Below are positions 1-64,000 of a stretch of 64,000 nucleotides of DNA, piece by piece; within the stretch, counting starts at the first letter, position 1, and every line of letters begins with the position of its first letter. Below the pieces are notes generated by a model, which worked only from the letters and a program-made list of their open reading frames with translations, was not told where the DNA came from and did no database searches. The DNA is taken from the IMG/VR virus record IMGVR_UViG_3300005293_000009, positions 1 to 64,000 of that record; one strand, given 5' to 3'. This DNA comes from a virus. Made by a program: the position numbers and the translations under genes.

Positions 1-469
1 CAGCCGACACTTCAGCGGCAGCGGCGGGAGCCACTGCAACAATCTCAACCGGGGTAACGGCTGCGATTTCAGATACCTCAGGCGTGGGTGCCTCAGGAAG
101 CTGCTTGACGACAGCCAGGAGCAGAGAACCTACTGCTGCCGAGACTACGAGAGCCGGGATAGCGCTCCAGTCTACGTCTGTGAACAGGGCCGCAGTTCCG
201 AACGCGGTGACTAGAGCCTGAGCTACCGTCTTGACGACGCGCGACAGAGCCGCGTACCACCAAGGCTGCTCGCCAGGTGTAGTCTCCGAGATTCCCGCCA
301 GGGATGTGATAAGCGAGAGGATGAAACCCATTCCAAAGGCCGAAGCCAGAATGAAGTATTCGGTTCCTGAAGCTGCCAGCGGAACGTAAGGAATCGCGAC
401 CACCGCTGCGGTGCGAAAGGCCCGGATAAGCGCGGCCTTCCACCAATTCGGGTCAGTGATCGTTGCCAT
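1..469 (-). CDS. Holin, r1t-like, with internal duplication (3' end beyond window)
   Basis: Reading leftward from the ATG at 469, 156 residues are visible before the window edge. The ATG is preceded by AAGGAG four bases upstream. Four hydrophobic segments are visible, at about residues 12-32, 40-62, 75-95 and 100-120. The W-K-A-A-L-I-R-A-F-R-T start and the later V-K-T-V-A-Q, T-D-V-D-W-S and L-L-L-A-V-V parts resemble r1t-type phage holins, which form the membrane lesion that releases endolysin. The first half (about 8-60) and second half (about 67-125) look like two copies of one two-helix unit. The visible C-terminal stretch is Ala/Val/Pro/Glu rich and probably cytoplasmic. It is the last visible gene of a leftward block. 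The assignment is inference from pattern; another small membrane protein is possible. Confidence 0.75.
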   Translation of the reverse strand, partial: MATITDPNWWKAALIRAFRTAAVVAIPYVPLAASGTEYFILASAFGMGFILSLITSLAGISETTPGEQPWWYAALSRVVKTVAQALVTAFGTAALFTDVDWSAIPALVVSAAVGSLLLAVVKQLPEAPTPEVSEIAAVTPVEIVAVAPAAAAEVSA

Positions 470-528
470 GATTCTCCTTGCAAGAGGGATAATACCCAGC
501 TAATTACTAGGTACTACCAGTGTAACGA

Positions 529-538
529 CCTTGCAAGG
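529..538. repeat. 10-bp perfect palindrome CCTTGCAAGG
   Basis: A perfect inverted repeat lies in the gap between the leftward DUF7455 and holin genes, upstream of the holin. It could be a protein-binding site or chance; the gap holds no gene. Confidence 0.3.
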
Positions 539-558
539 TTACTAGAATGTCCTAAAGT

Positions 559-822
559 TCAATCAGGCGAGGACTGTGACGGCTTCTTATTGATCTTGTA
601 CGTCTCATCCACGATGTCGATAGCGTGCTCGCGCAAGCCCGCCTCATTGCGGCGGAAGTGGTGCCCGCAGTAAAGCAAGCCCGACTTTGAGCTTGGCATG
701 TTGACCCAGACGAAAGCCTGCGCTCCACACTGATCGCAACGATCATTGATGTTGAGGGTGTCCGAGAGAGGGCGAACCTCTTCTCCCGCTTCCAGTTCTG
801 CGACGATAGGCTCCATGAGCAT
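559..822 (-). CDS. DUF7455-like zinc-ribbon protein
   Basis: An 87-residue protein with a C-D-Q-C-G-A-Q-A pair at about residues 29-36 and a Y-C-G-H-H motif some 20 residues later, which together form a likely Cys3His zinc site. Spacing and the following L-R-E-H-A-I-D-I-V-D-E-T resemble the actinobacterial DUF7455 family, whose role is unknown. AAGG lies six bases before the ATG at 822; an in-frame ATG six bases further in is an alternative start. It lies eight bases after the helix-turn-helix gene and is probably co-transcribed with it and the holin. Confidence 0.8.
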   Translation of the reverse strand: MLMEPIVAELEAGEEVRPLSDTLNINDRCDQCGAQAFVWVNMPSSKSGLLYCGHHFRRNEAGLREHAIDIVDETYKINKKPSQSSPD

Positions 823-830
823 AGTCTACC

Positions 831-1295
831 TTATTTTCCCTTCTTGATACGGTTGATTCCGTAATATAGTGGATTCGCGCTGGACAATCCCATACGCTTT
901 GCGATGTTCGACATAGACAACCCTGCCTCATAGTGCTTGTGCAGGGTCAGGTGGTACTCGTACGGCGTCCCCTCGGCCTTGACCTTGAGAATATCCTCCA
1001 CCGCAGCTTCGTAGGCTTCTGGTGAGAACTTTTTCCGCGCACGATGTGATGACGGCGGTACGTCCTTGTTGACGACTCGCCGCCGAACGCCAGCGTACTG
1101 CACATTCAGACGCTTCGCCATTGCTAGGAGTGAACCGCCCTTCTCGTAGTACTCGCACAGCAAGCGCGTGTATTCGCGGCTCGCGTCGTGCTGAGGCGAA
1201 ACCGTGTCTCTGGAGCCAAAAGCTTTCTTCGCAAGCTCCAGGTGAGGGAGGATGAGGGCTACATACTCATCCAGGAGCGCGCTGTCGGGGGTCAT
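831..1295 (-). CDS. Helix-turn-helix DNA-binding protein (leaderless)
   Basis: A 154-residue protein. I start it at the ATG at 1295 rather than at the longer upstream start, because a -10 TATAAT sits exactly six bases before it and a -35 TTGACT further up, so the message would begin on this ATG. Two helix-turn-helix-like segments are visible: one near residues 52-70 (S-L-L-A-M-A-K-R-L-N-V) and one near the C-terminus (A-G-L-S-M-S-N-I-A-K-R-M-G-L). Both have the spacing of homeodomain-like/resolvase-type helices. It may regulate the adjoining leftward lysis genes, or the rightward genes starting 85 bp away, but no target is shown. Confidence 0.75.
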   Translation of the reverse strand: MTPDSALLDEYVALILPHLELAKKAFGSRDTVSPQHDASREYTRLLCEYYEKGGSLLAMAKRLNVQYAGVRRRVVNKDVPPSSHRARKKFSPEAYEAAVEDILKVKAEGTPYEYHLTLHKHYEAGLSMSNIAKRMGLSSANPLYYGINRIKKGK

Positions 1296-1301
1296 GGTTC
1301 G

Positions 1302-1331
1302 ATTATATACATGCCGTCTCTGCCGAGTCAA
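1302..1331 (-). promoter_or_regulatory. Leaderless promoter of the leftward block
   Basis: The -35 TTGACT and -10 TATAAT are separated by 18 bases. The -10 lies six bases before the ATG at 1295, so the predicted first transcribed base is in the start codon. Confidence 0.8.
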
Positions 1332-1345
1332 GCCGAAATTGCAAC

Positions 1346-1374
1346 TTGACGGAAAGATGTTCGTGAGGTAGGCT
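1346..1374 (+). promoter_or_regulatory. Leaderless promoter, rightward
   Basis: The -35 TTGACG and -10 TAGGCT are 17 bases apart and the -10 is six bases before the ATG at 1381. It is divergent from the leftward promoter at 1302-1331, only 14 bases away, so a bound regulator could affect both. Confidence 0.85.
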
Positions 1375-1380
1375 GCTCTC

Positions 1381-1605
1381 ATGGCAGTTTTCAGAACGAA
1401 GGACCGCGAGAAGCGGCGTGAATGGAAAGCGTATCACGCGACCGCGATGAGCCGCGCCCGCGATGCGGTCTACTGGACCGATCCCGAGACTTCAATCGAG
1501 ACATATGAAGCGGAGCAGTGGGAAGACTACAAGGCCTTCATGATCCGTGAAGGGCAGACGCACGTAAACCACGAACGATTCTTGAAGGAGCTACGCAAAG
1601 CATGA
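1381..1605 (+). CDS. Small hypothetical protein
   Basis: A 74-residue protein of no family I recognise. It is charged, with a basic N-terminus (K-D-R-E-K-R-R-E-W-K) and a Trp/Tyr-rich middle, and is probably helical and cytoplasmic. The start is fixed by the leaderless promoter just upstream. It overlaps the next gene by four bases (ATGA), so the two are translationally coupled. Confidence 0.75.
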   Translation: MAVFRTKDREKRREWKAYHATAMSRARDAVYWTDPETSIETYEAEQWEDYKAFMIREGQTHVNHERFLKELRKA

Positions 1606-2036
1606 CTGATTACCCTGAAGAGATTCTTGGTGAATACGATGACGACGGTACGATGGTGAACAGCCTTGAAAACCTGAAGGAGGCTGTCATCGGCCACCGA
1701 ATCGTGTCCGCCGAGCGAAAGAAGTGGACCGAGAAGCGCTCCTACAGCGACTACGAGTACCCGATGGAGGCCATGGTCCTCACGCTCGACAACGGCAAGG
1801 AGGTCCGCCTGCATGAGGGCGGGGACTGCTGCGCCTACACCGAAGTGCGTGGCTTCCTGCTCAACCCCGAGCTAGTGGATCACGTAATCACTGGCGTAGG
1901 CACGACAGACGGCTTCGATACCTGGCACATCTACGCGGACCTCGGAGACGTAGTGGCGCTGAATGTGGCGTGGTCACCGGGGAACCCCTTCTACTACGGC
2001 TATGGATTCAACATCGAGGTCGTTGACCACTCGTGA
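1602..2036 (+). CDS. DUF7448-like protein
   Basis: A 144-residue protein with the pattern I-V-S-A-E near residue 36, L-D-N-G-K-E, G-G-D-C-C-A-Y-T-E-V near residue 74, and a C-terminal N-P-F-Y-Y-G-Y-G-F. These resemble the DUF7448 family found in actinobacterial phages; its function is not known. It starts within the end of the previous gene (ATGA), and its stop overlaps the GTG of the next gene. Family call is from memory of the motif, moderately sure. Confidence 0.75.
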   Translation: MTDYPEEILGEYDDDGTMVNSLENLKEAVIGHRIVSAERKKWTEKRSYSDYEYPMEAMVLTLDNGKEVRLHEGGDCCAYTEVRGFLLNPELVDHVITGVGTTDGFDTWHIYADLGDVVALNVAWSPGNPFYYGYGFNIEVVDHS

Positions 2037-2203
2037 CCTATACCGTTTACGATTGCGCTTGCGGTGAGCACATAGGTGCTGTAGGCTGGACAGACGGCGT
2101 ACATAACGCGACCTGGCTGTGGCTCAAGCACAATCAGGAGAGGCACCCAGAATGGCTGGACGAACATGACAGAACAAGAACCGACAACCCTTTTCAAGGC
2201 TGA
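2033..2203 (+). CDS. Small Cys/His protein, GTG start
   Basis: A 56-residue frame from a GTG that overlaps the preceding stop (GTGA) to a TGA inside the next gene. It contains C-A-C-G-E-H near the N-terminus, then W-L-W-L-K-H, H-P-E-W and a further His, suggestive of a small metal-binding or treble-clef-like fold. Coupling and residue pattern support a real gene, but it overlaps the nucleotidyltransferase start by 38 bases. Function unknown. Confidence 0.6.
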   Translation: MTYTVYDCACGEHIGAVGWTDGVHNATWLWLKHNQERHPEWLDEHDRTRTDNPFQG

Positions 2204-2909
2204 GTGGGGCTCTCGCGCGTACGGCACGAACACCGCTACGTCCGACCGAGACCTCATTCAGGTCGTCATCGAGCCTCCCGAGTACATCACTGGATTGAGC
2301 GAGTTCCGTCCGAAGCACGAGTCCACCGCCGAGCAGGGCGCTCGCAGCTTTGCCGACGACACCGATACGGTGACGTACGGCCTCCAGAAGTATGCCGCTC
2401 TCGCTGTGGACGGTAACCCTCAGGTGCTCGCTACGCTGTGGCTGCGCGAGTTCATCGAGTACCACGAGTGGTTCAGTTTCCTCCAGAACAACCGCCGTCT
2501 CTGTGTGTCCAAGAACGCCGGTCGAAAGTACCTCGGTTATATGAAGAGCCAGCGATACAACCTCGAAGGTCTGAAGGGCGGCAAGACGAATCGTCCCGAG
2601 CTTGTGCACACTCATGGGTATGATACTAAGTTCGCCATGCACGCAGTTCGCCTGGGATATCAGGGGAATGAACTGATGGAGACAGGCAATATCTCCCTCC
2701 CTATGGAGGGGGAAGCCCTCGAAACTTGCCAGGCTATTCGCGCCGGTAAGATGACGAAGGACGAGTGCCTGGAGCTTCTGACTGTTCTGGAGTTTGGATT
2801 GGAGACCGCTATTCTCCACTCGGACTTCCCGGAGAGGGGAGACCGTGGCCTCATGAGCCAAATCCTGCACGACATCTACCTGATTGATTGGGACCGTAAC
2901 TATGCCTAA
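2166..2909 (+). CDS. RlaP-like nucleotidyltransferase (RNA repair type)
   Basis: A 247-residue protein. Near residue 15 it has G-S-R-A-Y-G-T-N-T-A-T-S-D-R-D, the G-S/x10/D-x-D active-site signature of DNA polymerase beta-fold nucleotidyltransferases, matching the RlaP/YcgL group linked to RNA repair. The catalytic acids would be the two Asp in S-D-R-D. It is followed by a 2H phosphoesterase and, further on, phosphoesterases and a HAD phosphatase, which supports an RNA-end-processing role. The next gene overlaps its end by eight bases. Substrate is unknown; a tRNA or nucleotide-modifying role is equally possible. Confidence 0.8.
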   Translation: MTEQEPTTLFKAEWGSRAYGTNTATSDRDLIQVVIEPPEYITGLSEFRPKHESTAEQGARSFADDTDTVTYGLQKYAALAVDGNPQVLATLWLREFIEYHEWFSFLQNNRRLCVSKNAGRKYLGYMKSQRYNLEGLKGGKTNRPELVHTHGYDTKFAMHAVRLGYQGNELMETGNISLPMEGEALETCQAIRAGKMTKDECLELLTVLEFGLETAILHSDFPERGDRGLMSQILHDIYLIDWDRNYA

Positions 2910-3441
2910 CCTGCCAATGCCTGAGGGGCTGGGGACACCAGACCTCGAATGCGTGATGATTGACATCGCGCCGCTGGACGTGCTCAACATCCTGCACCCG
3001 ACCGCCGAGAATGAACTATTCTTCGGCACCACGCCTGAACTGAAGTACGCTCAGGGCGCGGTCGGTGCGACCAAGCCGCACGTCACGCTGCTGTTCGGCA
3101 TCCACCCGAGCGCGAGCTATCACCGCTGGGTGTGGGCGGTGCTCAAGGATTGGACGCCTGAGCCGATCAAGATCACCGAGGTTGGTGTCTTCCCGGTGCG
3201 TGACGAGGACCAGGAGTATCGGGTCGTCATCGGCCACGTCGAGAAGACCCCGAACCTCCTAGAGGCTCGTGCACGTCTAGAGACCCTAGACTACACAGAC
3301 GGATTCCCCGAATACAAGCCTCACGTCACCCTTGCATACATCAAGCGTGACGCCGACGAGCACCGTTGGATTCAGCGGCTCGGTGAGGAATACAACGGCA
3401 AGGTTTTCCCCGTTACCGGAGTAAATCTGGGAGACGACTGA
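2902..3441 (+). CDS. 2H phosphoesterase (LigT / 2'-5' RNA ligase-like)
   Basis: 179 residues from the ATG at 2902. Two H-V-T-L motifs, with His at residues 60 and 141, are the paired H-x-T signature of 2H phosphoesterases, which open 2',3'-cyclic phosphates or 2'-5' linkages in RNA. The second sits in Y-K-P-H-V-T-L-A-Y, typical of LigT. It overlaps the RlaP-like gene and is presumably co-expressed. Its role may be to process cleaved RNA ends or to degrade cyclic-nucleotide defence signals; the sequence does not decide between these. Confidence 0.85.
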   Translation: MPNLPMPEGLGTPDLECVMIDIAPLDVLNILHPTAENELFFGTTPELKYAQGAVGATKPHVTLLFGIHPSASYHRWVWAVLKDWTPEPIKITEVGVFPVRDEDQEYRVVIGHVEKTPNLLEARARLETLDYTDGFPEYKPHVTLAYIKRDADEHRWIQRLGEEYNGKVFPVTGVNLGDD

Positions 3442-3443
3442 GC

Positions 3444-3472
3444 TTGACAGACCGCATCGCTGCTAGTAAGGT
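3444..3472 (+). promoter_or_regulatory. Leaderless promoter
   Basis: TTGACA and TAAGGT with a 17-base spacer; the -10 is six bases before the ATG at 3479. Confidence 0.85.
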
Positions 3473-3478
3473 AGAAGC

Positions 3479-4087
3479 ATGACAAAGCGATTCTTCACAA
3501 GCGACCAGCACATCGGACATAAGTTCGTTGCTGGCACACGCGGCTTTGCCGACCCCGCTGAGCACGACCGTGTGCTCGCTGAGAAGTGGGATGCGGTCGT
3601 AGGTCCAGACGACACGGTGTTCGTACTGGGGGACATCTCGATCAACCCGAAGCGCGATGGTGCCTGGGACTGGTTTCGAGTCCGCCCCGGCAAGAAGCAC
3701 CTGATCGCTGGAAACCACGATGAGGTCCACGCGATGCACTCCAAGGCGCTTCAGGCGCAGCAGGACCCTCGCTGGACCGAGACGTTTGCCACGATCAACA
3801 CTTGGGCGCGTCTGAAGGTTCAGGGCCGCACGCTGCTGATGAGCCACCACCCGTACGACGGTGAGGGCTCGCGGGATATCGAGGACCGGAATGTCGAGTA
3901 CCGACTGAAGGACTCTGGATTCCCGTTGCTGCACGGTCACACGCACGCCAAGCATCGCGTTCACACGTCTGCGCTGGGTTCCCCCCAGTTTCATGTCGGC
4001 GTGGACGCCTGGGACTTCGAGCTTGTCCCGGAAGCAACCATCGTAGAGTGGCTGGAGTTCCTGCCACCGAGCCCGCAGGGGACGTGA
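3479..4087 (+). CDS. Calcineurin-like metallophosphoesterase
   Basis: A 202-residue protein with all the metal-binding blocks of the family: D9-x-H11, G51-D52, G78-N79-H80-D81, a S-H-H-P motif near 121-124 and G-H-T-H near 153-156. It is predicted to hydrolyse phosphomonoesters or diesters using two metal ions in the cytoplasm. Its close context (nucleotidyltransferase, 2H enzyme, HAD phosphatase) suggests nucleic-acid-end or nucleotide processing. It is transcribed from its own leaderless promoter. Confidence 0.9.
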   Translation: MTKRFFTSDQHIGHKFVAGTRGFADPAEHDRVLAEKWDAVVGPDDTVFVLGDISINPKRDGAWDWFRVRPGKKHLIAGNHDEVHAMHSKALQAQQDPRWTETFATINTWARLKVQGRTLLMSHHPYDGEGSRDIEDRNVEYRLKDSGFPLLHGHTHAKHRVHTSALGSPQFHVGVDAWDFELVPEATIVEWLEFLPPSPQGT

Positions 4088-4092
4088 CAAGT

Positions 4093-4731
4093 ATGAATCC
4101 GCTATACATCTGGGGTGGTCCCTGGCGTGACATCGACTACGTAATACGTGGTCGTGATGTTGTGGACATTGGGCTGCAAAAAACTCACCTGGAGCCTGAC
4201 ACACTTGAAGTAACACTCATAGGGGACTCCGCCGCGCGCATTATCGCGGCTATCGAAGGCTACCTTCCGGATACGGAGCCGACGCCTGAGCCGGTGAATC
4301 GTCAGGACGAGGCGCTAGCTGCGGCCCGCCGTGACGCCCTTGAGGCGAAGCGGCGGGCTCAAGCTGCCGAGGATGCACACACCGCGCTAGAGGATACCCT
4401 CGCTGATTATGAAGGCGAGATTGAGACCCTTCGTGCAGAGGTTGCACGACTTAAAGTTGCAAATGCTATGACGGTTTCCTTCGACCCGGCACCCCCTGGA
4501 GGGCCACGTCCGAACTCAACTGGATTTGCAACAGGGGGGTATGTCAGCGGGAAGGGCCGTACCCTCTCGGAACAGGTCGAGACGCTAGATCGTTGGGTAC
4601 GCAGGGAGCGGGTCCGGAGGCATCCTATGGATGAGCCCTGGCACACCGAGTACCTGAATCAGCCAATTCTGTCGGCTGAGGCCAGAGCACATCTCGAAAA
4701 GTACGACCCCTTTACATACGGAGACAACTAA
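4093..4731 (+). CDS. Coiled-coil hypothetical protein
   Basis: 212 residues from the ATG at 4093, just after the phosphoesterase stop. Residues about 70-140 (A-L-A-A-A-R-R-D-A-L-E-A-K onward) have a strong heptad pattern and should form a coiled coil. The flanks are compact N-terminal and Gly/Pro-rich C-terminal parts. I do not recognise a family. Its stop overlaps the next gene start by one base (TAATG). Confidence 0.75.
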   Translation: MNPLYIWGGPWRDIDYVIRGRDVVDIGLQKTHLEPDTLEVTLIGDSAARIIAAIEGYLPDTEPTPEPVNRQDEALAAARRDALEAKRRAQAAEDAHTALEDTLADYEGEIETLRAEVARLKVANAMTVSFDPAPPGGPRPNSTGFATGGYVSGKGRTLSEQVETLDRWVRRERVRRHPMDEPWHTEYLNQPILSAEARAHLEKYDPFTYGDN

Positions 4732-5624
4732 TGAAGCTAGGCATTCTTGGGGACCTGCACGGCAACATCGCCGCAGGCCGCTTCATGCTGTGGTCGATGG
4801 GCCAGATGGGCATCGATACCGTCATCCATGTAGGTGACTTCGGTATTTACTCGACTAATGACGGTATGAAGTTCGCCAGCAGGATGAACGAATACGCAAA
4901 GTTGCTGGACATCACGATCATTGTGGTGCCAGGTAACCACGAGAACTGGCGAATCATCAACGAGCTTACCGGAGACAACCGGACGAAGCTCGCCATGTAT
5001 CGCTCGAATATCTTCATTGCGCCGCGTGGTTATCGTTACACGTTCGATGGTGTTAGCTTCGTGATGCTCGGTGGTGCGCCCTCGGTGGACCGCAACTGGC
5101 GGGCTGCGGCTGATCGTAAGCGCGCCAACAAGGGCGAGTTCCAGGCTAACCAGAATTGGTATTGGGAAGAGCAGATCACTGCCGCTGACGTGGACTATGT
5201 GGTGGCTGGCGGCTACGCGGACGTGATGATCGGCCACGATGCCCCCCACGGTATCCAGGGGATAGAGAGCCGGATCAAGGGAAACCCTCACGGTTTCCAC
5301 ATTGCTGATATCCTCTATGCGGAGGATGGGCGGAAGCTGATGACTGAGGCTTTTCAGGGTGTGGCACCGCGATTCTTCTTCCACGGCCACTACCACTTCC
5401 CGGTGAACGAGTGGATTCAGCGACCTAAAGGTGAGTATGGTCTTGACAAGACTCACGTAATCGGGCTAGACTGTGAGTTCAACAACTATTCTATGGCGAT
5501 CCTCGACACGGTTGAGCAGAGCGCCTGGAATGTTGACCACAAAACACTGCTCTTCCAATATCGAAAGGATGGAATCGGAACATGGCCCTCGCACGCCTCT
5601 ACGAAGACATCGATGGATGCCTGA
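4731..5624 (+). CDS. Second calcineurin-like metallophosphoesterase
   Basis: A 297-residue protein with G-D-L-H-G near residue 7, H-V-G-D-F near 35, P-G-N-H-E-N near 65, I-G-H-D-A-P-H near 170 and H-G-H-Y-H-F near 220. This is a complete binuclear metallophosphoesterase site, of a different subfamily from the gene at 3479. Larger inserts between motifs suggest a distinct substrate. It is coupled to the coiled-coil gene upstream; the HAD gene starts within its last 43 bases. Confidence 0.9.
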   Translation: MKLGILGDLHGNIAAGRFMLWSMGQMGIDTVIHVGDFGIYSTNDGMKFASRMNEYAKLLDITIIVVPGNHENWRIINELTGDNRTKLAMYRSNIFIAPRGYRYTFDGVSFVMLGGAPSVDRNWRAAADRKRANKGEFQANQNWYWEEQITAADVDYVVAGGYADVMIGHDAPHGIQGIESRIKGNPHGFHIADILYAEDGRKLMTEAFQGVAPRFFFHGHYHFPVNEWIQRPKGEYGLDKTHVIGLDCEFNNYSMAILDTVEQSAWNVDHKTLLFQYRKDGIGTWPSHASTKTSMDA

Positions 5625-6133
5625 ACGCAAGCTGGAACGCTCGCGTATGGCGTGACAAAGAGAACCCTGAAGACCTGGGCGGATACCAGCGTGGCTGGGC
5701 GCACCCCTGTCACGACGACTTCGGCGTAGAGCGGGAAGTGTCCATTGCGAAGTACCGCATGGAGTACAACGAGCGTCTTATCCGGGCGATGAACAACCTC
5801 TCGGTCGAGTTCGTCTGGGCGACCACCTGGCGTCAGGACGCTATCGGGGTGGGCATTCTGATGGGGCTACTTCACAGCCCTCAGCGCGTGCTACACCCGC
5901 TGGACGGTCAGACGCGATTCCCCTCAATCAAATGGAAGTTCGATGCGATCCTCCATGAGCAGGACCACGACCCCTCACCGTTCATTGCCGTGGACGATGA
6001 GTGGGACTCGGATCGGGGCTACTACCGAGAGACCCTTGAGAGCATCGGCGGGCTAGTAATCTGCCCGGATTTCAACTTCGGAATCACCCCAGCGCACATC
6101 TCGCAGATGGAGCGCTACCTGGCAAAGTTCTAG
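5582..6133 (+). CDS. HAD phosphatase of the RNA-repair (HAD_SAK) type
   Basis: A 183-residue protein. Near its start it carries D9-I-D11-G, the HAD nucleophile motif, followed by W-A-T-T-W-R near residue 80 and V-D-D-E-W near 139. These fit the HAD domain of Swiss-Army-knife RNA repair proteins, where it acts as an end phosphatase. AAGGA lies nine bases before the ATG. Overlap with the phosphoesterase gene implies a shared transcript. Substrate is inferred from the family only. Confidence 0.75.
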   Translation: MALARLYEDIDGCLNASWNARVWRDKENPEDLGGYQRGWAHPCHDDFGVEREVSIAKYRMEYNERLIRAMNNLSVEFVWATTWRQDAIGVGILMGLLHSPQRVLHPLDGQTRFPSIKWKFDAILHEQDHDPSPFIAVDDEWDSDRGYYRETLESIGGLVICPDFNFGITPAHISQMERYLAKF

Positions 6134-6147
6134 ATCATCACACATCG

Positions 6148-6199
6148 ACACCCCTGGTAGTATAGAGTGAGCATTGTCTCACTCTTCTACTGGGGGTGT
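6148..6199 (+). promoter_or_regulatory. Long hairpin covering the start codon at 6196
   Basis: Arms 6148-6171 and 6178-6199 can pair through ACACCCC/GGGGTGT, GTAG/CTAC and GAGTGAG/CTCACTC, with two wobble pairs, a small bulge and a six-base loop. The 3' arm contains the GTG start of the following tail gene and its G-rich upstream bases, so the fold would hide the start. No U-run follows, so it is not a typical terminator. Confidence 0.6.
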
Positions 6200-6834
6200 C
6201 TGTGTTTCCTGAGGGAATCATCACGCGAGAACTACTGGTCGGGCCAGCCTACGACCTAACCTCCGGTGTACCCTTTGGCATCCGAGTAATGGTCCAGTCG
6301 AGTCGCGCACTTGTCAAGGACGGGATTCCTGTGCTGCCTAAGCTCACGGTTTACGAAGCCCCGCCAGGCGAGCAGATTTCAATCAGCCTTCCAGTTTGTG
6401 ACCAGCCTGGATACTCTGACGGTCGGGGCAATCCCATCGACGCGGGGCCTGGCGCATTCTCCCACTACTATCATATCGCTACAAGCTACCTGCACAGCGA
6501 GTCGGTAGCGGAGAAGGACCCGACAGTAAAGGTCGCCATTAGTACCGACGATCTGTCTCCGATTGACATCGATGACCTCATTTATTTCCAGAACGGAAAG
6601 CCTGCTGAGATTATTTATGTGCCGGATATCTGGTCTGCTCAGGTTGAAAATATCCCCATCCTAGTAAATGATACAATGGAGGAGTGGCTGGCAGGTACCG
6701 AACTACCGACCACAGCCGCCGACCTGAACGTTCTAGGGTGGCCTGAGTTTATCATTCTAGAACATGACACAGATTCCACGTCCGTACCTGACGGAGCGTT
6801 CATAGTAAGACTGCCTGAGGATTGGACCCCTTAG
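6196..6834 (+). CDS. Probable minor tail protein
   Basis: 212 residues from a GTG at 6196, which lies inside the hairpin described above; no strong purine-rich ribosome site precedes it. The protein is beta-rich and acidic, without membrane segments or catalytic motifs I recognise. The tail call rests on position: it immediately precedes two clear fibre-type genes. It could instead be a fibre adaptor or unrelated. Confidence 0.6.
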   Translation: MSVFPEGIITRELLVGPAYDLTSGVPFGIRVMVQSSRALVKDGIPVLPKLTVYEAPPGEQISISLPVCDQPGYSDGRGNPIDAGPGAFSHYYHIATSYLHSESVAEKDPTVKVAISTDDLSPIDIDDLIYFQNGKPAEIIYVPDIWSAQVENIPILVNDTMEEWLAGTELPTTAADLNVLGWPEFIILEHDTDSTSVPDGAFIVRLPEDWTP

Positions 6835-6857
6835 GCCTACAAATAAGGATAACCATC

Positions 6858-7232
6858 ATGGCAGGACTAACCCAGGCTCTCCAGCAGCAGGTACTTGATA
6901 GCACTGTGCTGTTTCCGACAACCGCCGCTACGGACCACATCGCTTACTCGTCCAACGGCACTTCTGAGGCCGCGATCCTCGCCCGTACCCCTATCGGTGC
7001 TACTGGTTGGGCCGCAGCTACAGCAGCCACCCCCTCGGTGAAGGCAAACAACGCCGTCCTAACCTCGGCAACTGCTTCCGGTTCGGGCACCATCACGCAC
7101 TTCGCGATCTACTCCGCATCAACCGCTGGTACGCAGAAGACGGACTGGCAGGCCCTCTCGGCTTCCCGCGCGGTCGTATCTGGTGACACACTTCAGTGGG
7201 CTATCGGAGCCCTCCAGATCACGCTCGACTAA
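6858..7232 (+). CDS. Small tail fibre / baseplate-type protein
   Basis: 124 residues from the ATG at 6858, with AAGGAT upstream. It is Ala/Thr/Ser-rich. Near the C-terminus it has T-H-F-A-I-Y, then V-V-S-G-D-T-L-Q-W-A-I-G and I-T-L-D. This arrangement is common in small phage fibre-associated proteins that trimerise. It sits between the minor tail gene and the giant fibre and ends at a strong terminator. Confidence 0.65.
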   Translation: MAGLTQALQQQVLDSTVLFPTTAATDHIAYSSNGTSEAAILARTPIGATGWAAATAATPSVKANNAVLTSATASGSGTITHFAIYSASTAGTQKTDWQALSASRAVVSGDTLQWAIGALQITLD

Positions 7233-7251
7233 TCTTCCTGGAATACAGATA

Positions 7252-7278
7252 GGGGCACCGGGGATTTTCCGGTGCCCC
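7252..7278 (+). terminator. Hairpin terminator after the small fibre gene
   Basis: A perfect ten-base stem (GGGGCACCGG / CCGGTGCCCC) with a seven-base loop. No long U-run follows. Confidence 0.75.
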
Positions 7279-7308
7279 TGATTAGCAGTACGGGGAGGGG
7301 GTAGAGTA

Positions 7309-10300
7309 GTGGCGGTCACTTTCGTTCGCAGTCACGTCGCGGAGTTCGTCAAGGCGGCGGGCACGACCGATGCCTACGCGCTGACTTCTCTCGTACCCGC
7401 AGGCAACCTCCTGGTCATGACGCTGGTGCATGACAATGCGGCAGTGGTCGCCAACTCGGTCGTGTCCTCGATCAGCAAGCCTGCCGGGGAGACTGCCTCG
7501 TGGGTGTTCCTCGGGCGAGCACAGCACCCGACATCCACCAGCGCTGGTGCGTTCGCCAACGGTGAGATGTGGGCGATCAAAACCACAGTGGACTGGCCGA
7601 ACGCGACCTCTCTGACGGTCACGTACGGTGCCTCGATCACGATGAAGGCGCAGAACATCCTGGAGTTCTCCGGGGCTGAGGCAGTCCTGCGCTCTACGGT
7701 CGGCACGGCGTACACCGCCGTCGCCGGTGGTGTGGCTATGGCTAGTACCAGCGGCACCACTCCGGTCGTCGGTGACCTCGCTGTCGGCCTGATCTTCGGC
7801 TCCAACCTCTCCGCCGCCCAGTCCGGGGATAACGACACCACGGGCGGCGCGTGGTCTAGCGTATTCGGGCTGGGTTCCACAGGCGGCAATGCGACGACCA
7901 ACAACTTCGGCATTGGCCAATACAAGATCATAACTACCACGTCTCATCAGTCGTTTAGTAGCCCAGGTGCATTGACGACGGGCAACGGTTCCATCGTCGC
8001 GATCCTGCGAGCCACTCCCGACCCGGTGATCAGTCAGGCCGCGTTCCGGTTCTACGAGGACGGCACCGAGTCCGGGTCCATCGCGCTCGCCGCGCAGAAC
8101 ACCGCACCGCTGGTGAACATCTCCGCTGGTGATGCAGTATTCCAGCTTCGGGTGCGGATGCAGGAGACCGGCAACGGCAATGTTCCGCCGACCGACAACT
8201 TCCAGTTGCAGTTCGAGAAGAACGCCAGCGGGACGTGGACGAACGTCTCACCTGCGCCTGGTCCGGTCATGTCCTACGACAGCCCGCGCCTGACCAACGC
8301 GGGCGCAACTACCAGCCGCCTCACCGGAGGCACGGGCTCCTTCGCCGCTGGTGAGATTTCTGAGGGTGGGGTGGTTGACAGCCTCGGCTGGGCGCAGAGT
8401 GGCTACACCGAACTGCTCTACTCGTTGAAGCTGATCGCCGCCGACCTCGCGCCCGGCGACACGCTCCGGTTTCGGGTGCTCCGAAATGGTCTGACAACCG
8501 GAGTAACGTACACTCAAACCCCGACTCTCACTGCTTTTGCCGGTCCTATGCCGCTCGCGGGGACCGTCGCCATTAGGAGCACGGTCCCTGCCGCCTCTCT
8601 TGTCCAAGACTCTGTAGTCCTTACACCACTGTATCCATCCTGGTCCCAGGAATTCGACATCAAAGAGACGACGGTGACTGTGCCGCCAGGGTACGGCATC
8701 CTCGTGGTTGACCTAGCGCAGTTCGACTCCGGGGCGCAGGTTACCGATCTGGCGGTTAACGCTGATTTTCCAGAGGCCGTACACACCAGCGGAAACTACA
8801 ATTTCTGGCTATGCGCTCCAACCCCCGGCTCAGTAAACCTGTGGGCCGAGTATTCGGGGGGTATGCCCTACGACAACGCCGCGATGGTTTGGCTTGTCAG
8901 TCTGAATTCTGACGGAAATCTTCCGGAGATTTACGACATCGACGAACAGTATGATAAGACTGTGGATGTTGCTACGGCATCAAAGGGTGCCGTTATTTTC
9001 GTTATCCACTCCAGAGACGGTTGGGATTTCTACCCAGAGCCCCTACCCTCTCTTGTCGCACTCGTTCCGTCATATATCCAGTCGTCTAACGAGGGATTCG
9101 GATTCTTCCACGCTCTCCCAACCCCAGACAGTGGCTCTATGGCCTTCGGAGTCGATTTCTCTGGCGGCTGGGGTTCGACGGCGATAGGTGTGTCGCTAAA
9201 GCCCGCCCCCCTTGCTGGGGGAGGTACGACACATATCGCGGCTGGTACCATTGCAATATCTAGTACGGCATCCGGAAACGCCACAGTACCAAGCGTCGGA
9301 ACCACTTACCAGGTATCCGGAACAGTATCCGGAGCTACGGCACTAACAGGCACGGCAACGAAGCGTACGCAAGTTACGGGCGCAGTCACTGCGGTGAGTG
9401 TGTCATCGGGTTCCGCCACTAGAGTACCTGTTACGTACCAGGCATCCGGAGTTAAGGTACTTACTTCGACTGTCTCAGGGACCGCCACGGTAGTTGCGGG
9501 CGCTCAGACTTATCCGGCATCCGGAGTTAAGGTACTTACTTCAGCAATTTCTGGCACCGTCTCGAAGAGAACCCAAGTATCGGGGGCGCTCGCTTTCGTT
9601 TCGGTGAATTCCGGAGCCGCGAAACTGACAGCTACGGCTTCCGGAGCGGTGGTGGGTGTGTCCGCTGTTTCCGGAACTCTGTCCAAGACCACTCAGGCCT
9701 TCGGTACTTCCTCTGCGGTATCCTCTGTTTCCGGAAACCCAAACAAGACCACTCAGGCCTCCGGCAGCCTGTCGGTAACTACCGACTCTACGGGTAGCGC
9801 TACAGTGGTGTCCACTGGCACCACATATCAGGCAACAGGTTCTATTAGCGCCTCTAGCTCTGTGTCGGGCACCGTTACAGCCCTTAAGACTATCCTTGCA
9901 CCGGGCACAGAAGTCCGTCGCAACCTGTTCCGCAATCCTTCTCCCTCCAACTCTACTACGCACTTCAGTTCAACGGGGAGCACGCTCTCCCTGGGTGTGA
10001 GCCAGTACGGCGGTCTGGCCGTATCGACGCGCACTACCATCGGCAACTACAGACTCCTGGACATGCTGACCGGCAATACGGTTGTAGCGGGCGAGAGTTA
10101 CCGCTTTCAGTTCGTATTTACGACAACGGAAGCAATGACAGGAATATATATCTATTTCCGTCCAAATGTGACCAGCAATACGAACCAAGTAACCCTGTGG
10201 AGCAACGGGTCTATTGCGAGCCCCCTCAGCTACCTACAGTTCGGCACTAATTTTACGGTACCTGCTGGTGCCGGGGACCTTACCAACTCCGGTATTGTAA

Positions 10301-13300
10301 TAGTGCAGAGCGGCTCCACGGTGGGGTCGGAGCTTAGAGTCGGTCAGGTTCTCCTTGAGCGCGGGGTTAGTGTCATGTCCCCGTGGTTTGATGGGGATTT
10401 GTGGGACACCCCTCAATTCGATTTCCAGTGGGTAGGAACACCAGAGGACTCGGCGTCTGTGGCCCTTGAAGTGGGCTCGAAGATCGCTATCAATTCTTCA
10501 GTATACGGGCCTCCAAAGGATGCTGCACTTAGAGCAGAGTACGGATTCAACGAAGGCAGCGGAGACTTCATTGCCGGTGAGGGACCGGATGCTGTTACTC
10601 TCGAAGGCTCTCCCCCGGCGTGGTACACAGACGGAGTATACGGCACTGCATTTGGTAGCGCCACTGACCCTGACGCTTACTTCTACTCCTCGCTGGATGC
10701 GGCTGGGCTGGATGAGTTCTCCAGCACTATATGGCTAAAGCCTCACACCTCGATATATGGTGGTGGGGAGATTTGGTGGGGGCCTGCCGCACTCTGTTTT
10801 ACTGTAATAGACGGCGTGGCTTCACTATCTTACAAGTTGAGACGCCCCACTGGTGTGACAATCGTCGTCGCGTTCGACACCACTATCCCGATGTTCGCCT
10901 GGTCACATGTTGCGGTAAGTGTTATTCGTCCTCAGGGTGCCATTAAGCTATACCTGAATGGTGTTCTAGTCGAAACGAAGGGATTCTCTCCACACTCTGC
11001 GGCGGGACTCCTCTACGATATTGAGGCGTGGCTTGACACCGTTGCGGTAGATGACTTCAGATTCTTCGAAGGCATTCTTACTGAGTCCGAAGTTTCTGCG
11101 TATATGTTGCAGAGCGTGGGGGAGCCGCCTCCGCCGCTGCCGACATCGGGCGCGATTGCCGTCACATCCGCTACGGACGGGGCTGTCTCCCTACAGCGTG
11201 CCGCTGTCGGTGTTGTCCCTAGCTCATCGTCCGTTTCCGGTACGCCTACAAAGCGCTCTCCGGTGGCGGGTTCGGTTGTAGTGTTGTCTATTGCGAGCGG
11301 TGCGCTCACACTCAAGACTGCCGTCAGCGCCACGCTCCCCATTGTCTCGACGGTGAGCGGCGCACCCATCACGAGCGCTAAGCCGGTAACCGGAACGGTT
11401 ATTGCAGTCTCCGCAGCTAACGGTGCCCCGACTACCCGCACGCAGGTCGCTGGAGCGGTGGCGTCGGGGTCGGCGGTCGCTGGAGCGGTGGCGTCGGGGT
11501 CGGCGGTCGCTGGAGCCGCACCTATTGTCTCTGCAATAACAGGCGCAGCCGGTCGCACGACCTACATCGGCGGTGTCATCTCGGCGGTCACCGCCACATC
11601 TGGATCAATCACTAACCGCACGCAGGTCGTCGGTACGCTGCCTATTGTTTCAACGGTAGCCGGAACAGCTATCCCGCCGACCAGCATCAACGGAACGGTG
11701 TCGGTAGTTTCGTCTTCGGTCGGTATAGTCTTCGCTAGTATGCAGGTAACCGGTGCGGTGGACATCGCCTCGACCGCCAACACCGGATTCGCTTCGCAGA
11801 ATAGTCTTATCGGCGGAACGGTCAGCACTGTCGTCGGCAGTTCCGGTGACGCTATTCGACGTGCGCCTACTGCCGGTGCTGTTCAGATCGTATCGACCGT
11901 TTCCGGTGTTTCGACAAAGCGGACCCCTGTTTCGGGAACTGTCCCTGTAGTCAGTACCACAACAGGAATTTCGAAGCTGACCGGGGTCACGTCAGGTGCG
12001 ATCACTGTAGTTTCGGCTGCGGCGGGCACGTCCACCAAGACCACCCAGGCGGCGGGCACGTCTGCCATTGTCTCCGAGGTAGTCGGGTCGGAGTCGCTAC
12101 GCTCCGCCGTCTCCAGTCAAGTAAATGTCGTCTCGACCCAGACGGGCTCGGTTGCTACAGGGTCGTCTCAGAACGGCATCGTGCGAATCTACTCTGCGGT
12201 GTCCGGTGCTGTTACCGCCACGCTCCCGATAGCGGGGTCGGTCGTAATCACGAGTGACGTTTCCGGTGAGCCGGTCAAGCTCACGTCTGCGGGCGGCGCG
12301 GTAGGGGCATCCAGCGCGGTAAGCGGTGCCTTGACAAAGGTTGGCCCGCTAACGTCTACCGTGGGGCTAGTCTCTAATACTTCTGGGTCGATACGCAGCC
12401 TACTGCCCACCGCAGGCACAGGTACGATCATCTCGACGGGTTCTGGGGCTCCCACTAAGTACACACAGGGGAGCGGGGTCGTCACCGCCACATCTACAGT
12501 GACCGGATTTGTCGTCTCCGGTAACTCCGTTGTCGCTCCTTCCATGCCCATCGTCTCTAGCGTAAGCGGGGCAGTGACCGCCAGGGGTACAACCGCTGGG
12601 GTTGTGCCTGTCCAGGTCGCCGTAACAGGAGCACCGGCGAAGCGCACACCGGTTAGCGGCGCTGCCAGCCTTACCTCGTCTGTATCCGGCGCTCCGACCA
12701 AGCAGACGCAGATTACCGGCACCCCCATTCAAACCATCAGCGGTGTGGGTGGGTCTGTGCTCGGCACACTGGTGGCGGGCGGCATCGTCACCATTACCTC
12801 GACAGTTATCGGAGACACAAACCCGCCGAAGCCTGTGAGTGGTGCCGTATCTGTCGTGTCTACTGTGACCGGCAGTGCGCTGCGTCAAGTTCCGACCTTC
12901 GGTACGGTGTCAGTCGTCAGCACCGCCCAGGGTGTCCCGGCTGGTACCCTCTCCGCCACTTCGGGACCCGTTGTGGTGGGCTCGGGAGTCGCCGGAACTG
13001 TGGCCCTCCGGAGAGTCGCCGGGGGCACCGTTGCTGCTGTCTCGGGTGTTCTCGGGACGGTTGGGAAGGTGTCTTCGGTATCCGGAACCACGGAAATTAC
13101 AGCCGCCACATTCGGTGCAGCTACGCGACTGGTACAGCTTGCGGGTATAGTCACGATCCTCTCCAGCGTGGTAGGCATCTCGTCCTCCCTGGAGACGCTC
13201 CACGTCAAGATCGCGGGACAGGAAATTATGCTCGCTCCGGGTATGCTGTTCTGGAAGAAGAATGGTGTGGAGGTTCCTGTGGGTATCGCGCGTAAGACAA

Positions 13301-13332
13301 ACGGTATCGAGCAGCCGTACTGGACTATTTAG
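7309..13332 (+). CDS. Giant repetitive tail fibre / minor tail protein with LamG-like domain
   Basis: 2007 residues from a GTG at 7309, preceded by a G-rich GGGGAGGGGG run about 8 bases upstream. Residues 1-220 form a beta-rich N-terminal part. About 640-860 and 1285-1960 are arrays of a roughly 20-residue unit with the core S-G-x3-K-x-T-Q-x2-G-x4-V-S. Between the arrays lie an R-N-L-F-R-N-P jelly-roll-like region (about 863-1050) and a LamG/concanavalin-like lectin region (about 1075-1266). The C-terminus is a short non-repetitive cap ending at residue 2007. The protein is predicted to be an extended fibre that binds host surface glycans. A perfect 30-bp tandem duplication lies inside. The reading frame is intact throughout. 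Confidence 0.9.
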   Translation: MAVTFVRSHVAEFVKAAGTTDAYALTSLVPAGNLLVMTLVHDNAAVVANSVVSSISKPAGETASWVFLGRAQHPTSTSAGAFANGEMWAIKTTVDWPNATSLTVTYGASITMKAQNILEFSGAEAVLRSTVGTAYTAVAGGVAMASTSGTTPVVGDLAVGLIFGSNLSAAQSGDNDTTGGAWSSVFGLGSTGGNATTNNFGIGQYKIITTTSHQSFSSPGALTTGNGSIVAILRATPDPVISQAAFRFYEDGTESGSIALAAQNTAPLVNISAGDAVFQLRVRMQETGNGNVPPTDNFQLQFEKNASGTWTNVSPAPGPVMSYDSPRLTNAGATTSRLTGGTGSFAAGEISEGGVVDSLGWAQSGYTELLYSLKLIAADLAPGDTLRFRVLRNGLTTGVTYTQTPTLTAFAGPMPLAGTVAIRSTVPAASLVQDSVVLTPLYPSWSQEFDIKETTVTVPPGYGILVVDLAQFDSGAQVTDLAVNADFPEAVHTSGNYNFWLCAPTPGSVNLWAEYSGGMPYDNAAMVWLVSLNSDGNLPEIYDIDEQYDKTVDVATASKGAVIFVIHSRDGWDFYPEPLPSLVALVPSYIQSSNEGFGFFHALPTPDSGSMAFGVDFSGGWGSTAIGVSLKPAPLAGGGTTHIAAGTIAISSTASGNATVPSVGTTYQVSGTVSGATALTGTATKRTQVTGAVTAVSVSSGSATRVPVTYQASGVKVLTSTVSGTATVVAGAQTYPASGVKVLTSAISGTVSKRTQVSGALAFVSVNSGAAKLTATASGAVVGVSAVSGTLSKTTQAFGTSSAVSSVSGNPNKTTQASGSLSVTTDSTGSATVVSTGTTYQATGSISASSSVSGTVTALKTILAPGTEVRRNLFRNPSPSNSTTHFSSTGSTLSLGVSQYGGLAVSTRTTIGNYRLLDMLTGNTVVAGESYRFQFVFTTTEAMTGIYIYFRPNVTSNTNQVTLWSNGSIASPLSYLQFGTNFTVPAGAGDLTNSGIVIVQSGSTVGSELRVGQVLLERGVSVMSPWFDGDLWDTPQFDFQWVGTPEDSASVALEVGSKIAINSSVYGPPKDAALRAEYGFNEGSGDFIAGEGPDAVTLEGSPPAWYTDGVYGTAFGSATDPDAYFYSSLDAAGLDEFSSTIWLKPHTSIYGGGEIWWGPAALCFTVIDGVASLSYKLRRPTGVTIVVAFDTTIPMFAWSHVAVSVIRPQGAIKLYLNGVLVETKGFSPHSAAGLLYDIEAWLDTVAVDDFRFFEGILTESEVSAYMLQSVGEPPPPLPTSGAIAVTSATDGAVSLQRAAVGVVPSSSSVSGTPTKRSPVAGSVVVLSIASGALTLKTAVSATLPIVSTVSGAPITSAKPVTGTVIAVSAANGAPTTRTQVAGAVASGSAVAGAVASGSAVAGAAPIVSAITGAAGRTTYIGGVISAVTATSGSITNRTQVVGTLPIVSTVAGTAIPPTSINGTVSVVSSSVGIVFASMQVTGAVDIASTANTGFASQNSLIGGTVSTVVGSSGDAIRRAPTAGAVQIVSTVSGVSTKRTPVSGTVPVVSTTTGISKLTGVTSGAITVVSAAAGTSTKTTQAAGTSAIVSEVVGSESLRSAVSSQVNVVSTQTGSVATGSSQNGIVRIYSAVSGAVTATLPIAGSVVITSDVSGEPVKLTSAGGAVGASSAVSGALTKVGPLTSTVGLVSNTSGSIRSLLPTAGTGTIISTGSGAPTKYTQGSGVVTATSTVTGFVVSGNSVVAPSMPIVSSVSGAVTARGTTAGVVPVQVAVTGAPAKRTPVSGAASLTSSVSGAPTKQTQITGTPIQTISGVGGSVLGTLVAGGIVTITSTVIGDTNPPKPVSGAVSVVSTVTGSALRQVPTFGTVSVVSTAQGVPAGTLSATSGPVVVGSGVAGTVALRRVAGGTVAAVSGVLGTVGKVSSVSGTTEITAATFGAATRLVQLAGIVTILSSVVGISSSLETLHVKIAGQEIMLAPGMLFWKKNGVEVPVGIARKTNGIEQPYWTI
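9226..9890 (+). repeat. First array of about 20-residue fibre repeats
   Basis: Repeated coding units with TCCGGA-containing boundaries and the protein core S-G-x3-K-x-T-Q-x2-G. Copies diverge at DNA level but keep period and phase. Confidence 0.8.
11161..13190 (+). repeat. Second array of about 20-residue fibre repeats
   Basis: Some thirty diverged units of the same V-S-x-V-S-G type after the lectin-like region, mostly S-G-x5-T-x3-G-x3-V-S. Confidence 0.8.
11446..11505 (+). repeat. Perfect 30-bp tandem duplication inside the fibre gene
   Basis: Two identical 30-bp copies in tandem, followed by the start of a third, encode V-A-G-A-V-A-S-G-S-A twice (from about residue 1380). Identity at every base points to a recent in-frame duplication. 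Confidence 0.9.
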
Positions 13333-13336
13333 CCGC

Positions 13337-13365
13337 TTGCGTAGACTCGCAGGATCATGTAGAAT
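13337..13365 (+). promoter_or_regulatory. Leaderless promoter
   Basis: TTGCGT and TAGAAT are 17 bases apart, and the -10 is six bases before the ATG at 13372. The -35 departs from TTGACA, but the geometry is exact. Confidence 0.7.
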
Positions 13366-13371
13366 CGCGGG

Positions 13372-13989
13372 ATGCGACTACTATACGACCTGGACGGGAA
13401 CCTCGTCCACTTTGATCGAGGCTATGACCTCATCATGAACACGGACTATATCCACCTGACGGACATTCCGCGCTCGCACGAGCAGACGAGCTTCAACCTG
13501 TGGGATGGGCGTACGCCTGAAGAGCAGGAGGCTATTCGTGAAGTCATGAATCGCCCCGGATTCTATCGAGACCTGGACCCGATTGACGGTGCTGTCGATG
13601 CGGTCAAGGAAGCGGTGGCACTCGGACACGAAGTCCACTTCCTGTCGGCACCATGGACCACTAACCCTACCTGTGCGCAGGATAAGTACGACTGGATTGG
13701 CAAGCACTTCGGTGACGACTGGCGTGACCGCCTGATCCTCGCCAAGGACAAGACCATTGTCTCGGGCGATATCCTGTTCGATGACAAGTACCCGATCCTC
13801 AAGAAGGAGCGCGCGGACTGGACGCAAGTCTTCTTCGATCAGCCATACAACCGCAATGCCGAGGGTCTGCGTATCACATCGTGGCAGACCGACGAGTGGA
13901 AGAACATTATCGAACTGGTTGCAGAACGGAAGCGTGAAGCGGGCGCACGAGCCGATGAACTAAGTTGGGCAGGGAGCGCACCGTGGTGA
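13372..13989 (+). CDS. 5'(3')-deoxyribonucleotidase-like HAD phosphatase
   Basis: A 205-residue protein. D6-L-D8-G-N is the HAD nucleophile block, L-S-A-P-W near residue 90 fits motif II, and K-D-K-T-I with D-I-L-F-D-D-K near 130-140 fits motifs III and IV of 5'(3')-deoxyribonucleotidases. These remove phosphate from deoxynucleoside monophosphates. The next gene is a dNMP kinase, so the pair would tune phage nucleotide pools. The start is fixed by a leaderless promoter. Confidence 0.85.
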   Translation: MRLLYDLDGNLVHFDRGYDLIMNTDYIHLTDIPRSHEQTSFNLWDGRTPEEQEAIREVMNRPGFYRDLDPIDGAVDAVKEAVALGHEVHFLSAPWTTNPTCAQDKYDWIGKHFGDDWRDRLILAKDKTIVSGDILFDDKYPILKKERADWTQVFFDQPYNRNAEGLRITSWQTDEWKNIIELVAERKREAGARADELSWAGSAPW

Positions 13990-14612
13990 CGCAGGTCGTA
14001 GGTATCGGGGGCAAACTAGCCTCCGGAAAGGATGCAATCGCTGACCACCTAGTCGAGAAGCACGGCTGGGTAAAGTTCGGCATGAGTGATGCACTCGCTG
14101 AAGCGCTGTACACGCTGGACCCGTACATCCCGCTTCCGACGCGACTCGGCTGGAAGAACCGCTTCACGGCATTCCTCGCTCGTGTATTCCGGGTTCCGCC
14201 CCGTAAGGTATTCGTCAAGTTCAAGTGGCTCTATGACTCCATGGGGTACGTACGCGCCAAGGAGAATGACGAGGTTCGCCGTCTGCTTCAGGTGCTTGGC
14301 ACCGAGGTCGGTCGGAAGCAGCTTTCGGACGGTGACCTCTGGACCGGTATAATGGAACGTAAGATCAACAAGGCTGTGGCGGAGGGGGTCCCTGGCGTGA
14401 TAGTTACCGGAGTCCGCTTTCCGAATGAACTCGCACTATTCGAGGACATGGACGCGGAAACCTGGTGGGTGGAGCGTCCGAGCCTCAAGTCCACAGTCAA
14501 TGCAGCCCACGCTAGCGAAAACAGCGTGAGTGCTGTAGACTTCGAACGAGTGGTCCTGAACGATGGATCGCTGTCAGACCTGTATCGCAAGGCGGATGCC
14601 CTTGTGACCTAA
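13983..14612 (+). CDS. Deoxynucleoside monophosphate kinase
   Basis: 209 residues from a GTG at 13983, with AGGGAG a few bases upstream; GTG at 13986 is an alternative. G-I-G-G-K-L-A-S-G-K-D near the N-terminus is the phosphate-binding loop. The length, the R-R-L-L-Q-V-L-G-T-E segment and the later V-I-V-T-G-V-R-F-P-N-E block fit T4 gp1-like dNMP kinases. They phosphorylate dNMPs for phage DNA synthesis. It overlaps the nucleotidase gene upstream. Confidence 0.85.
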   Translation: MVTQVVGIGGKLASGKDAIADHLVEKHGWVKFGMSDALAEALYTLDPYIPLPTRLGWKNRFTAFLARVFRVPPRKVFVKFKWLYDSMGYVRAKENDEVRRLLQVLGTEVGRKQLSDGDLWTGIMERKINKAVAEGVPGVIVTGVRFPNELALFEDMDAETWWVERPSLKSTVNAAHASENSVSAVDFERVVLNDGSLSDLYRKADALVT

Positions 14613-14631
14613 GCCGTAAGGAGGCGCAACC

Positions 14632-15018
14632 ATGGACCAGATTCTTTGCCTACAATACCGTCGTCGTGGCAAGCGCCTCCAGATCATCGTGCTGCCGTAC
14701 TCATTCAACGTGAGTGCGGCAGCGCTGATCCGGTTCGTCAGCGCGTACGATGAGAACATCGACCCCATCAAGGGTTGGCGAATGTGGCCGATCACTGGCA
14801 TGGCTACCACGCTGAAGATCAACGAACTTCCGGACTTCGAGGCGGATATTGCCGTCACCGAAATCTTCAAGAGTCAGTGGATGGACCCTGAGCGCGTGCG
14901 TCTAGAGTCGAAGGGGCACGCCAACACCGAGTCCTGGGACATGGGCGACCTTGTAGGAGGCCGCGTCCCGCGCCAGCTTCTAACTCGCATCCATGAGCAG
15001 GTTGACAACTGGGCCTGA
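14632..15018 (+). CDS. Hypothetical protein with strong ribosome site
   Basis: A 128-residue protein not matched to any family I know. The N-terminus is basic (Q-Y-R-R-R-G-K-R) and the rest is mixed alpha/beta with no membrane segment. A full AAGGAGG lies seven bases before the ATG, stronger than almost any other ribosome site in this part of the window. It is probably on the same transcript as the dNMP kinase. Confidence 0.75.
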   Translation: MDQILCLQYRRRGKRLQIIVLPYSFNVSAAALIRFVSAYDENIDPIKGWRMWPITGMATTLKINELPDFEADIAVTEIFKSQWMDPERVRLESKGHANTESWDMGDLVGGRVPRQLLTRIHEQVDNWA

Positions 15019-15030
15019 CGGGTGTATCGT
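15002..15030 (+). promoter_or_regulatory. Promoter with 5' leader
   Basis: TTGACA and TATCGT with a 17-base spacer; the ATG at 15060 is about 30 bases downstream, preceded by AGAAGGAA. The -35 lies inside the end of the upstream gene. Confidence 0.8.
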
Positions 15031-15059
15031 AGTGGGTACAACGACACCAGAAGGAACCC

Positions 15060-15488
15060 ATGTACGCTATCTACTTCGAATTCGGGCGAGGCGATGATGT
15101 CTATCAGTGCCTCTTCATCCCATCCACGTCCATCGGCGCGCACACGATCAAGCCGACGTTCGCTTACAAGGAACTGACCGCCATACGCTCGCGCCGCGTC
15201 TGGGAAGTGAAGACTAACTCCACGTACCGGCTCTCATCCGAGGTTCCTCGTGACACTGCCGACGTGATGAGTCACGAACTTGACCAGCTTCTCGGCCTCT
15301 CCGTCTACATGACGAGCATTCTCGTTGCTCCCGATTGGGTGATCAAGGGGACATTCCCTGTAGAGGTTTCGACCACCGATCTGCTCGCTCTCAAAGAGAA
15401 AGAAGACCGCATGCCCCCGGACCTGAACGCCCGGATCAAGACCATCCGCGACCAGAAGGGGTTCAGCCCCCTTCCTACGAACCGATGA
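15060..15488 (+). CDS. Hypothetical protein upstream of MoxR-like ATPase
   Basis: A 142-residue protein of unknown family, without membrane segments. Its stop overlaps the MoxR-like ATPase start (ATGA), so it may be a small partner of that ATPase; this rests only on the coupling. Confidence 0.7.
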   Translation: MYAIYFEFGRGDDVYQCLFIPSTSIGAHTIKPTFAYKELTAIRSRRVWEVKTNSTYRLSSEVPRDTADVMSHELDQLLGLSVYMTSILVAPDWVIKGTFPVEVSTTDLLALKEKEDRMPPDLNARIKTIRDQKGFSPLPTNR

Positions 15489-16537
15489 CCGTGGATTGGG
15501 CTACCGCAGCGGTAGCAACAACCGTGGCTGACTACAGCCAGACGGACGGCGGTCGCATCATTGCGTCCCTGTCCGCTGACCACTCCCCGGTTCGTAACGA
15601 GCTTGCCCAGCTTCTCGTGGCGAGCCTCGCTCAGCGGCGTGATGGGACGGCGCATCAGTATCTCGCTGGCATCGCTGGCGACCCCAATGCTGCGCAGGGT
15701 GACCCCGATCTGGCTAAGCCTGGCGTTGACGCGGATCGTCCTCAATACATCCGTCCGAACGGCTCGGTCTACTACGCCCGCCACTGGGGGGACTACTGGG
15801 ACGTGGACGTGCTCAAGAAGAGTCGTGACGCGGAGCAGTGGGCACTCCTGCTTGGCCCTCCTGGTACCGGCAAGACCGCCATGACGGAGGCGGCATTCGG
15901 TGACGACCTGCTGACTGTTGTCATCACCGGAGACACGACCGTGAGCGGTATCGTGGGGGGATTCATTCCGGACGGCATGGGCGGCTACCGCTGGGCGCGT
16001 GGTCCGCTTCAGATTGCAGTCGAAGAGGGTCGTCCGATTCTCATTGACGAAATCCTTCTGGCTAACCCTGTCGTCCTTTCCGTGCTCTACCCCCTCATGG
16101 ACGGTCGAGGCTTCCTGGACGTGCAGGAGAACCCCGAGATTGGGATCGTCCACGCCAAGGAAGGCTTCTACATCGTAGGTGCCGCCAACCCGGACGTGCC
16201 GGGTGCTAAGATGTCCGCAGCCCTCGGCTCCCGCTTCCCGATCCATGTGGAAGTGACGACCGACTGGGACCTGGCTAAGGCTCTCGGCGTGGACAACCGC
16301 GTGGTGGACGTGCTCGAAGGCCTGGCGCTCGCAGCTTCCGGTCGCAACTCGTCAATCTCTTGGGCTCCGCAGTTCCGTGAGGCGCTGGCGTTCAAGAGCC
16401 TGGAAGAGAAGTTCGGTCGCAAGTTCGCGATCCACAACCTCATGCGTCTGGTGCCGAAGGCGGACCTGGATGAAGTCACCACCCGCGTAGCTCCGCTGCT
16501 CGGCGGTCTCTCGGCTGTGACACCCGCCAAAATCTAA
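15485..16537 (+). CDS. MoxR-like AAA+ ATPase
   Basis: 350 residues from the ATG at 15485, overlapping the previous stop. Walker A is G-P-P-G-T-G-K-T at residues 124-131, Walker B is I-L-I-D-E near 185-189, and A-A-N-P-D near 233 and the arginine-containing A-A-L-G-S-R-F follow as sensor and finger. The V-S-G-I-V-G-G and M-D-G-R-G-F-L inserts resemble the MoxR/CobS group. MoxR ATPases usually work with a VWA-domain protein to remodel other proteins. A VWA protein is encoded at 41295, about 25 kb away. Ends at a strong terminator. Confidence 0.85.
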   Translation: MTVDWATAAVATTVADYSQTDGGRIIASLSADHSPVRNELAQLLVASLAQRRDGTAHQYLAGIAGDPNAAQGDPDLAKPGVDADRPQYIRPNGSVYYARHWGDYWDVDVLKKSRDAEQWALLLGPPGTGKTAMTEAAFGDDLLTVVITGDTTVSGIVGGFIPDGMGGYRWARGPLQIAVEEGRPILIDEILLANPVVLSVLYPLMDGRGFLDVQENPEIGIVHAKEGFYIVGAANPDVPGAKMSAALGSRFPIHVEVTTDWDLAKALGVDNRVVDVLEGLALAASGRNSSISWAPQFREALAFKSLEEKFGRKFAIHNLMRLVPKADLDEVTTRVAPLLGGLSAVTPAKI

Positions 16538-16540
16538 GCT

Positions 16541-16585
16541 TCTGGGGGGCGAGCTTCGTCGTTGGACTCGCTCCCCAGATTTCTT
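16541..16585 (+). terminator. Intrinsic terminator after MoxR-like ATPase
   Basis: A thirteen-base stem starting TCTGGGG and closing CCCCAGA, with one wobble pair, followed by TTTCTTTC. Confidence 0.85.
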
Positions 16586-16596
16586 TCACATCCGAC

Positions 16597-16626
16597 TTGA
16601 CAACGGAACAACGACACTGATAGTCT
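16597..16626 (+). promoter_or_regulatory. Promoter of rIIA homologue
   Basis: TTGACA and TAGTCT with an 18-base spacer. The leader to the start codon is about 40 bases. Confidence 0.8.
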
Positions 16627-16672
16627 GTAATCACGGCACAGGAAGTGCCCACAACGACAGAAGGAAAAGCTC

Positions 16673-18847
16673 TTGGAACTCGTACAGAACACTGTGACTG
16701 TCCAGTCGAACATGCAGTTCGATGAGACGTTCAAGGTCGGAATCGCGGACGATGACGCGGCAGTCTCGATGGTCATCGAACGCCTCATCAGCGCCTACAA
16801 GAACCCGTATCTCGCCGCTCTCCGCGAGTACACGTCGAACGCCTATGACGAGCACGTAGAGGCTGGCGTCAGCCGCCCGGTCGAGGTCAGCCTCCCGAGC
16901 GCACTCTCACCGGTCCTGAAGGTTCAGGACTTCGGTCGAGGCCTCACCCGCGAAGGCCTGAAGGGCTTCGGCACCATCGGCACGTCCTCCAAGCGTGGCA
17001 CGAACGAACTGACCGGTGGCTTCGGTATGGGCTCCAAGTGTGCTCTTGCGGCTGCTCCGACCTTCACGGTCGTGTCCGTCCGTGACGGCAAGCGCAACAC
17101 GGTGGTCGTGGCTCGTGACGAGAACAACGTCCCCCACATGAACTTCCTCGCGGAGACTGAGACCACGGACGAGACCGGCACTACGGTCATCATCCCCATT
17201 TCGGACGCCAGTAAGTTCGGTGACCTCACCAACTTCTGGACCGGCTGGAAGCCTGGCACCATCCTGGTCGATGACGAGCAGCCGAAGCGCTCCCTCCACA
17301 ACCCGGATCAGTATCGCGCCATGCGGAACGGGATCGCCTACTACGACCTCTCCAACACACCCTCATCGCGTGACGAAGTGCGTGTCGTGATCAACCAGGT
17401 CACCTACGAACTGAACTACAAGGACCTCGGGCTGACCTACAACCAGCGCGAAATCCTGAAGTACTACGTGGTGCGTCTGGATAACGGCACGGTGGAAATC
17501 GCACCGTCTCGTGAAACCCTGCTCTACAATGCCCGCACGAAGGCGGCAGTCGAGGCACGTATGGACGCTGTGCTGTCGCTGTCGGCTATCGAGCAGGCGA
17601 ACGCGATCACGAACGCTCCTGACATCAAGACGGCGCTGACGCTGCTGGACCGGATGCGGAACAACGGATACCCCACCACAGGTATCAAGTTCAACGGTAC
17701 CGGAATCGCTCTGCCGGGTGCGGTCATCAACGGCAACGTTGTCCCGGACGCTATGGGCACCTGGGCTTCCCCCCACCGCGACCACTCCATCAAGACGGGG
17801 TGGCGCGTGGACAAGGAGTTCCGTTCGCTGAGCGGTCGGAAGGTGTGGCTCAACTACGACCACACCAAGTTCGTCATCATCCACAGTGCGGGTGACCCCA
17901 CCCCGTACGGTCGGGCCGGTCGCCGGAAGGCTCACCGCGAGGCTTATGGTGTCGCGGAATACCTCTCCACGATTACCCCCGCCTCCGGTCGTGACTGGAA
18001 CTTCTTCATCACGAGTGAGCCGCTGAAGCGTGTCAACCGTCACTACCGCGACATGGCTGATGTCATCCTTTCCGCTGACGAGTTCAACGCTGTCGTCAAG
18101 ACGGTGCGTGCCGAGGCGGCGAAGGTGGCAAAGGCTGAGAGCGCCGCGAAGAAGGCGAGCCGTAAGCTGGTTGTGCTGGACAACTACTCGTCCTACCGCA
18201 ACCCGGTCGAAATTCCTGCGAGCGATATCGCCAGCAACTACGACTACACGATCATCCTGCGCAATCAGGACGGCGGAATGGGTGAGCGCTTCCGCGACTC
18301 GCTCATGACGAAGGCTCACGCAAACCGGACGTGGAACACCGCGCTCGACAAGCTGCGTCGGGAGTTCAAGGTGGCGGTGGTTCTGGTCGGCAAGAATGAC
18401 AAGATCGATGATCTGCTGCCGTTCATGCCCCCGGTCACCACGTTCCAGGAGCTTGCCGTCCAGAAGATCAAGGCGAGCTACGCGACCGCCTCGAAGTGGG
18501 ACCTCATGGCTCAGCGTGACCGTGACACCGAGTCGGTCGATGTGTTCCGCTACCTCAAGGACCACCACCTTGACCTCATCAACAACAAGAAGACGGTCAA
18601 GTGGGCAAAGGCTGTGCGGGATTACCGTGACACCGGAGCCGAAACTCGTCGTGAGTTTGAATGGCTCTCACACTACAGCACGGAGGTTCGTGACGCCCTG
18701 GCGGGGACCCGTTCGGACGGCATGACGGCTCTCCCTGAGAGCCCCATCAAGCGGTACCCCCTGCTGCGCTCCGTCTACGGACACAGCGCCAAGCCGGAAG
18801 ATGTCGTAGACTACGTGAATCTCCGGGACAAGGCCCTCAAGGGTTGA
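16673..18847 (+). CDS. rIIA: RIIA-like protein (GHKL ATPase domain)
   Basis: 724 residues from a TTG at 16673, with AAGGA about seven bases upstream. The N-terminal domain has the GHKL blocks: the N-box around E53 (E-Y-T-S-N-A-Y-D), D-F-G-R-G near residue 86 and G-G-F-G-M-G-S near 114. The rest is a long protein with an Ala/Lys-rich stretch near 490. Size, domain order and the RIIB-like gene downstream fit T4 RIIA, a membrane-associated protein needed against some prophage exclusion systems. The exact mechanism is unresolved even in T4. Ends 54 bases before the rIIB homologue, which has its own promoter. Confidence 0.85.
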   Translation: MELVQNTVTVQSNMQFDETFKVGIADDDAAVSMVIERLISAYKNPYLAALREYTSNAYDEHVEAGVSRPVEVSLPSALSPVLKVQDFGRGLTREGLKGFGTIGTSSKRGTNELTGGFGMGSKCALAAAPTFTVVSVRDGKRNTVVVARDENNVPHMNFLAETETTDETGTTVIIPISDASKFGDLTNFWTGWKPGTILVDDEQPKRSLHNPDQYRAMRNGIAYYDLSNTPSSRDEVRVVINQVTYELNYKDLGLTYNQREILKYYVVRLDNGTVEIAPSRETLLYNARTKAAVEARMDAVLSLSAIEQANAITNAPDIKTALTLLDRMRNNGYPTTGIKFNGTGIALPGAVINGNVVPDAMGTWASPHRDHSIKTGWRVDKEFRSLSGRKVWLNYDHTKFVIIHSAGDPTPYGRAGRRKAHREAYGVAEYLSTITPASGRDWNFFITSEPLKRVNRHYRDMADVILSADEFNAVVKTVRAEAAKVAKAESAAKKASRKLVVLDNYSSYRNPVEIPASDIASNYDYTIILRNQDGGMGERFRDSLMTKAHANRTWNTALDKLRREFKVAVVLVGKNDKIDDLLPFMPPVTTFQELAVQKIKASYATASKWDLMAQRDRDTESVDVFRYLKDHHLDLINNKKTVKWAKAVRDYRDTGAETRREFEWLSHYSTEVRDALAGTRSDGMTALPESPIKRYPLLRSVYGHSAKPEDVVDYVNLRDKALKG

Positions 18848-18872
18848 CAACCAAAACCGTTACTGCTAGACT
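18844..18872 (+). promoter_or_regulatory. Promoter of rIIB homologue
   Basis: TTGACA and TAGACT with a 17-base spacer. The -35 overlaps the rIIA stop. The leader is about 25 bases. Confidence 0.85.
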
Positions 18873-18901
18873 GGCAGTAATCCAACGAAAGGACAGCCAC
18901 C

Positions 18902-20023
18902 GTGGCATTCTATTCAATTCAGTCCAGCGATGAATTCTCTGGTGCGACCGTCATCTTCCCTGACGGGAGCACGCAGACCATCGCATCGGACAACGCGAAC
19001 TATGAGACGGTCGTCAAGGGCCTTCTCGATGGTTCGCTGTCGGACGATCAGCTTCTCGATCTGATCGCCCCCTTCGAAGCGATCTACAAGACGCTGACGA
19101 AGCTCTCCGAGCGGGTCTCCCGCAAGGGTTCCAAGCTCCTGTTCGACGGCGATGTGGTGAGCAGCAAGCTCAGCAACTTCATCATCGAACTCATGAACGA
19201 GGGCAAGGACGAGGCCTGGAAGGCGTACGTGGCCTTCATGGAGAAGCTGTACACCAACCCCTCCGAGCAGTCGCGTGAGCACCTGTTTCACTTCATCGAG
19301 GACAACGGCCTCCAGCTTACGGCAGACGGTGACCTCCTGCTCTACAAGGGCACCAAGGAGGACGGCAAGTCCACCCACGCCGGTTATGGAATCGTAAACG
19401 GTGTCGAGTTCCAGAACGACTACCTCCAGAACGCGCTCGGCGCTGTCGTGGAGATTCCTCGTTCGCTGGTGGACGAGGATCGTGGCTCGCTCTGCTCGAC
19501 CGGTCTGCACGTCGGTGCGTTCGAGTACGTCACCGGCAACTACGTGTCCACCTGGCCGCGCCTGTGGCTCGTGCTGGTCAACCCGCGCGATGTGGTCGCG
19601 GTCCCGCACGACTACCACTCCAGCAAGATTCGCGTCACGCGCTACGTCGTGGTCGGGGAGCTTGGTGCGACCCGCGAAGCCACGAAGTACGAGGGTCTGA
19701 TCTGGACGCCCGGTGACGTTGCGCCTGAGGCCGACGAGTTCGAAGAGGACGACGAGGACTTCTACGCAGACGAGTACGACGAGGCTGACTACAGCGAGTA
19801 CGATGAGGATGAGGACGAGCCCATTCAGGTTCAGGCTTCTGCCCCGGCTACCGTGGCGAAGTCGGCCACCGACTCGCGTGTCGAAGAGTACAAGAAGGTC
19901 ATCCGCGATCTGATCGCTCAGGACCCGAACGTCTCCCTTCGCCGGTACCGCTCGAAGAAGGTCACCGCTGCTCGCCGTGGCGAGTTCAAGCAGGCCGCTG
20001 AGGAACTGGGCTTCAAGCTCTAA
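18902..20023 (+). CDS. rIIB: RIIB-like protein
   Basis: 373 residues from a GTG at 18902, with AAAGGA upstream. The N-terminal half includes F-H-F-I-E-D-N-G-L, Y-K-G-T-K-E-D and C-S-T-G-L-H-V-G, as in RIIB-type proteins of T4 and actinophages. Residues about 278-315 are a very acidic linker of Asp/Glu/Tyr. A basic helical C-terminal part follows (R-R-Y-R-S-K-K), possibly nucleic-acid binding. In T4, RIIB acts with RIIA in lysis timing and exclusion. Ends at a strong terminator. Confidence 0.85.
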   Translation: MAFYSIQSSDEFSGATVIFPDGSTQTIASDNANYETVVKGLLDGSLSDDQLLDLIAPFEAIYKTLTKLSERVSRKGSKLLFDGDVVSSKLSNFIIELMNEGKDEAWKAYVAFMEKLYTNPSEQSREHLFHFIEDNGLQLTADGDLLLYKGTKEDGKSTHAGYGIVNGVEFQNDYLQNALGAVVEIPRSLVDEDRGSLCSTGLHVGAFEYVTGNYVSTWPRLWLVLVNPRDVVAVPHDYHSSKIRVTRYVVVGELGATREATKYEGLIWTPGDVAPEADEFEEDDEDFYADEYDEADYSEYDEDEDEPIQVQASAPATVAKSATDSRVEEYKKVIRDLIAQDPNVSLRRYRSKKVTAARRGEFKQAAEELGFKL

Positions 20024-20033
20024 CATCAGACGG

Positions 20034-20065
20034 AAAGGGTCCGGGCCTTGTGCCTGGACCCTTTT
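20034..20065 (+). terminator. Intrinsic terminator after rIIB homologue
   Basis: A stem pairs AAAGGGTCC with GGACCCTTT around a G/C-rich loop and is followed by a T-run. The next promoter's -35 lies within the loop. Confidence 0.9.
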
Positions 20066-20076
20066 TCGTGTACGAT
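20048..20076 (+). promoter_or_regulatory. Leaderless promoter embedded in a terminator
   Basis: TTGTGC and TACGAT are 17 bases apart and the -10 is six bases before the ATG at 20083. The -35 is part of the preceding terminator loop. Confidence 0.65.
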
Positions 20077-20082
20077 AGTACT

Positions 20083-20781
20083 ATGGTTCATCTTGTTTAC
20101 TACTGCAAAAACCCCGGCGAAGAGCTACGGTATAGCCTCCGCTCCGCTGCGGCACACGCAAATGTGGATCGGGTCACCATCATCGGGGATGCACCTAGCT
20201 GGCTGAAGTATGCCAAGGTGATCCCAGGGAACCCCACTGCGGATGCTCATGTCAACTCCGTGGCGAACGCGCACATTGCGGCACGGAATTTCAAGGATGA
20301 ATTCATTCTGTGTAATGACGACTTCTACTGGCTGAAGGATGCGCCGGTCGTCTACCCGCGCTGGTTCTTCCGTACGATGACCTCCCACATGGGGCTCTAC
20401 TCCGATCCGCGATCCGCGCATTGGAAGAAGCTCTATATGGACACTACAAAGTACCTCACATATAAGCAGGTACCGATGCCGAAGAGCTTTGAGCTACACA
20501 TTCCGATGCCCGTCCAGGGTGCCGAGCTTGACCGTATTCTCACGATGTCTGCTGCGGACCCGCACCTAGCTGGGCCGGGACTGTGGCGGTCGCTGTACGG
20601 CAACCTAGCGCCGAGCCTGCGGAATGTTCGGGCTATGCAACGAGACGATGTTAAGCTACACTCAATCAAGGCCCTCTCGCCGGATCAGGATTTCCTGTCC
20701 ACGGACGAGAAGACCGCCAAAGACCTACTGCAAATGCTTCGGGATCGGTTCCCGGAGCGCTCACCCTGGGAGAAGCGTTGA
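20083..20781 (+). CDS. Stealth-like glycosyltransferase or sugar-phosphotransferase
   Basis: 232 residues from the ATG at 20083. The F-I-L-C-N-D-D-F-Y-W block near residue 80, the V-I-I-G-D segment and the D-P-H-L-A-G-P-G block fit the Stealth-type sugar-phosphate transferases and related GT-A glycosyltransferases, where N-D-D binds the metal and nucleotide sugar. It may modify host surface or phage glycans or DNA. Length is short for a full Stealth protein. It ends by overlapping a TTG-start gene. Confidence 0.65.
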   Translation: MVHLVYYCKNPGEELRYSLRSAAAHANVDRVTIIGDAPSWLKYAKVIPGNPTADAHVNSVANAHIAARNFKDEFILCNDDFYWLKDAPVVYPRWFFRTMTSHMGLYSDPRSAHWKKLYMDTTKYLTYKQVPMPKSFELHIPMPVQGAELDRILTMSAADPHLAGPGLWRSLYGNLAPSLRNVRAMQRDDVKLHSIKALSPDQDFLSTDEKTAKDLLQMLRDRFPERSPWEKR

Positions 20782-20981
20782 ACGTATCGGCTCGCGAAGA
20801 AGCACTAGCTAAGGAACTGTACACTCAGGACATGGGTGTCCACCAGGGGGAGTTCGTTCCCTGGGAGCAGCAGATCGAGAAAGTGCGAGACAGCTACCGC
20901 CGTCAGGCTATGAAGGTCGTCAACTCCAAGTGGTTCAAGCACCAGCTAGACAAGGCGTTCTATCGAGGCAAAGCTGCATGA
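20778..20981 (+). CDS. Small hypothetical protein, TTG start
   Basis: 67 residues from a TTG overlapping the preceding stop (TTGA). It is charged and helical, with Lys/Arg-rich C-terminus. It shares an ATGA junction with the next gene. Unknown family. Confidence 0.65.
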   Translation: MNVSAREEALAKELYTQDMGVHQGEFVPWEQQIEKVRDSYRRQAMKVVNSKWFKHQLDKAFYRGKAA

Positions 20982-21364
20982 AGCGTATCCTGATTACCGG
21001 CGCACGAGAATGGCAGGATGAGAATGCTGTTCAAGATGCTATCTTCGAGTGGGTCTATTTCAACTCCCCGGAACCCGAAGAGATAGTTGTGGTGCACGGT
21101 GATGCTGCACGCGGTGCGGATCGTATGGCGCGCGACTTCGCTCGCGCCTGTGACTGGATCACGGAAGAGGCGCACCCGGCTGACTGGTCATGGGGCAACG
21201 GCGGCGGGGCTCTGCGGAACATTCATATGGTGAGCCTAGGCGCGGACGTGTGCCTGGCGTTCATCCGGGGGAAGTCTGCGGGAACCAGACATTGTGCTGG
21301 TGAGGCGGCAAAAGCAGGCATCCCCGTAATCCGCTATGTTGACAACCCGGACGAAGAGGCATAG
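20978..21364 (+). CDS. SLOG-type protein (DUF2493/YAcAr)
   Basis: 128 residues. The N-terminal I-L-I-T-G-A-R-E-W and the V-V-V-H-G-D-A-A-R-G-A-D block with later G-I-P-V-I-R-Y fit the DUF2493/YAcAr branch of the SLOG Rossmann superfamily. SLOG domains bind or process nucleotide-derived ligands and occur in anti-phage systems and their phage counterparts. A role in handling NAD- or ADP-ribose-type signals is attractive given the NAD+ genes nearby, but is inference. Confidence 0.75.
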   Translation: MKRILITGAREWQDENAVQDAIFEWVYFNSPEPEEIVVVHGDAARGADRMARDFARACDWITEEAHPADWSWGNGGGALRNIHMVSLGADVCLAFIRGKSAGTRHCAGEAAKAGIPVIRYVDNPDEEA

Positions 21365-21367
21365 ACT
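21339..21367 (+). promoter_or_regulatory. Promoter with short leader
   Basis: TTGACA and TAGACT with a 17-base spacer. A leader of about 28 bases ends in AGGAG before the TTG at 21401. Confidence 0.8.
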
Positions 21368-21400
21368 GGAGGCTCCTTCAACAACGACTAGGAGCAAGAC

Positions 21401-21793
21401 TTGACATTCTTCGACACCGACACTAAGGTGGAAACCGTGACCTCAGATAATTACATCGACGTGAAGTGGGAGTACACCGGCCTCCCAGATGAGAACGGCC
21501 TTCGCCTTCGCACTCGCGATGTGTGGTACGCCACAAAGCCGACCGTCCCAGAATTCCATGTCGTAGACAAAGACGACGCGCCGGTTCCTGACCATGAGGT
21601 CGTCGTGGATACCGCGTGGACCATCGGCAAGGCGGGCCTCAACAACATCATCATCATCTGCGACCGCGATGACATCAACGGACTTCGCGCCCTGCTGAAC
21701 TCGCTCGAATCCGAGTTCGACCGCCGCGATATGGACAAGCTGCACGCGCAGTTCAATGACGCCGACGAAGAGAGCGACAACAACGATGTCTGA
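21401..21793 (+). CDS. Acidic hypothetical protein, TTG start
   Basis: 130 residues from a TTG that follows AGGAG by six bases. The C-terminus is acidic (D-A-D-E-E-S-D). It has a hydrophobic I-I-I-I-C strand in the middle. Family unknown. The start codon is itself part of a TTGACA, but no -10 is correctly spaced to use it. Confidence 0.65.
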   Translation: MTFFDTDTKVETVTSDNYIDVKWEYTGLPDENGLRLRTRDVWYATKPTVPEFHVVDKDDAPVPDHEVVVDTAWTIGKAGLNNIIIICDRDDINGLRALLNSLESEFDRRDMDKLHAQFNDADEESDNNDV

Positions 21794-21809
21794 GTCTCGG
21801 AAGCCGACC

Positions 21810-21838
21810 TTGACAAGCGGGACAAGGGCCTGTAAGCT
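21810..21838 (+). promoter_or_regulatory. Leaderless promoter of the prs-like operon
   Basis: TTGACA and TAAGCT with a 17-base spacer; the -10 is six bases before the ATG at 21845. Confidence 0.85.
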
Positions 21839-21844
21839 ACAGGT

Positions 21845-22021
21845 ATGAACAAGTTCCGCGACAAGATCGCACACGCCGTGTCCAACTGGGTGCTGAACCA
21901 TATCGCCACGGAAGACTACCGTGAGAAGCTGGAGTTCATCATCGTCCTCGGCATGAATGAGCTTGAGCAGCGCGCTCAGGACGAGCGTGAATACATCGCA
22001 TGGAAGAAGGGCCAGGCATGA
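21845..22021 (+). CDS. Small helical protein before the prs-like gene
   Basis: 58 residues, charged and helical, ending K-K-G-Q-A. It is the first gene of a leaderless transcript and is coupled by ATGA to the PRPP-synthetase-like gene. It may serve as a leader cistron that gives the second gene ribosome access. Unknown family. Confidence 0.75.
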   Translation: MNKFRDKIAHAVSNWVLNHIATEDYREKLEFIIVLGMNELEQRAQDEREYIAWKKGQA

Positions 22022-22950
22022 CCATCAAATTCACCGCCAAGCACAAGAGCGGTTTCAGCGTCCACTCTCAGCTTTCCGCGTTCCTCTTCCCCGATGGGGC
22101 GGCGCACATCAAGGGCGCTGACAACGAGGCGAACGAGGGCGAGTTCCTGTACGAGGTCGCGGACCTTCGCGGCTTCAGCCACACCGACCTCTTCACGCTA
22201 GCCATGTGGGCCAACGCCTGCGACAACCGTGCCGTGGACAAGGTGCTCATCCTGCCGTACCTCCCCGGTGCGCGCATGGATCGTGGCAACCCGGAAGGTG
22301 CTGCCGTCTACTCGTGGTTCATCCTGAACGATGTCAACCCCCGCCAGATCATCACCATCGATCCGCACTCGGAGCGGGCACGGAACAATTTCTACGAGGT
22401 CTACGAGCGGGACGGTCGGCTGGACAAGTTCACCGTCTTCCCTGTGGAGCGCATCATCCGCAGGGGAGTGCAGGACGCCACCAGCGACTCCAAGCCGAAC
22501 AACACCTACCAGGGTGTCATCGCCCCGGACAAGGGGGCTCACGACCGAGCAGCGCGTGCTGCGGAGGTCATGGGGGTTCCGGTCTACACCGGAGGCAAGA
22601 CGCGCGACTTCGAAACCGGCAAGATCACCGGCTTCCACATGGAGGACGAGCTTCCCGACGAGGGCCGCTTCCTCATTGTAGATGACATCTGTGACGGTGG
22701 CGGAACCTTCCTCGCTCTCGCTGAGGCTACGGGCCTTCCGAAGGAACGGCTGGACCTGTGGGTCACGCACGGCATCTTCTCGAAGGGGCTCAAGGAACTG
22801 CTGAACCATTTCGGAACCATCCACACCACGGACTCGTACCTCGGCGGTGATGAGAATGACCCCATCCTCGCTCAGGTCATGATGAGCGGGGGGCGTGTCA
22901 AGATTCACCCCCTCACACCCTACCTGTACCCGGAGATTAGCCCCGCCTAG
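22018..22950 (+). CDS. prs: Ribose-phosphate pyrophosphokinase-like (PRPP or ADPR-PP synthetase)
   Basis: 310 residues. L-P-Y-L-P-G-A-R-M-D-R corresponds to the ATP-site block of PRPP synthetases, D-P-H-S-E to the metal/His block, and L-I-V-D-D-I-C-D-G-G-G-T (V221-T230) to the PRPP-binding loop. It should make PRPP from ribose-5-phosphate and ATP, feeding the NAMPT encoded nearby. The sequence is divergent from bacterial housekeeping Prs. A known phage relative (Adps of the NARP1 pathway) instead pyrophosphorylates ADP-ribose; motif reading cannot tell which substrate is used here. Confidence 0.85.
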   Translation: MTIKFTAKHKSGFSVHSQLSAFLFPDGAAHIKGADNEANEGEFLYEVADLRGFSHTDLFTLAMWANACDNRAVDKVLILPYLPGARMDRGNPEGAAVYSWFILNDVNPRQIITIDPHSERARNNFYEVYERDGRLDKFTVFPVERIIRRGVQDATSDSKPNNTYQGVIAPDKGAHDRAARAAEVMGVPVYTGGKTRDFETGKITGFHMEDELPDEGRFLIVDDICDGGGTFLALAEATGLPKERLDLWVTHGIFSKGLKELLNHFGTIHTTDSYLGGDENDPILAQVMMSGGRVKIHPLTPYLYPEISPA

Positions 22951-22954
22951 GGGG

Positions 22955-22984
22955 TTGACAAACCTAACCAGAAAGACGTAGACT
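22955..22984 (+). promoter_or_regulatory. Leaderless promoter of lipoprotein gene
   Basis: TTGACA and TAGACT with an 18-base spacer; the -10 is six bases before the ATG at 22991. Confidence 0.85.
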
Positions 22985-22990
22985 AAGAAC

Positions 22991-23407
22991 ATGAAAACAC
23001 GCACAAAGATCACAGGCGTAGGCCTCGCGGCAGTCCTGGGCGTCTTCGCCCTCACCGGGGCCGCATGTGCCTCCGACGCCGACAAGGCTTCCGAGAACAT
23101 CAGCACCGCCGCCGAAGCCTTCGAGGTCCAGCGTACGCTGGTCGCTACCAACGGCATCACCGGACAGGTCATGCTCTTCGCTGAGGGTCGCTGCTCGTTC
23201 GAGCACCCCAGCAAGATTCGCATCGACATCACATGCAAGTACGGCCCGGATGAGTACCGCCGTCACACCTACATCAAGGGTGATCAGGATCAGGTCGTCA
23301 TCAGCCAGGAAGAGTCCATCGATGTGAGCGAGTACCACTCGCGCATCGTCATCAAGCCGCAGAACGTCATCCCCGAGTTCGACATCATGGTGGGCGAGGA
23401 CGAGTAG
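22991..23407 (+). CDS. Predicted lipoprotein
   Basis: 138 residues with a basic n-region (K-T-R-T-K), a hydrophobic stretch and the lipobox L-T-G-A-A-C, giving a mature lipid-modified Cys near residue 27. The mature part is about 110 residues, mostly beta, with two further Cys that could pair. A phage-encoded surface lipoprotein could exclude superinfecting phages, as known for others, but no homologue is recognised. It sits between the prs-like and NAMPT genes as a single-gene unit with its own promoter and terminator. Confidence 0.8.
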   Translation: MKTRTKITGVGLAAVLGVFALTGAACASDADKASENISTAAEAFEVQRTLVATNGITGQVMLFAEGRCSFEHPSKIRIDITCKYGPDEYRRHTYIKGDQDQVVISQEESIDVSEYHSRIVIKPQNVIPEFDIMVGEDE

Positions 23408-23417
23408 TCCGACCCCT

Positions 23418-23451
23418 AAGTAGCCCCGGTCTTCGGATCGGGGCTACTTCC
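23418..23451 (+). terminator. Hairpin terminator after lipoprotein gene
   Basis: A perfect eleven-base stem (AAGTAGCCCCG / CGGGGCTACTT) with a ten-base loop. Confidence 0.85.
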
Positions 23452-23461
23452 ATATCTGGAC

Positions 23462-23491
23462 TTGACACCGATGCGATCATCGGTATAGACT
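23462..23491 (+). promoter_or_regulatory. Promoter of NAMPT gene
   Basis: TTGACA with TAGACT at 18 bases, or TATAGA at 16. A leader of about 35 bases ends in AAAGG before the ATG at 23530. Confidence 0.8.
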
Positions 23492-23529
23492 GAGTACAGA
23501 CCGAAAGACAATCAACCAGAAAGGCTCGC

Positions 23530-25047
23530 ATGAGCAAGTTCGACCCCATCCAGGCACTCATCGATACCGATGCGTACAAGCTCGGGCATATCCACATGTA
23601 CCCGGAGGGAACCACGCGAGTCCTCTCCAACTTCACCGACCGAGGCTCTCGCATCCCGGACCTGACGCACACGGTCCACTTCGGACTTCAGGCGTTCCTC
23701 CACTCGTGGATCACCGACGCCTGGGCACCCTTCTTCGCGGCGGATGAGGATCAGGTCTGCGACCTGTACGAAGAGTTCACCACGTCTGTCATCGGGCCGA
23801 ACACCATCGGCACGGATCACATTCGTGCCCTGCATAAGCTCGGATACCTGCCGCTCCGCTTCCGCTCGCTGCCGGAAGGTAGCCGCGTCCCGATCCGGGT
23901 TCCGAAGTTCACGGTGGAGAACACCGTACCGGAATTCTTCTGGCTGACGAACTACATCGAGACGGCAATGTCCTCGGAAGTTTGGCAGATCGCCACGTCC
24001 GCCACCATCGCTGACCGCTTCCGTAAGCTGCTCGATGAGTGGGCAATCAAGACGACCGGCTCGACCGAGGGTGTGCAGTGGCAGGGCCACGACTTCTCGT
24101 TCCGTGGCATGGCTGGCGTTCACGCCGCCGCGCTGTCGGGTATGGGGCACGCACTCAGCTTCACCGGCTCGGACAACCTCAACGTCATCCGCGCGGTGGA
24201 CAACTACTACGGCCCTGCCGAGGGTCTGATCATCGGATCGGTCCCCGCTACAGAGCACTCGGTCGCTACCGCCTTCGGCCCTGCCGATGAGCTTGGATAC
24301 TTCAACCGTATCCTGGACCAGAATCCCGCTGGCATCCTCTCGGCAGTCTCCGACTCGTACGACCTGTGGAATGTCCTCACCGATATCCTTCCGCAGATCA
24401 AGGACCGTATCCTCTCGCGTGACGGCAAGCTCGTCATCCGCCCGGACAGCGGCAACCCTGTGGATATCCTCACCGGCACTATCCAGAACACCGACCCGGA
24501 GTGGGGACGTTCAGTCAACACCCGCACGCCTGCCGAAGTCGGCACCGTGGAACTGCTGTGGGATGTCTTCGGCGGCACCGTCAACGAGCAGGGCTACAAG
24601 GTCCTGGACCCGCACATCGGCGTCATCTACGGTGACTCGATCACCTATGACCGCGCGCTGCAAATCTTCCAGCGGCTTGAAGCGAAGGGTTTCGCTTCGA
24701 CCAATGTCGTGTTCGGCGTCGGCAGCTTCACCTACCAGTACCAGACTCGTGACACGTTCATGAGCGCCATGAAGGCGACCTGGGTACAGGTCAACGGTGA
24801 GGGTAAGGACATCTTCAAGGACCCGGCTACCGACAGCGGGACCAAGAAGTCGGCTCGCGGTCGGATCGCGGTCCTTCAGGATTCGACTGGCGACTACTTC
24901 CTGGTGGACAGCACGTCATCGCCCGACGCCTCCGAGATTGAGGGTGGAGATTTCGATCACCTGAATACTGTCTGGGAGGACGGTAAGTTCCTGGTCGAAC
25001 ACACCTTCGCTGAGGTCCGCGCACGTCTGGGGCATATCAATGGCTAA
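23530..25047 (+). CDS. nadV: Nicotinamide phosphoribosyltransferase (NAMPT)
   Basis: 505 residues, close to the usual length of about 490. D-T-D-A-Y-K-L-G-H and N-F-T-D-R-G-S-R lie near the N-terminus; V-P-A-T-E-H-S carries the catalytic His243 and R-P-D-S-G-N-P (304-310) the nicotinamide-ribose site. It condenses nicotinamide with PRPP to nicotinamide mononucleotide in the cytoplasm. The PRPP-synthetase-like, PnuC and NadR-like genes within 6 kb complete an NAD+ salvage route. A Namat-like activity on ADP-ribose pyrophosphate is an alternative if the prs-like enzyme is an Adps. The next gene overlaps its end by eight bases. Confidence 0.92.
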   Translation: MSKFDPIQALIDTDAYKLGHIHMYPEGTTRVLSNFTDRGSRIPDLTHTVHFGLQAFLHSWITDAWAPFFAADEDQVCDLYEEFTTSVIGPNTIGTDHIRALHKLGYLPLRFRSLPEGSRVPIRVPKFTVENTVPEFFWLTNYIETAMSSEVWQIATSATIADRFRKLLDEWAIKTTGSTEGVQWQGHDFSFRGMAGVHAAALSGMGHALSFTGSDNLNVIRAVDNYYGPAEGLIIGSVPATEHSVATAFGPADELGYFNRILDQNPAGILSAVSDSYDLWNVLTDILPQIKDRILSRDGKLVIRPDSGNPVDILTGTIQNTDPEWGRSVNTRTPAEVGTVELLWDVFGGTVNEQGYKVLDPHIGVIYGDSITYDRALQIFQRLEAKGFASTNVVFGVGSFTYQYQTRDTFMSAMKATWVQVNGEGKDIFKDPATDSGTKKSARGRIAVLQDSTGDYFLVDSTSSPDASEIEGGDFDHLNTVWEDGKFLVEHTFAEVRARLGHING

Positions 25048-25408
25048 GACGAATTCGCTCAAGGAAGTTCCGTACGGTACAAAGCGGCTGAGGGTGGGGA
25101 AGGACCTTGTGGAGTACCCTACCCTCCTGGAGTACACCTACGGCAGTCCGGAGTATCCCTCTGCGGGTGTCACCTACAAGGACAACCTGCCGTTCGAGGC
25201 CACGCTGAAGATCGTCTCTCTTGAGCGAGGACGTTCGGCGGCACGATTCTGGTTTCAAGATATTGATACCGGCACCTACTATCCGTTCTTCGGGCAGACC
25301 CTTGTTGATATGTTGGAGCGTACTGTGGCAGATCATGGTGTCGTTGAGGGCACCTGGATTGCCGTCAAGAAGGGTTCCAACTACGGCATCGAACTGTACA
25401 CCCCCTGA
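25040..25408 (+). CDS. Hypothetical protein coupled to NAMPT
   Basis: 122 residues, beta-rich, with A-R-F-W-F-Q-D-I-D-T-G near residue 70 and no membrane segment. It overlaps the NAMPT stop. I do not recognise the family; a small modulator of the NAD+ enzymes is only a guess from position. Confidence 0.75.
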   Translation: MAKTNSLKEVPYGTKRLRVGKDLVEYPTLLEYTYGSPEYPSAGVTYKDNLPFEATLKIVSLERGRSAARFWFQDIDTGTYYPFFGQTLVDMLERTVADHGVVEGTWIAVKKGSNYGIELYTP

Positions 25409-25410
25409 GG

Positions 25411-25439
25411 TTGACACCGGTTACTGGAGACGCTAGGCT
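25411..25439 (+). promoter_or_regulatory. Leaderless promoter
   Basis: TTGACA and TAGGCT with a 17-base spacer, six bases before the ATG at 25446. Confidence 0.85.
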
Positions 25440-25445
25440 TTAATC

Positions 25446-25565
25446 ATGCGAAGACGACTTCGAATCTGGATTTACTGGCTGAGCGAGAACGCCGCAGCCG
25501 TCCGGGGGGATTTCCCCACAGCCCGCTATTACCTCGCCAGGAGAATAGAAGAGGAAAACAAGTGA
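25446..25565 (+). CDS. 39-residue basic peptide
   Basis: Begins M-R-R-R-L-R-I-W-I-Y-W-L and ends E-E-E-N-K. It is the first cistron of a leaderless transcript and overlaps the next gene by GTGA. It may be a real peptide with an amphipathic basic/aromatic helix or a translation-coupling leader. Confidence 0.65.
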   Translation: MRRRLRIWIYWLSENAAAVRGDFPTARYYLARRIEEENK

Positions 25566-25756
25566 CACGTTTTGAAGTAGTCTTTGAGACCGCGCTCTAC
25601 CGCTCGGTGTTCGTTGAGGCCGCTGACAGAGAAGAGGCGGAGACGCTGGCGGTGGAGAATCACTTCCCCGCCAGTGAGCTTCCGCTGCCTCCGGGGTACG
25701 ATCTGAACCCCGACTGGTTTGTTGAAGGAACGGTGCGGGTGCGCGATGACGACTGA
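25562..25756 (+). CDS. Small hypothetical protein
   Basis: 64 residues from a GTG overlapping the previous stop. F-E-V-V-F-E-T and V-F-V-E-A-A-D-R-E-E-A-E form a beta-alpha pattern; a short ferredoxin-like or PepSY-like fold is possible. Unknown function. Confidence 0.7.
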   Translation: MTRFEVVFETALYRSVFVEAADREEAETLAVENHFPASELPLPPGYDLNPDWFVEGTVRVRDDD

Positions 25757-25934
25757 CACCGAACTGCATTCGTCCGACGAGTGGTCGATTCTGCTCGATG
25801 TTCTCGTGGTCAATCCTGACGGATGGGATCGCTCGAACTTTGCACAGGACTGGGCTCGCCCCATTACCCGTCCGGAGTTCATCCGGAAGGTTGGGATGAG
25901 CACCATCGACATGAGAGGGCGGCGGGGCCGATGA
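25746..25934 (+). CDS. Small hypothetical protein
   Basis: 62 residues from the ATG at 25746, overlapping the previous gene by 11 bases and the next by four. Trp-containing, otherwise unremarkable; it ends in a basic R-G-R-R-G-R tail. Confidence 0.65.
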   Translation: MTTDTELHSSDEWSILLDVLVVNPDGWDRSNFAQDWARPITRPEFIRKVGMSTIDMRGRRGR

Positions 25935-26116
25935 CTGATGAGAAGCCTGTAGCCCTCGGCTGGGTAGACGTGGACCAACTTGCCGCACGTATTGAGCGGG
26001 AAGTAGAGCCCTCATTTCTGGAACTGGTTTACGGCAACCCCGCCAACACCAGAACCGTCGAGTCCCTGCTTCAAGAGGTTTACCGCCAGAGGGGGTGCCA
26101 TGTCGGACGTAGGTGA
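25931..26116 (+). CDS. Small hypothetical protein
   Basis: 61 residues, coupled by ATGA to the gene before it and overlapping the next by 17 bases. Helical, with the pattern L-A-A-R-I-E-R-E. Unknown. Confidence 0.65.
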   Translation: MTDEKPVALGWVDVDQLAARIEREVEPSFLELVYGNPANTRTVESLLQEVYRQRGCHVGRR

Positions 26117-26351
26117 CGTGAACCAGGCGCATACGCCTGGCAGCGGTGGCACCCTCGGAGACGAGCTTGAGACCTACCTGCTCGCTGCCCAGCGTGTCCA
26201 TGAGGGCGGCACCATGCTTGACCGTATGGTGTTCCAGTCGCTCCACAACGCGCAGAATGTGATCACCCTCGGCAAGATCATCACCGCTCTTGAGGAAGAG
26301 AATCGGACGCTGATGGAAATGCTGTACGGGGGACTTGACGGAATGGGTTGA
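26100..26351 (+). CDS. Small helical hypothetical protein
   Basis: 83 residues, last gene of this five-gene set of small coupled cistrons. The C-terminal half (A-Q-N-V-I-T-L-G-K-I-I-T-A-L-E-E-E) is a likely helix or short coiled coil. Unknown. Confidence 0.7.
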   Translation: MSDVGDVNQAHTPGSGGTLGDELETYLLAAQRVHEGGTMLDRMVFQSLHNAQNVITLGKIITALEEENRTLMEMLYGGLDGMG

Positions 26352-26363
26352 GTGCGGTAGGCT
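26335..26363 (+). promoter_or_regulatory. Leaderless promoter of pnuC operon
   Basis: TTGACG and TAGGCT with a 17-base spacer, six bases before the ATG at 26370. Confidence 0.85.
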
Positions 26364-26369
26364 TACTCC

Positions 26370-26522
26370 ATGGCAACCAACGAGTTCAGGTCCAGTAACG
26401 GATTCACCGTCCGCACCGTGGACTACCAACACATCTACATCGACAACGTGTACCTCAACCGCCCACACCTGGAGGCGCTTTTGGAGTACGCCGAATATCT
26501 GAGAGAGAATCCAATCCGATGA
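26370..26522 (+). CDS. 50-residue protein upstream of pnuC
   Basis: First cistron of a leaderless message, coupled by ATGA to the PnuC gene. It contains T-V-D-Y-Q-H-I-Y-I-D-N-V-Y. As before the prs-like gene, a tiny first cistron precedes the enzyme gene. Confidence 0.7.
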   Translation: MATNEFRSSNGFTVRTVDYQHIYIDNVYLNRPHLEALLEYAEYLRENPIR

Positions 26523-27448
26523 GCATTCCCCACATCCCCACGCCGGTCTCTGGCGTCGTGCGATTCGTCAAGAACGATATCTTCATCGCGTTTGTGGTCG
26601 CAATCGTCCTGTCGGGGGCGACCTTCGCACTCGGCTTCGCGCTGCACTGGTTCCCGAACGGGGTCAACGGCTTCGAGGTTGCCGCCGCCACGCTGAACTA
26701 CGGCGCGACCTACCTCAGCATCAAGCAGCGCCGGTTCGCCTACACCCTCGGCTTCGTGGCGTCTGCCTTCTGGGCGGTCGCGTACTACCAGTACAACCTG
26801 CTTGGCTCCGCGATCCTCTCGCTGTACCTTGTGGGTCAGCTTATCTATGGCTACTTCCGCTGGGGTCCTGACGGCAAGACGCGCCCGGTGCATAAGTTCC
26901 AGTGGAAGTGGGCGTGGGCCTATGCGCTCGCTACCGTGCTCACCTACGCGGGTGCGGTCGGTATCATTACCCTCTTCGGCGGCAGCTTCGCCTTCTGGGA
27001 TGGTGCCATTCTGGTGCTGACTATCCTCGCGCAGTTCCTCCTGGACAACAAGGTGCTCTCGTCTTGGTACGTGTGGGGTGCCGTCAACGTGATCGGTGTC
27101 GTGCTCTACACTACGGCAGGCGCTCCGTTCGCTGCGGTCCAGCAGTTCATCTTCGGCGTGGCTAACATCTGGGGCTTCATTGCCTGGAAGAAGAGCATGG
27201 AAAATTCGGGTGAAAATTTTTCTGAAAGGGCCATTTCAAAATCAGAGCCCAAAGAAGAATCTCGTCTAATGTTCATAGATGAATCAACGGGCGAGAGCCC
27301 TCTCGTCAAGCGTCTCGTGGGTGAGCAGTACAGCGGAAGCTCGAAGGTGGACGCCACATTCCACCCGCACACGTCTCTGTTCCTGATGAGCGGTGAGAAG
27401 CCGATCATCCGTGACGCGACCACCGAAATCGATCAAATCAAGCCCTGA
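26519..27448 (+). CDS. pnuC: PnuC-type nicotinamide riboside transporter
   Basis: 309 residues with about seven membrane segments in residues 20-225. A-A-T-L-N-Y-G-A-T-Y-L-S and Q-F-L-L-D-N-K-V-L-S-S-W-Y-V-W are typical PnuC blocks. It should move nicotinamide riboside through the cytoplasmic membrane by facilitated diffusion, trapped inside by phosphorylation. The NadR-like gene next to it has the needed kinase domain. Residues about 226-309 form an extra soluble Ser/Glu-rich tail not usual in PnuC; its coding part has an AT-richer stretch near 27200-27280. Confidence 0.9.
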   Translation: MSIPHIPTPVSGVVRFVKNDIFIAFVVAIVLSGATFALGFALHWFPNGVNGFEVAAATLNYGATYLSIKQRRFAYTLGFVASAFWAVAYYQYNLLGSAILSLYLVGQLIYGYFRWGPDGKTRPVHKFQWKWAWAYALATVLTYAGAVGIITLFGGSFAFWDGAILVLTILAQFLLDNKVLSSWYVWGAVNVIGVVLYTTAGAPFAAVQQFIFGVANIWGFIAWKKSMENSGENFSERAISKSEPKEESRLMFIDESTGESPLVKRLVGEQYSGSSKVDATFHPHTSLFLMSGEKPIIRDATTEIDQIKP

Positions 27449-27450
27449 GC

Positions 27451-27479
27451 TTGACACACGAAGGGCCGTCAGGTAGGCT
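27451..27479 (+). promoter_or_regulatory. Leaderless promoter of nadR-like gene
   Basis: TTGACA and TAGGCT with a 17-base spacer, six bases before the ATG at 27486. Confidence 0.9.
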
Positions 27480-27485
27480 GAGAGC

Positions 27486-28535
27486 ATGACAAAAGCTTTC
27501 GTCCTCATGACCGCTCTCCCACCGACCTTTGGTCATCTGGACCTGATCCAGTTCGCCGGTAATCTGTTCGTGGACCAGGTGACTGTGTTGCTGAATACTG
27601 ATCCTCGTGAGCCGCTGGCGAGAGAGCGCTACTACGCGCTGTCTCTGGCTGTCAACAAGCTTGCCCTTGGTGGGAAGATTCATGTGCTGTGGCAGAACGA
27701 AGAGGTCCAGCAGGAGCCTACCGACCCTGACGACCAAGCTTTCTGGGATGACTGGGTAGCTAACCTCGTCCGCTTCGGCTTCGAGCCGGGTGACTACATC
27801 GTAGCGTCTGAGCAGTACGGTGTGCGTCTGGCGGCGGAAGCTCGTGGGAGATTCATGCCTTACGACCGGGACCGCTGGGTGCGCTATACCAAGGGCACCA
27901 AGGCGCGTGAGGATTACCTTCAGGAGTGGAGCAACATTCTCCCCGAGTTCCGTCACAACCTACAGAAGAAGGTGACAATCTTCGGTGCGGAATCCACCGG
28001 CAAGACGACACTGACAGAATCGCTAGCTAGTGACGCATTCTTCGGGATGTCCACTAAGCTGTTCGAGTGGGCGCGTCCGTTCCTGGAAATGACCGGGCCG
28101 GAAGTTACTCGGGAAGGTATGTACCGAATTTGGGAGGGGCAGTATGCTCTCCAGGCTTCGACCTACGAGAATGCGCTGAAGCCGCTCGTGATTCAGGATA
28201 CCGACCTCTTCACCACCATCGGATTCTGGGAGGACTGGGAACCGGATACGGTGCCGCAGGGCATCTACCCGAGCGCTCGCGAAACGCAGAGCGACCTGTA
28301 CATCCTGACAAAGAGCAACATCCCGTTCGAGCACGACATCCTGCGGTATGGGGGAGACGAGCGTCAGACGAGTGATGAGTACTGGCTTGACATCTGTGCG
28401 CGTCATGGGCTAAACTACATAGTACTGGACGGTGACGATCCGAAGGAACGCCTCATGGAGGCTTCTGAAGCGATCTGGGACCTTCTGGAAGACAACCCCC
28501 TGACCTACAAGCGCATCGGAGCAGAATATGCCTGA
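27486..28535 (+). CDS. nadR: NadR-like NMN adenylyltransferase / nicotinamide riboside kinase
   Basis: 349 residues in two domains. The N-terminal M-T-A-L-P-P-T-F-G-H-L-D is a nucleotidyltransferase H-x-G-H-like block, here with H-L-D in place of the second His. The C-terminal domain has G-A-E-S-T-G-K-T (167-174), a P-loop of the NadR kinase type, and Q-D-T-D-L-F-T-T near 240. It would adenylate NMN to NAD+ and phosphorylate nicotinamide riboside brought in by PnuC. No repressor helix-turn-helix is present, unlike enterobacterial NadR. The altered H-L-D should be checked for activity. Confidence 0.88.
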   Translation: MTKAFVLMTALPPTFGHLDLIQFAGNLFVDQVTVLLNTDPREPLARERYYALSLAVNKLALGGKIHVLWQNEEVQQEPTDPDDQAFWDDWVANLVRFGFEPGDYIVASEQYGVRLAAEARGRFMPYDRDRWVRYTKGTKAREDYLQEWSNILPEFRHNLQKKVTIFGAESTGKTTLTESLASDAFFGMSTKLFEWARPFLEMTGPEVTREGMYRIWEGQYALQASTYENALKPLVIQDTDLFTTIGFWEDWEPDTVPQGIYPSARETQSDLYILTKSNIPFEHDILRYGGDERQTSDEYWLDICARHGLNYIVLDGDDPKERLMEASEAIWDLLEDNPLTYKRIGAEYA

Positions 28536-28932
28536 CACCATCACCATCACCGACCCCGGCTGGGACTGGGTATTTACCGCCTGGATTGTCGCGCTACCTG
28601 CGGCGGGGCTCCTGGTCGTGATCACTCTGCTGGCGCTCTCGTTCATCCTGCCGGGGCGGAGCAGACGGAAGGCGCTGCGAGGGGGTGCGAGTGCTATCGG
28701 ATTCATCACCCTCATCCTTGGCGCGTTTGCATTTCTCCTGATTGCGATGATCGGCAGCGATATATACGAGGACCGCATCTATGCGCTTCAGACGGAAGCG
28801 CTAGAAGACGCCGGATTCGAGAAGGTGACGCTCACTTACGACAGATTCACCGCCAGCATGGAGGGGGACTACTTCTCCGGAGTCCTCGTGGAAACTGACA
28901 CCCTCACCTACCAGATTGTGGAAATCAAATGA
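28528..28932 (+). CDS. Membrane protein with two helices
   Basis: 134 residues with hydrophobic segments near 17-42 and 55-78, joined by a basic loop (G-R-S-R-R-K-A-L-R). A soluble domain of about 55 residues follows. It overlaps the nadR-like gene by eight bases and the HD hydrolase by four, so it belongs to the same transcript. Unknown role. Confidence 0.75.
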   Translation: MPDTITITDPGWDWVFTAWIVALPAAGLLVVITLLALSFILPGRSRRKALRGGASAIGFITLILGAFAFLLIAMIGSDIYEDRIYALQTEALEDAGFEKVTLTYDRFTASMEGDYFSGVLVETDTLTYQIVEIK

Positions 28933-29675
28933 TCACCTTCAAGAACGAGAAGCCTCTTAAAGAGTACGACGCAGTTTCGCTGGCAGAAATGCTGCGGGCG
29001 GATTTTGTAGAGAAGTATCCTGCACCGACCGTTCAGCGACTTCAGAATGCAATCCAGGTGGCGAGCTACCTGCACCGCAACGATGTGCGCAGGGGTGCGC
29101 GTAGCACGAGCGTGAGCCCGCCCTACATCGAGCACCCGCTCCGTGTGGCGCTTCGAGCGCTTCGCCGGTTCCAGGTGGCGGACCCTAACGTCATCATCGC
29201 TGCGGTCCTGCATGACACGGTAGAGGACCACGCGCTTGACTTCGTGGACTTCGAGGGTGTGCGTGCCACGGACAAGGGGTACGAGGATCGAGTCGCCCTC
29301 GGGTATCTCTCGCAGCAGTTTGGGTTCGAGGTTGCGAAGTTCGTGGAACTTGTCTCAAACCCGCCGATCACACCCGGCACCCCGAAGGCGGAGAAGATCG
29401 CCGCATACCAGGCACATGTTGCCAAGGTGGTCAACCTCTCCAGCGAAGCGCTCATCATCAAGGTGAGTGACTTCATCGACAATGCTGGGTCGCTACACCA
29501 CCACTACTCGTACGGCGACCCGAAGGTTGGGTATTTCCTGGACCGGTATGAGCCGCTTCTGGAGGTCTACCGAGGCGCACTCAACACCGGCAATCACGAG
29601 TTCTGGGTGGCTAAGGTGCGGGAACGTCTGGATGACGTGGAGAGCCAGTTCGACAAGTTCCGCTCTGTGGCTTGA
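28929..29675 (+). CDS. MESH1/SpoT-type HD hydrolase
   Basis: 248 residues. His69 (E-H-P-L-R-V-A), H95-D96 (V-L-H-D-T-V-E-D) and D181 (K-V-S-D-F-I-D-N) form the metal site of RelA/SpoT-family hydrolases. Like MESH1 and small alarmone hydrolases, it has no synthetase part. It should cleave the 3' pyrophosphate of ppGpp, or related substrates such as NADPH or ppApp. This could silence the stringent response or neutralise alarmone-type toxins during infection. It is placed in the NAD+ operon. Confidence 0.8.
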   Translation: MITFKNEKPLKEYDAVSLAEMLRADFVEKYPAPTVQRLQNAIQVASYLHRNDVRRGARSTSVSPPYIEHPLRVALRALRRFQVADPNVIIAAVLHDTVEDHALDFVDFEGVRATDKGYEDRVALGYLSQQFGFEVAKFVELVSNPPITPGTPKAEKIAAYQAHVAKVVNLSSEALIIKVSDFIDNAGSLHHHYSYGDPKVGYFLDRYEPLLEVYRGALNTGNHEFWVAKVRERLDDVESQFDKFRSVA

Positions 29676-29700
29676 CTTCCGTCTACCCCTACAGTAAGCT
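29672..29700 (+). promoter_or_regulatory. Leaderless promoter
   Basis: TTGACT and TAAGCT with a 17-base spacer, six bases before the ATG at 29707. The -35 overlaps the HD hydrolase stop. Confidence 0.85.
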
Positions 29701-29706
29701 GAGAGC

Positions 29707-30441
29707 ATGACAAACATCAAGACCTACCTGGTCGGCGGCGCTGTGCGCGACGAACTGCTGGGCCTGCGGTCAAAGGACCTGGACTACGTGGTGGTGGTGG
29801 AAGATGCGCCTACCGTCGAGTGGGCCTGGACCGGGATGCGGGATTACCTGATCGACCAGGGCTTCAAGATTTTCCTGGAGACCCCCGAGTACTTCACGAT
29901 CCGGGCGCGCTTCCCGAAGGGTCACGTCAACGAGAAGATCGTGGGTGACTTCGTGCTGGCTCGGAAGGACGGCCCCTACACGGATGGTCGCCGCCCGGAC
30001 TGGGTTGAGGCAGGCACCCTGGAGGATGATCTGCGGCGTCGAGACTTTACAGTCAACGCCCTGGCGAAGGCTGAGGATGGTTCGATCATCGACCTGTTCG
30101 GTGGTCAGGCTGATCTGGCGGATCGGCGTCTGCATGCGGTGGGAGACCCCCGAGAGCGGTTGACCGAGGATGCTCTGCGCGCCTTCCGTGCGGTTCGCTT
30201 CGCGATCACTAAGGGCTTCCACATCGATGACGAACTGTCGAACGCTATGCGTACGCTGCGTGTACTCGATGCGCTGGAACAGAACATTGCCGCCGAGCGA
30301 ATCAAGGATGAACTGCACCGCTGCTTCGCCTTCGATACCGTGATGACAATCAGCTTCCTGACCCGCCACTTCCCAGCGTACCTGCCTATCATGCAGGCAA
30401 AGGGCATTTGGCTTCGTCCGACGATGGAGACCCCGAAGTGA
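29707..30441 (+). CDS. CCA-adding enzyme / poly(A) polymerase-like nucleotidyltransferase
   Basis: 244 residues. G-G-A-V-R-D-E-L-L-G and S-K-D-L-D-Y-V-V carry the catalytic acids; R-R-R-D-F-T-V-N-A-L-A and D-P-R-E-R-L-T-E-D-A-L-R-A-F-R-A-V-R-F are the template-like blocks of class II tRNA nucleotidyltransferases. It is shorter than host enzymes of about 400 residues because most of the C-terminal body and tail domain are missing. It could repair tRNA CCA ends after tRNA-cleaving defences. Confidence 0.88.
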   Translation: MTNIKTYLVGGAVRDELLGLRSKDLDYVVVVEDAPTVEWAWTGMRDYLIDQGFKIFLETPEYFTIRARFPKGHVNEKIVGDFVLARKDGPYTDGRRPDWVEAGTLEDDLRRRDFTVNALAKAEDGSIIDLFGGQADLADRRLHAVGDPRERLTEDALRAFRAVRFAITKGFHIDDELSNAMRTLRVLDALEQNIAAERIKDELHRCFAFDTVMTISFLTRHFPAYLPIMQAKGIWLRPTMETPK

Positions 30442-30692
30442 CCCACAGCGTGTACGTGTTTATGATGACGGTGCCTGAGGCGGACCTAGAGAAGAAGTCG
30501 CTGATGAAGCGATACTGGGCTCTGGGTCTTTCTCAGGCGGTCAACCAGGCTGAGAGCAAAGGCTTCAACGTGATCAAGAGCGTTGAGCCTTCCTACCATG
30601 TGGGTCGGGACGTGGCGTATGACGAGGACGGCAATGTCGTTCGCGGAATGGCTGCGCTGTATGTCGAACTGATGGTGCGTGCGAAGGCTTGA
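30438..30692 (+). CDS. Small hypothetical protein, GTG start
   Basis: 84 residues from a GTG overlapping the preceding stop (GTGA). The pattern Y-V-F-M-M-T-V, helix, V-I-K-S-V-E-P suggests a ferredoxin-like fold. Unknown. Confidence 0.7.
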   Translation: MTHSVYVFMMTVPEADLEKKSLMKRYWALGLSQAVNQAESKGFNVIKSVEPSYHVGRDVAYDEDGNVVRGMAALYVELMVRAKA

Positions 30693-30694
30693 AA

Positions 30695-30721
30695 AGAGCC
30701 TGAAATTATGGGGTATAGTGC
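30695..30721 (+). promoter_or_regulatory. Possible promoter with long leader
   Basis: TTGAAA near 30690 and TATAGT near 30714 have a 19-base spacer, wider than usual in this genome. A leader of about 50 AT-rich bases, with TTTTTCTAGGAAAAA able to fold, precedes the ATG at 30771. Confidence 0.45.
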
Positions 30722-30770
30722 TCCCCTACAAATCACACTTTTTCTAGGAAAAAATTGACAGGAGAATCCA

Positions 30771-30998
30771 ATGGCCGTATACCAGTCCGGTACAGAGCCT
30801 CTAGTGCGCCGAAGGACCTATACGGAGCGTGTCCCGTACCACTGGTACGAGCAGATGTCTGAGGCGGGGATCGCTCGCTACATGCGAAAGCGGAACCATA
30901 TTCCTCGGAAAGCATCGCTCTCGATTGAGACGGATGGGTGGGACCCCAGCTTTCAGGTGTTCGGCTTCAGATGGTACGAAGTTGAAACGAATGCTTGA
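30771..30998 (+). CDS. Small hypothetical protein
   Basis: 75 residues, basic and aromatic (R-R-R-T-Y-T-E-R, H-W-Y-E-Q-M). AGGAGAA lies upstream of the ATG. Unknown family; single gene between promoters. Confidence 0.7.
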   Translation: MAVYQSGTEPLVRRRTYTERVPYHWYEQMSEAGIARYMRKRNHIPRKASLSIETDGWDPSFQVFGFRWYEVETNA

Positions 30999-31024
30999 CT
31001 TCGGATACTCCTATATACTAGAGT
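30995..31024 (+). promoter_or_regulatory. Promoter of secreted-protein gene
   Basis: TTGACT and TAGAGT with an 18-base spacer. The ATG at 31031 is at leaderless distance; a second in-frame ATG with its own ribosome site is at 31061. Confidence 0.8.
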
Positions 31025-31060
31025 AGAGACATGGCGGATGGACCGCCCGAAAGGAACACA

Positions 31061-31846
31061 ATGAAGAAGCTTCTTCAGACTGCCGCTGGCATCGCACTGG
31101 GTGCGGGGCTCGTCGGTGCGTCTCTTGTCGCCGCTGCCCCCGCCAGTGCGGCCAAGCCTACCCCACCGCCCGCGCCGGTCTGCTATGAGACTGCCTGGAC
31201 GATTGAGAATCGTATTCTCATCGACCCAGGAACCCCTACCGTAGCGGACGACTACGTAGAGATTGGTGAGTACGTTGTCTCACCGGGCTCTTTCGTAGAG
31301 GCTGAACAGGGCGGTGTTTATCTTTCGTCGTCCTCATCCTGGACGGGCGGTAACATCTTTGGCACCCAGGCGGTAAACTACGACGCCCCCTTCTCGGAGG
31401 CTGTTAGCGACGAGCCTCAGACGTATTTTACCCCGAACTACGTGGATCACACCTATCAGTACCCTTCGCCTCTCGGTCAGATTGGCGTAGACCTGGACAA
31501 CAACGGGGACGCTGAAACTACACTCACGTTCGATACGTTCGATACGTGGGCCGGAATCTCGGCGGCTAACCCCGAGGCTCGCATCAAGTCTGTGGGGTTT
31601 GTCCTCTCAGGGTTCAGTGAGGGCTGGCTGTCTCATAGCACAGTCGGGGAGAACATCTTCCCCTGGTTCTACTTCGTCAAGGGCTATTGGGGTAAGGACG
31701 CTATTTACGAGTGGGTGCCCGCTGGCACCGGGCATGGCAAGACTGTCCCCGCCAACACGGCTGACATTCGCTACACGGTAACAGGGCAGGTTGAAGTTGC
31801 TTGTCCCTACACCCCGCCTACGAAGCCCGGTAAGGGCAATAAGTAG
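31061..31846 (+). CDS. Secreted protein with Sec signal peptide
   Basis: 261 residues from the ATG at 31061, preceded by AAAGGA. It starts M-K-K-L-L-Q-T-A-A with a long hydrophobic core and an A-P-A-S-A-A cleavage site near residue 30-32. The mature part is acidic, beta-rich, Tyr/Trp/Ser-rich and Pro-rich at both ends; no catalytic motif is visible. An in-frame leaderless ATG at 31031 would add ten residues before the signal, so two start forms are possible. Likely acts outside the membrane, for instance in exclusion or wall processes; no family is recognised. Confidence 0.8.
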   Translation: MKKLLQTAAGIALGAGLVGASLVAAAPASAAKPTPPPAPVCYETAWTIENRILIDPGTPTVADDYVEIGEYVVSPGSFVEAEQGGVYLSSSSSWTGGNIFGTQAVNYDAPFSEAVSDEPQTYFTPNYVDHTYQYPSPLGQIGVDLDNNGDAETTLTFDTFDTWAGISAANPEARIKSVGFVLSGFSEGWLSHSTVGENIFPWFYFVKGYWGKDAIYEWVPAGTGHGKTVPANTADIRYTVTGQVEVACPYTPPTKPGKGNK

Positions 31847-31857
31847 TCACACGAAGA

Positions 31858-31890
31858 CCCCCCGTCTGTTCTTGACAGGCGGGGGTTTTC
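31858..31890 (+). terminator. Terminator overlapping the next promoter
   Basis: A stem of eleven pairs (CCCCCGTCTGT with ACAGGCGGGGG, one wobble) is followed by TTTTC. The 3' arm includes the next -35 TTGACA. Confidence 0.85.
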
Positions 31891-31900
31891 TGTGTAGGCT
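31872..31900 (+). promoter_or_regulatory. Leaderless promoter nested in terminator
   Basis: TTGACA and TAGGCT with a 17-base spacer, six bases before the ATG at 31907. Confidence 0.88.
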
Positions 31901-31906
31901 GTAGGT

Positions 31907-32428
31907 ATGACTACTCTTGTCGGACTGGATTTCGAAATGGCGAACCCCATCGTGGGGTCGCTGTGTGCGTACGGACTGGCGTACGAAGATGGGACCGTGG
32001 AGAGCGGCGTCCTAGCTCTGCATCCTACGAAGGGCGGACGCCAGGAGCGTCAGCGTTTCCACGGTATCTCCCCCGCTGAGACGGCGGCAGGCTTCGGCCC
32101 GCAGGCTCTCTACCGGCGTCTGCTGGCTCTGCCTTCGGACGCGGTGCTCGTAGCACATGATGCTCGGATCGACCGCACCCATCTGTACGCTTGGCTTGAC
32201 ATGTGGGGGCTTCCGCTGCTGGACTTCCGCTGGTTCGACACCCTGCGTATCGCACGTCGAGAGTTCGGCAAGCAGGGGAAGACGGGCGTGGCGGCTATGG
32301 CTGAGCGCATGGGGCTTACCGTGAAGGCGCATGACCCGGCTGATGATGCGCGGGTGGCGCTAGAGATTGCTACGCGCTTCGAGTGGGGACAGTTCCGAGT
32401 GCTTGACAACCCTATCGGCGTCCTGTAG
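31907..32428 (+). CDS. DEDDh exonuclease (DnaQ-like)
   Basis: 173 residues. L-D8-F-E10 is motif I, A-H-D-A-R-I-D near residue 84 motif II, and H-D-P-A-D-D-A-R near 144 motif III of DEDDh 3'-5' exonucleases. Size fits a stand-alone epsilon-type or RNase T-type enzyme. It may proofread, trim RNA ends or degrade DNA. A second such gene is at 33085. Confidence 0.85.
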   Translation: MTTLVGLDFEMANPIVGSLCAYGLAYEDGTVESGVLALHPTKGGRQERQRFHGISPAETAAGFGPQALYRRLLALPSDAVLVAHDARIDRTHLYAWLDMWGLPLLDFRWFDTLRIARREFGKQGKTGVAAMAERMGLTVKAHDPADDARVALEIATRFEWGQFRVLDNPIGVL

Positions 32429-32431
32429 GCT
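32403..32431 (+). promoter_or_regulatory. Leaderless promoter
   Basis: TTGACA and TAGGCT with a 17-base spacer, six bases before the ATG at 32438. It lies inside the end of the exonuclease gene. Confidence 0.88.
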
Positions 32432-32437
32432 GTAGTC

Positions 32438-32623
32438 ATGGAAACAGTCATCGCTATTCTTCTCCTTCTGCTGCTCGTGGTTCTGGGAGTCTGCATGATC
32501 CTGTCGTGGGTGCGTTACAACGTCGAGGGGCGTGGCGGTAGGTATCTCGCTGGTGCGCTTGCGACTACAACATTTGCTGTGGTAGGCTTCTGGTACATAT
32601 TCTTCTCAGGGGCACTCTCGTGA
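32438..32623 (+). CDS. Small two-helix membrane protein
   Basis: 61 residues with hydrophobic segments at about 4-24 and 38-58 and a basic loop between. It overlaps the next gene start (GTGATG). Unknown. Confidence 0.75.
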   Translation: METVIAILLLLLLVVLGVCMILSWVRYNVEGRGGRYLAGALATTTFAVVGFWYIFFSGALS

Positions 32624-32829
32624 TGTACCCGATCCCGGCTGACAACCCCCGGCTGATGGTGTGGTTGTACCACTACATCGTCTGCTTCATCGTTGGATCG
32701 GTGATAGGGCACCTTATCTCCTTCGTACCGGAAGCATGGATAGCACTCATCGTGCTGAATGTGATCGTGCTGACATTCCTCGTGAACAACACAAGTAGAA
32801 AGATGAAAAATTATGAAAGCAACCACTGA
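32620..32829 (+). CDS. Small two-helix membrane protein
   Basis: 69 residues from the GTG at 32620, or 68 from the ATG at 32623. Hydrophobic segments lie at about 13-35 and 40-57, with a charged tail. It is paired with the preceding membrane protein and may form a complex with it. Confidence 0.7.
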   Translation: MMYPIPADNPRLMVWLYHYIVCFIVGSVIGHLISFVPEAWIALIVLNVIVLTFLVNNTSRKMKNYESNH

Positions 32830-33088
32830 AAGCGGAGCCGTGTACGAGTTCACTAAGGACGGATCGAAGTTCCGCCGTCTGAAGAACAAGCTCGCTCGGG
32901 ACCCTGAAGCTGAAGTTCCTCGCGTGGACCTGCGCCAGGACGGCAAGTGGCTGACTCTCTTCCAGCCGGTTGAGCCGGTCGTGGGTCTGCCGATGACTCT
33001 GTTCGTGGAGCCGCTGGACCCGCCGCAGATCGAGGGCGCATCCATCACGGTACGCCACACGTCTGTCGTTGTGGGGGTGGAAGCGTGA
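32813..33088 (+). CDS. Hypothetical protein
   Basis: 91 residues, beta-rich, with a basic R-R-L-K-N-K-L-A-R patch near residue 21. It overlaps both neighbours. Unknown. Confidence 0.7.
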   Translation: MKATTESGAVYEFTKDGSKFRRLKNKLARDPEAEVPRVDLRQDGKWLTLFQPVEPVVGLPMTLFVEPLDPPQIEGASITVRHTSVVVGVEA

Positions 33089-33663
33089 CCATCTTCGCAT
33101 TTCTCGATGTGGAAACCACTGGACTCGACCCGGTAGACAACTACGTCCTTGAGGTTGCCTGGCAGTTCACGGATGATCGGTTCAACCCTATCGGGGAAGG
33201 CCAGTCGTGGATCGTGGACCACGGCCTGAGGGAGCCGACTGTCGCGGCCCAGATTCGGGACTCGGCGTTCATCACCAACATGCATTCGGAGTCGGGCCTG
33301 CTGCTGGACCTGGCGAACCCGAGCGTTCCGAAGCTTCGTATGGATGACATTCTTGATGCGTTCGTAGATAGCGCGCTGGATGTGGGGGCAGCTAATGACC
33401 AGGTTCGCCTCGCCGGATACTCCGTATCATTCGACCGTGAATTCCTCCGGGAGAATGGTTGGCGTGACTTGTTCGAGTCGAAGGCGCTCGGCTTCCAGAT
33501 GCATCACCGCATCCTGGACCTGTCGTCCGTGATCCAGATGTTCGAGGCGGCTGACCGTGAGGTTCCGTCCACCTACAACGAGAACCCACACCGTGCGCTG
33601 GATGACGCTCTCGATGCACTGGAGAAGGCTCAACTCATGGCTCGCGAGATTTCCTGGTCTTGA
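33085..33663 (+). CDS. Second DEDDh exonuclease
   Basis: 192 residues. F-L-D8-V-E10-T-T-G-L-D is motif I, Y-S-V-S-F-D-R-E near residue 112 is motif II and H-R-A-L-D-D-A near 172 is motif III. The layout resembles oligoribonuclease/RNase T-like phage enzymes. It is coupled to the gene before it by ATGA-like overlap. Two different DEDDh enzymes within 2 kb suggest distinct substrates. Confidence 0.88.
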   Translation: MTIFAFLDVETTGLDPVDNYVLEVAWQFTDDRFNPIGEGQSWIVDHGLREPTVAAQIRDSAFITNMHSESGLLLDLANPSVPKLRMDDILDAFVDSALDVGAANDQVRLAGYSVSFDREFLRENGWRDLFESKALGFQMHHRILDLSSVIQMFEAADREVPSTYNENPHRALDDALDALEKAQLMAREISWS

Positions 33664-33688
33664 CAACCGTAGATCAGTGATGTAGGCT
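33660..33688 (+). promoter_or_regulatory. Leaderless promoter
   Basis: TTGACA and TAGGCT with a 17-base spacer, six bases before the ATG at 33695. Confidence 0.88.
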
Positions 33689-33694
33689 AGGAGC

Positions 33695-33847
33695 ATGCAG
33701 CAGCTACAGGAACTCCTCGCCTACATCGCCCTCCTCACTGCGGGGGTGTATGTGTCCGTCATGGCGGTGGCACTCGTAATGAGCTTCGCCACACTCATCG
33801 TCGTGTTCTTGCTGTCTCTTATTACGAAGGATCGGACAAATGGTTGA
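33695..33847 (+). CDS. 50-residue single-helix membrane peptide
   Basis: Mostly one long hydrophobic stretch (about residues 8-43) with a K-D-R-T-N tail. Overlaps the next gene by eight bases. Confidence 0.7.
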   Translation: MQQLQELLAYIALLTAGVYVSVMAVALVMSFATLIVVFLLSLITKDRTNG

Positions 33848-34214
33848 ACTCTTCCTGCTTCTCCCCTTCACACTGATGTCCCTGTCAGCGGGCAAGATCG
33901 CCATAGAACACCGCCGTGCGCTTCGGGGTGGTATCGAGATTCCTCGTACGGGTCGGCTGAGGGCTGTCGCCTCGCTGGACCGTGAGCGCCAGAAGGCTAT
34001 CGAAATCGGTAAGCGTGAGCTTGCGGTTCGTGACGCTGAAGTTTGGGATTGGGCCTTCGAGCGGGCGATAGAGGATGCCGACCCCCAGCGGGCCATTGCG
34101 GAGAGTCGGACGGACGACCGAGCCTGCTACTGCCCTGAGTGTGTAGGGTCGAACGGTGAACCCTACATCGGACTCCCTTGGATTGCCGTTGATCGCCCCT
34201 ATCGGATTGGGTAG
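33840..34214 (+). CDS. Hypothetical protein with Cys pair
   Basis: 124 residues with a hydrophobic N-terminus (about 1-18), a helical Arg/Glu-rich middle and C-Y-C-P-E-C near residue 98, which may bind zinc. Unknown. Confidence 0.7.
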   Translation: MVELFLLLPFTLMSLSAGKIAIEHRRALRGGIEIPRTGRLRAVASLDRERQKAIEIGKRELAVRDAEVWDWAFERAIEDADPQRAIAESRTDDRACYCPECVGSNGEPYIGLPWIAVDRPYRIG

Positions 34215-34216
34215 CG

Positions 34217-34522
34217 GTGCCTATGACTGAAGATCAGATCACCGCTCTCTGTGAGAGTATGCTTCGTGACTGGGGGCTGGACCGCTGGATCATCCGGTGG
34301 GAAGATACGCTGCCTTCCTTCCAGGGTAACCTTGCGGGACACTGTAGCTGGGACGAGCGTGTCATCCGACTGTCTCGGGAGTACGTGCTGGATTACGAGT
34401 CCAGCGATGTGGTGGCGATTCTTCAGCATGAAATTGCACACGCTCGGACACCTGAAGAGAAGTTTCATGGTCCGAGATTCGATTGGAACCTAAGAGAAAT
34501 GAGGTCAGGCTGTGCCACGTAA
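34217..34522 (+). CDS. SprT-like metalloprotease
   Basis: 101 residues counted from the GTG at 34217; an ATG two codons in is an alternative. H71-E-I-A-H75-A-R is the zinc protease motif, and H-G-P-R-F-D-W follows as the third ligand region. It resembles the SprT/Wss1 minimal fold but lacks the zinc ribbon. Relatives cut DNA-crosslinked proteins; a second, longer SprT-like gene is at 52120. Confidence 0.8.
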   Translation: MPMTEDQITALCESMLRDWGLDRWIIRWEDTLPSFQGNLAGHCSWDERVIRLSREYVLDYESSDVVAILQHEIAHARTPEEKFHGPRFDWNLREMRSGCAT

Positions 34523-34691
34523 AGATGGACGACCGCGCATGCCGGTGAAGCTGGGACTGGACCCGCTGCCCTGGGTAGACAAGGAAGACGGCGAAGGTCG
34601 CTGGATTCGTCAGGCTCACCCGGACGGGTGGACCGAGTTCGAGCCGCGTGACGGCTACTCCAAGAATGAAGAGGACTACTATGGCTCGTAA
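34512..34691 (+). CDS. 59-residue hypothetical protein, GTG start
   Basis: From the GTG at 34512, inside the end of the SprT-like gene, to a TAA inside the next gene. It starts V-P-R-K-D-G-R-P-R and has W-I-R-Q-A-H-P-D-G-W. Both ends overlap neighbours, as is usual for real genes here. Confidence 0.65.
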   Translation: MPRKDGRPRMPVKLGLDPLPWVDKEDGEGRWIRQAHPDGWTEFEPRDGYSKNEEDYYGS

Positions 34692-34887
34692 GAGTGCCCC
34701 GCGCCTGCCGGTGACTGGACGATTCTTCTTCTCGGTAGGTAACTACCAGGAGAATGCGGAACTGGACCCGGAGTTTGTGGACCTGTATGCGCGTAATGCG
34801 CAAGGCATCTGGTTCGTGAACGGACTAAAGACTGACGAAAACGAAATCCCGGACGACCTCTGGGAAGTAAGGACCGTGCAACGGTAG
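34681..34887 (+). CDS. Small hypothetical protein
   Basis: 68 residues from the ATG at 34681, beginning M-A-R-K-S-A-P-R. The later part holds a likely beta strand pair. Unknown. Confidence 0.7.
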   Translation: MARKSAPRLPVTGRFFFSVGNYQENAELDPEFVDLYARNAQGIWFVNGLKTDENEIPDDLWEVRTVQR

Positions 34888-34894
34888 AATGGTG

Positions 34895-34900
34895 TACAGT
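34895..34900 (+). promoter_or_regulatory. Leaderless -10 without clear -35
   Basis: TACAGT is six bases before the ATG at 34907, but no TTGACA-like box is found at 16-18 bases upstream. Confidence 0.45.
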
Positions 34901-34906
34901 AAGAGC

Positions 34907-35254
34907 ATGAGCAACACGTCAAACAACAAGCCCGTAGAAACCGTAGACGCTTTCGTCCTTCAGGAGTGCATCCGCATCGCCAACGATGTGACGGAGAGTG
35001 TGGAGCGTCGGCGTAAAGCGTCAGCGTGGGCGAAGAAGCTGGTCGAGTCTGCGGGCTCTAACTGGGAGGGCGGCGGGCGTACCGTGGCGGAGAAGGCTGG
35101 GGTCGAGGTAGACCCTAAGGCTCCGGGCGGACAGCGCGTAGACAGCGGGAGCGGCTATGCCGGGGTCTCGCGTAACAGTGGGCGTGTGGCGGACATCGAG
35201 GCGGGGCAGCTTAGCTCCGAGCTTCACTCGGGACAGCGGGTGTCTCGTGGGTAA
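34907..35254 (+). CDS. Hypothetical protein
   Basis: 115 residues. The N-terminal part is helical (V-T-E-S-V-E-R-R-R-K-A), the C-terminal 60 residues are Gly/Ser-rich and probably disordered. The next gene starts at a GTG in its last codons. Confidence 0.65.
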   Translation: MSNTSNNKPVETVDAFVLQECIRIANDVTESVERRRKASAWAKKLVESAGSNWEGGGRTVAEKAGVEVDPKAPGGQRVDSGSGYAGVSRNSGRVADIEAGQLSSELHSGQRVSRG

Positions 35255-35540
35255 GCGCGTCAAATTCAAGGATGGTGGGGTGCTCCTTTTCGGAAAGTAC
35301 TTCGTGGATGAGGACCTAGCGTTCTGGACCGGGTTCGTGCTGTTCATCCTGTCTATGGGGCTGTCTGTGGTCGCCGCCGCTACCGATTGGTGGGTGCTGT
35401 ATATCCCGTTCTTCCTTATTATCGGGAGTGTGGGGTTGGCTGTTGTGTGGGCTGTCCTCTCGTTCTTCTGGGGCAGATGGGCTGAAGTGTTTCGTAAGGG
35501 GCGTCGGCGGGGACTTGACACCGAGGCTGAAGACCGGTAG
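35247..35540 (+). CDS. Two-helix membrane protein, GTG start
   Basis: 97 residues from a GTG at 35247, with hydrophobic segments at about 28-48 and 52-75. The end W-A-E-V-F-R-K recalls the W-V-E-I-F-R-K end of the gene at 37157, so it may be a distant relative of the membrane pair there. Confidence 0.7.
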   Translation: MGKRVKFKDGGVLLFGKYFVDEDLAFWTGFVLFILSMGLSVVAAATDWWVLYIPFFLIIGSVGLAVVWAVLSFFWGRWAEVFRKGRRRGLDTEAEDR

Positions 35541-35543
35541 GCT
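35515..35543 (+). promoter_or_regulatory. Leaderless promoter
   Basis: TTGACA and TAGGCT with a 17-base spacer, six bases before the ATG at 35550. Confidence 0.88.
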
Positions 35544-35549
35544 GATCGT

Positions 35550-35876
35550 ATGAGCATGCTACGGAATCTATTCGTTGACGACGAGCGGACCCCGCCTCCG
35601 GGAATGGACTGGGAAGTCGTCAAGACGGCAGGAGACGCCTATTCGGCGCTTTCTGGCGCAGAGTATGCCGTAGTCTCCCTAGACTACGTGCTGATCGGCT
35701 GGGAGAGCGGCTTCGATGTGGTGTGGTGGATGCATACCAACAACCGCTGGCCTACGCACGAGCTTCGCGTACATTCGTCCTCCTATATGGGGCGCGCGCA
35801 GATCATCGAGTTCGCTCAGGCGCATGCGCCTAAGGGTCTGCGGGTCATCGATGCTTCTGCTGAGCGGGGGCTGTGA
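35550..35876 (+). CDS. cREC-type receiver-like domain protein
   Basis: 108 residues. L-F-V-D10-D11-E-R-T-P-P and V-S-L-D-Y-V-L near residue 45 fit the cyclic-phosphate-processing receiver domain (cREC), a CheY-like fold found beside RNA-repair enzymes. It adds to the RNA-repair set at 2-6 kb. Assignment is by motif only. Confidence 0.7.
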   Translation: MSMLRNLFVDDERTPPPGMDWEVVKTAGDAYSALSGAEYAVVSLDYVLIGWESGFDVVWWMHTNNRWPTHELRVHSSSYMGRAQIIEFAQAHAPKGLRVIDASAERGL

Positions 35877-36292
35877 TGCATTTGTGGGTTTCGAAGACCG
35901 GACTGGTCCGAGAGGACTGGCGGATCAGGCACGGCACTAAGAGTCGTGTGGCGGCAGGTTGCGAGTGCGACCTATGCAAGAAGGCGGCGCGCTCATTCGA
36001 GATTGCGTCCAAGCAGCCTAAAGAGGCGTCCGCCCCGCTCGCGGTCGGCATGACCGATGTCGGCTGGATCGTGCTACAGATTCAGCGTATGGCGGAGGAT
36101 CGTTCGATCCCTGCCGCTAAGCGTGCGCGTGCCCGCTGGTGGTACCAACGGCTGACGTACGCAGACTCCGCGTCGGCTACCTCCATCGTCCAGGAGAGCG
36201 GCGGGCGTCGGCGCTCGCATAACGCGAGGCGTCTCGTGGCGTCGGACCTAGAGTACAGCGGGGACTACAAGCGCCCGCTGATTCAGACTTGA
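35873..36292 (+). CDS. Hypothetical protein with Cys pair
   Basis: 139 residues from the GTG at 35873, or 138 from the ATG at 35876. C-E-C-D-L-C near residue 30 in a basic context suggests zinc and nucleic-acid binding; the rest is basic and helical. W-R-I-R-H-G-T near the start resembles small HNH-like or WhiB-neighbour proteins but is not conclusive. Confidence 0.65.
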   Translation: MMHLWVSKTGLVREDWRIRHGTKSRVAAGCECDLCKKAARSFEIASKQPKEASAPLAVGMTDVGWIVLQIQRMAEDRSIPAAKRARARWWYQRLTYADSASATSIVQESGGRRRSHNARRLVASDLEYSGDYKRPLIQT

Positions 36293-36317
36293 CAGTTGGA
36301 GCGGGAGCGGGTAGGCT
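36289..36317 (+). promoter_or_regulatory. Leaderless promoter
   Basis: TTGACA and TAGGCT with a 17-base spacer, six bases before the ATG at 36324. Confidence 0.9.
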
Positions 36318-36323
36318 GTAGGC

Positions 36324-36569
36324 ATGACAACTCGAACGCACCCGCTTCTTCGCATCAAGCGATTCTTCCAGGTGGCCGTCAAGCATTACCCCTGGACCTT
36401 CTGGACCGTAGTGGTGATTCTGGCGGCGATCCACATTCCAGTGCTGATCTGGCCTCTGGAGATGGGGGCCGTGGCCCTGGGCCTCTGGGCAGTCATCGTC
36501 GGTGCGACTCTTTTCGTTGGGCTGATCTGGAAGATCGTCACCGAGATTGCGGACGGGGGAGGACGCTGA
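36324..36569 (+). CDS. Two-helix membrane protein
   Basis: 81 residues with hydrophobic segments near 25-45 and 48-70. The stop overlaps the next start by one base. Confidence 0.75.
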   Translation: MTTRTHPLLRIKRFFQVAVKHYPWTFWTVVVILAAIHIPVLIWPLEMGAVALGLWAVIVGATLFVGLIWKIVTEIADGGGR

Positions 36570-36946
36570 TGGGCTGGGCGGGCGGCGGTAAGCGTGTCAT
36601 CGACATGCGCGCGTTCATTGAGAACGAGCTTGCGAAGTGGGAGCTTGGTGCGCTGGTGGCGGTCGTGGGTCCGGAGAAGACGACTGACGACTGGTTCAAG
36701 CTGACTATCAAATACCGCCCTCCGGGCAACGAGCACCGGAAGGATATCCAGTTCTACGACAAGAACATCGTCGTCAACATCGGCTATAGTCGGAAGGCTG
36801 GCTACTGGAACCGCACCTTCATCCGGAAGGCTATCCGGAACGCGGGACAGGAGTTCCAGGAAGAGAAGGTGGCTGCGGTCGTGTGGTCTTCCATGCCGCG
36901 TGAACTGACGACCGGTCGTGACGAGGATGGACGGTTCGCGCTGTGA
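36569..36946 (+). CDS. Basic hypothetical protein
   Basis: 125 residues from the ATG at 36569 (TGATG junction). Rich in Lys/Arg, with W-F-K-L-T-I-K-Y and F-I-R-K-A-I-R-N-A. Possibly nucleic-acid binding; unknown family. Confidence 0.75.
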   Translation: MGWAGGGKRVIDMRAFIENELAKWELGALVAVVGPEKTTDDWFKLTIKYRPPGNEHRKDIQFYDKNIVVNIGYSRKAGYWNRTFIRKAIRNAGQEFQEEKVAAVVWSSMPRELTTGRDEDGRFAL

Positions 36947-37125
36947 GACGGTGCGGATGGTGTGGTGTCGAGCTTCGGTGGTGGCAACTAAACCACTGCC
37001 GAGTTTGCGCCTTCTCGCTGCGGTATGACACGTCTTCGCCGCCTTGTCGGCACGCTTCGCGCTGGGATGGTGTGCCTGACCACGCGCCTTGGTCCTTCAA
37101 GCGCCCTGAGTATCCAATCACTTGA
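36943..37125 (+). CDS. Zinc-ribbon protein, GTG start
   Basis: 60 residues with C-G-W-C and C-R-V-C pairs near residues 4-7 and 19-22, a short zinc ribbon, then a Pro-rich tail. It overlaps the preceding stop (GTGA). Confidence 0.75.
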   Translation: MRRCGWCGVELRWWQLNHCRVCAFSLRYDTSSPPCRHASRWDGVPDHAPWSFKRPEYPIT

Positions 37126-37150
37126 CATCCCTGCGGGGATAGAGTAGGCT
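37122..37150 (+). promoter_or_regulatory. Leaderless promoter
   Basis: TTGACA and TAGGCT with a 17-base spacer, six bases before the ATG at 37157. The -35 overlaps the preceding stop. Confidence 0.9.
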
Positions 37151-37156
37151 GTAGAC

Positions 37157-37501
37157 ATGACAAACAAGAACAACCTCATCTTCTACGAATCGGGGCACTA
37201 CACCCGAGAGGCGTACGGTCATGTGGAAGAGTACCACCCCGCCGTCTTCGTGGTGGCGGGAGGGCGTGCGCGCGTTCCTGTGATGCTGCTCTGGCTGACG
37301 TGGAGCCTCATCCTCGCCGTGCTCTTCGTGATCGACACCTGGACAGGTATTGCGAGCGGGGACATCGCTACGGAGTTCGTCTGGAACCTGTCCCTGTACT
37401 GGGTGCTCGGTCTGGTGGCGGTCTTCGTGATCTACTGGCCGCTGAAGTTCGTCTGGTACGTCCTGTCGTGGTGGGTCGAAATCTTCCGGAAGGCGATGTG
37501 A
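37157..37501 (+). CDS. Membrane protein, first of a tandem paralogous pair
   Basis: 114 residues with an N-terminal soluble part (L-I-F-Y-E-S-G), A-G-G-R-A-R-V-P-V-M-L-L-W-L-T-W, two membrane segments (about 43-60 and 75-95) and F-V-I-Y-W-P-L. The next gene has the same layout and blocks. Likely inner-membrane; function unknown. Confidence 0.8.
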   Translation: MTNKNNLIFYESGHYTREAYGHVEEYHPAVFVVAGGRARVPVMLLWLTWSLILAVLFVIDTWTGIASGDIATEFVWNLSLYWVLGLVAVFVIYWPLKFVWYVLSWWVEIFRKAM

Positions 37502-37848
37502 TGATTACTCGTAAGAAGAATGACTTCCTCTACTACGAGCCGAGCGGGTTTACGCTGAACGGCCTGCACCTAGGTGAAAGGTTCACTGCAAGGCTCGTCC
37601 TCGCTGGCGGCAGGGTGAAGGTGCCCGTATCGCTGCTGTGGGCAACCTGGGCGTTGATCGGTGCGGTAATCTTCACCGTGGAGACGGTGGTGGGCTTGAA
37701 CACCGGAGTGGCGTTCTATGGTCCCTGGTGGACCGTCACCGGCTACTACCTGCTGTTCACCCTCGGTTGGTTCGTCATCTACTGGCCCATCTACGCGGTG
37801 ATCTTCATCGTTCGGACGTGGGTTGATGTTGTCCGGAGCGCGCTGTAG
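37501..37848 (+). CDS. Membrane protein, second of a tandem paralogous pair
   Basis: 115 residues from the ATG at 37501 (TGATG). Shares L-Y-Y-E-P-S-G, A-G-G-R-V-K-V-P-V-S-L-L-W-A-T-W and F-V-I-Y-W-P-I with its neighbour. Codons differ widely, so the duplication is old and the pair has been kept. Confidence 0.8.
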   Translation: MITRKKNDFLYYEPSGFTLNGLHLGERFTARLVLAGGRVKVPVSLLWATWALIGAVIFTVETVVGLNTGVAFYGPWWTVTGYYLLFTLGWFVIYWPIYAVIFIVRTWVDVVRSAL

Positions 37849-37854
37849 TCGCGC

Positions 37855-37883
37855 TTGACGTTCGTCACTAAAGAGAGTAGACT
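37855..37883 (+). promoter_or_regulatory. Leaderless promoter
   Basis: TTGACG and TAGACT with a 17-base spacer, six bases before the ATG at 37890. Confidence 0.85.
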
Positions 37884-37889
37884 GTAGTC

Positions 37890-38036
37890 ATGATCGCACT
37901 TATCCTCATCCTAGCATTCATCGCGGGACTCATCGCCTACTTCGTGGATGGTCGCCTGCCGGTGGCTCTCTCGGTGGCGGGCATCGTCGGGTTGGCAGCA
38001 ACCGTAGCGTCGGTGATCCTGGATGTCTTCGTCTGA
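37890..38036 (+). CDS. 48-residue two-helix membrane peptide
   Basis: Almost wholly hydrophobic, with F-V-D-G-R-L-P as the turn between two short helices. Overlaps the next gene by 14 bases. Confidence 0.7.
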   Translation: MIALILILAFIAGLIAYFVDGRLPVALSVAGIVGLAATVASVILDVFV

Positions 38037-38295
38037 GGGCAGCTTGGCTAAGCCGGTGTGGACCCCGCCCTACTGTGACACCTTCTGGGGTTCGCACGGA
38101 TGCTCGCTGGACCGAGGCCATTCGGGGCCGTGCCTGTGCATCACCGTGTTCTATGACGAAGACGGTCAGATTGAAGAGACCGTCTGTGACGGTAACTGCG
38201 CTCCGCCGTACTTCGGGCCGGATACGGAGTTCTTCTCCAACCATGGGATGCCTACACCTGAGGCTACACTTAGGGCGGCGCATAATGGCAACTAG
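38023..38295 (+). CDS. Cys-rich hypothetical protein
   Basis: 90 residues with six Cys and several His in its first 65 residues (Y-C-D-T-F, G-C-S-L-D-R-G-H, C-L-C, V-C-D-G-N-C), probably a metal-binding fold. Unknown. Confidence 0.7.
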   Translation: MSSSEGSLAKPVWTPPYCDTFWGSHGCSLDRGHSGPCLCITVFYDEDGQIEETVCDGNCAPPYFGPDTEFFSNHGMPTPEATLRAAHNGN

Positions 38296-38452
38296 AATCT
38301 GGAGCCCGCCTGACTACTGGTACAACCAGCCCTCTGACGGACCTGCGGAGGGGGAGAGTCGTGCGGCGTGGAAGAACCGCACCTTCGCCGCGCACTACGG
38401 CAACCCTGGGATGTTCACCCTGGCGGAACTACTGGAAGATGGAGACCGGTGA
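38285..38452 (+). CDS. Small hypothetical protein
   Basis: 55 residues from the ATG at 38285. W-S-P-P-D-Y-W-Y and A-A-W-K-N-R-T-F are aromatic-rich. It overlaps both neighbours. Confidence 0.65.
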   Translation: MATRIWSPPDYWYNQPSDGPAEGESRAAWKNRTFAAHYGNPGMFTLAELLEDGDR

Positions 38453-38814
38453 GCGGGTCGGGGTGGGACTGGGACGCCATTGCTGCGTCCGATTATCCGG
38501 TGGTGGTAAATCCTGCCGCGCTACGGCGGGACATGGTGTACTGCGAGTTCTGGACGCTGAGCCTCCCTTCGGAGTCGTACGGCTACGTGACCGGGCTAGT
38601 CATAGAGTGGTCGGAGTGGCTACGGGTGCGAGAGCAGCGAGCGGGACCCCTGCGTATCGACCTGAGCGGGTACGGGCTGGAGGGTGCGGAGCTTTACCCC
38701 TTCATGCGTGCACGCTTCTCGCTGTGGACCGCTCCGGAGAACCCGCGCTGGCCGCGTACAGTCGTGGCGGTGTGGACGCTGGACGGCGGCTTCAAAAAGC
38801 CGGGTCGGGCTTGA
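38449..38814 (+). CDS. Hypothetical protein, GTG start
   Basis: 121 residues from a GTG overlapping the previous stop (GTGA). Trp-rich, beta-type protein, no family recognised. Its end overlaps the promoter that points into the AT-rich island. Confidence 0.7.
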   Translation: MSGSGWDWDAIAASDYPVVVNPAALRRDMVYCEFWTLSLPSESYGYVTGLVIEWSEWLRVREQRAGPLRIDLSGYGLEGAELYPFMRARFSLWTAPENPRWPRTVVAVWTLDGGFKKPGRA

Positions 38815-38839
38815 CAAAAGCGGCCCGGTGAACTAAAAT
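38811..38839 (+). promoter_or_regulatory. Strong promoter firing into the AT-rich non-coding island
   Basis: TTGACA and TAAAAT with a 17-base spacer, one of the closest matches to consensus in the window. No start codon lies at leaderless distance; the first probable gene starts about 290 bases later. Transcription may make a long leader, a non-coding RNA or a replication primer. Confidence 0.85.
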
Positions 38840-39136
38840 AACTAATCAACAGTCCCCCCAACAGGTAGCAGACTATTGGAAACTAATAAAACTAAACTAG
38901 TGTTTTAGATATTAGTTTTTAGTGGTAGGATATTAGTTAGAGGCCGATTTGCAATCTGGCTGAAAAATGGGGTAAGCTCTTCTAATATAATTAATTAACT
39001 TAAACTTATATACTTATCCGACTACGTACCGGTAGATTAGGAAAAAACGCTACTCCCTATTTCTACTGCTCTTCCTTAGGGAACGTGGTCGGAAAGGTTT
39101 ATTAGTTTTTGTCAGTATACACCAATGGAGATAGAA
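38837..39136. other. AT-rich island with ATTAGT/ACTAAT repeats: candidate replication origin
   Basis: About 300 bases without a gene and far richer in A+T than the rest. ACTAAT or its complement ATTAGT occurs at least five times, the ATTAGT copies near 38927, 38951 and 39099 and ACTAAT copies near 38841 and 38882. TTAATTAA and other AT runs lie near 38990-39010. It sits downstream of a strong promoter. Repeated short sites next to an AT-rich melting region are typical of origins, but no initiator gene is recognised beside it. Confidence 0.5.
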
Positions 39137-39664
39137 ATGAGTGAAGTAATTGACCCGGTAACGGGGATGACCCAGGCGGACCTGGATGCGTTCGTGGAGG
39201 CTCGGAAGGCGAAAGGTCCGAAGCGTGATGCGCGCGTGTGTGTCTGCGGTCACGGTGCCGGTGCACACTTCTCGGTGACGGGGCTTGGCGGGCCTTCGGA
39301 CATCGCAGAGCGTGAAGCGGGAACGATTCGGTGCCAGGCTGGTAAGACGCCGTGCGAGTGCCAGAAGTTTACGTACGTGCTGCGTTCGACTGACATTCGG
39401 TCGTTCATCCAGAAGACGACAGGTCCCGGAGCGGAGCATGCGCTGGCTAAGGGGATCGCGTCTACCCTTGGACGTGGGATCGTGGTGGAGTGGCGCGAGG
39501 ATATCGCCTGCTTCTACTGCGGTAAGGCTCCTTCGGAAGTTGGTGCACTGATTCCGATCCCGTACAATGAGCGTGGTGGTGAAGCGTTCCGTTCGACTGT
39601 GGAGAATCGTCTGCATTGCGCGGGGTGCCGGATCGAGATTCAGAAGCAGGTCTCTGGCGTATAA
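39137..39664 (+). CDS. Multi-cysteine zinc-binding protein
   Basis: 175 residues from the ATG at 39137, with GGAG six bases upstream; an ATG four codons before is an alternative. Cys groups: V-C-V-C-G-H near residue 34, C-Q...C-E-C near 65-75, F-Y-C-G-K near 130 and H-C-A-G-C near 163, suggesting two or three zinc sites. First gene after the candidate origin, so a replication or regulatory role is possible. Family unknown. Confidence 0.75.
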   Translation: MSEVIDPVTGMTQADLDAFVEARKAKGPKRDARVCVCGHGAGAHFSVTGLGGPSDIAEREAGTIRCQAGKTPCECQKFTYVLRSTDIRSFIQKTTGPGAEHALAKGIASTLGRGIVVEWREDIACFYCGKAPSEVGALIPIPYNERGGEAFRSTVENRLHCAGCRIEIQKQVSGV

Positions 39665-39665
39665 T
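39660..39665 (+). promoter_or_regulatory. Leaderless -10 TATAAT
   Basis: A perfect -10 six bases before the ATG at 39672, overlapping the preceding stop. The -35 region is weak. Confidence 0.6.
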
Positions 39666-39671
39666 AGCTTC

Positions 39672-39968
39672 ATGGAAACCGTTGAGCTTCAGGTGCCTGG
39701 AGGCAGGCGTGTAAGTGCGCTTCGCCTTCAGGACCTTCCTGCTGAGCATGTGCTGGCGTTCATGTCGCTGCCGGTGGGGGTCAAGGAGCATATGGGCGTG
39801 AAGCTATTCAAGCTGGCGCTAGGCTCTAACGGGGAAGATGTGCTCGCGGGACTGACGTTCGGAGAGCTTGAGTATCTGATGAGCGAATGGTTCCTGTTGT
39901 CGGGTGAGTCGGAGGCGGAGGACCCGGACGGTCGAGGGCTGGGGCTTGACTGGAATCTGATTCCGTAG
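39672..39968 (+). CDS. Hypothetical protein
   Basis: 98 residues with L-T-F-G-E-L-E-Y-L-M-S-E-W near the C-terminus, reminiscent of phage tail assembly chaperones but isolated from tail genes, so I leave it unnamed. Start set by the TATAAT spacing. Confidence 0.7.
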   Translation: METVELQVPGGRRVSALRLQDLPAEHVLAFMSLPVGVKEHMGVKLFKLALGSNGEDVLAGLTFGELEYLMSEWFLLSGESEAEDPDGRGLGLDWNLIP

Positions 39969-39974
39969 TAGTCT
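39946..39974 (+). promoter_or_regulatory. Leaderless promoter
   Basis: TTGACT and TAGTCT with a 17-base spacer, six bases before the ATG at 39981. Confidence 0.85.
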
Positions 39975-39980
39975 TGGGGT

Positions 39981-40181
39981 ATGGCACTCAAACATACTCA
40001 TACACTCAGCGGTACCGGACCCTTCCCGTTCGAATCGCTCTCGGAACTGGTGACCGCTGTATCGGAGGCGGCAGGCGAGAGCCGAGACTGGAAGAATGAC
40101 ATTACTGTCAACCTCCTCACGGAGAACCGAACCGCAGACGGGGTACGCTACCTCGACTGGGAGATTCAGGTTACCTGGTGA
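39981..40181 (+). CDS. Small hypothetical protein
   Basis: 66 residues, with T-H-T-L-S-G-T-G near the start and D-W-E-I-Q-V-T-W at the end; alpha-beta pattern. Unknown. Confidence 0.7.
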   Translation: MALKHTHTLSGTGPFPFESLSELVTAVSEAAGESRDWKNDITVNLLTENRTADGVRYLDWEIQVTW

Positions 40182-40282
40182 GCTTGCTGGCGGTGGCGGC
40201 TATCCCTCTGCTCGTTGCCGTGATCGCGACTGTTCACGGTGCGGCACTTCATCGGAGTCTTGACAAGCCTGCCTTCGGCTGA
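40178..40282 (+). CDS. 34-residue membrane peptide, GTG start
   Basis: A GTG overlapping the preceding stop begins a short hydrophobic peptide (L-L-A-V-A-A-I-P-L-L-V-A-V) with a basic tail. Too short to be certain. Confidence 0.45.
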   Translation: MSLLAVAAIPLLVAVIATVHGAALHRSLDKPAFG

Positions 40283-40288
40283 TAGCGT
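40260..40288 (+). promoter_or_regulatory. Promoter with leader
   Basis: TTGACA and TAGCGT with a 17-base spacer; the TTG start at 40321 is about 30 bases downstream. Confidence 0.75.
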
Positions 40289-40320
40289 TTAGGCAACTCA
40301 ACAGAAAGTGAAATGAAACC

Positions 40321-40572
40321 TTGACAGAAGCACTCGGCGGGGAAATCCTCGCTACAATCCTCTGGTTCGTACTCGGAGATATCGCCGTGTTCGGCGTGGC
40401 GATGCTCGTGTTCGGACTGTTCGTACTCATCGCGTCGGCTACGGATGCGGAGTGGGTTGCCGGTCTTGGCGTCCTGTTCGCATGGATCGCGGCGATTGCA
40501 ACGGTCGTGATCGTGTGGTGGAACATCATCACGCACGCACTCGCGGCTGGTTCGCTCATCTGGGGGTGGTAA
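40321..40572 (+). CDS. Three-helix membrane protein, TTG start
   Basis: 83 residues from the TTG at 40321. Hydrophobic segments near 9-20, 24-40 and 48-78. No strong ribosome site. The size suits a holin-like or small membrane protein, but there is no lysin beside it. Confidence 0.65.
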   Translation: MTEALGGEILATILWFVLGDIAVFGVAMLVFGLFVLIASATDAEWVAGLGVLFAWIAAIATVVIVWWNIITHALAAGSLIWGW

Positions 40573-40574
40573 CG

Positions 40575-40811
40575 GTGGCTCGGTACGTTCACGGCAGTAG
40601 TGAGCTTCTGGATCACGCGGCGGCGGCTAAGTCGCTGTCGGAGAAGGAAGAGTGGCTTAGACTCTCCAAGAGAGTGTATGCCCTCGGTCCAAGCATCCCG
40701 AGAGGCGCTACCCTCGAAGGGGCGCAGCAGGATGTGGATAATGCTCGCATTGTTCTCGCTGCGGCGTACAAGCTATACACGAACCCGTTCGGGGTGGTGA
40801 AGACGGTCTGA
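40575..40811 (+). CDS. Small helical protein, GTG start
   Basis: 78 residues from the GTG at 40575, just after the membrane protein. A-A-A-A-K-S-L-S-E-K-E-E-W-L-R-L-S-K-R is helical. Its stop overlaps the next start (TGATG). Confidence 0.65.
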   Translation: MARYVHGSSELLDHAAAAKSLSEKEEWLRLSKRVYALGPSIPRGATLEGAQQDVDNARIVLAAAYKLYTNPFGVVKTV

Positions 40812-41110
40812 TGGTTGACCGACTGGTGTTTAGTGTGGACGGGGTTTGGGAGACGCGCGCAGTCGCGCCGTACACCATACCGTCTAACGGATTCATCCAA
40901 CGCGGGGACGCCTGGGTCAACGCTAGTTCGATCACTGTAGTTGCTCTTGAGCATATTCGCCACAAGCCTCTTTACATCCGGATAGAAAGTTGTCAGGGAC
41001 GCCGTACGGATTGGGGCTTCGTGGGTGGCGGACGACCGTTTGACATCCGCGCGGGAGATACGATCCAATTCCAGCCTGGTAATCTAGAATCGAGGATTCA
41101 CTATTACTGA
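40811..41110 (+). CDS. Hypothetical protein
   Basis: 99 residues, beta-rich, no recognised motif. Coupled to the gene upstream by a one-base overlap. Confidence 0.7.
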   Translation: MVDRLVFSVDGVWETRAVAPYTIPSNGFIQRGDAWVNASSITVVALEHIRHKPLYIRIESCQGRRTDWGFVGGGRPFDIRAGDTIQFQPGNLESRIHYY

Positions 41111-41270
41111 CGACGATGCAGAACTTGAACGGCTCGCGGCTGTGATCCGTGCGAACATGCACTGGAAGAAGATGATGGAGGACGGCTACATGTCTGTCGG
41201 CTTTAACACACCGGAAGAGATTGCGCAAGCTGTCTGGGACTCCGGGTTCCGTCCAGGGGTTGACAAGTAG
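41103..41270 (+). CDS. Small protein, uncertain start (ATT or GTG)
   Basis: A frame of 55 residues is open from an ATT at 41103, overlapping the preceding stop, to a TAG at 41270; a GTG at 41142 gives 42 residues. D-D-D-A-E-L-E-R-L-A-A-V-I-R is a good helix and the composition is coding-like. ATT starts are rare, so the N-terminus is open. Confidence 0.5.
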   Translation: MTDDDAELERLAAVIRANMHWKKMMEDGYMSVGFNTPEEIAQAVWDSGFRPGVDK

Positions 41271-41288
41271 CCTCATGGCCGCTATAGT
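41260..41288 (+). promoter_or_regulatory. Leaderless promoter of VWA gene
   Basis: TTGACA and TATAGT with a 17-base spacer, six bases before the ATG at 41295. Confidence 0.9.
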
Positions 41289-41294
41289 TGAAGT

Positions 41295-43040
41295 ATGACA
41301 GGCCACGAGACGCAGCTTCAGCGCATGACCGCAAACCCCGACTGGGTTCGCGTCAGCGGGGACCTGTCCATCCTCTGCAACATGTGGGCAGGTCGCCGCG
41401 ACCTTCAGGTGTACTTGGGTCGTGACGGTGGGAAGGGGAAAGCTTCGGCGTTCTTCGACCCTCGCAGCGCACAGATCGAAATCAATTCGGAGGATGCGTT
41501 CGGTAAGGGTTCGGACGGTTCGCTCGTTGGGGACCTGACTTCTCGCATGGAGCTTGCGAAGTATCCCGTTGCAGGAGGTCTTTCCCTGCACGAGAGCGGA
41601 CACGCACGGCACAGCACCGCAGACTGGGAGGAACTTCGTAAGTCGTTCGACTCGGAAGCGGAGTGGACCGTGTTCGTCCGTCTGGAAGAGACGCGCATCG
41701 AAGGCCTTATGGCCCTCACCTTTCCGCAGGATGTCGGATACTTGCGGGCTAGCACTCGGGAACTGCTGATGGGCGATGACCCTGCGGGGTGGACCGGACG
41801 TGGTGCGGCGCAGCTTCTTGTTGGACGTGCGGAAATCGGTGTACTGGAAGCGTCGGATGTTCAGGCGGTAGAGACTGCACTCGTATCTGCGGGGTGGTCG
41901 CCGTCTGTGTTGACGCGCCTGCGTGAAATCGTGGGAGAGTTTCTTCTGCTGGTTGACCGTGGCGATGATCTTGAGATTATGGTTGCGCTCGCGAAGGAGC
42001 TTCACGCGCTGATGCCTGAGGACCCTGCGGGGGATGAAGACGGAGAAGATTCCGGGATGCCGTCTGACTTGGCGGACGCTATTGCGGATGCGCTGGGGCG
42101 TGCGGCTCAGGGTGGGCGACTGTCCGCTATTGAGGCGGGCGACCGTGCGGAGTCCGCGCGTAAGCGTGAAGAGGCTGATGCGGCTGACCGTATCCAGTCG
42201 GAGAATGAAGCGAAGGCTCGCGAAACGTTTACCGATTCTGGTAATGGGACGGCGAAGGTGCCGTCACAACTACGGACTAACCGAGCACCAACAGGGGACG
42301 AGCGTTCTGCGGCGGTTCGTCTGAGTAGAGACCTAGAGAAAGCGAAGTATCGTGACCGGATCGAAACGGAATGGAACACCGACGTACCGCCTGGGAAATT
42401 CAACGGTGGGGAAGCTATGCGTCTGGATGCTGCGCGGAGTGTCGGCGGAGACACCAGTCGTTACAAGCCGTTCCGCACAAAGCGCTACGAGGAAACTGAT
42501 GAGCCGCCGCTGACCGTAGGCATCATGTCTGATGTGTCGGGTTCGATGAGCGCGGTGCAGGAAGCAGTCGGTACGGCGGTGTGGGTGATGAACGAGGCGG
42601 TATACCGTCTGGACCTCGCAACCTGCGCGGCTGTCTACTTCGGAGAGCGCGTCTACCCTGGACTTCGGAAGGGCGAGCACAGCAGTAGGGTGCGTGAGTG
42701 GAACGGGCGTGACGGCTGGGAAGACTTCGATGGGGCGTTCCGTGCGCTTGACGGTGAGCTTGAACTGCTCAACGGTAAAGGCGCACGACTGTTGGTTGTC
42801 GTGTCGGATGGGCAGTACGGATCAACCGTGCGTGTCAATCAGGCTGAGGCTCGTGATCGCTGGGTGCGGACTTGCGTCCAGAATGGTGTGGGTGTAGTCT
42901 GGCTACAGGTGCGAGGGCAGAAGACGCCGGTTGCAGAGGGACCGGGGATTGAGATTGTGAGTGTCGGGACTTCGATCCTGGACGCTATTGGACCGATAGG
43001 ACAAGCTTGCATCCGTGCATTGTCGCACGCTAGCGCATAA
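41295..43040 (+). CDS. VWA-domain protein with HExxH motif (MoxR partner)
   Basis: 581 residues. H99-E-S-G-H103 with a later E-E-T-R-I-E is a putative zinc-peptidase-like site of the CobT/VWA-peptidase kind. The middle (about 235-330) is acidic and Ala/Arg-rich. The C-terminal VWA domain begins near 405 with D413-V-S415-G-S417, the metal-ion adhesion site, and V-V-S-D-G-Q near residue 500. VWA proteins act as adaptors of MoxR ATPases, one of which is at 15485. The target of such a pair in phages is unknown. Confidence 0.85.
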   Translation: MTGHETQLQRMTANPDWVRVSGDLSILCNMWAGRRDLQVYLGRDGGKGKASAFFDPRSAQIEINSEDAFGKGSDGSLVGDLTSRMELAKYPVAGGLSLHESGHARHSTADWEELRKSFDSEAEWTVFVRLEETRIEGLMALTFPQDVGYLRASTRELLMGDDPAGWTGRGAAQLLVGRAEIGVLEASDVQAVETALVSAGWSPSVLTRLREIVGEFLLLVDRGDDLEIMVALAKELHALMPEDPAGDEDGEDSGMPSDLADAIADALGRAAQGGRLSAIEAGDRAESARKREEADAADRIQSENEAKARETFTDSGNGTAKVPSQLRTNRAPTGDERSAAVRLSRDLEKAKYRDRIETEWNTDVPPGKFNGGEAMRLDAARSVGGDTSRYKPFRTKRYEETDEPPLTVGIMSDVSGSMSAVQEAVGTAVWVMNEAVYRLDLATCAAVYFGERVYPGLRKGEHSSRVREWNGRDGWEDFDGAFRALDGELELLNGKGARLLVVVSDGQYGSTVRVNQAEARDRWVRTCVQNGVGVVWLQVRGQKTPVAEGPGIEIVSVGTSILDAIGPIGQACIRALSHASA

Positions 43041-43041
43041 G

Positions 43042-43085
43042 CTCCGGGGGCTGGTTCGCACTGTCCCGCACACCAGACCCCCGGA
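43042..43085 (+). terminator. Large hairpin after VWA gene
   Basis: TCCGGGGG and CTGGT pair with ACCAG and CCCCCGGA around a 16-base loop. No U-run follows, so it is either a weak terminator or a processing/stability structure. Confidence 0.6.
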
Positions 43086-43104
43086 TCAACCGTAAGGAAA
43101 GAAT

Positions 43105-43215
43105 ATGAGTGAAGCACTACCAGCAATACCGCGCAACGAGGCGCTTGCACGACTCATGGCTCAACTGAAAGAACAACAAGAAAAGGATAAAGACAATGGG
43201 ACCAATTTCGAGTGA
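43105..43215 (+). CDS. 36-residue peptide
   Basis: From the ATG at 43105, with AAGGAAA upstream, to a TGA inside the next gene. Helical with Q-L-K-E-Q-Q-E-K-D-K. The ribosome site is good. Confidence 0.6.
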   Translation: MSEALPAIPRNEALARLMAQLKEQQEKDKDNGTNFE

Positions 43216-43435
43216 TGTACTGATGTTCCTCGCGGAGCTTGAACAGGCCACGAGCGAAATCATCACGAAGTACTACGATGCCAGCGCGGCTGACTGGGAT
43301 GAGAACGGCACCGAGGCAACCAAGAACTTCAAGTTCTACGCGCCTATTCTCGTGAAGGTTGTCACGTCCGAGGATGGGAAGGTGCTGGCTCAGTTCGTGG
43401 AGGAAGGGGTTGACTTCTACCCGGATCAGGAGTAA
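43196..43435 (+). CDS. Acidic hypothetical protein
   Basis: 79 residues with AAGGA eight bases upstream. Acidic, alpha-beta. Unknown; overlaps the peptide before it. Confidence 0.7.
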   Translation: MGPISSDVLMFLAELEQATSEIITKYYDASAADWDENGTEATKNFKFYAPILVKVVTSEDGKVLAQFVEEGVDFYPDQE

Positions 43436-43436
43436 C

Positions 43437-43556
43437 ATGACTGTAGGTGTGAATGACAGCCCCACCCGGTGTGAGCAATGCGGGCGCACCGAAGCGACGT
43501 ACACCTGGGTAGGCCAATGGGTCTGCTCTCTCTGCGAGAGAAAGGCACGACGATGA
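43437..43556 (+). CDS. 39-residue zinc-ribbon protein
   Basis: Two pairs, C-E-Q-C-G and C-S-L-C-E-R, twenty-odd residues apart, form a minimal zinc ribbon. Starts right after the preceding stop and overlaps the next gene (ATGA). Confidence 0.7.
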   Translation: MTVGVNDSPTRCEQCGRTEATYTWVGQWVCSLCERKARR

Positions 43557-43939
43557 CAATCAAGATCGAAACCGAGTGGGGCGTGGTCTATCCATATGCT
43601 CCTGAAGTTGTCCACCCGATGGTGGACCGCGCCTCTGCCGAAGCGCACGCCCGCTCTACCGGGTCGATCCTTATGTGCCGAGACTGGTCTGTGGTTCGAC
43701 AGCAACCCGGCTGTACTGACCATAATCCTGTTCAACATCGTGACGGCAAGCCCGCGTGGTGTAAGCGGTGCGGGCTGACCGCTAGCTTCACTGTTCCGGA
43801 ATTTCGGTTTGTCAAATCCTCCAACGCCCCTCAACCGAGTGAGCAGCATCCGGTTGGAGACGTGGACCCGAGCATGGTCTATCGCCCGACCGAGACGCCC
43901 CGCACGCGGAGAGTTGACAATGGGCCTAGAGGGCAGTAA
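43553..43939 (+). CDS. Hypothetical protein with zinc-knuckle-like pair
   Basis: 128 residues. A-W-C-K-R-C-G near residue 70 plus nearby C-T-D-H may bind zinc. The C-terminal 40 residues are Pro/Arg-rich and disordered. Unknown. Confidence 0.7.
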   Translation: MTIKIETEWGVVYPYAPEVVHPMVDRASAEAHARSTGSILMCRDWSVVRQQPGCTDHNPVQHRDGKPAWCKRCGLTASFTVPEFRFVKSSNAPQPSEQHPVGDVDPSMVYRPTETPRTRRVDNGPRGQ

Positions 43940-43942
43940 GCT
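43914..43942 (+). promoter_or_regulatory. Leaderless promoter
   Basis: TTGACA and TAAGCT with a 17-base spacer, six bases before the ATG at 43949. Confidence 0.88.
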
Positions 43943-43948
43943 GTAGGT

Positions 43949-44218
43949 ATGGAACTTCTACACGACTTCATGCTCTACATCCAGAGCCTCTTCGTTCGCC
44001 CTAAGCGCTCGGATCGCGAGCGACGTAGGTGCACCAGCGAAATCCTGAAGGCTGGACTGCCGGTGTTCATCATCGTTAGTCTGATCGGCACTACGCTTCT
44101 CGCGCTGTTCGTCAACCTCTGGTTCCTCCTGCTGCTTATCGTCATCGCGGTGGGTTGGCCGCTGTGGTACGGCTTTGTCAAGTACCACGCTTCGAAGTAC
44201 GGACTACTCGGATGGTGA
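43949..44218 (+). CDS. Two-helix membrane protein
   Basis: 89 residues with a basic cytoplasmic stretch (R-P-K-R-S-D-R-E-R-R-R) and membrane segments near 34-56 and 58-76. Unknown. Confidence 0.75.
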   Translation: MELLHDFMLYIQSLFVRPKRSDRERRRCTSEILKAGLPVFIIVSLIGTTLLALFVNLWFLLLLIVIAVGWPLWYGFVKYHASKYGLLGW

Positions 44219-44622
44219 ACCTGCACGGGCCGGGGGCGAAACTTCTACCTATCAGCCCTGCAACGTACGATCCGGGCAAGCGAATGCAGGCCGCAACTAT
44301 GGCGGCGTACGTAGGCCTTGGCGTGGCGATGCATGTCCACTCATCCCACACGGAGTTCTGGACGGACAAGCGGGTCCCTCCGTGGAAGATCGACGTGTAT
44401 TCGGCTCGCACCTATAAGGGGCCGCTAGAGTTCGACCGGCGACTAGAGCACCCGACCGAGCCGTGGTCACCATTCGCCCCGCCAGTCAGGACGGCAGAAG
44501 ATCGAATCGAGCAGGCTATCGCGGTCCTGTCCGAGCTAGCGGAGACTGATCCGGTGGCGCTCCAGGCGATTGACATTCTGGAGGGAAGGTTGACAAACCC
44601 AGAACAAGAGAGTAGGCTGTAA
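44212..44622 (+). CDS. Hypothetical protein
   Basis: 136 residues from the ATG at 44212, overlapping the membrane protein stop by seven bases. The C-terminal part (T-A-E-D-R-I-E-Q-A-I-A-V-L-S-E-L) is helical. Unknown. Confidence 0.7.
   Translation: MVNLHGPGAKLLPISPATYDPGKRMQAATMAAYVGLGVAMHVHSSHTEFWTDKRVPPWKIDVYSARTYKGPLEFDRRLEHPTEPWSPFAPPVRTAEDRIEQAIAVLSELAETDPVALQAIDILEGRLTNPEQESRL
44590..44618 (+). promoter_or_regulatory. Leaderless promoter
   Basis: TTGACA and TAGGCT with a 17-base spacer, six bases before the ATG at 44625. Confidence 0.9.
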
Positions 44623-44624
44623 CT

Positions 44625-45011
44625 ATGACAATCGATCTTCGCAACTTCAAGTCCGGTGACCGGGTACGTGCCACCAACCAGAGAAACACGGACACCGCTG
44701 AGTTTACCGTGGATTCGTCCTCCGAGACCCTCCTGTACTCCGCGACCAATGTTTTCAATGCAGAGTCGTGGGACTTCACCCTCATCGAACCGCCCAAGCC
44801 CAAGCTGCCGAAGGTGGCGGGTGTGTACCGTCTGACGCCAGGCAAGTTCGGTGACCGTCACCTGATTCTGACTACGGTGGGTTCGTGGTACTGGATCGAC
44901 TTCACGACCGCGCACAAGAATGATGGTGGCTTCGTGTATCAGGGTGAGCACATCAAGGAGAGCGTCGTGAAGAAGTACGCGGGAGAGCTTCACCTTCAGT
45001 GGGCGTACTGA
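44625..45011 (+). CDS. Beta-rich hypothetical protein
   Basis: 128 residues; F-K-S-G-D-R-V-R-A near the start and Pro/Lys linker near 60 suggest two small beta barrels, SH3-like. Overlaps the next start by one base. Confidence 0.7.
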   Translation: MTIDLRNFKSGDRVRATNQRNTDTAEFTVDSSSETLLYSATNVFNAESWDFTLIEPPKPKLPKVAGVYRLTPGKFGDRHLILTTVGSWYWIDFTTAHKNDGGFVYQGEHIKESVVKKYAGELHLQWAY

Positions 45012-45292
45012 TGACACACGCAACACTGGGGCAGGACTTTCAGCAGTTCCTCCGCGAAGCCTTCCCGAAGCGCACCAAGAAATCTTTCTCCCGCGAGAAG
45101 CGGATCAGCCGCATGCTGTCCGTCGTGATGTTCGTGATGATGCTCGGAGGTACGGCGGCGTCTCTTGCGTCTGCGGCCTTCTTCGGAAACGGATACCTCG
45201 CGTTTCTGATCATCCCCTCGTTAGGGGTTGGCTTCGTGGTCGGGATGTTCGGGGACTGGTATGACGCCAAGTATCATCTGAACGGGCTCTGA
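45011..45292 (+). CDS. Two-helix membrane protein
   Basis: 93 residues from the ATG at 45011. A basic N-terminus (P-K-R-T-K-K) precedes membrane segments near 35-58 and 60-80. Unknown. Confidence 0.7.
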   Translation: MTHATLGQDFQQFLREAFPKRTKKSFSREKRISRMLSVVMFVMMLGGTAASLASAAFFGNGYLAFLIIPSLGVGFVVGMFGDWYDAKYHLNGL

Positions 45293-45313
45293 TGTAAAAC
45301 ATTCTAGACAAAT

Positions 45314-45337
45314 AAATAACATGGTAGTATGTTATTT
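45314..45337 (+). promoter_or_regulatory. Inverted repeat adjoining the HNH gene start: candidate operator
   Basis: AAATAACAT and ATGTTATTT are perfect inverted nine-base arms around a six-base centre, ending on the base before the ATG at 45338. TAGTAT within it could be the -10, so a bound protein would block the promoter. The flank is unusually AT-rich. Confidence 0.65.
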
Positions 45338-45760
45338 ATGACCACTAGAATCTGCACCCGCCGAGAATGCGGACAACCTGAAGAGGGGCTTGGCCTCTGC
45401 CTCGAACATCTAGAAGAGGTAGAGGCCAGGATCACGCAGGGACTCCCGCCTACAGGAACGCTACTCGGAGAATGGGGGCGTTGGCGGACGAACGGTGCTG
45501 GATATCGCATCCGGTCGCGAACCGTCAACGGCGTGCAAGAGTTTCAACTAGAGCATCGTCATGTGATGGAGGAACACCTTGGACGACCACTGGAACGTGG
45601 TGAGAATGTGCACCACCGCAACGGTTTTCGGGATGATAACCGTCTAGAGAATCTAGAGCTTTGGTCAACGGCACAGCCCGCTGGTCAGCGAGTAGCCGAG
45701 AAGCTGGCGTGGGCAAAAATGATCACGGAGCGCTACGGCCCAGAAGAACACCTTCTGTAA
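45338..45760 (+). CDS. HNH homing-type endonuclease
   Basis: 140 residues from the ATG at 45338. C-T-R-R-E-C near residue 5 and C-L-E-H form a zinc site; [16 protein letters not shown] and D-N-R-L-E-N-L-E-L form the His-Me finger nuclease of mobile HNH genes. The AT-rich upstream base composition and single-gene insertion suggest recent arrival. Lies next to a terminase-small-subunit-like gene, a known habitat of HNH genes. Confidence 0.88.
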
Positions 45761-45765
45761 TAGAG

Positions 45766-45771
45766 GTATAA
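45766..45771 (+). promoter_or_regulatory. Possible promoter -10 TATAAT
   Basis: A perfect -10 about 145 bases before the ATG at 45915, with no clear -35. The AT-rich gap 45761-45914 otherwise holds no gene. Confidence 0.4.
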
Positions 45772-45914
45772 TACTTTGTAGACCAACTGAATCGATCCGA
45801 GAAAGAACCCAGGCATTTAAGGGGTTTCGGACGTGAAAGTTGCTGAAAAGCAGGCCGTCTCGTTGAATAAGCGAAGATTTATCCTGCATAGTTCACACTA
45901 CAAAGGATTTGTAC

Positions 45915-46820
45915 ATGCAGGAAATCGAAGCAGGGGAACCCGCTGAGCTAGAGATTGAAGCCCCGCCAGGGCTGCTTCCCGACCTCGAAGCATGGGGCAT
46001 TGTCGAGATTGAGCGTGGTGTTTGCGAAGATACCTTTGAAAACCGGAAGGCTATCCGAGCCAATAAGGGCAAGGCCAATACCGTCTTCGATAGTAATGGA
46101 AACCCAACAGGCTATCTACAGGTGGTCACGGCGGAAATGTACGCCACCGCTCAAGGCCTGTCAAAAAGCGATCTTCTTTCCGACCCGGACGATTACAACT
46201 CCGACTACCTCAACGGTGTCAAGCTCCTGCTCGCTCAGAACGCAGACCACCTGGCACCGACGTGGGTCCTCAATACTACCAAAACTTTTATCCGTCAGCA
46301 AGACCGTATCAAGGAACTCGGCGCAGACGGCGAACTGTACGCCAGCCAGACTCGGCTCGTAACCGTACCGCACCGTTGCAAGACGACGAAGGCTGACGGC
46401 ACGCGATGCTGGGGCTGGGCAGACGGTAGCTCGGACCTGAACGGCATGTGCCGTGTACACGCACGGCGCGCGAACCGCTCCCCCTCACACGGCCTGAGTA
46501 CACGCCAGATTATGCGCAACCGTATGGACTCCGCCGTCCCCGGTCTGTGGGAAAAGCTGGAAGTGCTGACCGACTCGGAAGACGAGCGCATTGCGCTGAC
46601 CGCTATCCGTGACATGATGGACCGTGCCGGTTACAAGGCCGTGGACCACGTTGAGCAGAAGGTCGAAGTAACCGTAACCGACGCCTCGGACGTTGTGAAG
46701 GATCGCCTCAAGAAACTGAAGAAGGGCCAGGACGACAAGGCCGCACTTCTCAAGCAGATGCGTGAAGCAACCGCCGCCGAAGATGTAGTAGACGCGGAGG
46801 TTGTTGACGATGACGAGTGA
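45915..46820 (+). CDS. Terminase-small-subunit-like protein
   Basis: 301 residues from the ATG at 45915, with AAAGG upstream. H-R-C-K, C-W-G-W and C-R-V-H-A form a zinc-like set near residues 156-178. E-D-E-R-I-A-L-T-A-I-R-D-M-M-D-R-A-G-Y and the V-E-Q-K-V-E-V-T-V segment resemble the helical oligomerisation end of phage small terminases. No large terminase lies in the window, so the call is tentative; a DNA-binding protein of another kind is possible. It begins the AACCG-rich zone. Confidence 0.55.
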   Translation: MQEIEAGEPAELEIEAPPGLLPDLEAWGIVEIERGVCEDTFENRKAIRANKGKANTVFDSNGNPTGYLQVVTAEMYATAQGLSKSDLLSDPDDYNSDYLNGVKLLLAQNADHLAPTWVLNTTKTFIRQQDRIKELGADGELYASQTRLVTVPHRCKTTKADGTRCWGWADGSSDLNGMCRVHARRANRSPSHGLSTRQIMRNRMDSAVPGLWEKLEVLTDSEDERIALTAIRDMMDRAGYKAVDHVEQKVEVTVTDASDVVKDRLKKLKKGQDDKAALLKQMREATAAEDVVDAEVVDDDE

Positions 46821-46968
46821 AGCCCGCGAGAAGCTAGAGCAGATGCGCGACCAAATAGTTTTTGACGCACAGGGGGCGCTCTCCCGCGCGGAGCTTCAGC
46901 GTCTACGGCAGTACTGGGGTGACATTACCCAGATTCTCCAGCTTGACACGGACGCCAAGGGCGAGTAA
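46810..46968 (+). CDS. 52-residue helical protein
   Basis: From the ATG at 46810, overlapping the previous stop by 11 bases. E-A-R-E-K-L-E-Q-M-R-D is a clear helix. Its end contains the next promoter. Confidence 0.65.
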   Translation: MTSEAREKLEQMRDQIVFDAQGALSRAELQRLRQYWGDITQILQLDTDAKGE

Positions 46969-46971
46969 ACT
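46943..46971 (+). promoter_or_regulatory. Leaderless promoter
   Basis: TTGACA and TAAACT with a 17-base spacer, six bases before the ATG at 46978. Confidence 0.88.
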
Positions 46972-46977
46972 AAGACC

Positions 46978-47220
46978 ATGCTCACAACCGAACGGCTCGC
47001 CGCACTGCACGCTGTCAAGAACGGCGAGGTAACCGTGCGGAAAGTCAGCGCGCCGGGACTCCCCTGGAGATTCCAGCCTGCCGAGCGAACCGTAGCACTC
47101 GGGTTCCTGCTGAAGGCGGACCTGATTTCGGTAACCGCTGAGTTCGGCCCGAACCGTTCACGACCGTCAACCGTGACACTCACGGATCGAGGGTGGCGTG
47201 CTATTCGAGCTACGGCGTGA
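46978..47220 (+). CDS. Possible winged-helix protein
   Basis: 80 residues. R-L-A-A-L-H-A-V-K and L-T-D-R-G-W-R-A-I-R near the C-terminus have the look of a MarR/PadR-type wing end, but the fold is too short to be sure. Coding strand is packed with AACCG words. Confidence 0.55.
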   Translation: MLTTERLAALHAVKNGEVTVRKVSAPGLPWRFQPAERTVALGFLLKADLISVTAEFGPNRSRPSTVTLTDRGWRAIRATA

Positions 47221-47386
47221 ACTGATCCGGCTTGCGAACCGTAACCGTCTGAGCGCGGAAGCCGTGACCGACCTACTGGACCTCGCGGAGCATCTGAACG
47301 GCCTGGTTGTAGACGAGGATGACCGTGAACTTCTCACCGCCGAGCATGTGCTAGACTTCTGGCAGGAGAGTTTCGATGAATCGTAG
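47198..47386 (+). CDS. Small helical protein, GTG start
   Basis: 62 residues from the GTG at 47198, overlapping both neighbours. L-I-R-L-A-N-R-N-R and V-T-D-L-L-D-L-A-E-H are amphipathic helices. Unknown. Confidence 0.6.
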   Translation: MLFELRRELIRLANRNRLSAEAVTDLLDLAEHLNGLVVDEDDRELLTAEHVLDFWQESFDES

Positions 47387-48131
47387 ACAACGGCAAGCAA
47401 CCGCAACCGCTATCGTGTCTGAAGCGAAGCGGCACGTTGGGTATCGCGCCCAACCGCAGCGCCGTAGCGCCTTTGCCCTTAAGCAGTACCTCGGGAAAGC
47501 GTGGAACGGCACGTTCATAGACCGCGTACTCCATGACGCATTCGGAGACTTCGCGGAAGTGCGGTTTGTGTCAACCGTGTCAGCGCTCGGGTACTACCTG
47601 AACCGTAACCGTGTCTATCACAAGCCCCGGCCCGGAGACATCGCGTTCTTCAACTTCGCATCGAACCCGCTGGAACCGTTCGAGCAACCGCACGTTGGTG
47701 TGGTAATTTCGGTTGAACCGAACGGCTCGTTCCGAACCGTAGAGGGCGAGACTTCACCCGGCACGCCTCAAGGGTCGCAGCTTGCAGACGGTGTATTCGA
47801 GAGAGTGCGGCACGTAACCGATACCGTAGGCTTCGTGCGCCCAACCGTACGGAAGATCGAACCGCTAGACGGCACGCCTACAACCGTGCAGATGAGCTAC
47901 TTCGACTCGAACCCCAGTACGCGCGCCAAGGCAATCGAAACCGTGCAGCGAGCGCTGAACCGTGTACGGCCTGCTTGGACGTTCAACCGTGGCAAGAAGG
48001 ACGGCGAGTTTAAGAGCGCTCTCGGCCTGTACGCTCGTGAGACGGGAACCGTGGAGAACCGTGGCGAACTGACGTACCCGGTACTCGACACCCTCGGAAC
48101 CGAGACCGGCGTGTATACGGTAGACTCATGA
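47376..48131 (+). CDS. CHAP/NlpC-like protein without catalytic cysteine
   Basis: 251 residues, with AGGAGAG before the ATG. W43-N44-G-T-F occupies the place where CHAP amidases have Trp-Cys; P-G-D-I-A-F-F, H106-V-G-V-V and V-E-G-E-T follow as in CHAP domains. The Cys is replaced by Asn, so a standard cysteine hydrolase is unlikely. Residues about 175-251 may bind peptidoglycan or DNA. It could be an inactive wall-binding protein or an unusual lysin. Carries twenty AACCG words on the coding strand. Confidence 0.65.
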   Translation: MNRRQRQATATAIVSEAKRHVGYRAQPQRRSAFALKQYLGKAWNGTFIDRVLHDAFGDFAEVRFVSTVSALGYYLNRNRVYHKPRPGDIAFFNFASNPLEPFEQPHVGVVISVEPNGSFRTVEGETSPGTPQGSQLADGVFERVRHVTDTVGFVRPTVRKIEPLDGTPTTVQMSYFDSNPSTRAKAIETVQRALNRVRPAWTFNRGKKDGEFKSALGLYARETGTVENRGELTYPVLDTLGTETGVYTVDS

Positions 48132-48379
48132 CACGCTCAGAACGGTGCAAGTCTGACGACCTCTTCGACAACGAGCACCACCGATGCATCGGCGCGATCT
48201 ACACCGGCTGGCTCGAAGAAGGCGTGCCGTGTGAGTGCGCCTGCCACAAGCTTCCACGGTGCTTCACACCGTATGTCGCAAACCACGGAACCGGCATCTA
48301 CGACTGCGACCTACACGAAGGGCACGGCGGGAACTTTCACTCACACAGAGGTCGGATACTTTGGTCGAAGCGTGTTTGA
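48128..48379 (+). CDS. Cys/His-rich protein
   Basis: 83 residues with five Cys and eight His; C-E-C-A-C-H near residue 38 and C-D-L-H-E-G-H near 60 suggest zinc binding. Coupled to the previous gene by ATGA. Confidence 0.75.
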   Translation: MTRSERCKSDDLFDNEHHRCIGAIYTGWLEEGVPCECACHKLPRCFTPYVANHGTGIYDCDLHEGHGGNFHSHRGRILWSKRV

Positions 48380-48404
48380 CATCGAGTAAACCGTGTGCTA
48401 GAGT
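48376..48404 (+). promoter_or_regulatory. Promoter of candidate small RNA
   Basis: TTGACA and TAGAGT with a 17-base spacer. No start codon follows at leaderless distance and no good gene before the terminator at 48496. Confidence 0.8.
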
Positions 48405-48410
48405 AGTCTT

Positions 48411-48532
48411 ACGTCCAGGTAGTAAACGCCGAAACGGTATTACGAAACAACGTGCCAAACCGGGTGAGTGGTTCCTGTGCCTCCCCGGCTCTCGGCAAAA
48501 CCCCGCTCATCAGTTACGGCGGGGTTTTGTTG
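48411..48532 (+). ncRNA. Candidate small non-coding RNA
   Basis: About 120 bases between a consensus promoter and a strong terminator. GCCGA near 48428 can pair with TCGGC near 48491, and CCGGG near 48457 with CCCGG near 48484, giving a nested fold. A 29-codon GTG frame overlaps but has no ribosome site. No known RNA family recognised; it does not fold as a tRNA. Confidence 0.5.
48496..48532 (+). terminator. Intrinsic terminator of the candidate RNA
   Basis: A perfect eleven-base stem CAAAACCCCGC / GCGGGGTTTTG with a twelve-base loop and a following T-rich tail. Confidence 0.92.
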
Positions 48533-48570
48533 TTGGTACGGCGTGCCACATAACCGTAACCGGTTTGTGG

Positions 48571-48576
48571 TAGGCT
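48571..48576 (+). promoter_or_regulatory. Leaderless -10 TAGGCT
   Basis: Six bases before the ATG at 48583; the -35 position does not resemble TTGACA, so strength is uncertain. Confidence 0.55.
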
Positions 48577-48582
48577 CGCAGC

Positions 48583-48831
48583 ATGTCCCACGTAGAGATT
48601 CACTGGCTTGAGACCGCAACCGATGCGGCACGCCTGGAGTACGCCGGTCTGCCCCGGCTCGACCTTGAACCGTCACAGTGCACGGCGTGCAACGCAAGAG
48701 TTGGGGAGGTAAACGGCACGAACGGTGATGTCTTCTGGAAACCGTGCGGCCTGGTGCTCAACGGTGATGCAATCGGCACGCTCTGCCGCAAGTGCTTCGC
48801 TCCAGTTGACAAAAGCCTCACGGCACGCTAA
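48583..48831 (+). CDS. Four-cysteine zinc protein
   Basis: 82 residues with C-T-A-C near residue 33 and C-R-K-C near 68, a split zinc ribbon. Unknown function. Confidence 0.7.
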   Translation: MSHVEIHWLETATDAARLEYAGLPRLDLEPSQCTACNARVGEVNGTNGDVFWKPCGLVLNGDAIGTLCRKCFAPVDKSLTAR

Positions 48832-48834
48832 GCT
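48806..48834 (+). promoter_or_regulatory. Leaderless promoter
   Basis: TTGACA and TAAGCT with a 17-base spacer, six bases before the ATG at 48841. Confidence 0.88.
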
Positions 48835-48840
48835 GACGGC

Positions 48841-49083
48841 ATGAGAAGCAACAGCAAACCGGTCCCGATTCGCGACCTGTCCGAAGAGGACCAACGCGGT
48901 CTCGTCGGAAACGTCGTGACCGTGAAGGTCTACGAAGACCTGGAAACACAGGAACCGTCCGCCACACTACATGGGCGGCTCGCCTTGATCGCCCTGACCC
49001 CGGACGGCACCGTCGTAGTCTTCGAGTACCAGCCCAACTTCCAGCCTGTACCGGCGTCTCAGCCGATCACTGTCGAGTGGTGA
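48841..49083 (+). CDS. Small beta protein, first of a likely paralogous pair
   Basis: 80 residues. The order helix, V-V-T-V-K-V, A-T-L-H-G-R-L-A-L, V-V-V-F-E-Y, P-V-P-A is shared with the next gene. Unknown function. Confidence 0.7.
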   Translation: MRSNSKPVPIRDLSEEDQRGLVGNVVTVKVYEDLETQEPSATLHGRLALIALTPDGTVVVFEYQPNFQPVPASQPITVEW

Positions 49084-49089
49084 CCCGGC

Positions 49090-49118
49090 TTGACAACGGT
49101 CGAACGGCACGCTAGGAT
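49090..49118 (+). promoter_or_regulatory. Near-leaderless promoter
   Basis: TTGACA and TAGGAT with a 17-base spacer; the ATG at 49126 is seven bases after the -10. Confidence 0.85.
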
Positions 49119-49125
49119 GGGAAGC

Positions 49126-49389
49126 ATGAAGGACACGTCCAAGACCATCCCACTCGCTGAGGTTGCTAGCTACAGCAACGGTGACCTCATCTATCTGATC
49201 GACCAGGTTGTCGTTCTCGACTTCACGGAGAACGGCGAGACCGCGACCGTAACTGGCACGCTCGAACTGCTGCTTCGAACCGACGAGGGGTTCGCCCTGA
49301 AGTTCGCCGGATACCCGGATGTCGTACCGGTGCCACTCGCCAGCGATGCAACGCTCTCGTTCACCGACTACGAGAAGTGGGGGCTCTGA
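49126..49389 (+). CDS. Small beta protein, second of a likely paralogous pair
   Basis: 87 residues from the ATG at 49126. D-L-I-Y-L, V-V-V-L-D-F, A-T-V-T-G-T-L-E-L and P-V-P-L-A line up with the gene before it. Similarity is low and read by eye. Confidence 0.7.
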   Translation: MKDTSKTIPLAEVASYSNGDLIYLIDQVVVLDFTENGETATVTGTLELLLRTDEGFALKFAGYPDVVPVPLASDATLSFTDYEKWGL

Positions 49390-49391
49390 TC

Positions 49392-49592
49392 ATGGCAGTT
49401 CATGGTGTGAGCGCAACCGCCAAGGGCAAGAACTCGGAACCGGGGGACTGGACCCTCAAGACCAACACCGGCAAGCCGGTACTGGATGAGAAGAACAAGC
49501 CCATCGCTGGGCTCTCATTCCGTTCGGCCAGTGACGCGGCGCGTAGTCACCTGACTCGTACGGGAGAGTACGTCTTCCCGATTCGCGGCTAA
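49392..49592 (+). CDS. Small hypothetical protein
   Basis: 66 residues from the ATG at 49392; a GTG at 49377 inside the upstream gene is an alternative. Contains A-T-A-K-G-K-N-S and A-A-R-S-H-L-T-R-T-G. Unknown; an antisense promoter lies just downstream. Confidence 0.65.
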   Translation: MAVHGVSATAKGKNSEPGDWTLKTNTGKPVLDEKNKPIAGLSFRSASDAARSHLTRTGEYVFPIRG

Positions 49593-49637
49593 GGCTGGGA
49601 GAGGCCTCGTCCACGTCCTCTGTTGTGTTATAAGTAC

Positions 49638-49666
49638 AGCATAGCAGGGTTCCCCCGATAGTGCAA
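49638..49666 (-). promoter_or_regulatory. Leftward promoter with no clear gene
   Basis: On the minus strand TTGCAC and TATGCT are 17 bases apart, followed by a leader with ACAACAGAGGA. It points into the 3' end of the gene at 49392. Only an unconvincing 52-codon GTG frame follows, so it may make an antisense RNA or be a relic. Confidence 0.6.
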
Positions 49667-49677
49667 TACCTAAATGA

Positions 49678-49713
49678 AAGAATTCCGTCTGGACTCCAGG
49701 CGGAATTTCTTTT
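49678..49713 (+). terminator. Intrinsic terminator
   Basis: Twelve-base stem AATTCCGTCTGG / CCAGGCGGAATT with one wobble and a three-base loop, followed by TCTTTTG. Confidence 0.88.
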
Positions 49714-49723
49714 GCCCTAGGAC

Positions 49724-49752
49724 TTGACACCGGCTCCAGCTTGCCGTAGTGT
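49724..49752 (+). promoter_or_regulatory. Promoter with leader
   Basis: TTGACA and TAGTGT with a 17-base spacer. A 34-base leader ends in GAAGGGAAAACA before the ATG at 49787. First of the right-hand leadered class. Confidence 0.85.
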
Positions 49753-49786
49753 AGGAACTACCAACCCGGTCAACGAAGGGAAAACA

Positions 49787-50140
49787 ATGACCAACACACT
49801 CACCCCCGAGCAGCTTGAGCAGCTTGCCAGCATCGAGGTAGGCATGGGAGCGACCTACCGCACGGCACTCGGCGGCATCTACATCCCGTTCACCGTGGTC
49901 GCCGTGCGGCGCGGAGGCAAGGAAGTCGATGTGCGCCGCGACAAGACGATCATCGTGGAGCGCAAGAGCGGCTGGGAAGACAACCACGTCAAGGCGTACG
50001 AGTACGACCCCGAGGGTCGGCTCGAAACCTACACGCTCCGGAACAACGGCCAGTACATCGCAAAGGGCGAGCCGAAAGAGCGCTGGTCCTCGACACTCCA
50101 GATCGGCTACCGCCGTGACTGGACAGACATGAGCATGTGA
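49787..50140 (+). CDS. Hypothetical protein
   Basis: 117 residues, N-terminal helix (P-E-Q-L-E-Q-L-A) then a beta-rich basic part (V-D-V-R-R-D-K-T-I-I-V). Unknown; overlaps the next start by one base. Confidence 0.75.
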   Translation: MTNTLTPEQLEQLASIEVGMGATYRTALGGIYIPFTVVAVRRGGKEVDVRRDKTIIVERKSGWEDNHVKAYEYDPEGRLETYTLRNNGQYIAKGEPKERWSSTLQIGYRRDWTDMSM

Positions 50141-50373
50141 TGAACCGGCTCGCGAAAGACGGGTACGACCGTTGCGAGTGCGGGTGCAAGTACTGGGAGC
50201 ACGACCGCTGTATCGACTGCGGCACGTACATCCGGTCTGCACTCGTGCTCGACGTGAAGGACGCGCAGGAAGACTACGACCGTGCGTCCATCCCCCAGCT
50301 TGCCGCAGCGCAAGCAGAACTGAAGCGTGCGAGAAACCGTCTCGCTCAGCTTGACAAGCAACTTCTAGGCTAG
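50140..50373 (+). CDS. Zinc-ribbon protein with helical tail
   Basis: 77 residues from the ATG at 50140 (GTG at 50137 also possible). C-E-C-G-C and C-I-D-C-G make a ribbon; the remaining part, A-A-Q-A-E-L-K-R-A-R, is helical. Confidence 0.75.
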   Translation: MNRLAKDGYDRCECGCKYWEHDRCIDCGTYIRSALVLDVKDAQEDYDRASIPQLAAAQAELKRARNRLAQLDKQLLG

Positions 50374-50379
50374 TAAGGT
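50351..50379 (+). promoter_or_regulatory. Leaderless promoter
   Basis: TTGACA and TAAGGT with a 17-base spacer, six bases before the ATG at 50386. Confidence 0.88.
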
Positions 50380-50385
50380 AGGAAC

Positions 50386-50763
50386 ATGAGATTCAACATC
50401 GTACACGAGCGCAGTGACACCGTGGTTGGCGAGGCCGACCAGGTGGAGGTCGCGCAGTCCGTACTCTCCGGAATTTACGGCGAGATGTTCGTCGTCATCG
50501 ACAAGTGGAGCGGTGTGGCACTCGACCGCCCTGCCCAGAACGCCGTACCTGGAGCATCAATCCTCACGGAAGAGCAGCTTCCCTGGGGCACCATCGACCT
50601 TCTCTCTCGCGAGGGCAAAAAGGTTCTCGCGATCAAGCTCGTCCGCGAACTGACGCACCTGGGCCTCGGTGAAGCCAAGGATGTCGTTGACCGCCGTGTG
50701 GTCGAAGCCAACCGGCTCGCGCAAGAGCAGGCCCGACTTGACGAAGAGCGTCGGAACTGGTAG
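50386..50763 (+). CDS. Protein with ribosomal L7/L12 C-terminal-like segment
   Basis: 125 residues. Residues 76-103 read G-K-K-V-L-A-I-K-L-V-R-E-L then L-G-L-G-E-A-K-D-V-V-D, the hallmark of the L7/L12 C-terminal domain that recruits translation factors to the ribosome. The N-terminal 70 residues are unrelated to L7/L12. It may bind EF-Tu/EF-G or the ribosomal stalk proteins; similar short domains occur in other actinobacterial and phage proteins with unknown role. Confidence 0.75.
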   Translation: MRFNIVHERSDTVVGEADQVEVAQSVLSGIYGEMFVVIDKWSGVALDRPAQNAVPGASILTEEQLPWGTIDLLSREGKKVLAIKLVRELTHLGLGEAKDVVDRRVVEANRLAQEQARLDEERRNW

Positions 50764-50766
50764 GGT
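50738..50766 (+). promoter_or_regulatory. Leaderless promoter
   Basis: TTGACG and TAGGGT with a 17-base spacer, six bases before the ATG at 50773. Confidence 0.85.
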
Positions 50767-50772
50767 TAAGAC

Positions 50773-51087
50773 ATGAGCACACAGGAAATTCGCCAGGCAG
50801 AACTGGCGCTCGCGGAAGCCAACCGTGCCGTCCGAATCGCGCAGCTTCAACTGGCTCGCGCTAAGAGCCGGGAGCCGGAAGAGCCCCCGGTCGATACGAC
50901 CCTCCAGATCAAGGTCCAGTATCGCGAGGGCGAGAAGGCCTACACGTACGTCGCATACCGCACCCCCGAAGGCTACTGGCTCGTTACGGGTCGGAACTAC
51001 GCGGGCAAGCGGCTCGGGTGGGAAGACATTCTCCACCTGGCTGACAAGAACTATTCGGGTCCCGCGCATCTGCGCGTCCTGAAGTAA
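50773..51087 (+). CDS. Helical/beta hypothetical protein
   Basis: 104 residues: an N-terminal Ala/Glu/Arg coiled segment (about 5-35) and a C-terminal beta part with Y-T-Y-V-A-Y-R. Unknown. Confidence 0.7.
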   Translation: MSTQEIRQAELALAEANRAVRIAQLQLARAKSREPEEPPVDTTLQIKVQYREGEKAYTYVAYRTPEGYWLVTGRNYAGKRLGWEDILHLADKNYSGPAHLRVLK

Positions 51088-51118
51088 CAAGCTGCCGGTT
51101 TCTCCTTCCGGCTTCCCC

Positions 51119-51160
51119 GGCCCCGGCTCGCGTCCTCCCTTCCGCGAGTCGGGGCCTTCT
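51119..51160 (+). terminator. Intrinsic terminator
   Basis: A fourteen-base stem from GGCCCCGG to CGGGGCC with one wobble and a ten-base loop, followed by TTCT. Confidence 0.88.
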
Positions 51161-51162
51161 CC

Positions 51163-51186
51163 GTTTAGTGCCCGGACTCTTACGTG
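51163..51186 (+). repeat. 24-bp intergenic motif, copy 1
   Basis: GTTTAGTG, CCCGGA, CTCTTACGTG. Lies just after a terminator and 35 bases before the next -35. Confidence 0.9.
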
Positions 51187-51221
51187 GTTATGGATGCCGA
51201 AGATAAGGTCATCGCTTATAG

Positions 51222-51250
51222 TTGACATGCGGTACCGGATCATGTAAGCT
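51222..51250 (+). promoter_or_regulatory. Promoter with leader
   Basis: TTGACA and TAAGCT with a 17-base spacer; the leader ends in GAAGGGAAATCGAA before the ATG at 51279. Confidence 0.88.
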
Positions 51251-51278
51251 GGAGCTACGCCGACGAAGGGAAATCGAA

Positions 51279-51488
51279 ATGGCGAAGATGCTGACAGTGC
51301 AGGTTGAGGAAGGCCCCCTGGTCATTCCGGTTGCCGTGGATGTGTGGCAGGAGTGGATCGACGTTCACGCCGACGAGGATGAGGATGGGTTCGCGCTCGC
51401 AGAGGCGTACCTCTACGCCGACGAGGATGGTGCGATCATCTGCCAGTGTTGCGGCGTGAACTACAACCCGGCAGTTGACAAGGACTGA
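51279..51488 (+). CDS. Acidic small protein with Cys pair
   Basis: 69 residues. D-E-D-E-D near 33 and C-Q-C-C near 58. Possible metal binding; unknown. Confidence 0.75.
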   Translation: MAKMLTVQVEEGPLVIPVAVDVWQEWIDVHADEDEDGFALAEAYLYADEDGAIICQCCGVNYNPAVDKD

Positions 51489-51503
51489 AGAGTCCTGTAG
51501 GCT
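51475..51503 (+). promoter_or_regulatory. Promoter with leader
   Basis: TTGACA and TAGGCT with a 17-base spacer; leader ends in GGAAGGGAAATC before the ATG at 51532. Confidence 0.9.
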
Positions 51504-51531
51504 GTAACTACAACGAACAGGAAGGGAAATC

Positions 51532-51849
51532 ATGTTCACTCTCAAGCTCACCGATTCCGATGAGGCACTCCAGGTCGAAGGCATCGACCTCAACGTCTGG
51601 GACTCGAACCTCTACGGCTCTGGACCGGCGCGCGGTATCGTGGTCACCGGATACCCCATGTTCAAGGACGAGAACGGTCTCTGGGACACCGACACCGATG
51701 TCATCCTGTTCAGCGCCGACACCAACTTCAATCCGGAAGAGTGGGACGAAGACGCCTGGTACGGCCTGAGCGAGGACACCGCCCCCGGCGAGGTCCCGAA
51801 TGAAGTCATGACCCTCGTCAATAACATCCTCAAGGAGCTTTCGGTATGA
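51532..51849 (+). CDS. Acidic hypothetical protein
   Basis: 105 residues with many Asp/Glu and Trp, including N-P-E-E-W-D-E-D-A-W-Y. Beta-rich first half. Overlaps the next start (ATGA). Confidence 0.75.
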   Translation: MFTLKLTDSDEALQVEGIDLNVWDSNLYGSGPARGIVVTGYPMFKDENGLWDTDTDVILFSADTNFNPEEWDEDAWYGLSEDTAPGEVPNEVMTLVNNILKELSV

Positions 51850-52037
51850 GCACGATCACCGTTCACCCCCGGTTCGCCACCCTGGAATGGGCGTGCAACA
51901 ACGACGATGAGCACGAGGGTGCGGACGACCAGGAAATCGTCCTCCAGCCTCTCTCGGACATCGAGGATTCCGGCACCGCGATCTGCCCGCAGTGTGGCGA
52001 GGACATGGAACTCGTGAGCGTGACTGTCACGCAGTAG
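51846..52037 (+). CDS. Acidic zinc protein
   Basis: 63 residues with N-terminal W-A-C and C-terminal I-C-P-Q-C-G-E; three or more Cys could bind zinc. Unknown. Confidence 0.75.
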   Translation: MSTITVHPRFATLEWACNNDDEHEGADDQEIVLQPLSDIEDSGTAICPQCGEDMELVSVTVTQ

Positions 52038-52060
52038 TCCCAAAGTAGTGCGGGTCGGGT

Positions 52061-52089
52061 TTGACATCCGGCCCGCATTGCTGTACGCT
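52061..52089 (+). promoter_or_regulatory. Promoter with leader
   Basis: TTGACA and TACGCT with a 17-base spacer; leader ends in GGAAGGGAAACCA before the ATG at 52120. Confidence 0.88.
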
Positions 52090-52119
52090 TGAAGTATCAG
52101 CCAAACGGAAGGGAAACCA

Positions 52120-52581
52120 ATGGCATCTCTCACTCAGACTCAACTCGAAGCGAACGCGCTTCTCCGTCAGCACGGCCTCTACGAGAAGGGGTGGCGGTTC
52201 ATCTGGGACAACGCGAAGACGCGCGGCGGTCAGTGCAAGCACCGCGAGCGCACGATCAGCATGAGCAAGTACCTCGTGCCGCTGTGGTCCGAGGACCAGG
52301 TGACGCAGACGCTCATCCACGAGGTCGCGCACGCGGTCGTGGGTCCCGGCAACGGGCACGGCCCCGTATGGGCGCGGCAGATGCGCGCCATGGGTGTGCG
52401 GGCGGATCGTTGCCACAGCAACGAGACCGTACAGGGCCGGTACCTTGCGATCTGCGACCACTGCGGCGTGGAGGCACACCGCGCGCACCGCATGAGCCCC
52501 GCCATGAAGCAGGGCCGACACCTTCACGCGGCGTGCCGCAAGCCGGTGCGGTGGGTTGACACCGCCACCCTGGTGCGGTAA
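52120..52581 (+). CDS. SprT-like metalloprotease with C-terminal zinc part
   Basis: 153 residues. H67-E-V-A-H71-A is the protease motif, G-H-G-P-V-W-A-R-Q-M follows, and C-D-H-C near 112 with C-R near 145 may be a zinc ribbon. This is closer to full SprT than the protein at 34217. SprT/Spartan relatives clear DNA-protein crosslinks. Confidence 0.88.
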   Translation: MASLTQTQLEANALLRQHGLYEKGWRFIWDNAKTRGGQCKHRERTISMSKYLVPLWSEDQVTQTLIHEVAHAVVGPGNGHGPVWARQMRAMGVRADRCHSNETVQGRYLAICDHCGVEAHRAHRMSPAMKQGRHLHAACRKPVRWVDTATLVR

Positions 52582-52584
52582 GGT
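52556..52584 (+). promoter_or_regulatory. Leaderless promoter
   Basis: TTGACA and TAAGGT with a 17-base spacer, six bases before the ATG at 52591; one of the few leaderless units right of 51 kb. Confidence 0.88.
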
Positions 52585-52590
52585 AGAGGC

Positions 52591-52824
52591 ATGGCAAGAG
52601 AAACGCGCCGGGTCCGGGTCGAAGACATCGATCCGGGCCTTGAGCAGGAGAACCCGCAGACCTGGCTTCGCATCCTGCCGTATGACGGGTGCGGTCAGTA
52701 CAACGCGGATCGCACCATGCGGTACATCAACTGGTGCGACCCGGACGATGACGATGAGTACCCGGTACAGCACGGACAATGGTACCCGGTCGGCACACTG
52801 ATACCGCTTGACTTCTACGTCTAG
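52591..52824 (+). CDS. Small hypothetical protein
   Basis: 77 residues with R-V-R-V-E-D-I-D and acidic D-D-D-D-E-Y; Tyr/Trp-rich. Unknown. Confidence 0.7.
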   Translation: MARETRRVRVEDIDPGLEQENPQTWLRILPYDGCGQYNADRTMRYINWCDPDDDDEYPVQHGQWYPVGTLIPLDFYV

Positions 52825-52836
52825 ACCCTGTAAGCT
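52808..52836 (+). promoter_or_regulatory. Promoter with leader
   Basis: TTGACT and TAAGCT with a 17-base spacer; leader ends in GAAGGGAAATCGAA before the ATG at 52868. Confidence 0.88.
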
Positions 52837-52867
52837 GTAAGTACAAGCCAACCGAAGGGAAATCGAA

Positions 52868-53197
52868 ATGGCAACGTACACAGACGACATTGACCCGGAG
52901 GGCCGCTTCTGGGTCCACGACACCGTGACGGACGATCAGCCGGATGTCGGCATGCCGTTCGGTGAAGCGACGGTCGGGATCGTGGACGAGCACGAGGGCG
53001 GTGTGGTGCTGTACTGCCACGAGGCTTCCGCGCCGTCCATCCTCAAAATGCTCCGCCGATCAGCCGCACCGGGAAAGCTGGTGTTTCAGGGCGCAATCGT
53101 GGACACGCACCAGGAGCTTCCCGAGTCCGAGCGGTTCGTCACGGTCTGGGGCGAGACGGAGTGGTTCGAGCGCGTCAAGCTCGCGCGGTTCGAGTAA
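52868..53197 (+). CDS. Hypothetical protein
   Basis: 109 residues, alpha-beta, with G-G-V-V-L-Y-C-H-E-A near 48 and a basic helix after it. No known family. Confidence 0.75.
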   Translation: MATYTDDIDPEGRFWVHDTVTDDQPDVGMPFGEATVGIVDEHEGGVVLYCHEASAPSILKMLRRSAAPGKLVFQGAIVDTHQELPESERFVTVWGETEWFERVKLARFE

Positions 53198-53230
53198 ACA
53201 GCACGCCGCCTCCGGGCGGCTTTGCTGTTT
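53196..53230 (+). terminator. Terminator overlapping the 24-bp motif
   Basis: AAACAGCA and GCCGCC pair with GGCGGC and TGCTGTTT. The final GTTT is also the first four bases of motif copy 2. Confidence 0.85.
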
Positions 53231-53250
53231 AGTGCCGATCCTCTTGCGTG
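53227..53250 (+). repeat. 24-bp intergenic motif, copy 2
   Basis: GTTTAGTG, CCGATC, CTCTTGCGTG. Eleven bases before the next -35, and sharing four bases with the preceding terminator. Confidence 0.9.
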
Positions 53251-53260
53251 CGGATGCGGC

Positions 53261-53289
53261 TTGACATTGGCGTGCGGATGCGATACGCT
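53261..53289 (+). promoter_or_regulatory. Promoter with leader
   Basis: TTGACA and TACGCT with a 17-base spacer; leader ends in GGGAAGGGAACCCC before the ATG at 53317. Confidence 0.88.
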
Positions 53290-53316
53290 TGAGGTACATC
53301 GAGGGAAGGGAACCCC

Positions 53317-53637
53317 ATGAAGGAATACCAAGTCAGCCTGAGCCTGCCGGTCGAAGCGCTGGACGTTGCGGGCGCGGTCGCAGAGTTTCGCTGGGACGTG
53401 GCGAACGGGCCTGCCTATGTGTACGGCGTGGATACGGGCGAGGAACTGCTGAGCTACGACTCGGAGACTCGCACCGCTACCGCTGGCGCACGGATCGACA
53501 AGGGCGCGCTTGACGCGCTCGCGGATCGCGTGCTTGACCGTGCGGACGTGGACGAGACAGGCTACCTCATCGCGGGCGCGGATGAGGTTCGCGACATCCT
53601 CCGTGACGAGCTTTACAAGCTGCTCGGCATGGTGTAG
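53317..53637 (+). CDS. Hypothetical protein
   Basis: 106 residues. Strand-rich first half, helical C-terminal half (R-V-L-D-R-A-D, V-R-D-I-L-R-D-E-L). Unknown. Confidence 0.75.
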   Translation: MKEYQVSLSLPVEALDVAGAVAEFRWDVANGPAYVYGVDTGEELLSYDSETRTATAGARIDKGALDALADRVLDRADVDETGYLIAGADEVRDILRDELYKLLGMV

Positions 53638-53640
53638 GCT
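53612..53640 (+). promoter_or_regulatory. Leaderless promoter
   Basis: TTTACA and TAGGCT with a 17-base spacer, six bases before the ATG at 53647. Confidence 0.78.
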
Positions 53641-53646
53641 AGAGCC

Positions 53647-53904
53647 ATGGGACAGACACAGACCACCAAGCTCGCCGGTAGCCTCGCGGTCGGGGATCGC
53701 ATCCTCTGGGACGGCGTGCCTGCAACGGTGACGTACCGCCAGAACTACCGGGTGGCGATGCTCCCCGGCGTGCAGACCGAACTCATGGTGCAGGGCGAGA
53801 ACTTCACCGCCGCGACCACGATCAACGCGGGCGATGCGGTCGTCATGGCAGACGAGCCGTGTGCCAAGTGCGCGAACGGGATGCATCGCGGGGTGCTCGC
53901 GTGA
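53647..53904 (+). CDS. Small protein with Cys pair
   Basis: 85 residues, beta-rich, ending with C-A-K-C-A-N-G-M. Unknown; overlaps the next start by GTGA. Confidence 0.7.
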   Translation: MGQTQTTKLAGSLAVGDRILWDGVPATVTYRQNYRVAMLPGVQTELMVQGENFTAATTINAGDAVVMADEPCAKCANGMHRGVLA

Positions 53905-54050
53905 CGCTCGGAGATGAGGCGCAGAAGTACGCCGACCTCGCAACGGGCGCGCTCGAAGAGTCGAAGCGCCGGTCAGACCCCCGCGAAGCCGACCGAGACA
54001 TCGCACGCGCGGCAGTCTACGCGCAACTGGCTCGCGCCGCGCAGAGTTGA
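53901..54050 (+). CDS. 49-residue helical protein, GTG start
   Basis: Ala/Arg/Asp-rich helix with Y-A-D-L-A-T-G-A-L-E-E-S. Overlaps the preceding stop; likely co-translated with it. Confidence 0.65.
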   Translation: MTLGDEAQKYADLATGALEESKRRSDPREADRDIARAAVYAQLARAAQS

Positions 54051-54075
54051 CAGCTTGCCGCCGATGCGGTAAGCT
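54047..54075 (+). promoter_or_regulatory. Promoter with leader
   Basis: TTGACA and TAAGCT with a 17-base spacer; leader ends in GAGAAGGGAAATCTC before the ATG at 54112. The -35 overlaps the preceding stop. Confidence 0.88.
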
Positions 54076-54111
54076 CGAAGTATCACAACGACAACCGAGA
54101 AGGGAAATCTC

Positions 54112-54477
54112 ATGCTCAACCTCTACTCCACCCCCTCACACATCGAGGCACCGGACTTCGGCAAGTACTTCGGGCGTGACGGTCTGGGATACCAGGCCTA
54201 CGCGGAAGCGGAACAGGCGTACATCGACGCGCTGAAAGCGTGGGCGAAGAAGCTCGCACCGGCATCGCCCATCGCTGGCGAGCTTGTCAGCATGCCCTAC
54301 GCGGACGGTGCCGCGCTGTACATCATCGTGCAGTCGTCGGGCAAGCACGGACTCATGCCGGTGCCGGTCGGGGACGCCTGGCGCGACCCGAACTTCGAGC
54401 AGTACGCAACGGTCGCCGCACTGAAAGACATGGTGGCGCGGAACCGACGCTTCGAGAAGGCGCGGGCGCGCGTTTGA
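54112..54477 (+). CDS. Hypothetical protein
   Basis: 121 residues with a helical middle (Y-A-E-A-E-Q-A-Y-I-D-A-L-K-A-W) and basic C-terminus. Its first residues (L-N-L-Y-S-T-P-S-H-I) resemble the start of the DUF7178-like gene at 59949 (L-N-T-I-P-T-P-A-H-I). Confidence 0.75.
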   Translation: MLNLYSTPSHIEAPDFGKYFGRDGLGYQAYAEAEQAYIDALKAWAKKLAPASPIAGELVSMPYADGAALYIIVQSSGKHGLMPVPVGDAWRDPNFEQYATVAALKDMVARNRRFEKARARV

Positions 54478-54502
54478 CACTCTGAACGTGAGGGTGTAGT
54501 CT
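54474..54502 (+). promoter_or_regulatory. Leaderless promoter
   Basis: TTGACA and TAGTCT with a 17-base spacer, six bases before the ATG at 54509. Confidence 0.88.
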
Positions 54503-54508
54503 GGGGAC

Positions 54509-54763
54509 ATGGCAAACGAACCGGACTACATCCTCACGATCAAGATGTCCAAGCACGGCGCGGAGGACGCGCTGGAGAAGTTCGACGGCTGGGAGGGCAC
54601 GCGGCACATCGCGAGCGTCCCGGACGATGACGGTGCGCGCATCGTCACAATCTGGCATGTGCCGAACGCAACCGTAGGCGCGGGGATCATCCTCTCATGC
54701 GGAGGCTGGATCGATGACCTCGTTTGGGGAGACTACCGTCTCATCCCGAATCGGCGTCTGTAG
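54509..54763 (+). CDS. Small hypothetical protein
   Basis: 84 residues. Y-I-L-T-I-K-M-S-K-H-G, helix, H-I-A-S-V-P-D-D-D, strand: a ferredoxin-like order. Overlaps the next GTG start. Confidence 0.7.
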   Translation: MANEPDYILTIKMSKHGAEDALEKFDGWEGTRHIASVPDDDGARIVTIWHVPNATVGAGIILSCGGWIDDLVWGDYRLIPNRRL

Positions 54764-54900
54764 TGGCGCGCGTCATCGACCCCAGCACAGGGGAGGACGT
54801 GCGGACGTGTGCCGGATGCGGCATCGACCATGATGCGGAAGGCTTGACGTGCTTCAACGCGCGGGACTTGTGCATCGACTGTTGTGGCGAGACTCACTGA
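54763..54900 (+). CDS. 45-residue zinc protein, GTG start
   Basis: C-A-G-C-G, C-F-N and C-I-D-C-C give five or six Cys in 45 residues. One-base overlap with the stop before. Probably a zinc ribbon. Confidence 0.65.
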   Translation: MARVIDPSTGEDVRTCAGCGIDHDAEGLTCFNARDLCIDCCGETH

Positions 54901-54916
54901 AAGGCCCTCCGGGGCG

Positions 54917-54940
54917 AACGCAAGAGTATGGGCACTAAAC
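54917..54940 (-). repeat. 24-bp intergenic motif, copy 3
   Basis: Reading on the minus strand: GTTTAGTG, CCCATA, CTCTTGCGTT. Lies between two convergent genes. Confidence 0.88.
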
Positions 54941-54948
54941 GTGCAACG

Positions 54949-54978
54949 CGAAAGGGCACCCTCTCGGATGCCCTTTCG
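54949..54978. terminator. Bidirectional terminator between convergent genes
   Basis: Ten-base perfect stem CGAAAGGGCA / TGCCCTTTCG with a ten-base loop, placed between converging units at 54763-54900 and 54981-55145. Confidence 0.8.
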
Positions 54979-54980
54979 GA

Positions 54981-55145
54981 TCAGTTGGCGAACAGAACCT
55001 TGCGCTTGTCGATCCAATCGACTACGCGGGCCTCTCCAGCGGGGCGACCCTTGAGCCAAGTGCGGGATGCCGCTTCGGTTCCCCGCGCGTAATCCAGCCA
55101 TTCCCCATCAACGAGAATCTGTCCGAGATATTCTTCCAGTTCCAT
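54981..55145 (-). CDS. Small leftward hypothetical protein
   Basis: 54 residues from the ATG at 55145, with GGGAGAGAAA upstream. Acidic N-terminus (M-E-L-E-E-Y), basic C-terminus (D-K-R-K). One of three leftward genes in the right-hand region, each with its own promoter. Unknown. Confidence 0.75.
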   Translation of the reverse strand: MELEEYLGQILVDGEWLDYARGTEAASRTWLKGRPAGEARVVDWIDKRKVLFAN

Positions 55146-55173
55146 TTTCTCTCCCTTTTGACTTGTTACTTCG

Positions 55174-55202
55174 ATACTACAGGAAAGAATGCGGAATGTC
55201 AA
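55174..55202 (-). promoter_or_regulatory. Leftward promoter with leader
   Basis: TTGACA and TAGTAT with a 17-base spacer on the minus strand; leader of about 25 bases. Divergent from the promoter at 55226. Confidence 0.88.
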
Positions 55203-55225
55203 ACTAAGAATCTTCGGATTCTGGC

Positions 55226-55254
55226 TTGCAATGCCGTGCGGATGGGTGTAGGCT
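55226..55254 (+). promoter_or_regulatory. Promoter with leader
   Basis: TTGCAA and TAGGCT with a 17-base spacer; leader ends in GGGAAGGGAACCTAAA before the ATG at 55286. Confidence 0.85.
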
Positions 55255-55285
55255 GGCTTTAGACAGACAGGGAAGGGAACCTAAA

Positions 55286-55903
55286 ATGTCAAACCTCCAC
55301 ACCCGCCACATCACGGCGGTTTTCCGCACGGCGGATGCCGACCTCATTGCGGAAGGCATCGACTGGTACGCGGACGCGCGCCGCGTTGCGGACGCTTACG
55401 CGGTCAAGTACAACGTGCCGGTGTCGGTCGCGGCTGGCGTGCTCGCGGCGCTCTCGCCCCTCAATTCGTGGGGGAACAACGTCAACCTCGCGGGGCGCAT
55501 GCTCGCGTCGGGCGGGACCCTTGAGCGCGGATATCTCAAGGCGAACCTCGCAAAGGCGCGGGCGATCATGGCTACGGGATCACTTGAGCCTTTGGGCGGG
55601 CTCAAGGTGAACAACTTCTACCTCTCGATCATTACGGGCGGCGCGGAAGGCGTGACGATTGATCGCCACGCATGGTGCATCGCGCACAACGATCGTTCGC
55701 GGACAAACTCGATCCCGAAACTCTCGCCTAAGGCGTACGCGGAGATTGCCGAGCGCTACCGCCGTGCGGCTGTAATCCTCTCGAAAGAGTACGGCATGCC
55801 GCTCTCGCCCGCCGTGGTACAGGCGGTAACGTGGGTTGTCTGGCGTCGGCGGTACTGGGGCGCGGGCGCGTTTGACACTTACAACGTGGATGATGTAAAC
55901 TAG
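55286..55903 (+). CDS. DUF7178-like protein A
   Basis: 205 residues. A-G-V-L-A-A-L-S-P-L-N-S-W-G-N-N, K-V-N-N-F-Y-L and V-T-I-D126-R-H128-A are the family blocks. The helical layout with a conserved Asp recalls HhH-GPD DNA glycosylases but the helix-hairpin-helix is not clear. A second copy lies at 59949. Function unknown; a DNA or nucleotide base-handling enzyme is a reasonable hypothesis. Confidence 0.78.
   Translation: MSNLHTRHITAVFRTADADLIAEGIDWYADARRVADAYAVKYNVPVSVAAGVLAALSPLNSWGNNVNLAGRMLASGGTLERGYLKANLAKARAIMATGSLEPLGGLKVNNFYLSIITGGAEGVTIDRHAWCIAHNDRSRTNSIPKLSPKAYAEIAERYRRAAVILSKEYGMPLSPAVVQAVTWVVWRRRYWGAGAFDTYNVDDVN
55872..55901 (+). promoter_or_regulatory. Leaderless promoter
   Basis: TTGACA and TAAACT with an 18-base spacer, six bases before the ATG at 55908. 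Confidence 0.85.
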
Positions 55904-55907
55904 ATCC

Positions 55908-56150
55908 ATGGTTGTTATCTCATTCTTCATTTTCGCCGGGGTTATAGGTTTCGTGACCTATAACCTCGGACGTGCGCGCCGCATGAATCATGGTCTCAAG
56001 CATCGCCCGGATGACTACGCGGTGAACCTCCAGACAGGCGAGATAATCGAACGCGGTTCGGCAGCGTGGAACCTCGCATGCCGTGAGGGTAACCTCGCGA
56101 CAACCCTACAGCCCCAGAATGGCGCGCGGAAAGGTGTGACGTTCGAATGA
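55908..56150 (+). CDS. Small membrane-anchored protein
   Basis: 80 residues with one N-terminal membrane segment (about 2-19) and a soluble tail. Coupled to the redoxin gene by ATGA, so it may anchor or pair with it. Confidence 0.75.
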   Translation: MVVISFFIFAGVIGFVTYNLGRARRMNHGLKHRPDDYAVNLQTGEIIERGSAAWNLACREGNLATTLQPQNGARKGVTFE

Positions 56151-56371
56151 TCACAGTGTGGACTCAAGCGGGATGCGGGCCGTGCTACGCGCTCAAGCGG
56201 GCGCTCAAGGGCATTACGTACCTTGAGCGGGATGCCGCTAGCGCGGACGCCGGTAGGCTCGCGTACTGGCGCGCTCAAGGCTGGCAGACGCCTATCGTAG
56301 AGCATGCGGGCGGGACGTTCGGGGGTTTCGATCCCGCGAAGGTTCGCGCGCTCGCGGACGCGCGCCGATAG
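56147..56371 (+). CDS. Glutaredoxin / NrdH-like redoxin
   Basis: 74 residues with C10-G-P-C13 in V-W-T-Q-A-G-C-G-P-C, Q-T-P-I-V near 48 (the cis-Pro block) and G-G-F-D-P. Size and motifs fit NrdH/glutaredoxin-like redoxins that supply electrons to ribonucleotide reductase. No reductase gene is in the window, so the host enzyme or one outside it would be the partner. Confidence 0.85.
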   Translation: MITVWTQAGCGPCYALKRALKGITYLERDAASADAGRLAYWRAQGWQTPIVEHAGGTFGGFDPAKVRALADARR

Positions 56372-56387
56372 CGCCCCCCTACGGGGA

Positions 56388-56411
56388 CACGCAAGAGTTT
56401 GACCACTAAAC
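56388..56411 (-). repeat. 24-bp intergenic motif, copy 4
   Basis: On the minus strand: GTTTAGTG, GTCAAA, CTCTTGCGTG. Follows a short CCCC/GGGG hairpin after the redoxin gene. Confidence 0.9.
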
Positions 56412-56449
56412 CCGCGCCGAGATTTCTCGCGCGAGTTTCGCATTTCGTG

Positions 56450-56478
56450 TTGCGGTTTGGCGCGGACCATGCTAAGCT
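56450..56478 (+). promoter_or_regulatory. Promoter with leader
   Basis: TTGCGG and TAAGCT with a 17-base spacer; leader holds ACAGAGAGAAA and CAGGGAGAAGCAC before the ATG at 56520. Confidence 0.8.
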
Positions 56479-56519
56479 AGCTTTAGCAAGACAGAGAGAA
56501 ACTAAACAGGGAGAAGCAC

Positions 56520-56771
56520 ATGAACGTTATCGAGATTGTCTACACTGTCGCTCAGATCGCGGTGGGGAACCTCTACATGTGGGATGCGCCGGGAAACCTC
56601 ACCTTCAAGGTTGTGGGGCTTCACCCGGCTCCGGATGCCGCTTTCGCCGGTAACAGGATCGCCCCGTTCGCGGACGTTATCTGGTCCGATGACAATGGGA
56701 AGGTCACCACGATGAACCTCCAGAGCATCGCCTCGGGCGTGCGGATCGGGCAGATCATCCCGACAGACTGA
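56520..56771 (+). CDS. Small hypothetical protein
   Basis: 83 residues, beta-rich, with V-G-N-L-Y-M-W-D-A-P-G. Unknown family. Confidence 0.75.
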   Translation: MNVIEIVYTVAQIAVGNLYMWDAPGNLTFKVVGLHPAPDAAFAGNRIAPFADVIWSDDNGKVTTMNLQSIASGVRIGQIIPTD

Positions 56772-56773
56772 AC

Positions 56774-56805
56774 GCGGGGGAGCTACGGCTCCCCCGCTTT
56801 CGTTT
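56774..56805 (+). terminator. Intrinsic terminator
   Basis: Perfect ten-base stem GCGGGGGAGC / GCTCCCCCGC with a TACG loop, then TTTCGTTT. Confidence 0.92.
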
Positions 56806-56809
56806 GCCC

Positions 56810-56833
56810 GTTTAGTGCCCATATGCTTACGTG
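56810..56833 (+). repeat. 24-bp intergenic motif, copy 5 (diverged)
   Basis: GTTTAGTG, CCCATA, TGCTTACGTG; two mismatches in the second half. Confidence 0.85.
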
Positions 56834-56908
56834 CTCCGGACGTGCGGCGCGTGCCGCGAGCATGCGGCAGGGGTTATCAATCTGTTACCAAAGTCATGCG
56901 GTTTCGGG

Positions 56909-56937
56909 TTTGCAATGACGCCGGATGCGTGTATAGT
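56909..56937 (+). promoter_or_regulatory. Promoter with leader
   Basis: TTTGCA and TATAGT with a 17-base spacer; leader of about 55 bases ends in CAGGAAGG before the ATG at 56995. Confidence 0.75.
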
Positions 56938-56994
56938 AGTAATTACAGAGGGACACCCAGTAAGGGACTCCCCAGAACAGGAAGGTTAGTCATC

Positions 56995-57336
56995 ATGGCT
57001 ACCACCACGAAAGATCGCCGCAACGCCGCTCGCAAGCCGGGGCTCAACGTCACGAACGACGCCGCGCTCCACGCCCTTGTGAATCGCCACAAGGAACTCA
57101 AGGCAATCGAGCGCGCCGCCGCCGAGGCTGAGCGCGAGCGCAAGGGCATCGAGTCCGAACTTCGTGCCGCCATGGGTGACGAAGAGCAGATCGTCGTGCG
57201 CGGTGTCGTCATCGCTCGCCTGTCGTCCGAGCGCAAGACGCAGAAGATCGACAGGGACACGCTCCGCAACGTCTTCCCCGAGGCCTACAGCGCGGTTGTG
57301 TCCTACGCGCCGTATCGCTACATCGAGGTCCTGTAG
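56995..57336 (+). CDS. Coiled-coil protein
   Basis: 113 residues from the ATG at 56995. Residues about 28-60 (R-H-K-E-L-K-A-I-E-R-A-A-A-E-A-E-R-E-R) form a coiled coil; the end (Y-A-P-Y-R-Y-I-E-V-L) is strand-like. It resembles small phage recombination- or nuclease-associated proteins in layout, but no family is certain. Confidence 0.75.
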   Translation: MATTTKDRRNAARKPGLNVTNDAALHALVNRHKELKAIERAAAEAERERKGIESELRAAMGDEEQIVVRGVVIARLSSERKTQKIDRDTLRNVFPEAYSAVVSYAPYRYIEVL

Positions 57337-57345
57337 CCTCACACA

Positions 57346-57378
57346 GAAAGCCCCCGGCCCTTGCGGTCGGGGGTTTTC
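57346..57378 (+). terminator. Terminator containing the next -35
   Basis: GAAAGCCCCCG pairs with CGGGGGTTTTC. The TTGCGG -35 of the next promoter lies in the loop. Confidence 0.88.
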
Positions 57379-57389
57379 TAGTGTAAGCT
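57361..57389 (+). promoter_or_regulatory. Promoter nested in terminator, with leader
   Basis: TTGCGG and TAAGCT with a 17-base spacer; leader ends in AAGGGAGGCCACA before the ATG at 57416. Confidence 0.8.
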
Positions 57390-57415
57390 ATGAGTAACAG
57401 ACAAGGGAGGCCACA

Positions 57416-57652
57416 ATGGCTATCAACACGGCAGGATACCACGTCGCAGGAATCGCGCGGGCGTCACGCATGAACCCCTCGCCCCGCTATGAGGCGCGGG
57501 TGTACGTCATGCGCCATGAGGCGGATGAGCGGCACATCGTGATCGACGCCGAGCTAGGCAAGATCGTGAAGCGGTTCCGCGACACTGAGACAGCGTGGAT
57601 GGACGCCGAGCGCTGGGCGAACGACTACGCCGACAAGGTGCACGCGGAGTAG
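57416..57652 (+). CDS. Small hypothetical protein
   Basis: 78 residues, basic then helical (A-W-M-D-A-E-R-W-A-N-D-Y). Unknown. Confidence 0.75.
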   Translation: MAINTAGYHVAGIARASRMNPSPRYEARVYVMRHEADERHIVIDAELGKIVKRFRDTETAWMDAERWANDYADKVHAE

Positions 57653-57682
57653 GGCGCGGGGCTTCGGCCCCAAACCCAGCAA

Positions 57683-57706
57683 CACGCAAGAGTAGCGCCG
57701 CTAAAC
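57683..57706 (-). repeat. 24-bp intergenic motif, copy 6
   Basis: On the minus strand: GTTTAGCG, GCGCTA, CTCTTGCGTG. Confidence 0.88.
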
Positions 57707-58023
57707 GCGGGAAAAACTGCCGGTAGAACCACTTAGGGGGAGAGTGCGCTAACACTCTCCCCTTGCATCCTCCGGTTCGGATTCACCACTCACGGGTTTC
57801 ACCTGCCAGGGCCGTTGGACACCCCTTAGCGTTGGCCGATATTTAGTTATTGTGCATGTTAGGGTGTGGACTCTTTGGCGGTCGCACTTACCCCTACGGG
57901 GACTCGAATTCCTAGGCTCACGGACTGAACGCCCGGTCTTGCTGTGATCTTCGCCCTTTTGGTTGTCACCAGCTTATCATGGTTGCGGAGCGTATGTCAA
58001 CTTCAATCTCATCCAATTTCAGA
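57707..58023. other. Non-coding region with hairpins, possible structured RNA
   Basis: No plausible gene on either strand. A perfect ten-base hairpin GGGGAGAGTG / CACTCTCCCC sits at 57737-57762. Further along, GGTTCGGATTC at 57773, CCCCTACGGGG at 57891-57901 and a minus-strand TTCGAGT recall tRNA T-arms, but no cloverleaf closes. It may be an RNA of unknown type or the remains of a tRNA locus. Confidence 0.5.
57737..57762 (+). terminator. Strong hairpin, possible terminator
   Basis: Perfect ten-base stem with a CGCTAA loop, followed by TTGC rather than a U-run. Confidence 0.65.
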
Positions 58024-58052
58024 TTTGTTTTCGCGCCAGAGTATGCTAAGCT
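58024..58052 (+). promoter_or_regulatory. Promoter with leader
   Basis: TTTGTT and TAAGCT with a 17-base spacer; leader holds ACAACAGAGAGAAAGGA before the ATG at 58089. The -35 is weak. Confidence 0.65.
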
Positions 58053-58088
58053 TGCCGTAGGCAGAACAACAGAGAGAAAGGAACTGCC

Positions 58089-58298
58089 ATGAACGAGGAC
58101 TTCGAGTCGGAGCTTTACGACGAGGGCTTCCTGGACGACATTGAGTCGTTCTCGGACACGTCCCTCGATGACGAGGACGAGGACTGGGACGACGAGGACG
58201 AGCCCGAGTACGATGACGCGGACTACTGGGACGAGCGCCAGGCCGCGTACGACGACGAGTGGCCCGACCCGCTGGAACTTCCGAGCTACGGGTCGTAG
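58089..58298 (+). CDS. Extremely acidic small protein
   Basis: 69 residues with 32 Asp/Glu and a single Arg, spread along the whole chain with Tyr/Trp in between. Such composition is found in DNA-mimic anti-restriction proteins such as Ocr and in some histone-like inhibitors. No sequence family is recognised. It is a single-gene unit with promoter, ribosome site, terminator and motif copy 7. Confidence 0.8.
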   Translation: MNEDFESELYDEGFLDDIESFSDTSLDDEDEDWDDEDEPEYDDADYWDERQAAYDDEWPDPLELPSYGS

Positions 58299-58303
58299 CG
58301 CAT

Positions 58304-58352
58304 AGCCCCAGGTTTTCAACGCCGGTACTACTCCGGGACCTGGGGCTTCGTG
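58304..58352 (+). terminator. Hairpin terminator
   Basis: Perfect ten-base stem AGCCCCAGGT / ACCTGGGGCT with a 24-base loop. Confidence 0.8.
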
Positions 58353-58359
58353 CTGCCCG

Positions 58360-58383
58360 GTTTAGTGGCGAGACTCTTGCGTT
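58360..58383 (+). repeat. 24-bp intergenic motif, copy 7
   Basis: GTTTAGTG, GCGAGA, CTCTTGCGTT. Lies between convergent units. Confidence 0.9.
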
Positions 58384-58407
58384 GCGCTGCTCGCGCCGCA
58401 AATGACA

Positions 58408-58427
58408 ACAGCCCCTTTCGGGGCTGT
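58408..58427 (-). terminator. Terminator of the leftward gene
   Basis: Eight-base stem ACAGCCCC / GGGGCTGT with a four-base loop, just past the leftward gene's end. Confidence 0.75.
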
Positions 58428-58430
58428 GTG

Positions 58431-58652
58431 TCAGGCGAAGATTCCGCGTGCCGCTTCCCAGGCTTCCTGGGCTCGGGCTTCTTCCCATCCCCGGTTCTCG
58501 TAGTAGCGTTCTACTGCGAGTTCTGCCTGAACCTCAGCGTACGATTCTTCGGCATCCGGGAGGTATTCGCAAATCTGCGCGAAGGTGAATGTAACGCCGG
58601 GGCGAATCAGGCCGCAACGCTTAGCGCGGGCGATGATATCCATGGGGTTCAT
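58431..58652 (-). CDS. Leftward small helical protein
   Basis: 73 residues from the ATG at 58652 with AGGGAA upstream. Begins D-I-I-A-R-A-K-R-C-G-L and ends with a Glu/Ala-rich helix; F-T-F-A-Q-I-C-E-Y could be a turn of a DNA-binding fold. Unknown. Confidence 0.75.
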   Translation of the reverse strand: MNPMDIIARAKRCGLIRPGVTFTFAQICEYLPDAEESYAEVQAELAVERYYENRGWEEARAQEAWEAARGIFA

Positions 58653-58699
58653 TTCGTTCCCTGTCTCTCTGTTTAGTTTCTGTCTTGCTGTATATCTAT

Positions 58700-58728
58700 A
58701 CTCTACAGCACAATGCCGCGAGAGTCAA
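58700..58728 (-). promoter_or_regulatory. Leftward promoter with leader
   Basis: TTGACT and TAGAGT with a 17-base spacer on the minus strand; leader holds AACAGAGAGACAGGGAACG. Divergent from the promoter at 58763. Confidence 0.88.
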
Positions 58729-58762
58729 GCCGAGATTCAAGAAAAAAACTTTCCGTTCTAGG

Positions 58763-58791
58763 TTGACACGTTGCCAGGCATAGGGTAATGT
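58763..58791 (+). promoter_or_regulatory. Promoter of Lsr2-like gene
   Basis: TTGACA and TAATGT with a 17-base spacer; leader of about 45 bases ends in AACAGGAAGAG before the ATG at 58842. Confidence 0.85.
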
Positions 58792-58841
58792 TGTACTTAC
58801 AAGGGCAGAGAGCCCCAAACCACAACAGGAAGAGAAACATC

Positions 58842-59162
58842 ATGCGTACCACCCTCAACATCAAGCACTCGTCCCCCGCCGACCTCGCCCGCGCGCTCCG
58901 CTCCGCCGCCGCGAAGATCGATGCCGGTGACATCACGCCCGGTGCGGACATCACGGTCGGAAGCGTCCGCGTGCAGGTCGCGGTCCCGCAGGAGTCGGAG
59001 AAGCGCGCGTGGGCGCGTGCCAATGGCTACCCGGTCGGTTCGCGCGGTCGCTACTCGAAGGCCCTCGAAGAGGCCTACGCCGCGCACGTCGCGTCGGAGA
59101 AGGCCGCACGCGCCGCAGAGCGCAAGGCCGCACGCGCCGCGAAGGCCCTTGTCAGCGCCTAG
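58842..59162 (+). CDS. Lsr2-like DNA-binding protein
   Basis: 106 residues from the ATG at 58842. R-A-W-A-R-A-N-G-Y-P-V-G-S-R68-G69-R70 matches the Lsr2 C-terminal domain, whose R-G-R enters the minor groove of AT-rich DNA; V-G-S-V-R-V-Q-V precedes it. The C-terminal 25 residues are an Ala/Lys/Arg helix as in histone-like tails. The usual Lsr2 dimerisation N-terminus is not obvious. It could displace or mimic the host silencer. Confidence 0.82.
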   Translation: MRTTLNIKHSSPADLARALRSAAAKIDAGDITPGADITVGSVRVQVAVPQESEKRAWARANGYPVGSRGRYSKALEEAYAAHVASEKAARAAERKAARAAKALVSA

Positions 59163-59188
59163 CGCTCGCGGAAGGTCCCGCTAAGAAT

Positions 59189-59215
59189 CCCCCGGCAAAT
59201 CGCCGGGGGTTTCTT
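59189..59215 (+). terminator. Intrinsic terminator
   Basis: Eight-base stem CCCCCGGC / GCCGGGGG with a five-base loop, followed by TTTCTTG. The next -35 begins at its tail. Confidence 0.9.
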
Positions 59216-59242
59216 GCATTCCCCGCAGAACTATGGTAGGCT
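59214..59242 (+). promoter_or_regulatory. Leaderless promoter
   Basis: TTGCAT and TAGGCT with a 17-base spacer, six bases before the ATG at 59249. Confidence 0.8.
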
Positions 59243-59248
59243 TACAGC

Positions 59249-59401
59249 ATGGACATTACGACACCCTGCCACGGCCTACCCCCGCAGATTGACTATGCGT
59301 TCGAGGGTCGCGCGTACATGCAAGAGCGGGTAGTTGACGGCTTTGGGTGCCCTGCCCCCGGATGCTATCTATCCTGGGATGCCCAAGGCAAAGCGCAATA
59401 G
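59249..59401 (+). CDS. 50-residue Cys-containing protein
   Basis: P-C-H-G and G-C-P-A-P-G-C carry three Cys and one His, a possible zinc site. Start fixed by the leaderless promoter. Unknown. Confidence 0.75.
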   Translation: MDITTPCHGLPPQIDYAFEGRAYMQERVVDGFGCPAPGCYLSWDAQGKAQ

Positions 59402-59404
59402 CGC

Positions 59405-59433
59405 TTGACACAATGGAAAAAGCCTGATAGGCT
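59405..59433 (+). promoter_or_regulatory. Promoter with leader
   Basis: TTGACA and TAGGCT with a 17-base spacer; leader holds GGGAGAGAGG and GGGAAGAGGGAATC before the ATG at 59473. Confidence 0.9.
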
Positions 59434-59472
59434 ATAGACATAGGGAGAGAGGCTCCCAGGGAAGAGGGAATC

Positions 59473-59625
59473 ATGCTCAAGGTCATCGCCACCGGGATCG
59501 CGACCGACTACGCCTTTGAGGCGGAGTTCGCGGAGGCGGCGGCTGAGGATGCCCTCCGCGACTGGTACGCGGACGCGGCGAACTGGCCGCGCTGGGACCA
59601 CGAAGAGGGGAAGTGGGACCTGTAG
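59473..59625 (+). CDS. 50-residue acidic protein
   Basis: A-E-F-A-E-A-A-A-E-D-A-L-R-D-W-Y helix and Trp-rich end (W-P-R-W-D-H-E-E-G-K-W). Unknown. Confidence 0.75.
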   Translation: MLKVIATGIATDYAFEAEFAEAAAEDALRDWYADAANWPRWDHEEGKWDL

Positions 59626-59648
59626 GGTCCCCGCCCCTCGCGGGCCAG

Positions 59649-59672
59649 CACGCAAGAGTCTGCCCACTAAAC
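59649..59672 (-). repeat. 24-bp intergenic motif, copy 8
   Basis: On the minus strand: GTTTAGTG, GGCAGA, CTCTTGCGTG. Its TAG is the stop codon of the leftward gene that follows. Confidence 0.9.
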
Positions 59673-59831
59673 AGAAGAGCCGCGACCCTCGCGGATCGCG
59701 GCGTTCCGTGCCGCCGAGCGCGTGCGCGCTCGCTGTGTGCGGCTGTCGGCGTGCGGACTGGTCCGGGAGCCTTTCCGGAGTTCCTGCATCGCGCGGTACT
59801 GGGCTGTCGGCTCATTCTTGCGCTTGCTCAT
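59667..59831 (-). CDS. 54-residue basic leftward protein
   Basis: From the ATG at 59831 to a TAG inside motif copy 8. Strongly basic (K-R-K-N, T-R-T-Q-R-A-R-T-R-S), likely to bind nucleic acid. Leaderless promoter at the correct distance upstream supports it. Confidence 0.7.
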   Translation of the reverse strand: MSKRKNEPTAQYRAMQELRKGSRTSPHADSRTQRARTRSAARNAAIREGRGSSV

Positions 59832-59837
59832 ACTGAA

Positions 59838-59865
59838 AGCTTAGCACACTCTCGCGAGGATGCAA
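59838..59865 (-). promoter_or_regulatory. Leftward leaderless promoter
   Basis: TTGCAT and TAAGCT with a 16-base spacer on the minus strand; the -10 is six bases before the ATG at 59831. Confidence 0.75.
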
Positions 59866-59889
59866 GACAAAAGTTTTTTTAGTTTGAGC

Positions 59890-59917
59890 TTGCATTCTCG
59901 CTGGAACCTGATAAGCT
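59890..59917 (+). promoter_or_regulatory. Promoter with leader
   Basis: TTGCAT and TAAGCT with a 16-base spacer; leader ends in GAGAGAGGAACCCCAA before the ATG at 59949. Confidence 0.78.
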
Positions 59918-59948
59918 TGCTATCAAGAGCAAGAGAGAGGAACCCCAA

Positions 59949-60560
59949 ATGCTCAACACCATCCCCACCCCCGCGCACATCGTCGCGGCGTTCCACGCCA
60001 TTGATGACCTGGCTGACGTGTCGGCAGGCATCGCATGGTATGAGGATGCCTACGGCATGGCTGAGACGCTGGGCGTCGTCTACGGGTGCACTACGGCACA
60101 GGCGGCAGGCATCATCGCCGCGCTGAGCCCTCAGCAGGGCTGGGCGCAGAACGTCAAGGCGGCAGAGAAATTCCTCGCCACGGGCGCGCGTGTGCACACT
60201 GAGAGCAACATGGGCAAGTGCCGTCGCATCCTCGCGGGTGAGGACATTCTGAAAGTGCTCAACGCACCTAAGACCCAGAATTTCTACCTGGGAATTGTGA
60301 GCATGGGCGTTCAGGGCGTGTGCATTGATCGGCACGCGCTTGATATCGCCCTGGGCGTCCGCCACACTGACGCCTCGCGCCCTGCCATTGGCGCGCGTCT
60401 CTACGTCACCGCCGCACAGGCCTACAGGGACGCCGCTGAGGCCCTGAACGCTGAGGGTGTGGTAATCACCCCGGCAGAGCTTCAGAGCGTCACCTGGGCC
60501 GCACACGTCCCCGTGTGGTCGGGCGTCAAGACGGGTGAGCCGGTCGCGCTGAGCTACTGA
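59949..60560 (+). CDS. DUF7178-like protein B
   Basis: 203 residues, paralogue of the protein at 55286. A-G-I-I-A-A-L-S-P-Q-Q-G-W, T-Q-N-F-Y-L-G-I and C-I-D127-R-H129-A line up. Divergence is large, so the pair is old or came separately. The conserved D-R-H suggests an enzyme; substrate unknown. Confidence 0.8.
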   Translation: MLNTIPTPAHIVAAFHAIDDLADVSAGIAWYEDAYGMAETLGVVYGCTTAQAAGIIAALSPQQGWAQNVKAAEKFLATGARVHTESNMGKCRRILAGEDILKVLNAPKTQNFYLGIVSMGVQGVCIDRHALDIALGVRHTDASRPAIGARLYVTAAQAYRDAAEALNAEGVVITPAELQSVTWAAHVPVWSGVKTGEPVALSY

Positions 60561-60571
60561 GGCAAGGCAAG

Positions 60572-60606
60572 CGCCCTAGAATCTCTCAGAGAATCTAGGG
60601 CGTTTG
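60572..60606 (+). terminator. Intrinsic terminator
   Basis: Nine-base stem CGCCCTAGA / TCTAGGGCG with an inner TCTC/GAGA pair, followed by TTT. Confidence 0.85.
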
Positions 60607-60608
60607 AC

Positions 60609-60638
60609 TTGACAGAATGGCGCGGCATGCCTTATGCT
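60609..60638 (+). promoter_or_regulatory. Promoter with leader
   Basis: TTGACA and TATGCT with an 18-base spacer; leader ends in AGGGAGAGAGGAACCCC before the ATG at 60665. Confidence 0.88.
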
Positions 60639-60664
60639 TGTACTAACAGGGAGAGAGGAACCCC

Positions 60665-60790
60665 ATGGACATCACTCACGAAGACTACTGCGACTGCGGT
60701 GACGCGCAGGCTTGCGCAGAGCGCGAGGCGGAGGCGCACAAGGGCCTCGCGCACGCGGACCCGGTGTGGGTCGCGAGCATCAGCCGCTAG
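60665..60790 (+). CDS. 41-residue Cys-containing protein
   Basis: Y-C-D-C-G-D and A-C-A-E near residues 8-18, with two or three His later. Possible zinc site. Unknown. Confidence 0.7.
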   Translation: MDITHEDYCDCGDAQACAEREAEAHKGLAHADPVWVASISR

Positions 60791-60795
60791 CGGGA

Positions 60796-60824
60796 GGGGC
60801 TGGGCCTACGGGCTCAGCCCTTTT
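60796..60824 (+). terminator. Intrinsic terminator
   Basis: GGGCTGGGCC pairs with GGGCTCAGCCC (one wobble), loop TAC, followed by TTTT. Confidence 0.88.
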
Positions 60825-60837
60825 ACCGGCCCCGGCA

Positions 60838-60861
60838 CACGCAAGAGTATCGGCACTAAAC
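60838..60861 (-). repeat. 24-bp intergenic motif, copy 9
   Basis: On the minus strand: GTTTAGTG, CCGATA, CTCTTGCGTG. Sits 27 bases before the next -35. Confidence 0.92.
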
Positions 60862-60888
60862 TGGGCGGAAATTAGTTTCCATTTCGGT

Positions 60889-60918
60889 TTGACATATGCC
60901 CCCGGCATGCTATAGACT
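60889..60918 (+). promoter_or_regulatory. Promoter with leader
   Basis: TTGACA with TAGACT at 18 bases or TATAGA at 16; leader ends in GAGGGAGAGGAACCCCAGA before the ATG at 60947. Confidence 0.85.
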
Positions 60919-60946
60919 GTAAGTAACGAGGGAGAGGAACCCCAGA

Positions 60947-61147
60947 ATGGCCGCAACAATCGCCGCAGAGTCGGCACTCGACAACCTGATCGAAGAGGAA
61001 TGGTTTGACGCTGAGGGCATCCTGATCAATCGGACGGATGACGGCGCGATCATCGTCTGGTGCGACCGGGAAGTCTACTACATCAGTAGCGAGGGTTTCA
61101 TCAGCCGCCGCGACTTCAAGGGTGGACCCCAGCGGGTCATCCTGTAA
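60947..61147 (+). CDS. Small hypothetical protein
   Basis: 66 residues, acidic N-terminal helix and beta hairpin (I-I-V-W-C-D-R-E-V-Y-Y-I). Unknown. Confidence 0.75.
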   Translation: MAATIAAESALDNLIEEEWFDAEGILINRTDDGAIIVWCDREVYYISSEGFISRRDFKGGPQRVIL

Positions 61148-61156
61148 AAACTAGAG

Positions 61157-61186
61157 TGGCCTGGGGGTTTGACTCCCAGGCCATTC
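61157..61186 (+). terminator. Terminator enclosing the next -35
   Basis: TGGCCTGGG pairs with CCCAGGCCA around a nine-base loop that includes TTGACT of the next promoter, followed by TTC. Confidence 0.8.
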
Positions 61187-61197
61187 TGGTGTAGACT
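61169..61197 (+). promoter_or_regulatory. Promoter nested in terminator, with leader
   Basis: TTGACT and TAGACT with a 17-base spacer; leader ends in GAGGGAGAGGAACCCTA before the ATG at 61224. Confidence 0.85.
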
Positions 61198-61223
61198 ACT
61201 AGTAACGAGGGAGAGGAACCCTA

Positions 61224-61400
61224 ATGGACCTGAACGCACTGGATCGCTGGATCACCGGCAACGACGGCATGGATCAGTACGAGGATTGCCCCTGCGGCGA
61301 TGAGGAATGCGATGGGGAGCACGAGGATGATCGTGACTTCGACAGCATGCCGGGAGGCGCGGACTACGAGGACTGGGAGCCGTTCTTCCCTGAGGACTGA
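61224..61400 (+). CDS. 58-residue acidic Cys-containing protein
   Basis: C-P-C-G-D-E-E-C-D near residue 23 and many Asp/Glu (E-H-E-D-D-R-D, Y-E-D-W-E). May bind metal or mimic nucleic acid. Unknown. Confidence 0.75.
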   Translation: MDLNALDRWITGNDGMDQYEDCPCGDEECDGEHEDDRDFDSMPGGADYEDWEPFFPED

Positions 61401-61428
61401 GAGGGAGGGGTTCGCCCCTCCCTCTCCC
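61399..61428 (+). terminator. Intrinsic terminator with TTCG loop
   Basis: Perfect twelve-base stem GAGAGGGAGGGG / CCCCTCCCTCTC with a TTCG tetraloop; its first bases overlap the stop codon. Confidence 0.9.
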
Positions 61429-61452
61429 GTTTAGTGCCTGTACTCTTACGTG
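61429..61452 (+). repeat. 24-bp intergenic motif, copy 10
   Basis: GTTTAGTG, CCTGTA, CTCTTACGTG. Immediately follows the terminator stem. Confidence 0.92.
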
Positions 61453-61483
61453 ATCCGGTTTCCGCTTTTTATGGGATTCCCGA

Positions 61484-61513
61484 TTGTACTTTGTCCCCCG
61501 TATGGTGTATGCT
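61484..61513 (+). promoter_or_regulatory. Leaderless promoter
   Basis: TTGTAC and TATGCT with an 18-base spacer, six bases before the ATG at 61520. Confidence 0.78.
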
Positions 61514-61519
61514 GTAACT

Positions 61520-61720
61520 ATGAACGAAGACCTGGTGCAGACTCAGCCCATCCTCATCATCCCCCCGCGTCCCGCGCTCCCCGCGCGCGTGCGGACGCGC
61601 AAGCGTGTGAACATGCCGCTGTGGGGATTCATGCTTACGCTCTTCGGCGCGCAGGCTGTGGGCGGAGTCGCCACAATCATCGGGATTGTGGCTCTGGCTT
61701 TGACATTCGGTTCAAACTAG
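61520..61720 (+). CDS. Small membrane protein
   Basis: 66 residues: a Pro/Arg-rich cytoplasmic part and hydrophobic stretch about residues 35-62. Unknown. Confidence 0.72.
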   Translation: MNEDLVQTQPILIIPPRPALPARVRTRKRVNMPLWGFMLTLFGAQAVGGVATIIGIVALALTFGSN

Positions 61721-61728
61721 AGTACGAT
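61700..61728 (+). promoter_or_regulatory. Promoter with leader
   Basis: TTGACA and TACGAT with a 17-base spacer; leader ends in AGAGAGAAGGGAAGCCCCA before the ATG at 61757. Confidence 0.88.
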
Positions 61729-61756
61729 AGTACTAACAGAGAGAAGGGAAGCCCCA

Positions 61757-62065
61757 ATGGCTACTCAGACGGCAATCATCCTCGGCCAGGACGGCACTGT
61801 CACGGAAGTGCAGTACGCCGAAAAGGACTCGTACCCCACGATGCGCAACGCGGTCGGCGGCATGATCGAGTCCGTGTCCTACTGGACGAAGAACATCGAC
61901 GCCTACGTGAACGAAGAGGGCCTGTACACGCCGGGACTGGAAGTGAACCCGTTCGGGCGCAAGGTCTTCGGTCAGCGCTGGATGGGCAACATCGTGATCC
62001 CCCGCGTGACGCCCACGAAGCGCAAGCGCCTCGCGGCGATGGGCCTGCCCATCGCGCAGGCCTAG
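61757..62065 (+). CDS. DUF3846-like protein
   Basis: 102 residues. Strand-rich start (A-I-I-L-G-Q-D-G-T-V-T), V-G-G-M-I-E-S-V, Y-V-N-E-E-G-L and P-F-G-R-K fit DUF3846, a short family common in phages and plasmids and sometimes seen beside conjugation or anti-defence genes. No activity is known. Confidence 0.75.
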   Translation: MATQTAIILGQDGTVTEVQYAEKDSYPTMRNAVGGMIESVSYWTKNIDAYVNEEGLYTPGLEVNPFGRKVFGQRWMGNIVIPRVTPTKRKRLAAMGLPIAQA

Positions 62066-62078
62066 CGCCTCGCACAAG

Positions 62079-62113
62079 CCGCCCAGATGCCGATTAGGTG
62101 TCTGGGCGGTTCT
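62079..62113 (+). terminator. Intrinsic terminator
   Basis: Nine-base stem CCGCCCAGA / TCTGGGCGG with a 13-base loop, then TTCT. Confidence 0.88.
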
Positions 62114-62133
62114 GTGTTAGAGTAGAGATATCG

Positions 62134-62209
62134 CAACGCGGGGCTTTGACTGTGAGACTCAGCGTGAAATCGGAGTAATAGCCTCCGGAGTATGCACCCG
62201 CTTGCGTTG
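62134..62209 (+). ncRNA. Candidate structured RNA
   Basis: About 76 bases between two terminators, closed by CAACGC / GCGTTG with GCGGG / CCCGC next to it, and with an inner GGAG/CTCC hairpin. No gene fits here. No strong promoter directly precedes it, only a TAGAGT at 62118-62123. It lacks a tRNA T-loop. Could be a leader element or a small RNA. Confidence 0.45.
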
Positions 62210-62265
62210 GCCCTAGCCGGTCTCCCTTCCTCTCTGTTCATCCGGCTAGGGCCTCTCTCGTTTTT
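62209..62265 (+). terminator. Intrinsic terminator
   Basis: Perfect twelve-base stem GGCCCTAGCCGG / CCGGCTAGGGCC with a long loop, followed after a few bases by TTTTT. Confidence 0.85.
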
Positions 62266-62292
62266 GACACAGCGCTAGAGTAATGCTAGACT
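62264..62292 (+). promoter_or_regulatory. Near-leaderless promoter
   Basis: TTGACA and TAGACT with a 17-base spacer; the ATG at 62300 is seven bases past the -10. Confidence 0.88.
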
Positions 62293-62299
62293 TGAATGT

Positions 62300-62488
62300 A
62301 TGGCCCTTCCCATCCTCGTCGGCGTAGGGGCGTTCGTGATCTTGGCGATCATGCTCGCCCTTCTTTGGACGAGCGCACGCTCTGACGAGAAGACAGACGC
62401 CGTAACGCAGGAAATCATCATCAAGGCCAATACGGGGCCTGTCATCGTGCACGCGCCCGTTGACACAACGCAAGAGGAGGAACACTAA
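62300..62488 (+). CDS. Small membrane protein
   Basis: 62 residues with one N-terminal membrane helix (about 4-24) and a soluble tail. AGGAGG for the next gene lies in its last codons. Confidence 0.75.
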   Translation: MALPILVGVGAFVILAIMLALLWTSARSDEKTDAVTQEIIIKANTGPVIVHAPVDTTQEEEH

Positions 62489-62677
62489 ATGCGAAACTTC
62501 TGGAATGTAGTACGTGAAGTCGAGTGGTACGCCGTGCTATCTATTGTGCTACTAGTCATCGCGCTAGTGCTCGCCGTGCTTATCGCCGTAGGCGTTATCG
62601 CCCCTCTGCTATGGGTGCTCATTATCGTACTGACACAGGCTGCTGTGGTCGCCGCTGTACTGTCTCACCGGACTTGA
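62489..62677 (+). CDS. Small two-helix membrane protein
   Basis: 62 residues beginning directly after the previous stop, with AGGAGG nine bases upstream. Two hydrophobic helices (about 14-36 and 38-58). The pair may work together; holin-like shape but no lysin nearby. Confidence 0.75.
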   Translation: MRNFWNVVREVEWYAVLSIVLLVIALVLAVLIAVGVIAPLLWVLIIVLTQAAVVAAVLSHRT

Positions 62678-62702
62678 CCCGCTAGCCGGTAGGGTGTATG
62701 CT
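62674..62702 (+). promoter_or_regulatory. Leaderless promoter
   Basis: TTGACC and TATGCT with a 17-base spacer, six bases before the ATG at 62709. Confidence 0.82.
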
Positions 62703-62708
62703 TGTCCC

Positions 62709-63266
62709 ATGGGACAAGCAACAGAGAAGCAGACCACGCTCATCAAGAGCCTGCTGGACGAGCGCGAAGTCGGATCGACTGAAGCGCTCATCCGTGGGGC
62801 TCTGGACTCGGGCTCGCTGGACATTCGTTCGGCGTCCGAGTTCATCACGAAACTCTTCGCCGCGCCTCGCAAGCCGAAGGCCGCGCCTGCGGAGTCGCCC
62901 TGGACGAAGGCGAATGCCGCGCTCGCGAAGGTGGAAATCTCGTTCTACGCGATTCCGGCAGGATACGTCACGGCACAGCGTATCGACCTGTACGGCTCGG
63001 ACTACCTGTTCGTGCGCGTGCGCAACTATCAGGGCAAGCGGTATATCTCGCGCGTGCACGGCGCACCTGGCTCGCCCCGGTACTCGCGTATCGACCCTGT
63101 GACGACTCTGGCGCTCGCGACCATCATGCAGGACCGTCACGTCGAGTTTGCGGCGCTCTGGCACGAGCACAGCGGGCGCTGTGGGCGTTGCAACGCGACC
63201 CTGACGGATCAGGTTTCGCGTGAAAAGGGCCTCGGGCCTGACTGCGCGAAGGTCTGGGGCCTGTAG
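62709..63266 (+). CDS. DUF6011-domain protein
   Basis: 185 residues. The N-terminal part is helical (T-L-I-K-S-L-L-D-E-R-E, A-S-E-F-I-T-K-L-F); the C-terminal C-G-R-C-N-A-T-L-T-D with S-R-E-K-G-L-G-P-D-C is the DUF6011 zinc site. Such proteins are frequent in actinophages, often near recombination or nuclease genes. Function unknown. Confidence 0.85.
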   Translation: MGQATEKQTTLIKSLLDEREVGSTEALIRGALDSGSLDIRSASEFITKLFAAPRKPKAAPAESPWTKANAALAKVEISFYAIPAGYVTAQRIDLYGSDYLFVRVRNYQGKRYISRVHGAPGSPRYSRIDPVTTLALATIMQDRHVEFAALWHEHSGRCGRCNATLTDQVSREKGLGPDCAKVWGL

Positions 63267-63268
63267 GG

Positions 63269-63298
63269 TTCGCATTCTCTCCCGTTGTATGCTAGGCT
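63269..63298 (+). promoter_or_regulatory. Promoter with leader
   Basis: TTCGCA and TAGGCT with an 18-base spacer; leader ends in GGGAGAGAGGAACCCCAG before the ATG at 63326. Confidence 0.72.
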
Positions 63299-63325
63299 AG
63301 GTGCAACGGGAGAGAGGAACCCCAG

Positions 63326-63475
63326 ATGTGCACTTGCGAAAACCCCATCGCTACCGGCTCGGAGTGGTACAAGATTCCGGGCGGGCGCGAGCGGCTGTGG
63401 TGCTGCCACCTGTGCGGAGGCGACCTGCCTGCCGAGACGGAAGGCGGATACAGCGCCTCGCTGATCCAGTACTGA
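63326..63475 (+). CDS. 49-residue Cys-rich protein
   Basis: M-C-T-C-E at the start and C-C-H-L-C-G near residue 26: five Cys and a His, a probable zinc ribbon. Unknown. Confidence 0.75.
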   Translation: MCTCENPIATGSEWYKIPGGRERLWCCHLCGGDLPAETEGGYSASLIQY

Positions 63476-63478
63476 GCG

Positions 63479-63507
63479 AAGGGTGGGCCTGCGGGCTCAC
63501 CCTTTTC
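63479..63507 (+). terminator. Intrinsic terminator
   Basis: AAGGGTGGGCC pairs with GGGCTCACCCTT (one wobble) around a short loop, followed by TTCTCTT. Confidence 0.88.
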
Positions 63508-63515
63508 TCTTGCCC

Positions 63516-63539
63516 GTTTAGCGCCCGTACTCTTGCGTG
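63516..63539 (+). repeat. 24-bp intergenic motif, copy 11
   Basis: GTTTAGCG, CCCGTA, CTCTTGCGTG. Between a terminator and the next promoter, 52 bases before the -35. Confidence 0.92.
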
Positions 63540-63591
63540 GCATTGCTGCGGCGCGCTGCCGAAACTCCCGCGAAACTCGCCACATTCTGGG

Positions 63592-63621
63592 TTGTACTTT
63601 GACGCGAGAGTGTGTTAGGAT
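63592..63621 (+). promoter_or_regulatory. Promoter with leader
   Basis: TTGTAC and TAGGAT with an 18-base spacer; a TTGACG 9 bases inside offers an alternative. Leader ends in AGAGAGAGGGAGACC before the ATG at 63646. Confidence 0.7.
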
Positions 63622-63645
63622 TGTATCAACAGAGAGAGGGAGACC

Positions 63646-63891
63646 ATGGAAACCATCAAGGTCATCAACATCAGCCGGATCAAGAACTCGCGCAACGGGA
63701 ACGCCCGGTTCGAACTCGAACTTCAGGACGGGACGAAGCGCCAGACGGCGGCTGACTCGTCCTACGCCGCTGACGTGGAGAACGCCTATCACGCCTGGGA
63801 CGGCGCGTCAGGGCTGACGGCATCCGTGGAGTACAACGGATGGGGAAAAATCACCCGCTTCGCGGTGCTTGCATTCCACAGCCGAGTATGA
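63646..63891 (+). CDS. Small hypothetical protein
   Basis: 81 residues, beta-rich then helical, with D-G-T-K-R-Q-T near the middle. Unknown. Confidence 0.75.
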   Translation: METIKVINISRIKNSRNGNARFELELQDGTKRQTAADSSYAADVENAYHAWDGASGLTASVEYNGWGKITRFAVLAFHSRV

Positions 63892-63897
63892 TAGGCT
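63869..63897 (+). promoter_or_regulatory. Promoter with leader
   Basis: TTGCAT and TAGGCT with a 17-base spacer; leader holds AACAGAGAGGGGAGCAGAA before the ATG at 63928. Confidence 0.85.
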
Positions 63898-63927
63898 GTA
63901 ATCACAACAACAGAGAGGGGAGCAGAA

Positions 63928-64000
63928 ATGCTCATCATGACGCAGGCACAGGCCGAGGACTTCGGTCTTGAGCACCTGGACATGACCAAGGTCACGATTC
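63928..64000 (+). CDS. Start of a gene cut by the window end
   Basis: 24 codons visible from the ATG at 63928, beginning M-L-I-M-T-Q-A-Q-A-E-D-F-G. The promoter and ribosome site support it; the product cannot be judged. Confidence 0.7.
   Translation, partial: MLIMTQAQAEDFGLEHLDMTKVTI

What the first reader, a model, noticed from the sequence alone, without database searches (positions are those of the whole stretch)
46000..49300. Zone saturated with strand-biased AACCG words
In the gene at 47376-48131 I count twenty AACCG on the coding strand and about two on the other, where about one would be expected by chance. Enrichment begins in the gene at 45915 and continues past 49000, across several genes and a non-coding RNA locus, so it is not a single protein repeat. 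Polar, dense words can be recognition signals (as Chi or KOPS) or sites of a packaging, recombination or DNA-modifying protein.
Basis: seen in the sequence. Interest (0 to 1): 0.75.

Follow-up and report, generated by a model that had tools for sequence, protein, structure and literature searches.

The report
Polar word array at phage packaging end
A phage hides about 46 same-facing copies of the five-letter word AACCG in the first few thousand letters at the end of its chromosome, over the gene for its DNA-packaging recognition protein; relatives carry the same array with words that drift along with that protein, so it is probably the signal that tells the packaging motor where to start and which way to go.

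Summary
In detail: 20 AACCG against 2 CGGTT in 47376-48131, and 46 against 4 in 46000-49300 (about 3 expected). The excess survives synonymous-codon controls (44 observed, 19.5±2.7 permuted, 12.3 from the codon usage of the rest). It uses all three frames and also fills intergenic DNA.

The gene at 45915 is a small terminase (TerS) and the gene at 47376 a CHAP endolysin. In five complete Microbacterium phages (186-195 kb, exact direct terminal repeats of 15.5-20 kb) this block is the left physical end of the chromosome, and all five carry a polar AACCG array there; a sixth near-identical phage does too. It peaks 1.5-2 kb from the end and is absent elsewhere. By homology the cut lies near window 45854.

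In distant relatives the same TerS-endolysin block carries a related polar word (AACCG, AACGG or GACGG). 36 of 39 loci exceed every control window, and the word follows the TerS tree.

Best reading: a dispersed, polar recognition array for packaging, probably read by TerS. Binding and packaging are untested. Chi/KOPS is disfavoured. T7's CCTAAAG array at its left end is the nearest precedent.

The parts
45854..45914 (+). predicted left physical end of the phage chromosome (start of the long direct terminal repeat, packaging cut) and terS leader
   Evidence: alignment with the exact repeat starts of five complete Microbacterium phages, shared TCTCGTTG...TCACACTA...TTGTAC-ATGCAGGAAAT; position by homology, about ±5 nt
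46041..49442 (+). polar AACCG(T) word array, densest 46986-48953; 46 AACCG against 4 CGGTT in 46000-49300
45915..46820 (+). terS, small terminase subunit: conserved N-terminal domain, Cys3His element (C155, C165, C179, H182), C-terminal core like solved small terminases
   Evidence: PHROG 2538; profile match to 7joq and 6w7t, E 5e-6 and 4e-4; alignments A1 and A3
46810..46968 (+). 52-aa protein conserved in all six phages compared
46978..47220 (+). 80-aa protein, winged-helix-like by eye; only in this phage, Cece and Pumpernickel, so not the general reader of the word
47198..47386 (+). 62-aa protein conserved in all six phages; the Cece homologue is annotated as HTH
47376..48131 (+). CHAP endolysin gene; 20 AACCG in 756 bp
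   Evidence: Pfam CHAP and PHROG endolysin
48128..48379 (+). 83-aa Cys/His-rich ORF in the array
   Evidence: no family hit
48376..48537 (+). independent short transcription unit inside the array: promoter-like TTGACA-17-TAGAGT and a strong terminator hairpin; conserved in phage Big4
48583..48831 (+). 82-aa putative zinc-ribbon protein (CxxC...CxxC), conserved in all six phages
48841..49592 (+). three small ORFs (48841-49083, 49126-49389, 49392-49592) in the fading right part of the array

Best explanation
The zone is a cis-acting, direction-reading DNA signal at the left end of a long-terminal-repeat phage chromosome, used by the packaging machinery. Dozens of same-facing 5-6 bp words (5'-AACCG(T)) lie within 0-3.5 kb of the packaging cut, threaded through terS, the endolysin gene and their neighbours. 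Many weak, redundant, oriented contacts would load the ring on the phage concatemer next to the cut site and fix the side from which the large terminase cuts and pulls. Shown: position at the chromosome end in relatives, polarity, conservation, independence from the encoded protein, and a word that changes with the TerS lineage. Inferred: that a protein reads the words, that it is TerS, and that the act is packaging.
For: (1) In five complete relatives with exact direct terminal repeats of 15.5-20.0 kb the array lies in the first 3-4 kb of the left end (29/2, 42/3, 37/2, 18/3, 25/4 forward/reverse in 3 kb) against about 1 per kb on each strand in the core; the metaprofile peaks at +1.5-2 kb. 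(2) It covers terS, which stays at the end although terL is about 25 kb away in Cece. (3) Selection acts on the word itself: synonymous controls, all frames, intergenic density, and low sharing of exact sites at 50-60% nucleotide identity while counts stay high. (4) In 31 deduplicated lineages the top polar 5-mers at this locus are AACCG, GACGG, ACGGG and AACGG. RACSG words in the 3 kb after terS beat every control window on both strands in 36 of 39 loci, and the word follows the TerS tree (8 changes, shuffled mean 17.7, 0 of 200). (5) TerS lies directly upstream of the endolysin in all 26 endolysin loci tested. (6) Published precedents: P22 pac is a 22-bp asymmetric sequence inside the TerS gene (PMC9611059), SPP1 pac holds direct repeats over the start of terS (PMC4737164), and HK97 TerS is a ring thought to slide along DNA while reading it (PMC11331095). 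(7) The same detector recovers T7's polar CCTAAAG array at its left end (11/0 in 500 bp).
Against: No binding, cleavage or packaging data. An array over 3 kb is far longer than any pac or cos site known to me. It peaks 1.5-2 kb inside the end, not at the cut. Co-drift with TerS cannot be separated from co-drift with any linked gene. The words lie mostly in transcribed, co-oriented genes, so an RNA-level role is not excluded. T5 and SPO1, which also have long terminal repeats, show no such array at their left ends. In single distant relatives other polar words reach similar scores, so the evidence there is collective. In Cece the array is weak (18/3, plus GACCG 20/4).
Confidence: 0.55

Rival explanations
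1. An end-specific DNA signal for another process: protection or processing of the entering left end by a host or phage RecBCD/AddAB/AdnAB-type nuclease (Chi-like), recombination between the terminal repeats, or staged DNA entry.
For: The array sits at a physical DNA end and is polar; for a nuclease entering from the left the bottom-strand word would be 5'-ACGGTT, the orientation in which Chi is read (own knowledge of RecBCD polarity).
Against: No matching array near the right end. The word is depleted rather than enriched in a Microbacterium chromosome (obs/exp 0.83) and unskewed. The word drifts with TerS. Chi sites are not clustered by the dozen in 3 kb (own knowledge).
Confidence: 0.18
2. 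An RNA-level signal: the words act in the mRNAs of the terS-endolysin block (binding of an RNA-binding protein, antitermination or mRNA stability).
For: All genes in the zone run with the word, and the array ends near the end of this gene block in most phages.
Against: The array crosses a strong terminator (48496-48532) and promoter-like sites, so it spans several transcripts. Density is the same in intergenic DNA. Cece and Pumpernickel have copies in the gap beyond the block. Deposited chromosome ends coincide with the start of the array in five phages.
Confidence: 0.12
3. A binding array for a different linked DNA-binding protein (the conserved 62-aa or 82-aa zinc-ribbon protein), acting in packaging, replication or condensation of the end.
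For: Both small proteins are conserved in all six phages and lie inside the array.
Against: Neither has a detected DNA-binding family. The winged-helix-like 80-aa gene is missing in A3Wally, Big4 and Zooman, which carry strong arrays.
Confidence: 0.1
4. A by-product: local mutation bias, codon bias of late genes or protein repeats, without function.
For: Amino-acid content carries part of the excess (expected 12.3 rather than about 3).
Against: Survives codon permutation in six genomes. Only one strand is affected, coding and non-coding DNA alike. Rest-of-genome genes show no excess. Conserved at 42-79% protein identity with turnover of exact sites.
Confidence: 0.03

Closest known systems
pac sites of headful phages (P22, SPP1, SF6)
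   Same: lie in or at the start of the small terminase gene near the first packaging cut; asymmetric; SPP1 pac holds direct repeats (PMC9611059, PMC4737164)
   Different: tens to a few hundred bp with a handful of boxes; here about 46 copies of a 5-bp word over 3 kb including the endolysin and other genes; these phages have fixed long direct terminal repeats, not permuted headful ends
cos/cosB sites (lambda, HK97, PaP3) read by ring-shaped TerS
   Same: TerS-read sites beside the cut; polarity fixes packaging direction; C-terminal part of this TerS is related to the solved small terminases 7joq and 6w7t
   Different: no cohesive-end cos element sought or found; HK97 needs one 15-bp site 15 bp from the cut (PMC11331095)
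T7/T3 polar CCTAAAG arrays next to the terminal repeats (SRL/SRR)
   Same: many polar copies of a short word in the first few hundred bp at the left end of a terminally redundant genome (recovered here, 11/0)
   Different: 7-bp word, about 0.5 kb of mostly non-coding DNA just inside a 160-bp repeat; here 5 bp, 3.5 kb, inside genes and inside the 15-20 kb repeat, no right-end counterpart seen, and T7 terS is not there
Chi and KOPS
   Same: short polar words read by a translocating machine
   Different: not genome-wide, one cluster at one end, not enriched in the host genus

Membership tests
TerS-linked packaging initiation site (pac/cos type) | adjacent to a fixed packaging cut or chromosome terminus | tested here: met
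   deposited left termini of five relatives; array within 0-3.5 kb; the cut in the window is inferred by homology
TerS-linked packaging initiation site (pac/cos type) | located in or beside the small terminase gene | tested here: met
   terS is gene 1 and lies inside the array
TerS-linked packaging initiation site (pac/cos type) | asymmetric or repeated sequence elements | tested here: met
   46/4 polarity, repeated word
TerS-linked packaging initiation site (pac/cos type) | bound by TerS and required for cutting and packaging | not testable with these tools
   needs binding and transduction assays
T7-type terminal arrays (SRL/SRR) | polar short-word array at the left genome end | tested here: met
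   T7 control
T7-type terminal arrays (SRL/SRR) | second array beside the right terminal repeat boundary | tested here: not met
   AACCG at background around the right repeat end
Chi / KOPS | over-represented and co-oriented over the replicon or host chromosome | tested here: not met
   phage core about 1 per kb on both strands; host-genus sample obs/exp 0.83, no skew (skew test weak as GC skew is near zero)
small terminase subunit (TerS) | C-terminal oligomerisation core of known small terminases | tested here: met
   PHROG 2538, E 4.5e-6; profile match to 7joq, E 5.2e-6
small terminase subunit (TerS) | N-terminal helix-turn-helix DNA-binding domain | tested here: inconclusive
   N-terminal part predicted alone at pLDDT 67, no significant fold match; carries a Cys3His element instead

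The most novel reading that the evidence does not exclude
A new way of marking a viral chromosome for packaging: dozens of redundant, oriented 5-bp words written into the coding sequences of several genes, read by a sliding TerS ring that counts or averages many weak contacts, so that start, direction and perhaps the length of the terminal repeat are set by a word gradient rather than by one site; the word has drifted stepwise (AACCG-AACGG-GACGG) with the reading protein.
Probability: 0.35. Interest if true: 0.9.

Novelty: new variant of a known kind. Interest (0 to 1): 0.8.

Why it matters
How TerS rings pick out viral DNA is a long-standing problem, because known pac interactions are weak and hard to measure in vitro (PMC9611059), and how phages with 10-20 kb terminal repeats define both ends is unclear. 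A family-wide array with hundreds of natural word copies and several word dialects matched to TerS lineages gives a ready specificity code: swap experiments, selection for bound sequences and structures can be designed directly. It also gives a sequence-only way to locate packaging ends in metagenomic phage contigs.

Tried and rejected
Avoidance of forward AACCG downstream of the array: looked striking (about 0 forward, 1 per kb reverse), but synonymous permutation explains it (10 observed, 13.7±2.7). Helical phasing or fixed spacing: none. Extended motif: only a T after AACCG, no other flank information. Host Chi/KOPS: not supported. The winged-helix-like gene as reader: not universal. Known RNA family: no Rfam match. 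Known fold for the TerS N-terminal domain: only weak RRM-like hits from low-confidence models, nothing claimed. Bacterial genomes encoding a related TerS: none found. Same word array at the left ends of T5 and SPO1: none. Right boundary of the terminal repeat in this record: not found. Near nucleotide relatives of the zone in phage records: none. Literature search for AACCG with terminase, or for such arrays: nothing relevant in the held library. Polarity alone is not decisive in single distant loci, since codon-bias words such as GAAGA score as high.
Full report
OBSERVATION. The window is 64,000 of 66,415 bases of an IMG/VR virus record. AACCG occurs 20 times on the coding strand and its complement twice in 47376-48131. 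In 46000-49300 the counts are 46 and 4, against about 3 expected from the rest of the window; AACCG is the most enriched 5-mer and AACCGT (26/0) the most enriched 6-mer in an unbiased scan. There is no tandem repeat. Spacing is irregular, median 58 bp over six phages, with no helical phase. The motif is AACCG with a following T in about half the copies; other flanks carry no information.

CONTROLS. With the actual proteins and the codon usage of other genes in the window, 12.3 copies are expected in the array genes. With each gene's own synonymous codons permuted, 19.5±2.7 are expected (maximum 30 in 500). 44 are observed. Control genes give 16 observed against 17 expected. So amino-acid choice carries part of the excess and codon choice the rest, and neither explains it away. 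The same holds in five relatives (30 vs 15.8, 40 vs 15.2, 35 vs 15.5, 20 vs 9.3, 28 vs 15.2). All three frames are used. AACCG is as dense in intergenic DNA within the arrays (13.7 per kb pooled).

WHAT THE GENES ARE. 45915-46820 encodes a small terminase: PHROG 2538 and a profile match of residues 189-276 to the solved small terminases 7joq and 6w7t. Upstream of that core it has a conserved N-terminal region and a Cys3His element; structure models of this part are low in confidence and gave no fold assignment. 47376-48131 encodes a CHAP endolysin.

WHERE IT LIES. TerS and endolysin find seven Microbacterium phage records (186-195 kb; two are the same phage, Pumpernickel) and one lake phage. 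In the Microbacterium phages terS is gene 1, starting about 63 nt from the left end, and is repeated at the right end. The five genomes read in full have exact direct terminal repeats of 15,503, 17,669, 17,079, 18,079 and 19,963 bp. Aligning the repeat starts puts the corresponding end in the window at about 45854. Thus the record runs from the right part of the unique core (1-45853) into the terminal repeat. Every Microbacterium relative has the polar array in its first 3-4 kb. The pooled profile rises from the end, peaks at +1.5-2.0 kb (53 forward, 3 reverse per 500 bp over six phages) and is back to background by +4 kb, with a slight excess just outside the end. In Cece terL is split in two genes about 25 kb away, so terS sits with the array rather than with terL.

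HOW IT EVOLVES. In terS and endolysin alignments at 50-60% nucleotide identity usually only one to three sites of 6-20 are shared, while the counts stay high: density is kept, positions are not. Searches with alignments gave 22 TerS and 80 endolysin loci from viral contigs. All 26 endolysin loci examined have terS directly upstream. Many carry a polar word of the form [A/G]AC[C/G]G in the same place: AACCG in some, AACGG in others, GACGG (often TGACGG or GACGGG) in most, and mixtures. In 36 of 39 loci the forward count of these four words in the 3 kb after terS exceeds every control window on either strand of the same locus. Synonymous permutation supports the GACGG dialects too (for example GACGGG 13 vs 3.8, maximum 9; GACGG 14 vs 5.4, maximum 10). 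On a TerS tree of 39 rows the word needs 8 changes against 17.7 for shuffled labels (0 of 200 as low). Caution: in single distant loci other polar words score as high, so the case there rests on the recurrence of related words at one place.

MECHANISM. Shown: a selected, polar, DNA-spanning word array at the chromosome end, centred on terS and its neighbours, conserved in place and drifting in word with TerS. Inferred: TerS reads it. Established knowledge that fits: P22 pac lies inside the TerS gene and SPP1 pac holds direct repeats over the start of terS; HK97 TerS is a ring through which DNA passes and which is proposed to monitor sequence while sliding. Proposed: TerS rings load on the concatemer by many weak, same-facing contacts in the array next to the cut; orientation fixes which side the large terminase cuts and pulls; redundancy lets the signal live inside genes and turn over. 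How the 15-20 kb repeat is duplicated is not explained by this.

RIVALS. Chi or KOPS: disfavoured by the single location, no right-end counterpart, and under-representation in a Microbacterium chromosome sample (0.83 of expectation, no skew, although that genome has little GC skew). RNA signal: disfavoured by intergenic density and by a strong terminator and promoter-like sites inside the array, but not excluded, since all genes are co-oriented. Another linked protein: the winged-helix-like gene is not universal; two other small proteins are. Artefact of coding: rejected.

KNOWN KINDS. The nearest analogue is the polar CCTAAAG array at the left end of T7, recovered by the same detector (11/0 in the first 500 bp); its name and literature are from own knowledge. 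The present array differs in word length, extent, being within genes and inside the terminal repeat, and in having no right-end partner. It works like a pac or cos recognition region; membership needs TerS binding, which was not tested. Hence: new variant of a known kind.

LIMITS. Termini of relatives are as deposited. The host of the window phage is unknown. The right repeat boundary is not in the record or too diverged to see. The library of papers held is incomplete, so absence of a description is weak evidence of novelty.

Noticed in passing
window 48376-48537; phage Big4 2046-2244 (L013): A short non-coding RNA candidate with its own promoter-like sequence and a strong terminator (fold z -4.3), conserved in Big4; one stem seems to change on both sides (CCGGG/CCCGG here, CTAGG/CCTAG there). 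No Rfam match.
   Followed up: partly
L173 (phiCbK) about 700-1300: GGACCCT occurs 7 times on one strand and not on the other near the left end of Caulobacter phage phiCbK, another phage with long terminal repeats.
   Followed up: no
L172 (T5) about 9500-10200: AATCCGA occurs 6 times on one strand only at the right end of the T5 terminal repeat, within the annotated injection stop signal.
   Followed up: no
TerS loci of distant relatives, e.g. L078, L081, L090: A second word, AGGCC(T)/GGCCTG, often on both strands, is enriched in the same terS-endolysin zone (150 GGCCTG against 19 expected, pooled).
   Followed up: no
window 46000-49300: A further local word CGGCACGC (7 forward, 1 reverse) is enriched in this phage.
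   Followed up: no
L294 (phage Cece 25888-27230): The large terminase is annotated as two genes, nuclease domain first and ATPase domain second, far from terS.
   Followed up: no
window 22000-28535: A set of NAD-salvage genes (ribose-phosphate pyrophosphokinase, nicotinamide phosphoribosyltransferase, PnuC-like transporter, NMN adenylyltransferase), with rIIA/rIIB homologues at 16673-20023.
   Followed up: no
ends of the terminal repeats in L012-L016: The sequence just beyond the right repeat end (CTCTCAGC..CCAAACG) resembles the sequence at the left end (CTCTCGTTG..), which may mark a shared terminase cut motif.
   Followed up: no
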